Below, in pieces: positions 1-36,391 of a stretch of DNA of 36,391 nucleotides. This DNA is from Treponema sp. (GTDB lineage: Bacteria; Spirochaetota; Spirochaetia; Treponematales; Breznakiellaceae): NCBI GenBank assembly GCA_031281555.1, contig JAITFK010000060.1, positions 1 through 36,391 on the forward strand, given 5' to 3'. The stretch's first letter is position 1; every line of letters begins with the position of its first letter. The position numbers were made by a program, and so were the translations under genes. Under the pieces are notes generated by a model. The model was not told the DNA's origin, searched no databases, and was given only the letters and a program-made list of their open reading frames with translations.

Positions 1-434
1 TGAGTAATGCTTCTCGCCGTAAGCAAAATAACAGTGGAAAAAACAAAACTGACAATAAGGGCGGCTGTTACGGAATCCCAGTCATGCTTCTCAATAAACC
101 TGGACAAAACAATGCCGCCATGCGCCATAAAGGAACCGATAGTGAAACGCCTCAATTCTTCGGAGGGGGCAAGAGCTATTCCCGGATACATACTTAGGAT
201 TTGGAAGATAATTATAAAAACAGGTATGTAAGGCCAATATGTTACAAACGAATAAAAACTGATACCGGTGTAATCAAAAAACATCATATAATAAATTCTA
301 ACCCAAAAAAAGCCCCATCCAACGGAAAGCATGACTCCGATCATATCCGAGAAGATAAAAGCGGTGGCCGTAAGCGCGGAACTGGTACGCCTAAACCGCG
401 TTCTGTACCACACGTCAAATTCGGAAAGGGTCAT
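1..434 (-). CDS. wbaP: WbaP-type undecaprenyl-phosphate sugar phosphotransferase, N-terminal part (cut by window edge)
   Basis: This partial gene starts with ATG at 434 and stays open for 144 codons to the left edge. It encodes the N-terminal membrane domain of a WbaP-like initiating phosphoglycosyltransferase, which in this family moves hexose-1-phosphate from a UDP-sugar to undecaprenyl phosphate at the inner membrane. The visible part has hydrophobic segments at about residues 24-45, 55-80 and 125-140. It also has the family hallmark YPGIALAPSEELRRFT just after the second hydrophobic stretch. The catalytic C-terminal domain lies outside the window, so the sugar specificity cannot be read. 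The start lies 12 bp after the stop of the upstream glycosyltransferase, with no clear Shine-Dalgarno, which suggests translational coupling. As the last visible gene of the block it would supply the lipid-linked first sugar. Confidence 0.85.
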   Translation of the reverse strand, partial: MTLSEFDVWYRTRFRRTSSALTATAFIFSDMIGVMLSVGWGFFWVRIYYMMFFDYTGISFYSFVTYWPYIPVFIIIFQILSMYPGIALAPSEELRRFTIGSFMAHGGIVLSRFIEKHDWDSVTAALIVSFVFSTVILLTARSIT

Positions 435-446
435 ACTTTTAGTCTA

Positions 447-1544
447 TTATATGCGCTTTCTTTCTTCAAGGACCCTGCGCATCCGGTCAATAAACGCGGT
501 CTTGGAAAATTGCCGTACATGCTCTGTAAACACCTCCCGCCGGTTGAATGTTACTTCATTCCTCTCAAAAAAATCCATTGCCGCGATAAGGGATTCCGGC
601 GTTTGTTCGTCAAAAAAAAGGCCTGTTTCGTTTTCTTTTACTGTATCCAGCGCCCCCCCTTCCCTAAAGGCGATTACAGGACAGCCCGCCGCCTGAGCTT
701 CCACAGGAATTATGCCGAAATCTTCGATACCTGGGAAAAGCAGAGCCTTTGCCGAGGCGTACAGTTCCTGCATTTCCCCTTCGGAAATCTTGCCCTTGAA
801 GCTGACAAGCCCGGTTCTTTGATATTTTCTTATCAGTTTTTTCACGGCGCCCGCCCCGGCAACTACCAGTTTCCGGCCCGATTTGACGCAGGCTTCAATG
901 GCAATATCCGCCCTTTTATACCCTGTAATTTGCCCAAAAAAAAGATAGAAATCTTTTGGCACGCGCTCAATGGATAAAAAGTTTTCCACGTCTACCGGGG
1001 GATATATTACCGTAGCTTCCCGATTATAATAACGCCTTATGCGCTTTGCCACATAACTGGAATTCGCGGCAAAATGATCCACTAAATTGGCCGAGCTTAT
1101 GTCCCATAATCTAAGGCGAGGGATCATACGTTTCATAAAAAACCTGACAAGCGCATTAGTTTCTTTGAAATACTCATGATACATATCCCAAAGGTCGCGC
1201 ATTGGACTGTGGCAGTAACAGAGGTGATAGGCTCCGGGATTGGCAACTACCCCTTTTGCTGGCCCCGCTTCGCTGGATATTACAAGGTCATATTTCTGTA
1301 AATTAAAATCCATTAACGCGTTGGGCATCAGGGGCATATAAAGCTGGTAGAGTTTTTTCGCGAATGGCAGGCGGTTTATACTGGAAGTTATAACAAGATG
1401 GCTGTTGATTAAAGGTGAAACCGCTTTGCGATTGTACACATGGGTATAAATGTCCGCGTCGGGAAACATCTCAAGGAGAACTTCGAGCACTTTTTCCCCG
1501 CCGCGCATATTGACGAGCCAGTAGTGGACGATGGCAATCTTCAT
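447..1544 (-). CDS. GT4-family glycosyltransferase
   Basis: This 365-residue protein is a GT-B fold, retaining glycosyltransferase of the GT4 type. The N-terminus has the acceptor-side glycine-rich segment MRGGEKVLEVL at about residues 14-24. The C-terminal half has the donor-binding signature GIEDFGIIPVEAQAAGCPV, with the spaced glutamates typical of GT4. No signal peptide is visible and it should act at the cytoplasmic face of the membrane. It lies 10 bp after manC and has an AAAGGA ribosome site before its ATG. The manC neighbour makes GDP-mannose a reasonable donor guess, so it could be a mannosyltransferase. Donor and acceptor are inference. Confidence 0.88.
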   Translation of the reverse strand: MKIAIVHYWLVNMRGGEKVLEVLLEMFPDADIYTHVYNRKAVSPLINSHLVITSSINRLPFAKKLYQLYMPLMPNALMDFNLQKYDLVISSEAGPAKGVVANPGAYHLCYCHSPMRDLWDMYHEYFKETNALVRFFMKRMIPRLRLWDISSANLVDHFAANSSYVAKRIRRYYNREATVIYPPVDVENFLSIERVPKDFYLFFGQITGYKRADIAIEACVKSGRKLVVAGAGAVKKLIRKYQRTGLVSFKGKISEGEMQELYASAKALLFPGIEDFGIIPVEAQAAGCPVIAFREGGALDTVKENETGLFFDEQTPESLIAAMDFFERNEVTFNRREVFTEHVRQFSKTAFIDRMRRVLEERKRI

Positions 1545-1554
1545 TTTCGTTCCT

Positions 1555-2700
1555 TTATAAAATATCAGTTTTATCCGATTGTTTTATTTTTTCGACAATG
1601 TCACGTACAAGCTGAGTCTTACCTCTTTTGGTAATCAACGCGGCGGGCGGAGAACCCTCTTTGCCTGAACGGATTACCACAATAAGATCTTCAACCCCGG
1701 CTAACGCGACGGGAATGTCAGAATCAACAAAACAACCGTCTGTTCCCGCGGTATATACATCAGCGACTGTATTACCGCCGCTGCTAACGGGAGAATTGCC
1801 TGAGAGAAGGCCGGCATAATCATCCCAACTGCCTATATCAATCCAGTCGAATCCTGCGCGGATCATAACAGTTTGGGTGGATTTTTCGGCGATAGCATAA
1901 TCAAAGGAAATAACCGTTGATTGTTTGTAAGCTTTTTTCAATCCTGTCCATGCATCCAACACATACAGACCTTTTGTTTTAGTATATGAATTTTTATCCG
2001 GGGCTTTAAGTTTTTCAAAAGAGCGGAAAACATCCGCTGCCAGACGGCGGTATTCATCCGCCAGGAAATCACAGCGAAAGGCAAACATTCCAGAATTCCA
2101 GAAATACTTTTTAGAAGCCAAAAACTGTTCCGCCGTTTTACGATCCGGTTTTTCACGAAACGCGGCTGCCCCATAAACATCCCCTGCAAGTTTTTCCGCT
2201 GTTTCAATATAGCCGTAACCTGTTTCCGGACTTGAAGGTGAAATGCCAAATACGACTAGCTTGTTCTGTTCTGCGTATCGCGCAGCCGTGTTTGAGTTTT
2301 TCAAAAAAACATCAAGCGGTTTAATAATGTGATCGCTTGTAAGAACCAGCATAGTCCGGTTCCAGCCGCCTGTTTTTCCGGCATATGCGATGGCGCAGGC
2401 AATTGCGGGAGCTGTGCTCTTTGCCTCAGGCTCCGGAATCAACACAATGCGTTTTTTTTCGGCTGTACTCAATTTGGAACAGGCGGTGATTACAAAGGGC
2501 ATGTGGGTCTTTCCGGTAATGACGATCACTCTGCCGTCATTTTCTGGTATGACCTGCAATGCCCGTTCAAGGCTCAGGGAGAAAAAACTCTCTGTTCCGT
2601 CTTTTGCCGCAGGTAAAAACTGTTTCGGTTTTCTTGAACTGCTTGCCGGCCAAAGCCGCAAGCCGGAGCCCCCGGCCATTATAAGACAATCGTTAATCAT
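1555..2700 (-). CDS. manC: Mannose-1-phosphate guanylyltransferase
   Basis: The enzyme converts mannose-1-phosphate and GTP to GDP-mannose in the cytoplasm. The 381-residue protein has the signature GGSGLRLWPASSSRKPKQFL at residues 10-29, followed by a TSDHII motif equivalent to the family PSDH loop. It also has the ETGYGYIE and FWNSGMFAFR segments of the type II guanylyltransferase family. It lacks the C-terminal phosphomannose isomerase domain of bifunctional AlgA/ManC enzymes, so isomerase and phosphomannomutase must be elsewhere. Its ATG overlaps the TGA of the upstream glycosyltransferase by 4 bp. A run of eight A codes Lys-Lys near residue 84 but shows no sign of disruption. A related use such as GDP-heptose formation is unlikely because a dedicated HddC is present. 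Confidence 0.92.
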   Translation of the reverse strand: MINDCLIMAGGSGLRLWPASSSRKPKQFLPAAKDGTESFFSLSLERALQVIPENDGRVIVITGKTHMPFVITACSKLSTAEKKRIVLIPEPEAKSTAPAIACAIAYAGKTGGWNRTMLVLTSDHIIKPLDVFLKNSNTAARYAEQNKLVVFGISPSSPETGYGYIETAEKLAGDVYGAAAFREKPDRKTAEQFLASKKYFWNSGMFAFRCDFLADEYRRLAADVFRSFEKLKAPDKNSYTKTKGLYVLDAWTGLKKAYKQSTVISFDYAIAEKSTQTVMIRAGFDWIDIGSWDDYAGLLSGNSPVSSGGNTVADVYTAGTDGCFVDSDIPVALAGVEDLIVVIRSGKEGSPPAALITKRGKTQLVRDIVEKIKQSDKTDIL

Positions 2701-3779
2701 GGCGTATCCTTATTTGATTTCAATTCTTTCAAAATAACCGAAGCGGTTTTCTCAAAAGTGTATTTTTTTATAAGAGTGTCGTTAAGATGTAAAAACTGCT
2801 GATCTCTGTCTGATAGAATTTGATGTAATTTGTCATGCAAATCTTTACTGCTGCCAGATTGAAAAAATACAACCGGAAAGTCTGAGTATACTTCTTTAAA
2901 AACTTTTATGTCCGAGATTAGAGCTTTAGTTCCCAATAACATGGCTTCAAGAGGAGGATAGCCAAAACCTTCATATAGGGAAGGTTGTACTAAAAGAGTG
3001 CTTTGCGCGAGCAGTTTCCATTTTTCGTCATCATTTATGTAACCGGAAAAAGAAACTTCGTGTTCCTTAAGCATATTAAGGCGTTTTGCGGTTTTTTTGT
3101 CTCTGGATCGAAATTTTTTCTGTGAACCAATAATAACAAGTTTATATTTTAAACCTTCTTTTCTGCATTGTATAAAAGCGTCTATTAATATATTAAGTCC
3201 TTTATGTTTCTTTATATTTCCCATAAAAATAACAGTTTTTTCCTTTTCTTTAATGTTTTTTAATTCTTTTTGAAACGGTACATTAACTGCGTTTGAGGCG
3301 TTTATTATATTTAATGTATCGCCAAGAAAATAATTAATTCTTAATTTCGAGAATTCAGAAACTGTAAAAATCGCTTTAGAAAGACGCGCCGCTCTTCTAT
3401 AGAAATAAAGCCGCATCCAAAATCCGGGCTTTGTAACAAGATTTGGTATATCTAAAAAAATTATATCATGAATTGTTGAATAGACGGGAACTTTTATGCC
3501 ATTTGGAATATTAAAATAAGGAGTGTAAAAAATATCTCCTGAATTTATTTTCTTAAGTATTGATTTTGGGAAAGCGAACGTATCGCGCAGGGAGAAAGGT
3601 TTTATTTTACAATGGATTACTTCGGCGCTGGAATTATCAGATATTTGAATTATTTTTTCTTTATCTCCAAGAAGAAAAATGGCGGCTCCCGAAGAAAGAA
3701 GAAAAGGAAGAAGCCCTTTAAAATAAGTCTCTATTCCTCCGCTTGAGTTAATATGCCTGCAATCAACTGTTATAATCAT
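2697..3779 (-). CDS. GT4-family glycosyltransferase
   Basis: This 360-residue GT-B glycosyltransferase opens with MIITVDCRHINSSGGIETY, the early glycine-rich acceptor-side loop. The central FMGNIKKHKGLNILIDAF begins the donor domain. PSLYEGFGYPPLEAMLLG near residues 262-279 is the classic GT4 donor signature with the two glutamates seven residues apart. There is no membrane segment. The gene overlaps the upstream fusion gene and downstream manC by 4 bp each (ATGA arrangement), so the three are translationally coupled. A GDP-mannose or GDP-heptose donor would fit the surrounding genes, but this cannot be shown from sequence. Confidence 0.88.
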   Translation of the reverse strand: MIITVDCRHINSSGGIETYFKGLLPFLLSSGAAIFLLGDKEKIIQISDNSSAEVIHCKIKPFSLRDTFAFPKSILKKINSGDIFYTPYFNIPNGIKVPVYSTIHDIIFLDIPNLVTKPGFWMRLYFYRRAARLSKAIFTVSEFSKLRINYFLGDTLNIINASNAVNVPFQKELKNIKEKEKTVIFMGNIKKHKGLNILIDAFIQCRKEGLKYKLVIIGSQKKFRSRDKKTAKRLNMLKEHEVSFSGYINDDEKWKLLAQSTLLVQPSLYEGFGYPPLEAMLLGTKALISDIKVFKEVYSDFPVVFFQSGSSKDLHDKLHQILSDRDQQFLHLNDTLIKKYTFEKTASVILKELKSNKDTP

Positions 3780-6469
3780 GGAATTTCAGCGTTCTTCCAA
3801 TTTGAAGCTTCGAATATTGAATCGTGGAGATATATCCATTGATCCTTTTTAATAGTAAATGTATATTTTCCGTGAGTATATGCCATAGGAGAATGATTCT
3901 TTGAAATTAATATTCCGTTTTCTTTTGGCTGTATGGAAATCGGATTACCCGTGAATGGATTCATAAGATTTTCAACTATGCCATTAAGCGTGAAGAAGGG
4001 GACATCCGCATTTGTCATAAAGTCATCGTTTATAGATAACGCGCCATGAGAATAAAAATCCTTAAACAAAAAAACAGGGTTATATGATTCCCTTGCTTCT
4101 CCATTAATAGATAATGGATCATTTGATATCAAACCGTTAATACTGTTTCCATGATCGGCGATAATTATTATTCTTGTATTATTATATACTTCGTTTTCCC
4201 GTAAATAATCAAGCCATTCGCCTATTTTTAAAAAGAACGCCGTATTTGAATGATAAACTCCGTTATTGGCATATTTCGTTTTTCCGATTTTTGAAGGGGT
4301 TTCCGTTGGTTTTAAAGTTTGTTCTTCAAGCCATACGGAATCATGGGTTGTTTCATTCGTGACCAGAAGCGCAGTTGGCGCGTTTGATTCAAAATTTGTA
4401 AGAACGGGTAAAAAATCCAAAACGGCGTATGAATGTATAAAGTTAATTATGGAATTTCCCATATCATCAGTACTCCAATACCAGCCCGCGTCGTAAATAA
4501 TGGGACGTAAAAGCGGATTATTCATTTTTAACAGGGAGAACCAGATAATATTGCGTATAATTCTTTGATATGTAAAATCTTTTTTTTCAGGGTCATTCTT
4601 TTCATACCATAAACCTGTATATTGTCTCAAAGTATTAAACGCGTTTATTTTTTCATATTTCTTATAAATGGAAATATCAGGTATCCATGAATAATTTGCC
4701 CATGAAGGATCGGTCACCGTAACATTGAACCCGGCGTTTACAAGCGACAGGGGTATTGTTAAAAGCGCCTGATTATGTTTTTCAACAAGCGGGATGTCGT
4801 TTTTAGCGTTCATCTCATATGGCGTATATTCATATCCTCCCCAAAGAGGCGGCGTTCCCATTAATGTGTGACTTGAAAATGAGGCGGTGTTTCTGTAAAG
4901 TGTAAAGCCGTCAAATTGTTTTTCCAACTGTGGATGTTCACTGAAAATAAGCGACACAAATCCATTCACCGCACCATCGGCCATAATAACAATCACATTT
5001 TGATTATTCTTTGAAAGGTTAAAAACAGGCTCGATCAACGCTTTTTCCTGATTATTTTCCATGTTAACGCTAAACAGCGTATATGCTTTATTAATTTTTA
5101 TGATATTGTATAAGGAAATAACTATAAAGAAAATAAATAATATTGATAAAAATGAGCTTAAATAAATAATTTTATTTTTATTAAGAAGAAAAAATATTAA
5201 GAATAATACAAGAATCGGAATTATTACGGAAAGAACAGCTTGAGTAAAGCCGGTCTCCAACACGCCAGTCGTATTAAAGTTAAAAAAATTATTTATTGTA
5301 CCATAATTTCCGCTGAAAGCGACAGTATAAATCGAAAATATCAATGCGAGAAAAACAAAAGTAAAAACTAAAATTGACTTAATCCGATCAGAAAAAAGGA
5401 GAAATATACTTAACGGCCAAAGAAAGAAAAACCCAAAAAAGAATAAATTTGAATAAACAATATAAGTAAAAGGAGAAGCGTATTTTTCTATATTACAGAA
5501 TTCATCCGGTGAAGACGCGATGACAGAGGAAGGAATATATAAGCCGGCAAGCAGGAAAAGTGTAAAACATGAAAGGATAAAAAGGACTAACATATTTCTT
5601 TTGTCATGAAATATTTTAACAAAAAAACGTTTATACAGATAATTAAAATATTTAAGAAATAACGGTAGAAAATAGAAAAGCGATACGATTAATGAAACAA
5701 GCAATCTTTTTTTAAATACACGTAATTTCATAACAAATAACAAATAACAAATAAAAACGGCGAAAATGACACAAAAGATAATATATAAAACTTTTAAAGG
5801 ATTCTTTATTTTGTAAAATATATTTTTGACAAGAGAAAAAATATTATTAAGCGTCCAGTACAAAACAAGCGCAGCGGGCGAATTATAAAGTAATATCAAA
5901 AAAATAAGCGCCATTCCGAAAACCTGAATTCTATCGCGTATGGAAAGGCTATGGGTATATATGACCCCCGCAGCGCAATTAATCAAGGTCATTATTACAG
6001 GAAGAATATTAACAGAAAAACCCCCGATATGAAAAAGCGAATCGGGAGCCCCGATATCTTTTATAAATAAAAAACTTACACCGCGCAGAACCTCAAGGTT
6101 TGACAGGAATGAATATGCCGCGATGAAAAACGGAATCTGAACCAAAAGCCCTATAGAACTGCGAATAGAGTAAAGGGGATGATAATGATTCTGCCGATAA
6201 TAAGTTGAAAGGATCATGAATTGTTCATCGCCTGAAAAAACGGATTTTATCTTTTTTATTTTAGGTCTTAATCGGTTAATTATATCACGTTCCGTAGATT
6301 GCCAGCGTTCCGCCATTATATACAGCGGAAGCGACAGAAAAGAAACCGTTAAACTGACTCCAAGAACTGAAAATATTATATTTTTGAATGTCTTAAAAAA
6401 GAAAACATACACAAATTCTATTATTTGAACAATGGGGGATATGATAACCGTATAGAGAAAATTAAACAT
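3776..6469 (-). CDS. YidC/Oxa1-like domain fused to an alkaline-phosphatase-superfamily (LtaS/EptA-like) transferase, paralogue A
   Basis: This 897-residue fusion has a YidC-like core at residues 1-222. The markers are RPKIKKIKSVFSGDE, QIPFFIAAYSFL and SPAALVLYWTLNN, as in the YidC2/Oxa1 family. About seven further hydrophobic segments follow at residues 226-457. Residues 489-897 form a sulfatase/phosphatase-fold domain with NVIVIMADG (Asp498), a candidate nucleophile Thr535 in SSHTLMGTPP, TTH at 707-709 and ADHG at 772-774. Five core helices plus seven more would place the catalytic domain outside the cytoplasmic membrane, like LtaS and EptA. Ser43 sits where true YidC proteins carry the groove arginine. 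GGAG lies before the ATG, next to a CCGGTTAACCGG palindrome. Family knowledge suggests transfer of a phosphorylated head group; the actual donor is unknown. Glycan or lipid decoration with AEP or another phosphoryl group is inferred from the neighbours. Confidence 0.8.
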   Translation of the reverse strand: MFNFLYTVIISPIVQIIEFVYVFFFKTFKNIIFSVLGVSLTVSFLSLPLYIMAERWQSTERDIINRLRPKIKKIKSVFSGDEQFMILSTYYRQNHYHPLYSIRSSIGLLVQIPFFIAAYSFLSNLEVLRGVSFLFIKDIGAPDSLFHIGGFSVNILPVIMTLINCAAGVIYTHSLSIRDRIQVFGMALIFLILLYNSPAALVLYWTLNNIFSLVKNIFYKIKNPLKVLYIIFCVIFAVFICYLLFVMKLRVFKKRLLVSLIVSLFYFLPLFLKYFNYLYKRFFVKIFHDKRNMLVLFILSCFTLFLLAGLYIPSSVIASSPDEFCNIEKYASPFTYIVYSNLFFFGFFFLWPLSIFLLFSDRIKSILVFTFVFLALIFSIYTVAFSGNYGTINNFFNFNTTGVLETGFTQAVLSVIIPILVLFLIFFLLNKNKIIYLSSFLSILFIFFIVISLYNIIKINKAYTLFSVNMENNQEKALIEPVFNLSKNNQNVIVIMADGAVNGFVSLIFSEHPQLEKQFDGFTLYRNTASFSSHTLMGTPPLWGGYEYTPYEMNAKNDIPLVEKHNQALLTIPLSLVNAGFNVTVTDPSWANYSWIPDISIYKKYEKINAFNTLRQYTGLWYEKNDPEKKDFTYQRIIRNIIWFSLLKMNNPLLRPIIYDAGWYWSTDDMGNSIINFIHSYAVLDFLPVLTNFESNAPTALLVTNETTHDSVWLEEQTLKPTETPSKIGKTKYANNGVYHSNTAFFLKIGEWLDYLRENEVYNNTRIIIIADHGNSINGLISNDPLSINGEARESYNPVFLFKDFYSHGALSINDDFMTNADVPFFTLNGIVENLMNPFTGNPISIQPKENGILISKNHSPMAYTHGKYTFTIKKDQWIYLHDSIFEASNWKNAEIP

Positions 6470-6477
6470 TAATAACT

Positions 6478-6489
6478 CCGGTTAACCGG
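6478..6489. promoter_or_regulatory. 12-bp perfect palindrome before paralogue A
   Basis: CCGGTTAACCGG lies in the 36-bp gap between the two fusion genes. In the minus-strand mRNA it can fold as a 4-bp CCGG stem with a TTAA loop. Its 3' arm supplies the first GG of the GGAG ribosome site of paralogue A. It could lower translation of A relative to B, or be a protein site. The short stem makes either reading tentative. Confidence 0.35.
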
Positions 6490-6505
6490 CAGTCAGCGCG
6501 AATGA

Positions 6506-9178
6506 TCATGGATGTTTCTCCGGTCTAGTCCAATTCTTTTCATCAAAGATACTATCGCGAACATAATATGTGTTATTCGGGTTAATTTCAATTTCAGTTT
6601 TATTCCTATCACTGACCCTTTCTATAAGAATTAACTGCGGATTGCTTTTCCAGTCGATTGCGGTAATTGAATTGCCGGTAAAAGGATTTACAGGATCTTT
6701 GATTAATTCCTTCATTGCGAGAGCGGGAACATCAGCATTTGTCATAAAAGTCATATCGGTTTTCATATCGCCTTTAACATTAAAATCTTTTACCAATAAT
6801 ACCGGATTAAAATGATCAACATGAAACGGTAAACTGGTTTTTGTCACATAAGTAACGTCTAAAAGGCCGTGGTCAGAAACCAGAATAATGCGAGTGTTAT
6901 CGTATACCCCATTTGATTTAAGAAAATCAAAATACTCAGACAGGCGTTTTATTGCAGCCGCATTGGTATGATACCAGACTTCCTTGCTAAAAGGACTTTT
7001 GCCATAATCTGTTACAGTAAGTCGGGGTTTGTAAAGAGGCGCCTGCAAAAACCAATTTTCATGGGTTGTGTTATTTACCATTAAGACAGCAGATTTTTCC
7101 TCCTCGGACTCAAAATCTGTTAATTCATCCAGAAAATCCAGTACAGAATAACCGTTCAGGAAAAGCCTCATTCTATACTCAGAGAATGGCGCACACCATG
7201 AGCCTGTATAGTAAACAGCTTGTCTGAAAGCAAGAGGTATCTCACGAAATATCGCATACCATAAAATATTACGTTTAAGGACTTCGCTATGCGGCGGTAA
7301 AATTATATTATTCCGCTTTAACCATAAATTTGTATATGCTCCATCAGTTATATAACCAGAAACATTGCCCTCATTATCAAAAACACGCAAATCAGGAATC
7401 CAGTTGTCATCAGCATATGGGGGGTCTGTTATGGTAACAAAAAAACCAGATTTGGATAAAATCGCAGGCATCATGAGCAGAGCTTCGTTTCTTTTATTGT
7501 GAAGGGAAACATCCGAACGATTATTTATTCCCTCAGGTGTATATTCGTAACCGCCAAATATGGGGGGCGCTCCGCCTCTTGTCCATCCGTTAAACGTAAC
7601 GGTATTTGGATAATAAATAAACCCGTCATATTTTTGATATAACTCGGGACTTTCTTCAAATATATACGGAACAAAAACACTTTCAGCCATATCAAGCATG
7701 ATTACCAAGACATTTTTTCCTGTTTTGGAAAAATGAAAGATGGGAAAAATTGAATCCTCGGTCTTTTGTTCGGGCGTATAATACTGTGAAAGTTTTTTAA
7801 ACTCTGCTTTAATAAAGAATAAATTTTTTATGGAAAACGGAACAAGAGCGACAAATAATGTTATAACCAGAAAGGAGAGTATTTTCTTGGCTCCGCGTAT
7901 ATAAATAAAGAACAAAAGCGAAAAAACAATTGCCATAACTAATATGTTTATGGATATTTCACGCAAGTTATGGCTTACAGTTCCCGTAAATACCAAATCA
8001 GTAGAAATTAGTCCGTAATTTCCCGGAAAGATAAACATATTACAAAGCGCGGAAAAAGAAACTATTACCATTAATATCGAAATTATTTTCTTTACTTTTT
8101 CTGAAAAAAGAAAATAAATCATTAACGGCCAAAAAACAAATAGTCCAAATGATTGAATAGCCGTATTAAAAATAAAAAAGAGCGGCGATTTAATATTGTC
8201 AATAAAAGAAAATTCCTGCGGAGACGCGACGATAAGCATAGATGGGAGAAAAATACCGGTTGCCATCCACAGAATAAGGAGAGAAAACATAAGAATAATC
8301 ATATTTTCTTTTGGCGTCCATAAAATATGTTTTATTTTTTTTGTTAAATGCGTTATGTAAGGGATTAACCATGGGATTATTCCGATAATAATAGAAAGAA
8401 AAGCGATAAGAACTCGTATTTTTATATTACCGTGGTGTTTAAACATGATATAAAACAATAAAAAAGACGCGCAGAATGAAATAACACCAAACAGGATAAA
8501 TTTTTTGTTTTTGAGCGGAAATTTTAAATATCCTTCTTTTACCAGCGAAAAAACATTATTAAGCGTCCAGTATAGCACCAGTCCGGACGGAGTGTTATAC
8601 AGTAATACCAGAAAGACAAGAGCCATGCCGTATATTTGCACTTTATCTTTTACGCCAAGACCACGCGTATATATCGCTCCCGCCGCGCAGTTTATGAGCG
8701 TCATCAATAAAGGTAAAATATTTATTCCGCCTAAAACAGGCAGCAGCGCGTCAGGTTTTCCTAAATCATTAATAAATAAAAACGACATTCCCTGAAACGC
8801 CTGTAACTGTGAGAGGTACGAATACGCGGCGATAAAAAACGGGACTTGAATTAACAATCCAAAACTGCTTCTCATTGCGTAAATCGGATGATAATGGTTT
8901 TGACGGTAAAAAACGGATAAAATCATATAGCGCTCATCGCCGCTGAAAACCTCTTTTATTTTCTTTATTTTGGGAGCGAGCCGTTTTTGAATATTTCGTT
9001 CTATTTCCTGCCATTTTTCCGCTACCATGTAAAGCGGCAAACATAATATACTGACTGCGCCCGATATAAAAATAATCGACAGTCCCGTTTCTTTAAAAAG
9101 TTTCTGCGCGAATACAAAAACAAATTCTAAAATTTGCGTTATTGGATAAATTATAATATTGTAGAAAATATTTGGCAT
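6506..9178 (-). CDS. YidC/Oxa1-like domain fused to an alkaline-phosphatase-superfamily (LtaS/EptA-like) transferase, paralogue B
   Basis: This 890-residue paralogue of the downstream gene is collinear with it throughout. The YidC-like core at residues 1-220 has APKIKKIKEVFSGDE, QVPFFIAAYSYL and TPSGLVLYWTLNN. About seven extra membrane segments lie at 226-455. The catalytic domain at about 487-890 has NVLVIMLDMAES (Asp496), candidate nucleophile Thr533 in GWTRGGAPP, TTH at 704-706 and SDHG at 769-771. Ser43 again replaces the YidC groove arginine. The YidC-like part is very similar between A and B, while the segment after the first catalytic Asp differs (DMAES here, DGAV in A), so the two may use different substrates. 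It follows the GDP-heptose genes after a 62-bp gap with an AAGGAT motif upstream. The transferase role is inferred from fold. Confidence 0.8.
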   Translation of the reverse strand: MPNIFYNIIIYPITQILEFVFVFAQKLFKETGLSIIFISGAVSILCLPLYMVAEKWQEIERNIQKRLAPKIKKIKEVFSGDERYMILSVFYRQNHYHPIYAMRSSFGLLIQVPFFIAAYSYLSQLQAFQGMSFLFINDLGKPDALLPVLGGINILPLLMTLINCAAGAIYTRGLGVKDKVQIYGMALVFLVLLYNTPSGLVLYWTLNNVFSLVKEGYLKFPLKNKKFILFGVISFCASFLLFYIMFKHHGNIKIRVLIAFLSIIIGIIPWLIPYITHLTKKIKHILWTPKENMIILMFSLLILWMATGIFLPSMLIVASPQEFSFIDNIKSPLFFIFNTAIQSFGLFVFWPLMIYFLFSEKVKKIISILMVIVSFSALCNMFIFPGNYGLISTDLVFTGTVSHNLREISINILVMAIVFSLLFFIYIRGAKKILSFLVITLFVALVPFSIKNLFFIKAEFKKLSQYYTPEQKTEDSIFPIFHFSKTGKNVLVIMLDMAESVFVPYIFEESPELYQKYDGFIYYPNTVTFNGWTRGGAPPIFGGYEYTPEGINNRSDVSLHNKRNEALLMMPAILSKSGFFVTITDPPYADDNWIPDLRVFDNEGNVSGYITDGAYTNLWLKRNNIILPPHSEVLKRNILWYAIFREIPLAFRQAVYYTGSWCAPFSEYRMRLFLNGYSVLDFLDELTDFESEEEKSAVLMVNNTTHENWFLQAPLYKPRLTVTDYGKSPFSKEVWYHTNAAAIKRLSEYFDFLKSNGVYDNTRIILVSDHGLLDVTYVTKTSLPFHVDHFNPVLLVKDFNVKGDMKTDMTFMTNADVPALAMKELIKDPVNPFTGNSITAIDWKSNPQLILIERVSDRNKTEIEINPNNTYYVRDSIFDEKNWTRPEKHP

Positions 9179-9240
9179 AATTCAATTCCCATCCTTTTTA
9201 CAGTTTTAAATTTTCATAATATTAAACAGGTAAAACCGCA

Positions 9241-10527
9241 TCATAAGTCCTCTCGCGATATAAGCAGTTCTGTAAAATCACGCAAATTGGCAAATGTTTT
9301 TATGTTGTTCATACCTTCATCCGGTTTATCATTTGATAAAAATACCGGAATACAGCCGGCGTTTTTTCCGGCGTTAACATCGCGCATATCGTCACCCACC
9401 ATATATGACCGCGAAAGATCGATATTGTATTGCGTCGCGGCTTTTAAAATCAATCCTGGTTTTGGCTTGCGGCAATCGCAGTCGATTTTGTATTCCGGAC
9501 GCTCGCCTGGAAATCCTTTGTCAGGGTGATGCGGACAGTAAAAAAGGTCGTCAATATACGCGCCACGCTTGCCTAAATCGGTCTCCATTTTCATGTGGAT
9601 TAAATCAAGCGTTTCAAAATCAACTTCACCCCGGGCTATAACAGGCTGGTTTGTGATAACAATGGCAAGATATCCAAGACTGTTGATTTTTTTTATCGCT
9701 TCCGCCACGCCTTCGATTAATTCAAAATCTTCCGGTTTAGTTATAAAATTATTTAATTTATTGATGGTTCCGTCCCTGTCCAAAAAAACACATTTTTGCT
9801 TTACAGAAAGGTTTTTTTGCCTTACAATTCCGTTCTCAATATCTGATGTAACCTGCGCATAACGCTCAGGTGTACCCATGTCCTTTATGTATTCGGGAGT
9901 AGAATAGGCAAATACTTTACCATTGGATATAGAAGGTTTTAGCATATCGCGATCAAGATCGACTTTTTCCTTTGATTGGGGACAGTTTTTCAAAAATTCG
10001 GCGGACAGGATATGAATTCCGGCATTTACCTGATTTTTATAATATGTTCGCTTGTCTTCCTTGTTTAGCCAGCGTGTTACCTGATTATTGCCGTTACTAA
10101 AAAGAACCGCACTGTCGAAAGGATGGCTGTTGGGATGTGCCGCAAGCGTAACATGGGCTTTCTTTTCCAGATGAAAATTTATCATCCGATGAAAATCAAT
10201 ATCAAAAATAAGGTCGCCGTTTAATAAAATAAAATCATCGGAAAGATTAGTTATTTTATATAACGCTCCGGCGGTACCAAGCGGTTCTGTTTCATTATAA
10301 TAAGAAATGTTACACCCAAATCGCTCACCATAATTAAAATATTCCTTAATATGTTCGCCAAGGTGTCCAATTACAAGAATAATTTCAGTTAAACCGTTTT
10401 TTTTGAGACATTCAATCTGATGTTCAAGTATCGGCTTGCCGCAGATTGGAATCATCGGCTTGGGAATGTCGCTCGCTATCGAAGAAACGCGGGTGCCTTT
10501 ACCGCCGGCCATTATTACAACTTGCAT
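9241..10527 (-). CDS. hddC-gmhB: Bifunctional D-glycero-D-manno-heptose-1-phosphate guanylyltransferase / heptose-1,7-bisphosphate phosphatase (HddC-GmhB fusion)
   Basis: Residues 1 to about 235 are a sugar-1-phosphate nucleotidyltransferase: MAGGKGTRVSSIASDIPKPM at 6-25, ETEPLGTAGAL and LLNGDLIFDID follow. Residues about 243-428 are a HAD phosphatase with the nucleophile motif FLDRDGTIN (Asp250, Asp252). It also has the zinc-loop pattern YCPHHPD with CDCRKPKPG, and the late motif MVGDDMRDV, all typical of GmhB. The pair would remove the C7 phosphate of heptose-1,7-bisphosphate and then make GDP-D-glycero-D-manno-heptose. The start codon directly abuts the gmhA stop. HddA and GmhA just upstream complete the pathway. 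Fusion of the two steps is notable but both halves look intact. Confidence 0.9.
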   Translation of the reverse strand: MQVVIMAGGKGTRVSSIASDIPKPMIPICGKPILEHQIECLKKNGLTEIILVIGHLGEHIKEYFNYGERFGCNISYYNETEPLGTAGALYKITNLSDDFILLNGDLIFDIDFHRMINFHLEKKAHVTLAAHPNSHPFDSAVLFSNGNNQVTRWLNKEDKRTYYKNQVNAGIHILSAEFLKNCPQSKEKVDLDRDMLKPSISNGKVFAYSTPEYIKDMGTPERYAQVTSDIENGIVRQKNLSVKQKCVFLDRDGTINKLNNFITKPEDFELIEGVAEAIKKINSLGYLAIVITNQPVIARGEVDFETLDLIHMKMETDLGKRGAYIDDLFYCPHHPDKGFPGERPEYKIDCDCRKPKPGLILKAATQYNIDLSRSYMVGDDMRDVNAGKNAGCIPVFLSNDKPDEGMNNIKTFANLRDFTELLISREDL

Positions 10528-11154
10528 TTAAAAGAAATAATTCTCCAGCATCTGGCACAGGCAATGATATACAGGCAGGTGCAGTTCCTGTATCTTGAAA
10601 GTTTCCGTTTCCGGCACAATGATACTCACATCGGCAATATTTCTCAACGCGCCGCCGGATCCGCCCGAAAGGGCGATAATATTCAGTTTTTTCGCCTTTG
10701 CGACAGCCGCCGCGTACAGAATGTTTTTTGAGTTTCCGGAAGTGGATATCGCGAGCAGCACGTCTGTTTCCTTTCCGTAACCGTAAACCTGCTGGGCAAA
10801 GGTGATATTTCCGTCAATATCGTTGATACACGCCGTGTTCAGCGATGCGTGACCGGACAGCGCGATTGTTGGAAGTCCGGGCTGCATACGCGGAATTAGG
10901 TATTCGGCGATTTCAATATTAACTTTTTTAATATCCATAATAAAAGAATCCGGCAAGGCCCTCTTCTTTTCAAAAGTTTTCATCAATTCGCCGGCAATAT
11001 GTTCGGCATCGGAAGCGCTTCCGCCGTTTCCAGCTATCAGCAGTTTACCGCCGTTTGTATATGAAGCCGAGATAATGTCAAATGCCGCGCTTATATCGTT
11101 TTTGACGGGTTCCAGCGCAGGATAACGCTGTATTAGTTGTTGTATATAGTCCAT
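10528..11154 (-). CDS. gmhA: Sedoheptulose-7-phosphate isomerase
   Basis: This 208-residue SIS-domain protein carries the GmhA motif [16 protein letters not shown] at about residues 42-57, and [10 protein letters not shown] at about 135-144, which binds the sugar phosphate. It would turn sedoheptulose-7-phosphate into D-glycero-D-manno-heptose-7-phosphate, the first step of heptose synthesis. Length matches the family (about 190-210). Its ATG overlaps the end of hddA by 22 bp and its stop abuts the hddC-gmhB start, so the three heptose genes form one translationally coupled group. Confidence 0.92.
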
Positions 11155-12203
11155 CCTTGCGTCCCTGTTTCAGTAAAACTTGGTGTCAATACCATACCTT
11201 CTTTTTCCTTTAGCGCCCGGATGAGCGCGATCCTTTTGCAGGGGTTACAGTATATCATCATGAAGCCACCGCCGCCTGCTCCTGAAATCTTAGCAGATTC
11301 CGCGCCATTGTCAAGCGCGTACTGGTACAGTTCATCTAAAAATGAATTGGAGATTGAAGCGGCGGCGTTTTTCTTTGCCAGCCAGCCGTTTAAAAGACAG
11401 CCTGAAAAACCCTTGAAATCTCCTTTTAACAGGGCTTCTTTCATAAATACCGACTGCCTTTTCATTTCGTGCATGCTTTCAATACTTTTTGCGTCGCCTT
11501 TTTGCGTATGCTTAATTTGTTCGTTAATGATATTCGCGCTTTCCCTTGAAACTCCCGTATAGTATAAAATTAACGATGCCTCAATTTCATTTCTAATCCA
11601 GCGTTTTAGTCGAAGCGGATTTACAATTACGCGCTCGCTTTCATAGAACTCCATAAAATTAAAGCCGCCGAAAGTCGCGGCGTATTGATCCTGTTTGCCT
11701 CCCGCAAGCCCTATATCCTCACGTTCAATTTTACAGGCAAGGGCGGCAATGTCGTATTCACCCAAGGGCAGGTTAAGCCATTCCTCGAACCCCTTGATTA
11801 TTGCCACGACCATTGTGGAAGATGAACCAAGACCGGAACCGGCGGGCGCATCCGAGTAAGTGGTCATTTTAAAGGAAAGCGGTTTTTTGACAAAATCGGA
11901 AATAATCCTGTTGTAGATGCCGCAATGAAGCTGCAGGACAGAGGAAATCGGAAGTTTTTCTTCCGCTTTGTATTCTTCCTGTTTGCCCAAATCGGCGGCG
12001 ATAAATTCTACTCTGCCTGAATCATTCGGTTCGATGGTACAGTAGGCGTACATATCGACCGTGGCGTTTAACACATAACCGCCAAAACGATTATAGTAAT
12101 CGGCTATGTCGGTTCCGCCGCCGGCAAGTCCCAGCCGCAACGGGGCTTTGGATCGAATTATTAAGGGGAATTTTGCAGTTTCTATTTCCGGTATGTTATT
12201 CAT
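11133..12203 (-). CDS. hddA: D-glycero-alpha-D-manno-heptose-7-phosphate kinase
   Basis: This GHMP-family kinase has the N-terminal [20 protein letters not shown] and the glycine-rich ATP loop [32 protein letters not shown] follows in the C-terminal part. It phosphorylates heptose-7-phosphate at C1 to the alpha-1,7-bisphosphate, which commits the product to the GDP-heptose branch instead of ADP-heptose. I chose the ATG at 12203 because GGAAG stands seven bases before it. An upstream in-frame TTG at 12230 would overlap the pntC-phnW end and has no clear ribosome site. It directly follows the phosphonate genes. Confidence 0.92.
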
Positions 12204-12207
12204 TACA

Positions 12208-14055
<1,848 letters not shown>

Positions 14056-14059
14056 CTAT

Positions 14060-14094
14060 AAGCCGCGTGAGCGGCTTGCTATCCTGTGGATAGC
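14060..14094 (-). promoter_or_regulatory. Two back-to-back hairpins between ppd and pntC-phnW
   Basis: The mRNA strand has GCTATCC-ACA-GGATAGC (14094-14078), immediately followed by AAGCCGC-TCAC-GCGGCTT (14077-14060). Each has a perfect 7-bp stem. They start 2 bp after the ppd stop codon and end 16 bp before the pntC-phnW start, just ahead of its ribosome site. No T-run follows, so simple rho-independent termination is unlikely. RNA processing, stability or translational tuning are possible. Confidence 0.6.
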
Positions 14095-14096
14095 TT

Positions 14097-15242
14097 TTAA
14101 TCGAACGGTTCCGTAACACGGAGATTATGTTCCTCAATGAATTTCATAAAAGCCGCCTTGTTTTCCTGCGGCGTTGTTTTGGGGCGTCCTAAATCCTTAC
14201 GCGCGCCTTTTTTTACTTTTACTTCTATAAATGTAAGCCCTTCGTTCTTTTTAGCTAAAATATTTTTTAATTCTTCTTTTATTTTTGCCTGATAAACATG
14301 AATATAGCCGCAGGCGCGCGCGACCGCCGGAATATCAATAAGGGGGGCTATCGTAGGCTGACCGCCGACAGAATCATGAGCCGCGTTATTAAGTACAATG
14401 TGGCAATAGTTACGCGGTTTTTGCGTCCCAACAGCGGCAAAGGAACCCATATGCATAAGCGCCGCTCCGTCTCCGTCAAGACAGGTAACCTGCAACTGCG
14501 GTTTTTGCAAAGCGATAGACAGCGCTATGGATGACGTGTGCCCCATTGATCCTACGGTAAGAAAATCGCGTTCATGACCGGAAGTTGTTTTATCGCGTAA
14601 CTCGTACAATTCGCGTGATATCATACCCGTAGTGGAAACGATAATTCCGCCCCTGTGCGCGGCGATTTCCTCGATTGCTTCTTCGCGCGTCATTACCGCG
14701 TCATGTTCTTCCTTTTTTTGAAGGATATAGGGCGCAAATGTGTCCTTGCGTATAACAAACGCATAAGAGGAACCCGTTTCGGCAATTGTTTTAAAACAGG
14801 TTTCAATCTGGCTGTTTACGCTGTCCTCATCTTTTTCCAGTACCGCGCAGGGGATACCCATGCTTTCAAGGAGTGAGCAGGTAACTTTGCCCTGTTTGAT
14901 ATGCTGAGGTTCGTCATGTACGCCAGGCTCTCCGCGCCAGCCGATAACAAGCACTAAAGGTATACGGTACACTTCGTTATCCGCAAGCGAGAGCAGCGGA
15001 TTGACCGCGTTGCCGATGCCTGAGTTTTGCATATACACCAGCGGAATGCTGCCTGTGGCAAGATGATACCCGCAGGCAAGACCGACAGCGGCTCCTTCGT
15101 TTACCGCGATAATATGGTTTTTCTTATCAGAGTGATCGGTAATATACGCGCAAAAATCTTTTAAAAGTGAATCAGGTACGCCCGAGAAAAAGCCAACTCC
15201 CTTTTCTACAAGTTTACTATAAAAATACGCCGCTTCTATCAA
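14097..15242 (-). CDS. ppd: Phosphonopyruvate decarboxylase
   Basis: This thiamine-diphosphate enzyme decarboxylates phosphonopyruvate to phosphonoacetaldehyde and pulls the unfavourable PEP mutase step forward. The 381-residue protein has the N-terminal catalytic segment VNEGAAVGLACGYHLATG with Glu49. The C-terminal cofactor site has GDGAALMHMGSFA from 257 and LNNAAHDSVGGQPT ending near 297. Length matches the family. The start is TTG, directly after the TAA of pepM with no gap (TAATTG), so expression should depend on translational coupling. The next in-frame ATG falls inside the conserved domain, which supports the TTG start. Confidence 0.92.
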   Translation of the reverse strand: MIEAAYFYSKLVEKGVGFFSGVPDSLLKDFCAYITDHSDKKNHIIAVNEGAAVGLACGYHLATGSIPLVYMQNSGIGNAVNPLLSLADNEVYRIPLVLVIGWRGEPGVHDEPQHIKQGKVTCSLLESMGIPCAVLEKDEDSVNSQIETCFKTIAETGSSYAFVIRKDTFAPYILQKKEEHDAVMTREEAIEEIAAHRGGIIVSTTGMISRELYELRDKTTSGHERDFLTVGSMGHTSSIALSIALQKPQLQVTCLDGDGAALMHMGSFAAVGTQKPRNYCHIVLNNAAHDSVGGQPTIAPLIDIPAVARACGYIHVYQAKIKEELKNILAKKNEGLTFIEVKVKKGARKDLGRPKTTPQENKAAFMKFIEEHNLRVTEPFD

Positions 15243-16547
15243 TTATTTGCCGCCCGGAATTAATTCAAGTATTTCTTTAATAGGCATACAAACTGAATCC
15301 GCCTCTAACGAGCGCTCATTTTGCAAGATCATTTTTGCGGTGTTTACCATCGCGGGATATGCGGAACGGAGCATATGATTTGCGTAGATAATAATATTCG
15401 CGCCCCATGAGGCAAGTTCTTTTTCTGTAAACTTATTATACGTTGTAGGAACAAGAACAATCGGCACATGGGGATATTCGGCGCGGAAAAGCGAACAAAA
15501 TTCTTTAATGTCATCGCCTGTTTTTTCCTTGCTGTGTATCATAACGCCGTCAGCGCCCGCATCGACAAAAGCGCGCGCCCTTTCCAGCGCATGTGAGACA
15601 GGGAAACCCGCAATCAAACTTTCAAGACGCGCGATAATCATAAATTCTTTGGTAACCTGCGCCTTTTTGCCGGCTTTGATTTTGTCGCAGAATTCGGGAA
15701 TAGGGCATAATTCCTGATTTACATCAGTCCCAAAAAGCGAATTTCTTTTAAGACCAGTCTTGTCTTCTATGATAACCGCGGATATGCCGTTTCGCTCAAG
15801 GGTTTTTACAGTGAAGGCAAAATGTTGACCACCCGTATCCCCGTCAAAGATTATCGGCTTTGTCGTACATTCCAGAATATTGACCAGGTCATGGAGGCGT
15901 GTAGTGAGATCAACCGCTTCAATATCGGGTTTTCCTTTACTTGTCGAGTCGGTTAAACTTGACGACCACATACCGTCAAAACTGTGCAGCCCGTCTTCTT
16001 TCTCAATTTCAAGGTTTTCTATTATCAAACCGGACAAACCCGAATGCGCTTCCATAATTCTTACCAGCCGTTTTGTCTCAAGGAGGCGGCGCAATGTTTT
16101 CAGGCGAATTTCCGGCGTTGTTCCGATGGAACGTATCGCCTCATTGATTGAGGATGAATTAACTCCCGCAGTATAGGGGATCTCGATGACTTCGCCGCCG
16201 AGTTCTTTCATCACCGCAAAAACTTCATCGCGTTCTTTTTGCAAAGGGCCGCTTTTCCAGTCATCTCCGTGAATGATGTAATCGGGCTTTAACTTTTGCA
16301 GATTAGGAACATAACTCCATTCTTCCTGCGGTATTACTCTGGCAACACCCTTAATATTTTCAATAACATCTTTTCTCTGTTCGTAGGTTAAATAGGGCAG
16401 ACGTTTATGGGACGCTATAGCGGAATCGGTCAGCAGTCCTACGGTCAATTCACCCAGTTTTGCGCCCTTGCGTATAATATTGATTATTCCGGGGTGAACA
16501 ATATCACCGCGCATTCCGAGATATACCGTTTTTGTACCTGTGGTCAT
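15243..16547 (-). CDS. pepM: Phosphoenolpyruvate phosphomutase with N-terminal cytidylyltransferase-like domain
   Basis: The C-terminal domain (about 150-434) rearranges phosphoenolpyruvate to phosphonopyruvate, forming the carbon-phosphorus bond. It has FDGDTGG with the metal-binding aspartates at 235-237, and the diagnostic EDKTGLKRNS at 261-270. Residues 1 to about 140 are a RfaE/TagD-type nucleotidyltransferase fold with YLGMRGDIVHPGIINII and a late NSSSINEAIR. The usual HxGH catalytic motif reads HPGI at 18-21, so the second histidine is Ile21 and activity is doubtful. The gene overlaps the upstream glycosyltransferase by 4 bp and leads directly into ppd. Confidence 0.94.
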   Translation of the reverse strand: MTTGTKTVYLGMRGDIVHPGIINIIRKGAKLGELTVGLLTDSAIASHKRLPYLTYEQRKDVIENIKGVARVIPQEEWSYVPNLQKLKPDYIIHGDDWKSGPLQKERDEVFAVMKELGGEVIEIPYTAGVNSSSINEAIRSIGTTPEIRLKTLRRLLETKRLVRIMEAHSGLSGLIIENLEIEKEDGLHSFDGMWSSSLTDSTSKGKPDIEAVDLTTRLHDLVNILECTTKPIIFDGDTGGQHFAFTVKTLERNGISAVIIEDKTGLKRNSLFGTDVNQELCPIPEFCDKIKAGKKAQVTKEFMIIARLESLIAGFPVSHALERARAFVDAGADGVMIHSKEKTGDDIKEFCSLFRAEYPHVPIVLVPTTYNKFTEKELASWGANIIIYANHMLRSAYPAMVNTAKMILQNERSLEADSVCMPIKEILELIPGGK

Positions 16548-17602
16548 TGCGTAAACTCTTGTATTAGATTATAAACCATACGGGCCGAAGTGTCATAGGA
16601 ATATTTCGCAAGAATTGCGTCCGGTTTTTCAACCGGTTCACAAAGCAGAGCGTCAAGCTCAACATCGGTATTGAACGGGTCGATATAATGCGCCGTGCTT
16701 CCGTAAATTTCAGGAAGACTTGCCGCTTTTGCGATTATTATTTGCGCGCCGCAAGAAAGCGCTTCAAGCGGCGTAAGGCCAAAACCTTCGTAGTAGGAAG
16801 GCAAAATAAACGCCTTACATTGAGTCATAAGGGCCTTTACCCTGGAATCATCAAGGTAGCCCAGAAGGATTATGTTGTGCGGAATTGAATTATCCAATTC
16901 ATCCGCTTTTGTCGTAGGCAGGCTGACACCGGAAATGGCAAAAATCGAATCCGTGTTTTTTCGCGCGTATTCGATTATCCACCTGATATTTTTACGTTTT
17001 GAAAGACTCCCCAGAGAAAAATAAAATGGCTTTGCAAGCGCGGGAAAATCATTTAAAACAGAATAATCTGCCTCGATGTTTCTAAAGTGATTCCAGCTGC
17101 TGTAAATAACGGTGATTCTATCAGGATTAATATGATAGTTCTGTACAATTTGATTCTTGGTGAAATATGAAACCGTCGCTATTCTTCTTGCTTTTTTTGC
17201 TATTAATCGGTATTGCAGTTTATTGTACAACCGAATAATTTTATCCTTAAGAGTGATAAAGTCCCCGGGAAAAAATTCACAGTAAATGTCATGCAGAAAC
17301 ACAATACCCGGCGCGAAAGGCAGAGCGGTATTGCCGAATTCAAGAACGATATATTTCCTGTGGGTAACAAGAAACCATTGCAGCGTCATCATTTGCCATA
17401 ATATATGCTGAATGGTTTTCCCATACCGGATGATTCGAATGTTTCCATATTCCGGAATATTAACCGCATCAGCGGGGATAATTATGGCAATTTCATCAGG
17501 CTTACACAGTTTATCAAGACGGGATGTAATCTCATACGCATAACGTTCAATGCCGGTAAGACGGCGGCAAAAAAAATAACCGTTAATGAGAATTGTTTTC
17601 AA
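16544..17602 (-). CDS. GT4-family glycosyltransferase
   Basis: This 352-residue GT-B transferase has the N-terminal RLTGIERYAYEIT loop and the donor-site start FSLGSLSKRKNIRWIIEYA. The GT4 signature PSYYEGFGLTPLEALSCGA lies near residues 263-281. The start appears to be TTG at 17602, overlapping the upstream GT2 gene by 20 bp. Its TGA overlaps the pepM ATG. Coupling to pepM ties glycan assembly to phosphonate synthesis in one transcript. Donor and acceptor are unknown. Confidence 0.87.
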   Translation of the reverse strand: MKTILINGYFFCRRLTGIERYAYEITSRLDKLCKPDEIAIIIPADAVNIPEYGNIRIIRYGKTIQHILWQMMTLQWFLVTHRKYIVLEFGNTALPFAPGIVFLHDIYCEFFPGDFITLKDKIIRLYNKLQYRLIAKKARRIATVSYFTKNQIVQNYHINPDRITVIYSSWNHFRNIEADYSVLNDFPALAKPFYFSLGSLSKRKNIRWIIEYARKNTDSIFAISGVSLPTTKADELDNSIPHNIILLGYLDDSRVKALMTQCKAFILPSYYEGFGLTPLEALSCGAQIIIAKAASLPEIYGSTAHYIDPFNTDVELDALLCEPVEKPDAILAKYSYDTSARMVYNLIQEFTQ

Positions 17603-18452
17603 TTTTCTTCACTTTAGCCAGAGATTTATATTTCAAAAAACCGGACAGCCGCCCGGTAACAAGAGCGCGGGCGATTTTATCACCGGGACGCAGACATAAT
17701 TTGGTTATGTTACGGGCAATACGGTACAAAAAAATGAAAAACATGGGATACATCCGGTACACAAGCAGCGCTTTCCTGAAGAGGGCTCCAAATCCCAGAC
17801 TGTAGGAATAAACCCTTTGCGGAGTTTCTGTTTTTCCGGGGTGATAGATATAATGCGCCGCATGGTACTTCCCTTTTCTTTTGTTTTTAATCAGATACAG
17901 CAATAAATCGCTTTCTTCAGCCGACCCAAAAGCCGTCCCTACACCCAGTTGCTCATCAAACAAGAAACCGGCGATTGCTTCAGAACGGACAAAAATGGTA
18001 AAGGATATTCCAACGCTTAAAAAATTGCAAATCCCGATATCACAATCTTTTTTTTTGGTTTCCAGAGCGGCGTTATTTATTTCTTTTTCTTTGGTATTAC
18101 AGGTATAAAAACTGTAACCGGAATTTTCCTCAAAGAAGCCGGCAATTTTATCAAGAGTATCAGCTTCATATTCACAATCATCATCGGGAAACGCGATAAT
18201 ACCGCCTGAAACATGTTCCAGCCCGATATTCCGCCCCAGGCTCAACCCCTTTCTATCGCATCGGTAATAGTGTACATCAAGTCTTTCTTTATATTGGTTA
18301 TATATTTTCTCTACCCGATCATCATCATTTTGGTCGATAATGATTAGCTCAAAATTTTTATACGATTGTAAAAGAAGCGAATCCAGCAGAATGATGATTT
18401 CATCGCTTCTGCCCAGCGTGGACATAATTAGGCTGAATTTTGTATGACCCAT
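17583..18452 (-). CDS. GT2-family glycosyltransferase
   Basis: This 289-residue GT-A, inverting glycosyltransferase begins with FSLIMSTLGRSDEIIILLDS and continues with NFELIIIDQNDDD. GLSLGRNIGLEHVSGGIIAF is followed by PDDDCEYEADTL, the metal-binding acidic motif near residues 94-97. The C-terminal part is basic and amphipathic and may lie along the membrane. It starts 7 bp after the GT32-like gene stop. The sugar is not predictable. Confidence 0.87.
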   Translation of the reverse strand: MGHTKFSLIMSTLGRSDEIIILLDSLLLQSYKNFELIIIDQNDDDRVEKIYNQYKERLDVHYYRCDRKGLSLGRNIGLEHVSGGIIAFPDDDCEYEADTLDKIAGFFEENSGYSFYTCNTKEKEINNAALETKKKDCDIGICNFLSVGISFTIFVRSEAIAGFLFDEQLGVGTAFGSAEESDLLLYLIKNKRKGKYHAAHYIYHPGKTETPQRVYSYSLGFGALFRKALLVYRMYPMFFIFLYRIARNITKLCLRPGDKIARALVTGRLSGFLKYKSLAKVKKIENNSH

Positions 18453-18459
18453 TTTCTAC

Positions 18460-19278
18460 TCATTGTTCAGTGATAAACGAAAAAAAAGAACGGCCTCTTT
18501 CTTTTTTTTCTTCAGGAATTTTATAGGTAAGCTTATGGCAAAAAGACACATTCTTTACCATCTCCCATAATTCATCGTTAAATTCCGAAAATAATAATTT
18601 TAGTTGTAAAAAATGCGGGTTCTGGTTATTACGATACGGTATTTTATTGAATATTTCGGCACACTCAGGGTCATTCTGTATAATAGCCTGAAGAAGATAA
18701 TGAAACATAAAGTAGTCTACATATGTATTGTTGAGTCTCCAGTATTCAAGGTAAGCGCATAACAGCTTATACAGTAAAACGTTATTTCTCTTTGCCGCGA
18801 TAATAAACCAACTTGAAACCGGGCAATATATATCATCCAGAGGGCTCCTGAAAAAGAATACATTCTCTTTCAAAAGGTCTTCGGGAACAGGTTGTGTAAA
18901 AAAAACCGTTGAATCAAACCACAATCCGCCATAAGTATACAACAGATAAACACGTAAAATATCGGCAAAATGCGTAGTCTGAATGTACCCATTTTTATGT
19001 TTCTCAATAACAAAAGAGGGAAGAGAAACATAAGTTTCCAGATTATCGCTTGTTATTACAATGATACGACATCCCGAAGCATATTTTCCCGCCGATTTAA
19101 TACAGGCCTTTACCAAAGCGGGAACTTCTTCCTTACCTCGAAACCAGGAAGTCCAGAAAATAAAATCTTTTTCACCGATGTCATTTTGAGGACGAGAAAT
19201 ATTAAATTGACCTTGATGTTTTTTGTAAAATCTTTTCAGATAACGAAAAGATGATTTTGCGTACACATGGTCCGCCAT
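18460..19278 (-). CDS. GT32-like / capsular-polysaccharide-synthesis glycosyltransferase, start uncertain
   Basis: The protein resembles the Caps_synth / Gly_transf_sug families: FWTSWFRGKEEVPALVKACI, then FADILRVYLLYTYGGLWFD with a DxD-like metal site (WFDST). From the first ATG it has 272 residues. The frame stays open upstream all the way to the preceding stop. AAGAGG (19398-19393) stands six bases before an ATC codon at 19386, giving a 36-residue basic, hydrophobic extension beginning SKFRNLFIIFKTFG. That looks like the usual N-terminus of this family, whereas the ATG at 19278 has no ribosome site. The true start is therefore probably 19386 with a non-standard AUC codon, or an ATG has been lost. 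Confidence 0.82.
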   Translation of the reverse strand: MADHVYAKSSFRYLKRFYKKHQGQFNISRPQNDIGEKDFIFWTSWFRGKEEVPALVKACIKSAGKYASGCRIIVITSDNLETYVSLPSFVIEKHKNGYIQTTHFADILRVYLLYTYGGLWFDSTVFFTQPVPEDLLKENVFFFRSPLDDIYCPVSSWFIIAAKRNNVLLYKLLCAYLEYWRLNNTYVDYFMFHYLLQAIIQNDPECAEIFNKIPYRNNQNPHFLQLKLLFSEFNDELWEMVKNVSFCHKLTYKIPEEKKERGRSFFSFITEQ

Positions 19279-19398
19279 TACATTGTCGGTAAGACGTTTG
19301 TAAATAGACGTGATGAGAATTTTTCGTATGCCGTGAAACAGGCCGAAGGTTTTAAATATAATAAAAAGATTACGGAATTTACTGATAAGGGGCCTCTT

Positions 19399-20571
19399 TT
19401 ATCTCAAATAAAGTTCTGTTGTTATTCTGTCAACTACTTTTTCTGACGCAGTGCCATCTCTGAGTATTCCGACTTTTTGGAAGAATTCTTCAAGCGCTCT
19501 TAAATAAATTTTTGTATCAAAATGAAGCATCTTTTCCAACAATTCAACGCTGTTCATCGCGCATGGGAAAGGCAGTAAAAACAAGTCAAAGTAAAAATCT
19601 CTTTCCTTTTTGTATTGCTCATAATCGCTAATATATAAAAACACCGGTTTATTCATTAACGCGCATTCATACATACAATCTGAGTAATCGGATATTAACA
19701 TATCACAGGTCAATAAAAGTTCCTGCATATCGCTATAGTTACTTGCGTTAAGTATTTTGTCATTATATGCAAAAAATTCCGATTTTTCCGAAATATTGGG
19801 GTGCAATCTTATCAAAAACACCCAAGGAGCTTTTGTTTGCTCACTCAGGCCATTCAATATCAGTTCATAATTTATATTATACACATCAACGCTAAAATTA
19901 TCCCGAAATGTAGGCGCGTATAATATAATTTTTGTATTATCGGCGATATTAAAATGTTTTTTCACTGTATCTTTTATATTATTATTCTGATTAATAAGTA
20001 TATCGTCTCTCGGAGAACCACATTCAAATATCTCGCCGTTATACCAAAAAGCCGATCGATATAACTGACTTGAGAATTTACTGTCGGATAGCAATAAATT
20101 TATTAAACTTGAATCATGTTTTGCCTGTTTCACATAATAGACGGATAACTGTTGTTCAACATCTTTTTCGATTTTTTTTAAATTAACTGTCCCATGCCAT
20201 GTATGTATGTAGTATTGCGCTTTTCGTTTTCTGACATAAAGCTGTTTTCTGCAGTTATCAATCCACATCTTTGCGGTTACTTCTTCATAAACCGCGCGAA
20301 TGCTTTTATATGGAACCGTTTTTATTGTCCGGGGGAAATTATCATGGTATTCCGGTCTAGCTGCCCATACGAGCGCATAATCAAGCTTACGCCGTATAAT
20401 TTCTTCGGCAATGTATTTAGGGTTTTCTCCATAGCCCTTTCCGTTGAAATTTTGAATAAAGATTTTGTTTTTTTGTATAGGAAAAATACGGAATACATAA
20501 TATAAGGTTACCATTATCCAATAAACGGTTATACCTTTTATTTTACCTTGCAGGAAAGAAATACGGCTCAT
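19399..20571 (-). CDS. TagB/TagF-like CDP-glycerol glycerophosphotransferase family protein
   Basis: This 390-residue protein belongs to the Glyphos_transf family (PF04464), whose known members move glycerol- or ribitol-phosphate from CDP-linked donors. Visible motifs are the catalytic-type YYIHTWHGTVNLKKIEKD, LLSDSKFSSQLYRSAF, CGSPRDD, IILYAPTFRDNF and LISDYSDCMYECALMNKPV. The start is ATG at 20571, one base after the GT92-like stop; an in-frame TTG six codons earlier is less likely. No CDP-glycerol or CDP-ribitol synthesis gene is in the window. A CMP-AEP donor is conceivable since CMP-AEP is made in the same operon, but this is a guess. Confidence 0.85.
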   Translation of the reverse strand: MSRISFLQGKIKGITVYWIMVTLYYVFRIFPIQKNKIFIQNFNGKGYGENPKYIAEEIIRRKLDYALVWAARPEYHDNFPRTIKTVPYKSIRAVYEEVTAKMWIDNCRKQLYVRKRKAQYYIHTWHGTVNLKKIEKDVEQQLSVYYVKQAKHDSSLINLLLSDSKFSSQLYRSAFWYNGEIFECGSPRDDILINQNNNIKDTVKKHFNIADNTKIILYAPTFRDNFSVDVYNINYELILNGLSEQTKAPWVFLIRLHPNISEKSEFFAYNDKILNASNYSDMQELLLTCDMLISDYSDCMYECALMNKPVFLYISDYEQYKKERDFYFDLFLLPFPCAMNSVELLEKMLHFDTKIYLRALEEFFQKVGILRDGTASEKVVDRITTELYLR

Positions 20572-20572
20572 A

Positions 20573-21529
20573 TTAAATATCGTTTCCAAATCGCAGCTTC
20601 AAATTATCTTTGATTTTTTGTATGTATTTGTCCATAATCGTATCATTTTTTATCTCATTACGATCTCTTTCATGAAATTCATTCATTGATAATTTTCCGG
20701 GCGAGAAGACCCTTCCCAAATCCATTCTGTCAGTAAATTCTTCAAGTGATTTACAGGCATAATGATTACGGAGTATTCCCTCATGCAGGATCGGACGATC
20801 CAAAGATGACACGATGTTTTTTTCTTTGCGGGTGTTTACGCTGCGTTCCCCGTTAAAGTAATTCGCTATATGCGCGGTTTCCATATAAAAAACATGCCGG
20901 GGATTTACAATGGATTTTACTCCGTGATTAATCGGATGCTCATACTCTGAATGATCTTTAAAACGCTCAATCACAAGACCTTTGGTTTTTTTCTGATGTC
21001 CGCCGCTGCCGTATGCGATCTGATTAATTTCAATTCCGGGAGTATCTTCAAAACCGTACAAAAATTCAGGTATTGTTTTTGACGCGGTCGGCACCAGGAA
21101 TTCATCAATATCAATAAAGGCAATCCAAAACGAGGAATATCTGTATCGTGAAATCATTTCATTATACGCGACAAGCTGCCGGCGTTTTCCGGGGAAATAA
21201 TTATATTCAACAATACCGTCTTTTATATAAGATTCAAGATAGCCGCGCAAGTTATCGGTAGATTCATTATCGTATATGAAGAACTTCTGTACTCCTACAA
21301 GCAAATGGTATTCAATCCATTCGGCAATATACGAGGTTTCATTCTTTACAATTGCCGCAACAGATAAATAAAGGGGGAAATCAGAAGCGGTATATTTCCT
21401 GTCTTTTTTAAACTGCTTTATTCCGGCGATGTATTTTCCAAGACGACCGCTGCATATAAGGCGAATAAAATAACGTAACTTATAAGGCGTTATTCCCCGG
21501 ATTAGATGTTTGAAACGACTTTTTTTCAT
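20573..21529 (-). CDS. GT92/GT2-like glycosyltransferase (DUF23-type)
   Basis: This 318-residue protein begins with a basic N-terminus, then the GT92-type block YLSVAAIVKNETSYIAEWIE, GVQKFFIYDNESTDN and WIAFIDIDEFLVP with the metal-binding DxD. Later it has a His-rich acceptor region (ILHEGILRNHYACKSLEEF). It should be a cytoplasmic, metal-dependent transferase. It sits between GT8 and TagB/F-like genes with an 11-bp gap and a 1-bp gap. Donor unknown; galactose is common among characterised GT92 enzymes but cannot be asserted here. Confidence 0.83.
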   Translation of the reverse strand: MKKSRFKHLIRGITPYKLRYFIRLICSGRLGKYIAGIKQFKKDRKYTASDFPLYLSVAAIVKNETSYIAEWIEYHLLVGVQKFFIYDNESTDNLRGYLESYIKDGIVEYNYFPGKRRQLVAYNEMISRYRYSSFWIAFIDIDEFLVPTASKTIPEFLYGFEDTPGIEINQIAYGSGGHQKKTKGLVIERFKDHSEYEHPINHGVKSIVNPRHVFYMETAHIANYFNGERSVNTRKEKNIVSSLDRPILHEGILRNHYACKSLEEFTDRMDLGRVFSPGKLSMNEFHERDRNEIKNDTIMDKYIQKIKDNLKLRFGNDI

Positions 21530-21540
21530 AATAATACGTT

Positions 21541-22536
21541 TTATCCGGTATTTTTTGCTTTATCTATTTGAACAAATATTTTATCAATAATTGCAGGCAT
21601 ATTCAGATCAGGATCAATATCCCATTTCGGCGTAAATAAATGTAAAGATGTTAATATATGTTTTAAAATTGATTTCAGAACTCTAACTCCATGATAATAG
21701 TATTTTAGCTTCCTGTTTTTCCATGGAGACATCTGTTTAAAGAACAGCCAAAGCCGCACCAATGGCATATCATATTCCTTATGCCAGGGCTTTGGAACAT
21801 TGATAAAATGCAGAATTACGGGATTAAGCCTTGCAGATTTTATTTCTGCATGAAATTTTTTCCGAATAAGGAGGTTTTCTATGGGAAAATAATAGTTAAT
21901 ATAGCAATTATATTTTGAGTGAATTATTTTCCAGTTGCCTGCCAATAATATATTTAACACATCCTGATCACGCTGCTTTAATTTCGAAGAATTATTTTTT
22001 ATAATATTAAAACATTCTTCAAGCAGATTATTCTTTCGCCAATATACCAGATTAATAATATGAGTGCCAATATTATAATATCCTTTTTCGCAATCATAAT
22101 CAAGACGATTATAATTGCGAATATCATCATGACTGGGGGATATTGCTCCCGCCATGGGATAATCCGCAACATCCGTATTCCAGAGCTCTTCCAGGGAATC
22201 CAGCACAATCATATCAGCGTCAAGATAAAGTACTTTTTCTATTTCTACCGGAAGTATATTTGCAATGAAAAGTATAGCATACGTTGCAAGTGAATTATGA
22301 AGGGGCGGAAAACCAACCATCAGGTCAGGATCAAGCCTATAAAAAACAATAACAGATTCTGTGCCTTTTACACATTCCATTAAGAGTTTTTTTGTCTTTT
22401 CGCTTAAATATTCCGAAATAATATGAAAACGAATCTTTCTTCCCGGGTTAGTATATAAAATTGAAGTCATCAGTACGCCGCAGGGCATCGCATAGTTTTC
22501 ATCGGGGCCTATTACTATTTCCATATAATCATTCAT
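21541..22536 (-). CDS. GT8-family glycosyltransferase
   Basis: This 331-residue LgtC/WaaJ-type retaining glycosyltransferase has MEIVIGPDENYAMPCGVLMTS near the start, then the metal site EKVLYLDADMIVLDSLEELW. YYNIGTHIINLVYW follows, and the C-terminal ILHFINVPKPWHKEYD is typical of GT8. The start is ATG at 22536, since AAGGTG stands six bases before it; a GTG three codons upstream is also possible. Family members often add galactose or glucose from UDP donors. Confidence 0.9.
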   Translation of the reverse strand: MNDYMEIVIGPDENYAMPCGVLMTSILYTNPGRKIRFHIISEYLSEKTKKLLMECVKGTESVIVFYRLDPDLMVGFPPLHNSLATYAILFIANILPVEIEKVLYLDADMIVLDSLEELWNTDVADYPMAGAISPSHDDIRNYNRLDYDCEKGYYNIGTHIINLVYWRKNNLLEECFNIIKNNSSKLKQRDQDVLNILLAGNWKIIHSKYNCYINYYFPIENLLIRKKFHAEIKSARLNPVILHFINVPKPWHKEYDMPLVRLWLFFKQMSPWKNRKLKYYYHGVRVLKSILKHILTSLHLFTPKWDIDPDLNMPAIIDKIFVQIDKAKNTG

Positions 22537-22550
22537 ATTACACACCTTTT

Positions 22551-23657
22551 TTATATTTTATGAAGAATGTCATGCAAAACATTCGAAACTGTCAAGACTT
22601 CATCATCAGTAAGCGTGGGATATATCGGCAAAGAAAAAATCTCTCTTGCGGCTGATTCTGTTTCAGGCAGATCGCCTTCTTTATATCCCAAATATTCATA
22701 CCCCGTCATGGTATGTATAGGCCAGGGATAATTGATATTGACAAAAATATTATTCTCCCTGAGTTTCGACACGATAACATCCCGTTTAGGATGACGAACG
22801 ACGTATAAATGATAGGCATGTTTGCCATAAGCCGCTTCTTCAGGAATAACAAGCTCTGTATCCCGAAGCAGCGTATTGTATTGCGCCGCTATTTCACGTC
22901 TTCTCGCAACATACTGATCCAGGTATGGTAATTTTGTCAGCAGAATTGCGGCCTGCACTTCATCCAGCCTTGAATTATATCCATGCTCAATAGCATAGTA
23001 AGTTTTTTCCGCGCCATAAAACCGCAAACGCCTTACTTTTTGTTCAATCTTTTCATCGTCAGTGATTACCATACCGCCATCCCCATATGCGCCCAGGACT
23101 TTAGTCGGATAAAATGATGTCGTTGAAACATCGGATAACGCGCCGGATTTTTTCCCTTTATATTCAGCCCCGTGAGATTGGGCGCAATCTTCCAATACAA
23201 ATAAATTATTCTTTTTTGCTACTTCCAATAAGGGATCCATGTCGGCACATTGTCCAAAAAGATGAACCGGAATGATACATCTTGTTTTTGGAGTAATAAC
23301 CGCTTCCAGTTGATTAACGTTCATTAAATATGTAGCCGGGTTTATATCAACAAAAACCGGCTCAGCTCCCGCTGTTACAATTGCCGAGACAGTTGGTATT
23401 GCCGTATTGGCGACCGTAATAACTTCATCACCCTTACCAATGCCCAAAGCATGTAATGCCAGAGTTATGGCATTAGTGCCATTATCTACTCCGATTCCGT
23501 ATTTAACGCCGCAATATTCAGCGTAACTCTTTTCAAATGTTCTTACTTTTTCCCCCAGAATTAATTGACCCGACGCAAAAACTCCTTCTACGGCTTTCAG
23601 AATTTCATCTTTAAGTTGTTCATATTCTTTCAAATAGCTCCATACTTTAATTTCCAT
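22551..23657 (-). CDS. fdtB: DegT/DnrJ/EryC1 sugar aminotransferase (FdtB/QdtB-like)
   Basis: This PLP-dependent sugar aminotransferase of 368 residues has GVDNGTNAITLALHALGIG, VNTAIPTVS-like segments and DVSTTSFYPTKVLGAYGDGG containing the cofactor lysine. It overlaps the ketoisomerase gene by 11 bp. Together with RmlA and the ketoisomerase it fits the pathway to dTDP-3-amino-3,6-dideoxyhexose (Fuc3N or Qui3N). The epimer cannot be decided from sequence. No dedicated N-acetyltransferase is beside it. The gene symbol is a family-level guess. Confidence 0.85.
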   Translation of the reverse strand: MEIKVWSYLKEYEQLKDEILKAVEGVFASGQLILGEKVRTFEKSYAEYCGVKYGIGVDNGTNAITLALHALGIGKGDEVITVANTAIPTVSAIVTAGAEPVFVDINPATYLMNVNQLEAVITPKTRCIIPVHLFGQCADMDPLLEVAKKNNLFVLEDCAQSHGAEYKGKKSGALSDVSTTSFYPTKVLGAYGDGGMVITDDEKIEQKVRRLRFYGAEKTYYAIEHGYNSRLDEVQAAILLTKLPYLDQYVARRREIAAQYNTLLRDTELVIPEEAAYGKHAYHLYVVRHPKRDVIVSKLRENNIFVNINYPWPIHTMTGYEYLGYKEGDLPETESAAREIFSLPIYPTLTDDEVLTVSNVLHDILHKI

Positions 23658-24072
23658 AAGCGTGGGTCTCCAGATATTTCATGTAATCAGGCATATTTCG
23701 GAGATAATCTTTCTCATCGTAATGAGTGTTGGCCAATATAAGACATACGGCATCGGCGGAAAAGTCATAAAGATCAACAAAAGAGAGTTTGGGAACATAA
23801 AGTCCTTTGGTACAATCATTCATCATATACTCTTTCTTTTCTTTCCCGTCAAATAAACTTATTTTAAATTCTCCGGACATGGCGATAACTACCTGATCTG
23901 TTTCAATATGGGCATGCCCCCCTCTGTCTGATACAACATGATGCATGAAAAACATTCTTTTTATTTCCATTGGAATATCCATGGTCTCTTCCAATACAGA
24001 TAAAGATCCCCGATGATCTTTTATTGTTCTAATATCAAAGATATAGCTTTCCGAATTTGTTTTGTGTTTCAT
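23647..24072 (-). CDS. fdtA: dTDP-4-keto-6-deoxyhexose 3,4-ketoisomerase (FdtA/QdtA-like cupin)
   Basis: This small cupin of about 141 residues has FDIRTIKDHRGSLSVLEE, then SDRGGHAHIETDQVVIAMSG, which carries the paired histidines used in the sugar isomerisation. KGLYVPKLSFVDLYDFSADA and NTHYDEKDYLR follow. The ATG at 24072 is chosen because AAGGGGG lies eight bases upstream; the longer frame from 24108 adds an unconserved 12-residue lead. It would move the keto group from C4 to C3 before transamination by the next gene. Confidence 0.87.
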   Translation of the reverse strand: MKHKTNSESYIFDIRTIKDHRGSLSVLEETMDIPMEIKRMFFMHHVVSDRGGHAHIETDQVVIAMSGEFKISLFDGKEKKEYMMNDCTKGLYVPKLSFVDLYDFSADAVCLILANTHYDEKDYLRNMPDYMKYLETHAYGN

Positions 24073-24122
24073 ATTGTATGCCCCCTTATAACACGCCTTA
24101 ACTGCCAAAGCAGCAACGGTAT

Positions 24123-24995
24123 TTAATTAATTGCAATAAAGCGAAGATAATCACCGTAATCGGTTTTATACTCGGATGCAAACTCCAAAAGAGAATCGCG
24201 CGTTACCCAGCCGTTTTTATAGGCAATCTCTTCTATACAGGCAACATAGAGGCCCTGTCTTTTTTGGATGGTAGCAATGAAATCGGAAGCTTCAAGCAAA
24301 CCGTCATAAGTACCCGTATCCAGCCAGGCCATACCTCTTCCAAGAATTTCAACCGAAAGATTCCCCTGTTCAAGATAGATATTGTTAACGGCAGTTATTT
24401 CAATCTCCCCTCTGGGCGATGGTTTTACGCTCTTTGCGATTTTTATTACATTGTTATCATAAAAATAAAGGCCGGGTATGGCATAATGCGATTTTGGTTT
24501 CACAGGTTTTTCTTCGATGGAAAGAGCTTGACCGCTTTCGGAAAATTCTACGACACCGTAAGCACCCGGATCTTTTACATAATAAGCAAAAATAAACCCG
24601 CCTTCTGATTGGGTTATTTTTGAAACGGCGTTTTTTAGGGAGTCAGTAAAACCCATTCCGTAAAAAATATTGTCGCCCAATACAAGCGCGCAACTGTCCC
24701 CGCCAATAAATTTTTCTCCCAGAATAAAAGCATCCGCAAGTCCCCGCGGATTTTCCTGTACAGCGTAATCAAACCGCATCCCTAACCATGCGCCGTCTGA
24801 AAATAACTCTTTGAACAGGGAAATATCCCGCGGCGTGGAAATAATAAGCACATCTCTTATTCCCGCAAGCATTAAAACCGAGAGGGGGTAATAGATCATT
24901 GGTTTGTCATAAAGAGGGAGTATCTGCTTGGATATTGCTTTTGTCAGAGGATAGAGTCTTGTACCGGCGCCGCCGGCTAAAATTATTCCTTTCAT
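24123..24995 (-). CDS. rmlA: Glucose-1-phosphate thymidylyltransferase
   Basis: RmlA makes dTDP-glucose from glucose-1-phosphate and dTTP. The 290-residue protein has [50 protein letters not shown] and [15 protein letters not shown], all as in the short-form RmlA family. It supplies the ketoisomerase and aminotransferase that follow, but the intermediate 4,6-dehydratase RmlB is not recognised in this window. Its ATG is 3 bp after the SDR stop. Confidence 0.94.
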
Positions 24996-24998
24996 GGT

Positions 24999-25988
24999 TT
25001 ATGCGTCTTTCAGCCACCACGGATTATTCCTGGCCCATTCCAGGCTGCGGCGCACTCCCTCGGCAAGCTGAATTTTGGCTTTCCATCCCAGAAGTTTATC
25101 GGCTTTTTCCACTTTTGGCACACGCCGCGGTATGTCTTCGTAACGTTCTCCGTATTCCTTTACCGTATCAAATACCTTGTACCCTACGCCGCTATTTGCT
25201 TCTTTCAATATCGTCCGGACAACTTCCTCCATCGTAACTTCTACGCAATTACCCAGGTTAAAGTCTTCCCCTACCGCCTTTGGATTGGTCCCAGCTTCAA
25301 TGACTCCTTCCACTATATCCTCTACATAAGTAAAACACCTGGTCATCTTCCCATCGTCATACAATAGAGGTTGCTCATTACGCAGTACCTTGTAGACGCT
25401 TTGAGAGACTACAAAATACGGATTCTGCCGGGGTCCATAGACGTTGAAAAACCGTACTATCGAAAACGGCAGTCCGCACTGCCGATGAATTCCATAGAGC
25501 ATGTGTTCGCAGACAGCTTTGCTCGTGGAATAACTCCAGCGATCCACCGATGTCGGACCCAGAACCCTGTCGCATTTCTCGTCCCAGGGAACTTCGGGAT
25601 TTTTGCCAAATATTTCGCTCGTACTGGAGAATAGAATCCGTGTACCGTGTTCGCGGGCTATCTCAAGCAGATTCTTTGTCCCCACAACGCATATGTCTAT
25701 CAGTTTCAGCGGATCGGCTATATAGTTTTTTATCCCCACGACTGACGCAAGATGAAAGATCGCCCGCGCTTCCGGCCGCCAGAAATTCTTTAAAGATGCC
25801 TTATCGCGGATATCCCCTTCACAATAGTGAAAGCCCGGATGGTTCTTTACCGTAGCAAGGTTCTGCGCTTTATCCAGGGTCGTAGTGTCAAAAACATACA
25901 CTTCATTTCCATTCGCAAGAAGCTTCTCCACAAGGTGGCTGCCAATAAAGCCCGAGCCGCCGGTAACCATGTATACGGCATTACTCAT
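24999..25988 (-). CDS. Extended SDR, UDP-glucuronate decarboxylase (UDP-xylose synthase)-like
   Basis: This 329-residue NAD-dependent extended SDR has TGGSGFIGSHLVEKLLANGN, the catalytic YxxxK in WSYSTSKAVCEH, RFFNVYGPRQNPYFV and the C-terminal RRVPKVEKADKLLGW. The active-site segment reads SSTSEIFG. Ser-Glu here matches UDP-xylose synthase and ArnA, whereas RmlB-type 4,6-dehydratases have Asp-Glu. That argues for decarboxylation of a UDP-hexuronate rather than for the missing RmlB. Its ATG overlaps the dehydrogenase stop by 4 bp, so the pair could work in sequence. An epimerase role remains possible. Confidence 0.75.
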   Translation of the reverse strand: MSNAVYMVTGGSGFIGSHLVEKLLANGNEVYVFDTTTLDKAQNLATVKNHPGFHYCEGDIRDKASLKNFWRPEARAIFHLASVVGIKNYIADPLKLIDICVVGTKNLLEIAREHGTRILFSSTSEIFGKNPEVPWDEKCDRVLGPTSVDRWSYSTSKAVCEHMLYGIHRQCGLPFSIVRFFNVYGPRQNPYFVVSQSVYKVLRNEQPLLYDDGKMTRCFTYVEDIVEGVIEAGTNPKAVGEDFNLGNCVEVTMEEVVRTILKEANSGVGYKVFDTVKEYGERYEDIPRRVPKVEKADKLLGWKAKIQLAEGVRRSLEWARNNPWWLKDA

Positions 25989-27304
25989 CGTCCTACTCCT
26001 TTATAGCGAAGACCCGCTTCGCGCATTTCACGAATTTTTTGTTTGCTAAAAAACATTCTTCCATCAAATATAAGCGCCTGTGGTTTGAGGCGCGCAGCCA
26101 GTTCGGTAATACTCAGTTCCTGAAACTCCCGATGTCCCGCCAGGAACGCCGCACAATCGGCTCCTTCCAAGGTCTCTTTGATATTCCGCGACACCTCTCT
26201 GTTCGTAACCAGCCGCGCGTCATGCTCTGTTGTCCACGGATCGCATATTTTCAAAATATATCCCAAACTCTCGAGCTTTTCAATAACCGGCTTTGTCGGC
26301 GTAAAGCGGCAGTCCCCCGTGTTGTTCTTGAACGCAATACCCAACACCGCTATTTTCTTGCCGCTTCGGGCTTCTCCATGAGGACACAGGATAGAATCAA
26401 TCAGATATGCGGAGTAGTCGGGCATACTATCATTAACTTCCCGTGATGCTCGCGGAATCTTCAGATCAAGCCCATACCTCTTTCCCATGCTGTGTACAAA
26501 CCAGGGATCTTTTGTCAAGCAATAACCGCCTACTCCGACTGAAGGTACAAGTATGTTTACGTTGTGCGTTCCTTTGGGGAGGGAGTTGGCGGCATTTATA
26601 ACCTCCAGCACATCAATGTTCATTTTATCCGCCAGCTTGGCAAGTTCTCCGGCAAGGGCGATGTTCAAGTCTATCCAGAGATTATCCGCGAGTTTCACCA
26701 TCTCCGCGCTTTGCGCGTCTCCTGTGGTAATGACTTCAACCCCCAAAGAATCCCGCCAGAATTCCGCGGCAGTCTCCGTACTCTTTTCATCTATGCCGCC
26801 AACGACAACCGGAATATTTAAGAACTCCTGTATGGCCCTTCCTTCGGCAAGCCGCTCAGGACAAAACGCAAGGCATACTTTAGCCGTCTCTTCCAAAATA
26901 GGCCGCACTATTCCGAATGTTGTTCCCGGAGGAACTGTACTTTTTAACATTACCAGCGAACCATCCCTGACATAGGGTTTTATCAACTGCGCCGCCGCCG
27001 AGATCTGGCTCAAGTCAGGCCCGTAATTCTCATCAAGAGGCGTACCCACGGTTATGATAAAAACATCGCAACCAGTTGCACAGGAAACATCCTCGGTTAC
27101 CTTGAGGCTTCCGGCATCCTTTACTCTCTTGATAAGTTCTTCCAGACCCGGCTCGTTAAACGGACTGTGTCCCTCGTTTATGGCGCGGACTATTCGGGAG
27201 TCTTTTTCTATTCCAATAACCTCGTGCCCCCGATCCGCCAAAACCGAACCAATAACTGAACCTATGTAACCAAAACCTATTACCGCGACTTTTGTTTTCT
27301 TCAC
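25985..27304 (-). CDS. Nucleotide-sugar 6-dehydrogenase, WecC (UDP-ManNAc dehydrogenase)-like
   Basis: The 439-residue enzyme oxidises C6 of a UDP-sugar to the uronate using NAD. It has KVAVIGFGYIGSVIGSVLAD, VGTPLDENYGPDLSQ, KSTVPPGTT and CPERLAEGRAIQE, with the catalytic cysteine in VGVGGYCLTKDPWF. The CPERLAEG form and the lysine before DPW resemble WecC/TviB-type enzymes rather than UDP-glucose dehydrogenase, of which a separate copy lies at 31.5-32.8 kb. The start is GTG at 27304 with AAGGGG seven bases upstream. It follows the ATPase gene after 23 bp. Confidence 0.85.
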   Translation of the reverse strand: MKKTKVAVIGFGYIGSVIGSVLADRGHEVIGIEKDSRIVRAINEGHSPFNEPGLEELIKRVKDAGSLKVTEDVSCATGCDVFIITVGTPLDENYGPDLSQISAAAQLIKPYVRDGSLVMLKSTVPPGTTFGIVRPILEETAKVCLAFCPERLAEGRAIQEFLNIPVVVGGIDEKSTETAAEFWRDSLGVEVITTGDAQSAEMVKLADNLWIDLNIALAGELAKLADKMNIDVLEVINAANSLPKGTHNVNILVPSVGVGGYCLTKDPWFVHSMGKRYGLDLKIPRASREVNDSMPDYSAYLIDSILCPHGEARSGKKIAVLGIAFKNNTGDCRFTPTKPVIEKLESLGYILKICDPWTTEHDARLVTNREVSRNIKETLEGADCAAFLAGHREFQELSITELAARLKPQALIFDGRMFFSKQKIREMREAGLRYKGVGR

Positions 27305-27327
27305 TGTGTGTCCCCTTAATATGTCAG

Positions 27328-28584
27328 TTATTGGTAAGCTGTCTCAGGATAAATATATTTCATATATTCCCACGCCGGAATGACTGTTATCTTTTTTCCA
27401 TTTATATAAATAGTATCTTCGGTATTAAAGGTAATAATAATTCCATGTTCCTGATTAAAAAAATTCATGGCCGCAAGCAATCCCGTTATTTCCCGATGTT
27501 GATTATCCGGAGTTAACTCCCGACAAACCTGAATGCAGTATGGATTTTTATGCGGCGAAACGATAAAATCACATTCGCCGCCGTTCCTGTCTGTAAAATA
27601 GTAAATCTCACGATCTCCGTCTGGAAGCGTGGCACAGATTGTTGTTCTAAGGCTGTTGTATACATAATTTTCAAGAAGGGCGCCGAAATTACCGCTAAAG
27701 GAAACGGCGCCTGTCTTAATAATCCCAGGATCCACTATATAAACTTTTTTGGGAGCAAGGTTTTGCGCCTTAACGGACCACGCAAAACAGGGTAAAAGAT
27801 TAATAAGATATGCTGCTTCAAAATGGGAAATATACTCCAGTACCGTAGTGGGAGATTTAACTCCCGCAACGTGTGTAAGTTTGCTGGGGGAAAAAAGCTG
27901 AGCGAAATTGGATACAATATACACAAACAGCCGCCGCAGAGACGACGCATCCCGAATACCATATCGCGCCGCAATATCCCGATATAATATGTCCGACTGA
28001 AGCTGCGCCAATATGTCTGAATTTCCGGTCTTTAAGAATTCGGGAAATCCGCCTTTCTCCAGATATTCCGCCAGAGATTCAGAGGATGGGACAAGTTTGT
28101 GAAAATTGCAAAATTCCTCATAAGAAAAAGGGAAAAGCTCCATGGATATATGCCGTCCGGTCAGATGAGTTCCCAGTTCTTTGCTTAAAAGAGAAGCGTT
28201 TGAACCTGTTATGGCAAGCTGAAACCCTTCGTCAAGTTTTTGTCTAACGTAAAGCTCCCAGTGGTCAGCCGACTGAATCTCGTCAAAAAAAAGCAGTTTT
28301 GCGCCGGAATCATTGATAATAATATCCAATAGCCTATAATCCTCGTGGAAGAATGATGCAAGGCGAATATCATCAAAATTCAGGTAGAAATACGGCTTTC
28401 CCAGCTTTTGTACGAACTGGCGTAATAATGTGCTTTTCCCGCAACGTCGAATTCCACTTATGACCAACGCGTGACTTTGTATATCCGGTAATTTCGACAG
28501 GATTTGGCGCTCAAGTCCCTGCTCCTGTTTTTCCAATGCCAATCTTTGACCGGCGCTGATCTCTTGTATTTCGGATAATTTCAT
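27328..28584 (-). CDS. COG1373-type AAA ATPase (AAA_14 plus DUF4143)
   Basis: This 418-residue protein of the predicted ATPase family COG1373 has Walker A ISGIRRCGKSTLLRQ at about 42-56 and Walker B LLFFDEIQSADHW at about 97-109. ITGSNASLLSKELGTHLTGR is a sensor-type segment. The C-terminal DUF4143 region ends in a PD-(D/E)XK-like GGECDFIV. The family's role is poorly known, and nothing links it to sugar chemistry. It stands between the flippase and the dehydrogenase genes with a 141-bp AT-rich gap upstream, so it is probably a later insertion with its own promoter. The ATG at 28584 has no ribosome site, which fits a nearly leaderless transcript. Confidence 0.88.
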   Translation of the reverse strand: MKLSEIQEISAGQRLALEKQEQGLERQILSKLPDIQSHALVISGIRRCGKSTLLRQFVQKLGKPYFYLNFDDIRLASFFHEDYRLLDIIINDSGAKLLFFDEIQSADHWELYVRQKLDEGFQLAITGSNASLLSKELGTHLTGRHISMELFPFSYEEFCNFHKLVPSSESLAEYLEKGGFPEFLKTGNSDILAQLQSDILYRDIAARYGIRDASSLRRLFVYIVSNFAQLFSPSKLTHVAGVKSPTTVLEYISHFEAAYLINLLPCFAWSVKAQNLAPKKVYIVDPGIIKTGAVSFSGNFGALLENYVYNSLRTTICATLPDGDREIYYFTDRNGGECDFIVSPHKNPYCIQVCRELTPDNQHREITGLLAAMNFFNQEHGIIITFNTEDTIYINGKKITVIPAWEYMKYIYPETAYQ

Positions 28585-28590
28585 AATACA

Positions 28591-28619
28591 AGTATATCAC
28601 ATGATAAAATGATATTCCA
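28591..28619 (-). promoter_or_regulatory. Putative promoter of the ATPase gene
   Basis: On the minus strand TGGAAT (28619-28614) and TATACT (28596-28591) are 17 bp apart. The -10 match is good and the -35 match is poor. Transcription would begin at about the ATG, consistent with the missing ribosome site. The -35 overlaps a TGGAATA half-site of the palindromes just upstream, which suggests control by whatever binds them. Confidence 0.4.
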
Positions 28620-28626
28620 GTAGAAA

Positions 28627-28665
28627 TGGAATATATATTCCAGTTGTAGTGGAATATATATTCCG
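28627..28665. repeat. Paired 16-bp AT-rich palindromes (operator-like)
   Basis: TGGAATATATATTCCA at 28627-28642 is a perfect palindrome. TGGAATATATATTCCG at 28650-28665 repeats it with one mismatch, 23 bp start to start. A half-site (ATATTCCA) lies at 28612-28619 and a related 10-bp palindrome AGAATATTCT at 28674-28683. The spacing of about two helical turns and the position 28-100 bp before the ATPase start suggest binding of a dimeric regulator. Confidence 0.6.
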
Positions 28666-28725
28666 TATACTTAAGAATATTCTCCGCTTATCATCTCGTG
28701 GACAATATATAATCCTGAAAAACCG

Positions 28726-30450
28726 TTATTGTATTCCGGTAACCTTGCCGTTTTCGATGCGTATTTTTCTGTCGCACCGGTCAACGGTGGTCAATCTGTG
28801 GGCGATAACTATTAAAGTTTTAAGCGCGCTTACGCTGTAAATTTCGTCCATTATTTTTTGTTCTGTTTCATTGTCAAGAGAGGATGTCGCTTCGTCCAGA
28901 ACCAGCACTTCGGGATCATCGTACAGGGCGCGGGCAATTCCTATGCGCTGCTGCTGTCCGCCCGAGAGCTGAATACCGCCGTCTCCTACTTTGGTATGTA
29001 TGCCGTCCTTGTGTGATAAAAAATCCCAGATGTTCGCCTTCTTAAGCGCGGTTGTTATTTTTTCATCATCAAGCGCCGAACCAAAAGCGACATTTTCCGC
29101 AACGGTTCCGTCAAAAAGATAAATACTTTGGGGAATATAACCGATTTTTTTTCGCCATGAACGGATATTGTTATCGGTGATTACCGTACCATCAATATAA
29201 ACTTTACCGAGAACCGGTTTATGAATACCGATAATAATGTCAACCAGCGTTGACTTGCCGCCGCCGCTTTCACCGGTAACGGCGATTTTTTCCCCTTTTT
29301 TGATCTCCAGCGAAACGCCGCTTATTACTTCACCGCCCGTCATATACTTAAAACTTATATTTTCAAGGCGGATGGCTCTCCCAAAATCAAGAGAATCGGA
29401 ACCTTCTTCTTCAACAGGCTGGGATATACCGTTAAGAACATTTTCTATCGTCTCTTCGGAATATATTATGCCGTTTATTTCCTGCAGCATCCTGTGTACG
29501 GAAGGAAGAATACGGTACAGGGCGAGGGCATACATTGATATTATCGGAATAACCAGAGAAGCGTCTTTGTATATCCAAACAATAAAAACTACAACGGCAA
29601 TCAGGAAGGAAAATCCCAGGCTTTCAAGAATACTCTTGGGCATAACGCCCAGGACATGAGTCACCAGCTCAGATTTATTGCTTTTCTCCAATGCGCTGTT
29701 ATATGTTTTCAGGATTTCATCTTCATTGCCTTTTAATTTTACATATTTTAAATTACCAAGAGATTCTTTTAAAACACGGCTTATATTTCTGCCGGATGTA
29801 AATTTTATCTTACCCTGTATTGAACTTATCTTTGCCAAATATGACAGTATTATTATTACAAAAACCAGCAAAATACCCGTTATAACGATTGTCATCTTCC
29901 AATTCAGGTAAACTATTACGGCATAAACCATAAGTATAGTAAATATTTCCGAACATATATTCAGAAAATGAAAAGCAACTGTGCCGGTATAAACTGTTTC
30001 TTTGTTGATAGAATGTATTATTTCCGCGGAATTCTTTTGCGCGTATATTTTATACGGAACCGACAAATTAATCTTAAATAATTTTTTGGAAAAATAGGCA
30101 TGTATGGCCATGGAATAACGTTTTGTTATATAGGCGAGTACGATTGAATAAACGCCCCGGAATAAATAAAAAATAATAATGCTAATTCCAAGAACAATGA
30201 TAAATTTTTCCGGTGTAGCAAATCCCGAAAGATCAAATACGGTTTTATAAAATCCCGCTTCCAGTAATTTCGGATTCGACACGACGGAAATAAACGGCAT
30301 AATAGCCGAAATTCCGACTGTTTCTACCAGCGAAAAACCAATGGTCAAAGCCAGCACCAGGATCATAAGGATCCTGTGCCTGCGGGTCATTAAGCGTAAA
30401 AGATTGGCCAATACTTGTTTTACGGAAGATATTTTTTCAAATAATGTCAT
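28726..30450 (-). CDS. pglK: PglK-like ABC flippase for lipid-linked oligosaccharide
   Basis: This fused permease-ATPase half-transporter has about 574 residues. The N-terminal half holds about six membrane helices with PglK-like segments (SLVETVGISAIMPFISVVSN, AQKNSAEIIHSINKE, ALALYRILPSVHRML). The ATPase half has Walker A GESGGGKSTLV, TKVGDGGIQLSGGQQQRIGI with the signature, Walker B VLVLDEATSSLD and the switch histidine in IVIAHRLTT. By family it would flip an undecaprenyl-linked glycan to the periplasmic side. No Wzx or Wzy is in the window. ATG at 30450 is preferred because GGAG precedes it; the longer frame begins with TTG at 30474. Confidence 0.9.
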   Translation of the reverse strand: MTLFEKISSVKQVLANLLRLMTRRHRILMILVLALTIGFSLVETVGISAIMPFISVVSNPKLLEAGFYKTVFDLSGFATPEKFIIVLGISIIIFYLFRGVYSIVLAYITKRYSMAIHAYFSKKLFKINLSVPYKIYAQKNSAEIIHSINKETVYTGTVAFHFLNICSEIFTILMVYAVIVYLNWKMTIVITGILLVFVIIILSYLAKISSIQGKIKFTSGRNISRVLKESLGNLKYVKLKGNEDEILKTYNSALEKSNKSELVTHVLGVMPKSILESLGFSFLIAVVVFIVWIYKDASLVIPIISMYALALYRILPSVHRMLQEINGIIYSEETIENVLNGISQPVEEEGSDSLDFGRAIRLENISFKYMTGGEVISGVSLEIKKGEKIAVTGESGGGKSTLVDIIIGIHKPVLGKVYIDGTVITDNNIRSWRKKIGYIPQSIYLFDGTVAENVAFGSALDDEKITTALKKANIWDFLSHKDGIHTKVGDGGIQLSGGQQQRIGIARALYDDPEVLVLDEATSSLDNETEQKIMDEIYSVSALKTLIVIAHRLTTVDRCDRKIRIENGKVTGIQ

Positions 30451-31462
30451 GATACTCCAAAAACCACTGCGCAAATAATTTTAATCCGTCAGTGATGGAT
30501 GTTACAGGTTCCCAGCCAAGCTCCGCTTTTGTGATGTCGATGTCCGCCATCGTTACCGGCACATCGCCGGCCTGCATATCAAGGAAGATCTTTTCCACCG
30601 CGCGCCCCAGATGCTTTTCCAGAATTTCTATAAAAACAGTCAGTTTTTCAGGCTGATTGTTGCCAAGGTTGTATAACACAAACGGTGCGGAAGAGTGCGG
30701 GTTTCCGCCAGGAACGCGGTTAATGGCGGCGACAATGCCTTCCGTAATATCATCAATGTAGGTAAAATCGCGCAGCATATCGCCGTGGTTGTAAACTTCT
30801 ATCGGTTTATTGTTAATAATAGCGTTAGCAAATTTATAGTATGCCATATCAGGCCGGCCCCACGGACCGTAAACCGTAAAAAAGCGCAGACCCGTTGAAG
30901 GAATGTTAAAAAGACGGGAATAGCTATACGCCATAAGTTCGTTGGCCCTTTTTGTCGCGGCGTACAGGCTTGCCGGATGATCTACGGCGTCTGTAACGGA
31001 GAACGGCGTTTTTTTGTTTATTCCGTACACAGAAGAGCTGGAAGCAAATACAAGATGTTTTATTTTAAAATTTCTGCATGCTTCAAGAATGTTGAGAAAT
31101 CCGGTAATATTACTTTCGGTATACGCATGAGGATTTTCAAGACTGTAACGGACTCCCGCCTGCGCGGCAAGATTACACACACATTCAAAATTTTCTTCGG
31201 CAAAAACGGAGGATAATTTTTCGTTATCTGTTATATCAAGTTTGATAAAATAATAATTTGACTGTAAAGCGCCCGGTATTTTTTTGCCGTATTGTATTGC
31301 TTCCTGTTGTATGCCGCATTGATGAAGACGGGCATATTTCAGGCTGACATCATAATAGTCATTGATATTATCAATGCCGATTACATGGTGTCCCATTGAT
31401 GATAATTTTTTTACCAGATGAAAGCCGATAAAACCGGCGGCTCCGGTAACGAGGATTTTCAT
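30437..31462 (-). CDS. UDP-glucuronate 4-epimerase
   Basis: This 341-residue extended SDR has TGAAGFIGFHLVKKLSSMGH and IDNINDYYDVSLKYARL, the latter typical of UDP-glucuronate 4-epimerases (Cap1J/LspL type). It also has the catalytic YxxxK in LYAATKRANELMA and RFFTVYGPWGRPDMA. It would interconvert UDP-GlcA and UDP-GalA. It overlaps the UDP-glucose dehydrogenase gene by 4 bp, which supplies the substrate, and overlaps the flippase start by 14 bp. Confidence 0.92.
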   Translation of the reverse strand: MKILVTGAAGFIGFHLVKKLSSMGHHVIGIDNINDYYDVSLKYARLHQCGIQQEAIQYGKKIPGALQSNYYFIKLDITDNEKLSSVFAEENFECVCNLAAQAGVRYSLENPHAYTESNITGFLNILEACRNFKIKHLVFASSSSVYGINKKTPFSVTDAVDHPASLYAATKRANELMAYSYSRLFNIPSTGLRFFTVYGPWGRPDMAYYKFANAIINNKPIEVYNHGDMLRDFTYIDDITEGIVAAINRVPGGNPHSSAPFVLYNLGNNQPEKLTVFIEILEKHLGRAVEKIFLDMQAGDVPVTMADIDITKAELGWEPVTSITDGLKLFAQWFLEYHDII

Positions 31463-32790
31463 TTTATACCAATGCCAATTCCAAAGTATCGCAGACCGGC
31501 AGATGATACTTCTTCCGGTTTGTAAATATTGCGAAGATCAATAAAACAGGGAGACGCGAGTAATTTTGACGCTCTTGCCAAATCAATATTTCTGAATTGA
31601 TTCCATTCTGTGGCGATTATCAGGGCGTCCGATCCTTTAACGGCATCATATTCATCCGCAGCAAAATATACGGAGTTTTTTATGGCAGCCAGACGCCACT
31701 TCGCTTCTTTCATCGCGGCAGGATCGTAAACGCGGAGTTGAGCGCCGCGGGAAGACAAATATTCACAGATGGAAATTGAGGGGGACTCGCGCATATCATC
31801 GGTATTGGGCTTGAATGACAGTCCAAGAACGCACAGTGTTTTTTCGGCAAGCGATCCAAGAACTGCCTCTACTTTTTTTGCGGCGCGCAACTTTTGCTGT
31901 TCGTTAATTTTTATAGTTGTCTCTACAATATTTTGGATTTCATCATTTTCCCTGCCGATTTTTACCAGGGCTCTGGTATCCTTGGGGAAGCAGGAACCGC
32001 CGTAGCCGGGACCGGGATGCAAAAATTTGGCTCCGATTCTGCCGTCTTTGCCCATCGCGCGGGCAACATCCCGCACATTGGCGCCGGTTTTCTCGCAGAG
32101 GTTGGCGATCTCGTTTATGAAAGTAACTTTTACCGCAAGAAAAGCATTGGAAGCGTATTTTATCATTTCCGCCGATTCAAGGTTGGTCTCGATAAAGGGA
32201 GTTTCATTCAGGTAAAGAGAGCGGTATACGTCCCGCATAATATTTCTTGCCCGCTCACTCTCACTGCCGATGACTACGCGGTCAGGATGGGTAAAATCAT
32301 AAACAGCGGAACCTTCGCGCAGAAATTCGGGGTTGGAGACAACATCGAAACCGGTATTTTGCCCCCGTTTTTCCAGTTCTTCCTTAACCCATCCGTAAAC
32401 TTTGCGGCCGGTTCCGATGGGGACGGTACTCTTGTTTACAATGACCGTATATTGAGTAATAAGCCGCCCGACCTGGCGGGCTGCTTCTTCCACATAGACA
32501 AGATCCGCGCTGCCGTCGTCCGAGGGCGGAGTACCTACCGCGATAAAAACAACGGAACTGTCCCTGAGAACAGCCGCCAAATCCATTGAAAAAGAAAGCC
32601 GCCCGCAGCGGCTGTTGCGTTCTACTACAGCGTCAAGACCCGGCTCATAAATGGGTATAATTCCCTTCTTAAGAGATTCTATCTTTTCAATATTGTTATC
32701 AATACAGACAACATTATTGCCAAAGTCGGCAAGGCACGCGCCCGAGACAGAGCCTACATAACCGGTTCCTATTATAACTATATTTGCCAT
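31459..32790 (-). CDS. ugd: UDP-glucose 6-dehydrogenase
   Basis: This 443-residue NAD enzyme makes UDP-glucuronate. It has IVIIGTGYVGSVSGACLADFG, AVGTPPSDDGSADL, NKSTVPIGTG and SNPEFLREGSAVYDF. The catalytic cysteine is in GPGYGGSCFPKDTRAL, and LGLSFKPNTDDMRESPS begins the C-terminal domain. This is the classic UDP-glucose/GDP-mannose dehydrogenase form, and UDP-glucose is favoured by the coupled 4-epimerase. It begins 9 bp after the outer-membrane protein stop with GAGATGAA before the ATG. Confidence 0.93.
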   Translation of the reverse strand: MANIVIIGTGYVGSVSGACLADFGNNVVCIDNNIEKIESLKKGIIPIYEPGLDAVVERNSRCGRLSFSMDLAAVLRDSSVVFIAVGTPPSDDGSADLVYVEEAARQVGRLITQYTVIVNKSTVPIGTGRKVYGWVKEELEKRGQNTGFDVVSNPEFLREGSAVYDFTHPDRVVIGSESERARNIMRDVYRSLYLNETPFIETNLESAEMIKYASNAFLAVKVTFINEIANLCEKTGANVRDVARAMGKDGRIGAKFLHPGPGYGGSCFPKDTRALVKIGRENDEIQNIVETTIKINEQQKLRAAKKVEAVLGSLAEKTLCVLGLSFKPNTDDMRESPSISICEYLSSRGAQLRVYDPAAMKEAKWRLAAIKNSVYFAADEYDAVKGSDALIIATEWNQFRNIDLARASKLLASPCFIDLRNIYKPEEVSSAGLRYFGIGIGIK

Positions 32791-32799
32791 AATTTCATC

Positions 32800-34401
32800 T
32801 CAATAAAAGTGTCCCATGATTACATATATTTCACGATTTTCACCTGTGGGGAATCTGATTGGCCGCTCAGAAAAAACACTTCTCAGGTTGCCTACATAAC
32901 CCAGCCGCACATACAGGTTTCGCATAAACGCCGGAAATATGATCATTTCAAGGCCGCCTGTAGCAACGATATTTTTGGGTTCAAAAGATATTTCCATTAC
33001 CGGATCGGGGAAATGGAACAGGGCCAAATCAATTACGGGCGCGAGCTGCATCTCAAAATCCAGAATACCGGATCTGCGCCTGTCAGACCGTCCGGGAGGG
33101 GCAAATACCAGCACCCGCACGGGAAAATCCATGTTAAGCGACAGCATATAATCGGCGCTTATCGCATCGTCCCGAATACCGCGCAGGGCATCGCCGGCAC
33201 TCTCGTTATAGTCCGGATCGTGGTAGAACCAGCGCCGGAACATAAGCCGTGAAGAAATCGCAAAGAATTTGCTTACAATAAGATGTCCAATTCCCTCAAA
33301 TCCATAAGAGATAGACAGCGGTTCCTGATCATTCCTTAAGCGGTAAAAGTTATAGTTATATGAGTTGCTGGCAAAAACGGAAAGTCCCTGACGATAATTG
33401 GCATGCCAGTCAATTTTTTCAAAACCCAATGAGTGACTAAAATCCATGTATGGCCCTCTGCGAATTTCCTGCAGCGGCCATTTTGGCAGTTCATGGTTTA
33501 ATGTTCCGGAAACACGCGGAGTATAGGTTAGTTCTCCGAACTTGTATACCTGAAGACCGGTAGGTATTTTCCATGATGTGAACAACTCGCTGGACATGTA
33601 TAAACCCTTTTGAAATTCACCGTATTCATCCTTGTACCGGCTGCTATTTTCTTCATTTAAGTTAGAGGTTTCTTCAAAGCCAAAAGTAAAGGTTGTGGCA
33701 TAGAAAGGCACCTCCACTGAAAGACCGATAACATTCTGATAATAATAAGGTTCATCAACATCGGGCCGGTAAGTAAAAGTATTATCAAACCTGAATTTCC
33801 AGGTATAACCCAGGGCTCTGAACGGCGTACTGGAAAATACTCCCAGTGTGAATGAACTGTGATTATATTCATCATTGGAATATCCCAGATCTATCCTCAA
33901 GGGGTTCATTGTTCCCAGAAAATTGTAATCTCTGGCTTTGAGGGTTAACCCAAGTCCGGTATGGCTGCTGTATTTGGGATATGGCAAGGCAATGATATTC
34001 CATGAATCCTCAACCTTAATGGTTATGGTTACCGGATATACGCCGTCTTCCGACGGCTCTCCGATGGAATAACTTACTGCCGCATTATCTTTCAGAACCC
34101 GCTGGTTAATGAGAGTCTGGGTTTTATCGCTGACATATTTTTCAAGATTTGCACGACCATGCAGTTTTTCACCTTGCTTGAATTCTCCCACATAAATAAG
34201 CGCATCCGGGCGGGTACGTCCCTTTATGTCAAACTCAAAGTCAGCGATGACGTATAACTGATCGTCACCGGAAATTGAGGGTTGATCCGGACCAGTGTCA
34301 GAAAGAGAACTTTCCGGATCCGGAACGGCCTCTTGGGAAAACAGGGGAAATACCGTCAATATCAATATTACCGGCAGCAGAAACAATGATTTTTTCAACA
34401 T
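32800..34401 (-). CDS. Outer-membrane beta-barrel protein with POTRA-like N-terminus
   Basis: The 533-residue precursor starts with a clear signal peptide (MLKKSLFLLPVILILTVFPL then FSQ, cleavage near residue 23, no lipobox cysteine). Residues about 50-135 look like a single POTRA domain, followed by GLTLKARDYNFLGTMNPL and many alternating aromatic strands to the C-terminus. It ends IYVIMGHFY with a terminal aromatic, as expected for a BAM substrate. This resembles Omp85-superfamily proteins but has only one POTRA-like unit. AAGGA lies before the ATG. A function in glycan export or anchoring is possible from location only. Confidence 0.8.
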   Translation of the reverse strand: MLKKSLFLLPVILILTVFPLFSQEAVPDPESSLSDTGPDQPSISGDDQLYVIADFEFDIKGRTRPDALIYVGEFKQGEKLHGRANLEKYVSDKTQTLINQRVLKDNAAVSYSIGEPSEDGVYPVTITIKVEDSWNIIALPYPKYSSHTGLGLTLKARDYNFLGTMNPLRIDLGYSNDEYNHSSFTLGVFSSTPFRALGYTWKFRFDNTFTYRPDVDEPYYYQNVIGLSVEVPFYATTFTFGFEETSNLNEENSSRYKDEYGEFQKGLYMSSELFTSWKIPTGLQVYKFGELTYTPRVSGTLNHELPKWPLQEIRRGPYMDFSHSLGFEKIDWHANYRQGLSVFASNSYNYNFYRLRNDQEPLSISYGFEGIGHLIVSKFFAISSRLMFRRWFYHDPDYNESAGDALRGIRDDAISADYMLSLNMDFPVRVLVFAPPGRSDRRRSGILDFEMQLAPVIDLALFHFPDPVMEISFEPKNIVATGGLEMIIFPAFMRNLYVRLGYVGNLRSVFSERPIRFPTGENREIYVIMGHFY

Positions 34402-34409
34402 AACAGTCC

Positions 34410-35624
34410 TTACTGAATTTCCATGCCAATAATTTGACTTATGGTATCCATGTTTAATTCCAAAACAGCTTGAGCGCTTTTTTCACCGGGAACTATAAAA
34501 CTTAAATTGCCGCTTCGTTTTTTCTTGTCACTGCTCAGGGCTTGTATAAAGGCGGCGGATGAACCCATCCGCGGATGGGGGACGGCGGTTTCATAACCGT
34601 AGGCGGCGAGCAGCGCCCGTATGCGTTCCGTCCGCTGCGGAGGGCAGACGCCCAATATCAGGGCCAGGTCGCAGGAACGCGCAATACCCCAGGCAACCGC
34701 TTCACCGTGGGAAATTGTTCCCAGCCCGGCGGTAGACTCCAGGGCATGGCCGAAAGTATGCCCCAGGTTGAGGAGAACGCGCCGGTTTCCCGTTTCCAGC
34801 GGATCTTCCTCGACAATAGCGCCTTTGAACCGTACCGCCCGGCTGACGCAACGGCTTAATTCCGCGCCGGCAGCCAAAGTCCGTGACGCGAAGTCTGGCG
34901 GGAAGCCGTCGCTGAAACTCCCATGGGGAAAAGCCGCCGCCAAAGCGGCAAGCTCGCCAATAAAATCATCGCTGTCCAGTATGGCGGTTTTGATAAGTTC
35001 CGCCATGCCGGATTTCCATTCAGGCAGAGGCAGGCTTGCCAGGCCTTCCAGCGGCATATACACATGGCGGGCGGGAAAAAAAGTCCCTACAATGTTTTTG
35101 ACGCCAAAAAGATCAAACCCGGTTTTTCCGCCCAGACTGGCGTCAACCATGCCCAACAGGGTGGTTGATACCAAAGCAATGGAACAACCCCGCATATAAA
35201 TTGAAGCGGCAAAAGCACTGAGGTCGCTGATAACTCCGCCGCCCACGCCGATAAAAGTTCCGTCCCTGCCCAGTCCGGCGTCACGGGCGCTACGAAGAAT
35301 GGTCTCAACTGCCTGCCAGTCTTTATGTGACTCGCCTGCCTCAAGGGTACAGACGGGAATATTGGCATTACCGCGGATTTTCGCCGCCAGATACTCGGTA
35401 TTGGTATCGCAGATCAGCAGGGGTTTAAAGAAATTTCCGCCAAAATCGCCGGCAATTTCCTCCATACCGGGCAAATTCGGCATAATATGAGCGGAAGTTT
35501 TGAAGACTCCAAAGTTAAAATGCAGGTGTTCGATGGTTATACTCGTACAAAAAAGGGCATCTGCCATAAAACGGCAGATACCAACGCGATAAGCGACATT
35601 AAAACGCCGCTTATCTTCGGGCAA
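34410..35624 (-). CDS. aroB: 3-dehydroquinate synthase
   Basis: AroB closes DAHP to 3-dehydroquinate, the second step of the shikimate pathway. The protein has TFIGVGGGVISDLSAFAASI, STTLLGMVDASLGGKTGFDL, KNIVGTFF, EWKSGMAELIKTAIL and the metal histidines in LNLGHTFGHALES. The frame opens with TTG at 35624, with GGTGG seven bases before it. A later ATG at 35567 (MADAL) also gives a family-length protein but has no ribosome site and lies in a hairpin. Being first in the block, its promoter may drive the downstream genes although its reaction is unrelated to glycans. Confidence 0.92.
   Translation of the reverse strand: MPEDKRRFNVAYRVGICRFMADALFCTSITIEHLHFNFGVFKTSAHIMPNLPGMEEIAGDFGGNFFKPLLICDTNTEYLAAKIRGNANIPVCTLEAGESHKDWQAVETILRSARDAGLGRDGTFIGVGGGVISDLSAFAASIYMRGCSIALVSTTLLGMVDASLGGKTGFDLFGVKNIVGTFFPARHVYMPLEGLASLPLPEWKSGMAELIKTAILDSDDFIGELAALAAAFPHGSFSDGFPPDFASRTLAAGAELSRCVSRAVRFKGAIVEEDPLETGNRRVLLNLGHTFGHALESTAGLGTISHGEAVAWGIARSCDLALILGVCPPQRTERIRALLAAYGYETAVPHPRMGSSAAFIQALSSDKKKRSGNLSFIVPGEKSAQAVLELNMDTISQIIGMEIQ
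35559..35579 (-). promoter_or_regulatory. Hairpin overlapping an internal aroB ATG
   Basis: The mRNA strand can pair ATCTGCC with GGCAGAT (7 bp) around a GTTTTAT loop. The ATG at 35567 sits at the loop-stem junction, so this start would be partly masked if the hairpin forms. It lies inside the aroB frame if the TTG start is used. Confidence 0.35.
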
Positions 35625-35634
35625 AATTCACCCA

Positions 35635-35650
35635 CCGGAACGTGTTCCGG
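35635..35650. promoter_or_regulatory. Inverted repeat in the aroB leader
   Basis: CCGGAAC and GTTCCGG are separated by 2 bp, ending 10 bp before the TTG start of aroB and touching its GGTGG ribosome site. It could be a dimer operator or an RNA hairpin (6-bp stem, four-base loop). No T-run follows in the direction of transcription, so it is not a terminator for that strand. Confidence 0.4.
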
Positions 35651-35728
35651 AGAAAAAAAGACGTTAAAAAATATACGATGAGAACATGGGCGGCCGAAAC
35701 ACACTCCAGGGAACCGTATATAACCTTC

Positions 35729-35757
35729 AAAATAGCACAATAAGGGACTTATTTCAA
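35729..35757 (-). promoter_or_regulatory. Putative promoter for aroB and the downstream block
   Basis: On the minus strand TTGAAA (35757-35752) and TATTTT (35734-35729) are separated by 17 bp. This matches the sigma-70 pattern well at -35 and moderately at -10. It predicts a leader of about 100 nt before the TTG of aroB, which would include the inverted repeat at 35635-35650. Confidence 0.45.
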
Positions 35758-35812
35758 TCTAACACGGTGTTATTCAGGGCAAAAGTATTTACTTTATGAC
35801 CGTATAATTCAG

Positions 35813-35848
35813 CCGGAGGGGGCGCTGCGGGCGCGCCGGCGGCGGGCG
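35813..35848. other. Very GC-rich tract in an AT-rich gap
   Basis: Apart from one A and one T this 36-bp stretch is only G and C, including the palindrome GGCGCGCC at 35830-35837. The flanking gap is AT-rich. It has no coding signature. It could be a structured or protein-bound element; I see no clear function. Confidence 0.4.
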
Positions 35849-35883
35849 AAAACGCTTGTAGCATTCACGCACTCTATTTTTCC

Positions 35884-35971
35884 TTATGCAGAGTTATGCT
35901 CTGTTATGCTAATTCTATACCAGATAAGGAATTAGGTCAATACTTTTATGCAAAGTTATGTAGAATTATGC
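35884..35971. repeat. Two clusters of TTATGC hexamers phased at 10 bp
   Basis: TTATGC occurs at 35884, 35894 and 35904. A second triplet lies at 35946, 35956 (TTATGT) and 35966. Spacing within each cluster is exactly 10 bp, and the clusters are 42 bp apart, near four helical turns. The decamer TTATGCAGAG occurs in both clusters. This is the pattern of sites on one DNA face, as in iterons or cooperative regulator arrays. Confidence 0.65.
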
Positions 35972-36175
35972 AGAGTATAACCCTATTTTTCCAAAAAATT
36001 GATAACAAATTTGATTACAAAACAATGGTTTAAGAATAGGCACAGCGTAAAACAATCATTTTTAGCACTTAAAAACACCCCCAAATCAAGCGTATAGTAG
36101 CCCTTAGAACCGCTTTTATCCCCTTTGCCGTATAATTTCACCTTTAACCCCATAAAACCCCTTCAAAAGCCGTTT

Positions 36176-36204
36176 TTGACATTTTCAATATAATGTCGCA
36201 TAAC
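36176..36204 (+). promoter_or_regulatory. Promoter-like sequence reading into the tandem array
   Basis: TTGACA at 36176-36181 is a perfect -35 match. CATAAC at 36199-36204 lies 17 bp downstream as a modest -10. A perfect TATAAT at 36189-36194 is too close to that -35 to pair with it. If active, transcription would start in the first repeat unit and run right. Confidence 0.3.
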
Positions 36205-36205
36205 G

Positions 36206-36391
36206 GCGGGTGGGTTTGCGTAGCACAAGTCAGCCGCTAGTCTGTCCGTCAGCAGGTGGGTATGTGAATCATAGTCAACTGCGTCTTTTCTTTCCGGTCG
36301 GCAGGTGGGTATGCGAAGCATAGTCAACTGCGTCTTTTTCCGTCCAGCAGGTGGGTATGCGAAGTGTAGTCAACTGCGTTTTTTTTCCGTC
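36206..36391 (+). repeat. Tandem array of four 46-49 bp hairpin-forming units (continues past the edge)
   Basis: Units begin at 36206, 36252, 36301 and 36347. Units 2-4 share GCAGGTGGGTATG, then a GAA turn, then TAGTCAACTGCG and a T-rich tail with CCG. Unit 1 is diverged. Each can pair an outer 4-bp stem (GCGG with CCGC in unit 1, GCAG with CTGC in units 2-4) and an inner stem around the GAA (or GTA) turn, TATGC with GCATA in unit 3. The T-runs after the outer stem grow to eight in unit 4. The units are too alike along their length to be CRISPR repeats and spacers. Confidence 0.7.

Follow-up and report, generated by a model that had tools for sequence, protein, structure and literature searches.

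The window analysed here, a stretch of 36,391 nucleotides from a termite-gut Treponema relative, carries two adjacent open reading frames on the minus strand, P1 and P2, each of which encodes a YidC fold joined to a complete transferase-type enzyme (Table 1). Both frames, and the order of their fused parts, were confirmed as the earlier note had described them. The two proteins are each about 890 residues long and share 40% identity. Full-length fusions with the same domain order recur in dozens of further genomes and in named isolates, so the pair is not an assembly artefact. The architecture appears to be undescribed: a full-text literature search, with subscription journals outside its coverage, found no paper on it.

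Table 1. Coordinates of the gene pair, its domains, and neighbouring features in the window
Feature	Position	Strand	Remarks
GT4 glycosyltransferase	2697..3779	-	Follows P1 immediately, with its start overlapping the end of P1
P1	3776..6469	-	897 aa; paralogue of P2 with matching architecture and catalytic set D498, T535, H709, D772, H773
P1 catalytic domain, residues ~481-897	3779..5029	-	
P1 YidC/Oxa1-like domain, residues 1-221	5807..6469	-	Profile match; limits from alignment to P2
P2	6506..9178	-	890 aa; YidC-like domain, seven-helix bundle, and LtaS/EptA-fold catalytic domain
P2 extracytoplasmic catalytic domain, residues 480-890	6509..7741	-	
P2 own membrane bundle, residues 221-470	7769..8518	-	Seven helices
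P2 YidC/Oxa1-like domain, residues 1-220	8519..9178	-	Ser43 at the groove position (Lys/Arg in true YidC)
Putative companion remnant, 13 codons (MMRFYLFNIMKI*)	9206..9244	-	Assigned by location and short similarity
GDP-heptose genes: HddC-GmhB fusion, GmhA, HddA	9241..12230	-	
PntC-AEPT (CTP:AEP cytidylyltransferase and AEP transaminase)	12208..14043	-	Related over its full length to T. denticola Tde1415 (6PD1/6PD2)
Phosphonopyruvate decarboxylase (Ppd)	14097..15242	-	TIGR03297, 514.6 bits
PepM, PEP mutase fused to cytidylyltransferase-like domain	15243..16547	-	
TarF-like phosphotransferase, PF04464	19399..20589	-	Sole PF04464 protein found in the assembly

Fusion loci encode glycan synthesis together with cytidylyl activation of aminoalkyl head groups, and the fusion co-occurs with genes for CMP-aminoethylphosphonate or similar cytidylyltransferases. 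In the window, the activation genes are PepM-Ppd-PntC-AEPT. A link to nearby pepM and pntC genes, raised in the earlier note, holds in the window but not across the family. Of the 38 genomes with a fusion, only 13 have PepM and 25 lack it; the family is therefore not bound to phosphonate alone, and a strict tie to phosphonate synthesis was rejected. Many of the PepM-less loci instead encode a cytidylyltransferase joined in one protein with a CobD/HisC-like PLP enzyme.

A YidC-like module without the groove charge

The AlphaFold2 model of P2, built with 93 homologues, is confident (pLDDT 91.6, pTM 0.88), and its folds resemble YidC at the N-terminus and LtaS/EptA at the C-terminus. Twelve membrane helices had been predicted; the model shows them as five plus seven, following an N-terminal surface helix, and the positive-inside rule places the catalytic domain outside, again as anticipated.

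Both N-termini match PF02096 above its gathering cut-off of 35 bits (P1, 71.5 bits, E 1e-19; P2, 76.8 bits, E 2.5e-21), which bears out the proposed YidC assignment. Foldseek aligned the P2 N-terminus with Bacillus halodurans YidC (3wo7; TM-score by target 0.72, rmsd 3.5 Å). That this resemblance is a misannotation or due to chance has a negligible probability: nothing favours it except the TIGR03592 scores of the fusions (74.6 and 75.5, below the cut-off of 84.3), while the PF02096 score and the 3wo7 match refute it, and the same module recurs in dozens of genomes.

YidC/Oxa1 proteins are known as protein insertases, and a module that retains the full YidC core fold could be a true insertase or chaperone tethered to an unrelated transferase, inserting, for example, the helices of that enzyme or a partner protein. 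The hydrophilic groove of YidC contains a positive residue that is strictly conserved (PMC8920935). At this position, all 93 fusions carry Ser, Thr, or Asn, whereas the Lys/Arg is kept in 13 of 13 canonical spirochaete YidCs from relatives. In favour of an insertase, the groove Arg of E. coli YidC is dispensable when position 517 holds an aromatic or hydrophilic residue (PMC8920935), and the equivalent residue, W204, is invariant across the fusions. Against a true insertase, however, a canonical YidC with a groove Lys is encoded separately in the window's own genome, and the fusions are confined to surface-glycan loci, which points to a specialised role; we consider the insertase reading quite improbable. 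The YidC-like domains of the fusions also form a distinct clade (support 100/100), apart from the canonical YidCs of the same genomes.

The YidC-like domain is the most conserved section of the fusion protein: its mean identity to P2 is 59%, whereas the catalytic part averages 41% and the bundle 28%. Between P2 and an 82% orthologue, dN/dS is low throughout (0.096-0.14 by domain), and no domain is singled out.

The transferase-type enzyme

The earlier note had viewed the YidC-like bundle as the membrane part of a head-group transferase. The fusion itself, the outside location of the catalytic domain, and its head-group-transferase fold were upheld, but replacement of the LtaS/EptA bundle was rejected, as a distinct bundle of seven helices occupies residues 221-470. 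Folded without the YidC-like part, the P2 bundle and catalytic domain again gave a confident model (pLDDT 91.4, pTM 0.87), with its best PDB match to full-length PbgA, a five-helix LtaS/EptA relative. Because the bundle and the catalytic domain need no YidC-like part for a confident fold, that part is, on the modelled structure, an extra module added to a complete transferase. In agreement with this, a separate YidC-like gene adjoins a separate LtaS-like gene in two genomes (L124 and L125).

For the catalytic domain of P1, PF00884 scored 23.5 bits by hmmscan (E 4.2e-5; cut-off 25), and the 27-bit frame sum of the genome search lies over the cut-off. The corresponding part of P2 scored 12.8 bits, its best Pfam match being PF01663 (Phosphodiest, E 0.002), and among 31 catalytic domains from across the family, 23 match PF00884 at E <= 0.01 (best E 4.9e-11). 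A profile search against PDB sequences gave best matches at E about 1e-5, mostly to sulfatases, with weak sequence similarity to LtaS. By structure, Foldseek matched the P2 C-terminus to LtaP, LtaS, PbgA, and EptA (E about 1e-7), and the fold also matches MCR-1. VIA-align placed it on LtaP (4uop) with Z 20.2 and an rmsd of 4.0 Å over 297 residues.

The catalytic residues predicted from the sequence, D498 and T535 in P1 and D496 and T533 in P2, proved correct and are invariant in all 93 homologues. The full invariant set, in P2 numbering, comprises D496, T533, R652, H706, D769-H770, K797-D798, and D816. Of these, T533, D496, D769-H770, and H706 would correspond one-to-one, on the pattern usual in this family, to the Thr nucleophile, the Asp/Glu and Asp-His metal ligands, and a further His of LtaS. 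The local motif at the nucleophile Thr is T-x-x-G-x-P.

In sulfatases and phosphonate monoester hydrolases, the nucleophile is a formylglycine derived from the Cys of a C-x-P-x-R motif. The C/S-x-P-x-R motif is absent from the fusions, with Thr at the nucleophile position in 93 of 93, and identity as a sulfatase or other formylglycine hydrolase was therefore rejected. That the domain is a hydrolase in the wider sense (a phosphatase, phosphodiesterase, or phosphonate monoester hydrolase), with the trimming or recycling of head groups as its task, is unlikely, but the idea retains some weight because phosphonate monoester hydrolases equal LtaS-type enzymes in structure score, at a VIA-align Z of about 20, level with LtaP; the PF01663 match of P2 points the same way. 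The missing formylglycine motif speaks against it, and the presence of several copies within glycan-synthesis operons suits synthesis better.

The companion protein and distribution of the fusion

The YidC-transferase fusion is widespread in Spirochaetota. A contig scan returned, among the matches listed, spirochaetes and a single contig with a Tannerella label (L103), which may be mis-binned. In 35 of 38 fusion-bearing genomes, the fusion is accompanied by a membrane-anchored CDP-glycerophosphotransferase-like protein, which matches PF04464 above its cut-off (30-36 bits versus 22.1) and has no NCBIfam match at E 1e-8. Across 100 genomes, 35 have both fusion and companion, 3 the fusion alone, 2 the companion alone, and 60 neither (p 5e-21), and the fusion is likewise associated with either cytidylyltransferase module (p 9e-7), although both p-values overstate independence because the genome sets are related. 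No companion was detected within 18 kb in Brachyspira-like loci. In L124 and L125, the YidC-like, companion, and LtaS-like proteins are encoded by three adjacent genes; these lie next to PepM-Ppd-PntC-AEPT genes in both, the latter being on the opposite strand in L125.

Close relatives carry an intact companion gene at the position where the window has only a short remnant, which apparently consists of the companion's first and last codons, with the middle deleted. No intact companion was found beside the pair or elsewhere in the assembly, which is 83% complete. The TarF-like protein might be a stand-in for the lost companion; blastp found no meaningful similarity between the two, and this sole PF04464 protein was accordingly rejected as a relocated companion.

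Proposed function and comparison with known systems

On balance, P1 and P2 are probably LtaS/EptA/OpgB-type transferases with a YidC-like module that serves head-group transfer and not protein insertion. The companion would use a CMP- or CDP-activated head group inside the cell to make a donor lipid, and the YidC-like module would most likely dock the companion, pass the donor lipid through the membrane along its groove, or both. The catalytic domain would then act outside the cytoplasmic membrane, moving a phospho- or phosphono-linked head group from the lipid donor to a surface glycan through a covalent Thr intermediate. In the window strain, the head group would most likely be 2-aminoethylphosphonate, and the acceptor glycan may be made by the surrounding heptose and glycosyltransferase genes. 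Counting against this reading are the weak sequence similarity to LtaS, the equally high structure scores of phosphonate monoester hydrolases, and the missing companion, both in the window's assembly and around the Brachyspira-like fusions.

To our knowledge, no biological job in bacteria has been assigned to the lipid scrambling that YidC/Oxa1 proteins perform in vitro. Such scrambling, in vitro or in simulation, extends to all tested Oxa1-family proteins, including YidC (PMC10491306). It is from the fold and from this published behaviour of relatives that a docking or scrambling role is suggested for the module. A more specific and decidedly tentative version is that the YidC fold has become a dedicated head-group-lipid flippase or scramblase, as far as surveyed in spirochaetes only, within a channelled pathway: the companion would load CMP-AEP or a CDP-aminoalcohol onto lipid inside, the groove would pass this lipid, and the LtaS-like domain would transfer the head group outside. 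The module could also be a docking site or scaffold alone, for the companion or another partner, with the enzyme's own bundle taking donor lipid from the outer leaflet unaided. This is a serious possibility, if short of an even chance, and it accords with the highly conserved YidC-like surface and C1 hairpin, with the near-perfect co-occurrence of fusion and companion, and with the adjacency of all three genes in the split version. However, the groove position is polar in every copy and never hydrophobic, a hint that the groove still has a use.

With a role in head-group transfer, the fusion could account for the steps still missing after CMP-AEP at the end of cell-surface phosphonate tailoring. 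As a clade without the groove charge, joined to a lipid-head-group transferase and conserved above its enzyme, the YidC-like modules also offer a natural test of whether this fold was recruited for lipids. Automatic annotation of these proteins calls for caution, because their NCBIfam and Pfam matches point to YidC insertases.

The closest pathway for comparison is the pnt locus of T. denticola, where Tde1415 PntC-AEPT makes CMP-AEP (PMC6697681). The window PntC-AEPT matches Tde1415 over its full length (E 8e-283), and the same CMP-AEP logic is seen in the window. In the portion of that paper available to us, LicD-like enzymes and glycosyltransferases are placed nearby, the CMP-AEP-using transferase is not assigned, no YidC-transferase fusion is mentioned, and 'sulfatase' has 0 occurrences (PMC6697681). 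The companion resembles the TagB/TagF/TarL CDP-alcohol glycerophosphotransferases in scoring above the PF04464 cut-off, but its match covers only the C-terminal core, and its N-terminus forms a membrane helix that bears the motif YIDPGTGS. With LtaS/LtaP, EptA/MCR, PbgA/YejM, and OpgB, the fusions share an alkaline-phosphatase-superfamily domain outside, behind a helical bundle, as well as the Thr nucleophile position and an Asp-His metal pair. They differ from LtaS/EptA-type enzymes in the extra 220-residue YidC/Oxa1-fold module, in a bundle of seven helices instead of five, in an identity of only 10-16%, and in their tie to a PF04464-like companion. Lastly, like the YidC/Oxa1/Alb3 insertases, the fusion module has the whole five-helix core and the C1 hairpin, but in contrast to them it lacks the groove Lys/Arg, belongs to a separate clade, and sits in glycan operons.

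A predicted complete transferase with an added module

The two adjacent ORFs noticed earlier as joining YidC-like and phosphatase-fold domains, P1 and P2, are both present on the minus strand. They are paralogues with 40% identity over their full length. In profile searches, residues ~32-219 of each match PF02096 far over the cut-off, as had been anticipated, while TIGR03592 scores (74.6 and 75.5) lie slightly under the curated cut-off of 84.3. The catalytic part is divergent, yet recognisable, matching PF00884 in P1 (4.2e-5), PF01663 in P2 (0.002), and PF00884 in 23 of 31 relatives' catalytic domains (best 4.9e-11).

An AlphaFold2 model of full-length P2, built with 93 homologues drawn from relatives' loci, is confident (pLDDT 91.6, pTM 0.88) and resembles the two folds that the earlier note had expected. 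Foldseek against the PDB matches its N-terminal part to Bacillus halodurans YidC (3wo7; target TM-score 0.72, rmsd 3.5 Å, 23-24% identity), and its C-terminal part to LtaP, PbgA, LtaS, MCR-1, EptA, and phosphonate monoester hydrolases. VIA-align of residues 486-890 with phosphonate monoester hydrolase and LtaP gives Z 20-21 and rmsd 4.0-4.2 Å over 297-319 residues. The Asp and Thr previously named as phosphatase-fold motifs, D496 and T533 in P2, are invariant across 93 sequences, as are R652, H706, D769, H770, K797, D798, and D816; all nine are also present in P1. A Thr nucleophile without C-x-P-x-R sets the family apart from sulfatases and phosphonate hydrolases, and groups it with LtaS/EptA-type transferases.

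A seven-helix bundle (residues 221-470) separates the YidC-like part from the catalytic domain, which positive-inside counts place outside the membrane, in agreement with the earlier note. When the YidC-like part is left out of the prediction, residues 221-890 still fold confidently (pLDDT 91.4, pTM 0.87). Their best PDB match is full-length PbgA, and MCR-1 and EptA also align over both the membrane and the catalytic regions, with these regions placed differently relative to each other (overall rmsd 14-18 Å). Since the bundle folds with the catalytic domain alone and resembles PbgA, the YidC-like part is predicted to be an added module on a complete LtaS/EptA-like transferase. The fusion described in the earlier note is confirmed, but its idea of a YidC-like bundle as the transferase's membrane part, in place of the enzyme's own bundle, is not supported.

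Features of the fusion loci
Feature	Location	Strand	Description
P1	window 3776-6469	minus	897-aa ORF, neighbour of P2
P2	window 6506-9178	minus	890-aa ORF, neighbour of P1
Companion (example)	L035:12673-13923		equivalents in 53/77 related loci
Cytidylyltransferase fused to CobD/HisC-like PLP enzyme	L115:8870-10696, L062:12742-14730, L055, L074, L122, others		609-677 aa

Divergence of the YidC-like module

Canonical YidC is encoded separately, on another contig of the same assembly (E 2.3e-59). A tree of 41 YidC domains places the 13 canonical spirochaete YidCs and the 28 fusion or stand-alone domains on opposite sides of one branch (support 100/100). The groove position is Lys or Arg in all 13 canonical proteins, and Ser, Thr or Asn in every fusion and stand-alone copy; this charge loss makes insertase activity less likely. 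Escherichia coli YidC tolerates groove charge loss with an aromatic or hydrophilic residue at position 517 (PMC8920935). Fusion proteins keep the equivalent Trp, and a hydrated groove may therefore persist. The YidC-like part is the best-conserved third of the fusion, which is unexpected of a passive anchor (mean identity to P2, n = 92: 59%, against 41% for the catalytic part and 28% for the bundle).

Distribution and gene partners

Of 100 sampled relatives, 38 carry the fusion, frequently as two to five copies. Across Spirochaetota, matches occur in 51 of 247 genomes and 17 of 125 genera, a tally that includes a few genomes, such as G183 and G267, with the stand-alone form only; family f22, genus g70, is a well-populated group. 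One contig bearing the label Tannerella sp. (MAG; L103:9998-12703) also encodes a full-length fusion, reflecting transfer beyond spirochaetes or mis-binning.

In most loci the fusion adjoins a companion of ~415 aa, whose N-terminal membrane helix carries YIDPGTGS and whose core matches PF04464. The two co-occur almost one-to-one (both in 35 of 100 genomes, fusion alone in 3, companion alone in 2, neither in 60; Fisher p 5e-21), and the five exceptions are all draft genomes of ≤87% completeness. PEP mutase (PepM) is found in 13/38 fusion genomes and 4/62 others (p 6e-4), the cytidylyltransferase-PLP enzyme in 16/38 and 6/62 (p 3e-4), and either in 25/38 and 10/62 (p 9e-7). Because the sampled genomes are related, all these p-values, including that for the companion, are optimistic. 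The cytidylyltransferase-PLP enzyme could possibly make CDP-ethanolamine or CDP-aminopropanol from phosphoserine or phosphothreonine, replacing the PepM pathway.

Loci L124 (6556-10431; G183) and L125 (5733-9844; G267) carry a split version, either natural fission or a pre-fusion state: a stand-alone YidC-like gene (238 and 286 aa, respectively), the companion, and an independent LtaS-like PF00884 gene (607 and 594 aa; Pfam test on L124 only). Encoding as three adjacent genes is strong evidence that these functions act together. Both loci adjoin genes for PepM, phosphonopyruvate decarboxylase (Ppd), and the 2-aminoethylphosphonate (AEP) cytidylyltransferase-transaminase PntC-AEPT, on the opposite strand in L125.

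PepM, Ppd, and PntC-AEPT are likewise encoded in the window, where the earlier note had proposed looking for pepM/pntC. The window PntC-AEPT is a full-length match (E 8e-283) to Treponema denticola Tde1415, a protein shown to produce CMP-AEP (PMC6697681). The window also encodes a GDP-heptose set, a TarF-like PF04464 protein, and several glycosyltransferases. G031, a close relative with an 82% identical fusion, has the companion between its fusion gene and hddC-gmhB. The corresponding window spot holds a 13-codon ORF (9244-9206, minus) in which the companion's initial codons seem to run straight into its final ones, an apparent in-frame deletion remnant. No other companion copy was found in the window's assembly (82.7% complete); the companion is either lost in this strain, in the missing part of the assembly, or replaced by the TarF-like protein (19399-20589). 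Caps_synth, TarF-like PF04464, and GT92 genes stand consecutively at 18460-21529, which suggests a phosphate-containing polysaccharide in addition to phosphonate. At the contig end (36248-36389), a 46-base unit occurs in three tandem copies (GTCAGCAGGTGGGTATGCGAAGCATAGTCAACTGCG...).

Proposed mechanism

Beyond the observed fold, residues, topology, and gene association, we infer a donor, an acceptor, a direction of transfer, and a role for the YidC-like module. Inside the cell, the companion would most likely use CMP-AEP (elsewhere a CDP-aminoalcohol) to load either a lipid or an acceptor linked to a lipid; outside, the fusion protein would pass the head group onto a glycan via its Thr. The YidC-like module might hold the companion, or carry the head group across the membrane; YidC-fold proteins scramble lipids in vitro (PMC10491306). 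No description of the architecture was found in the open-access full texts searched. As far as could be found, this known enzyme class had not been linked with such a module before.
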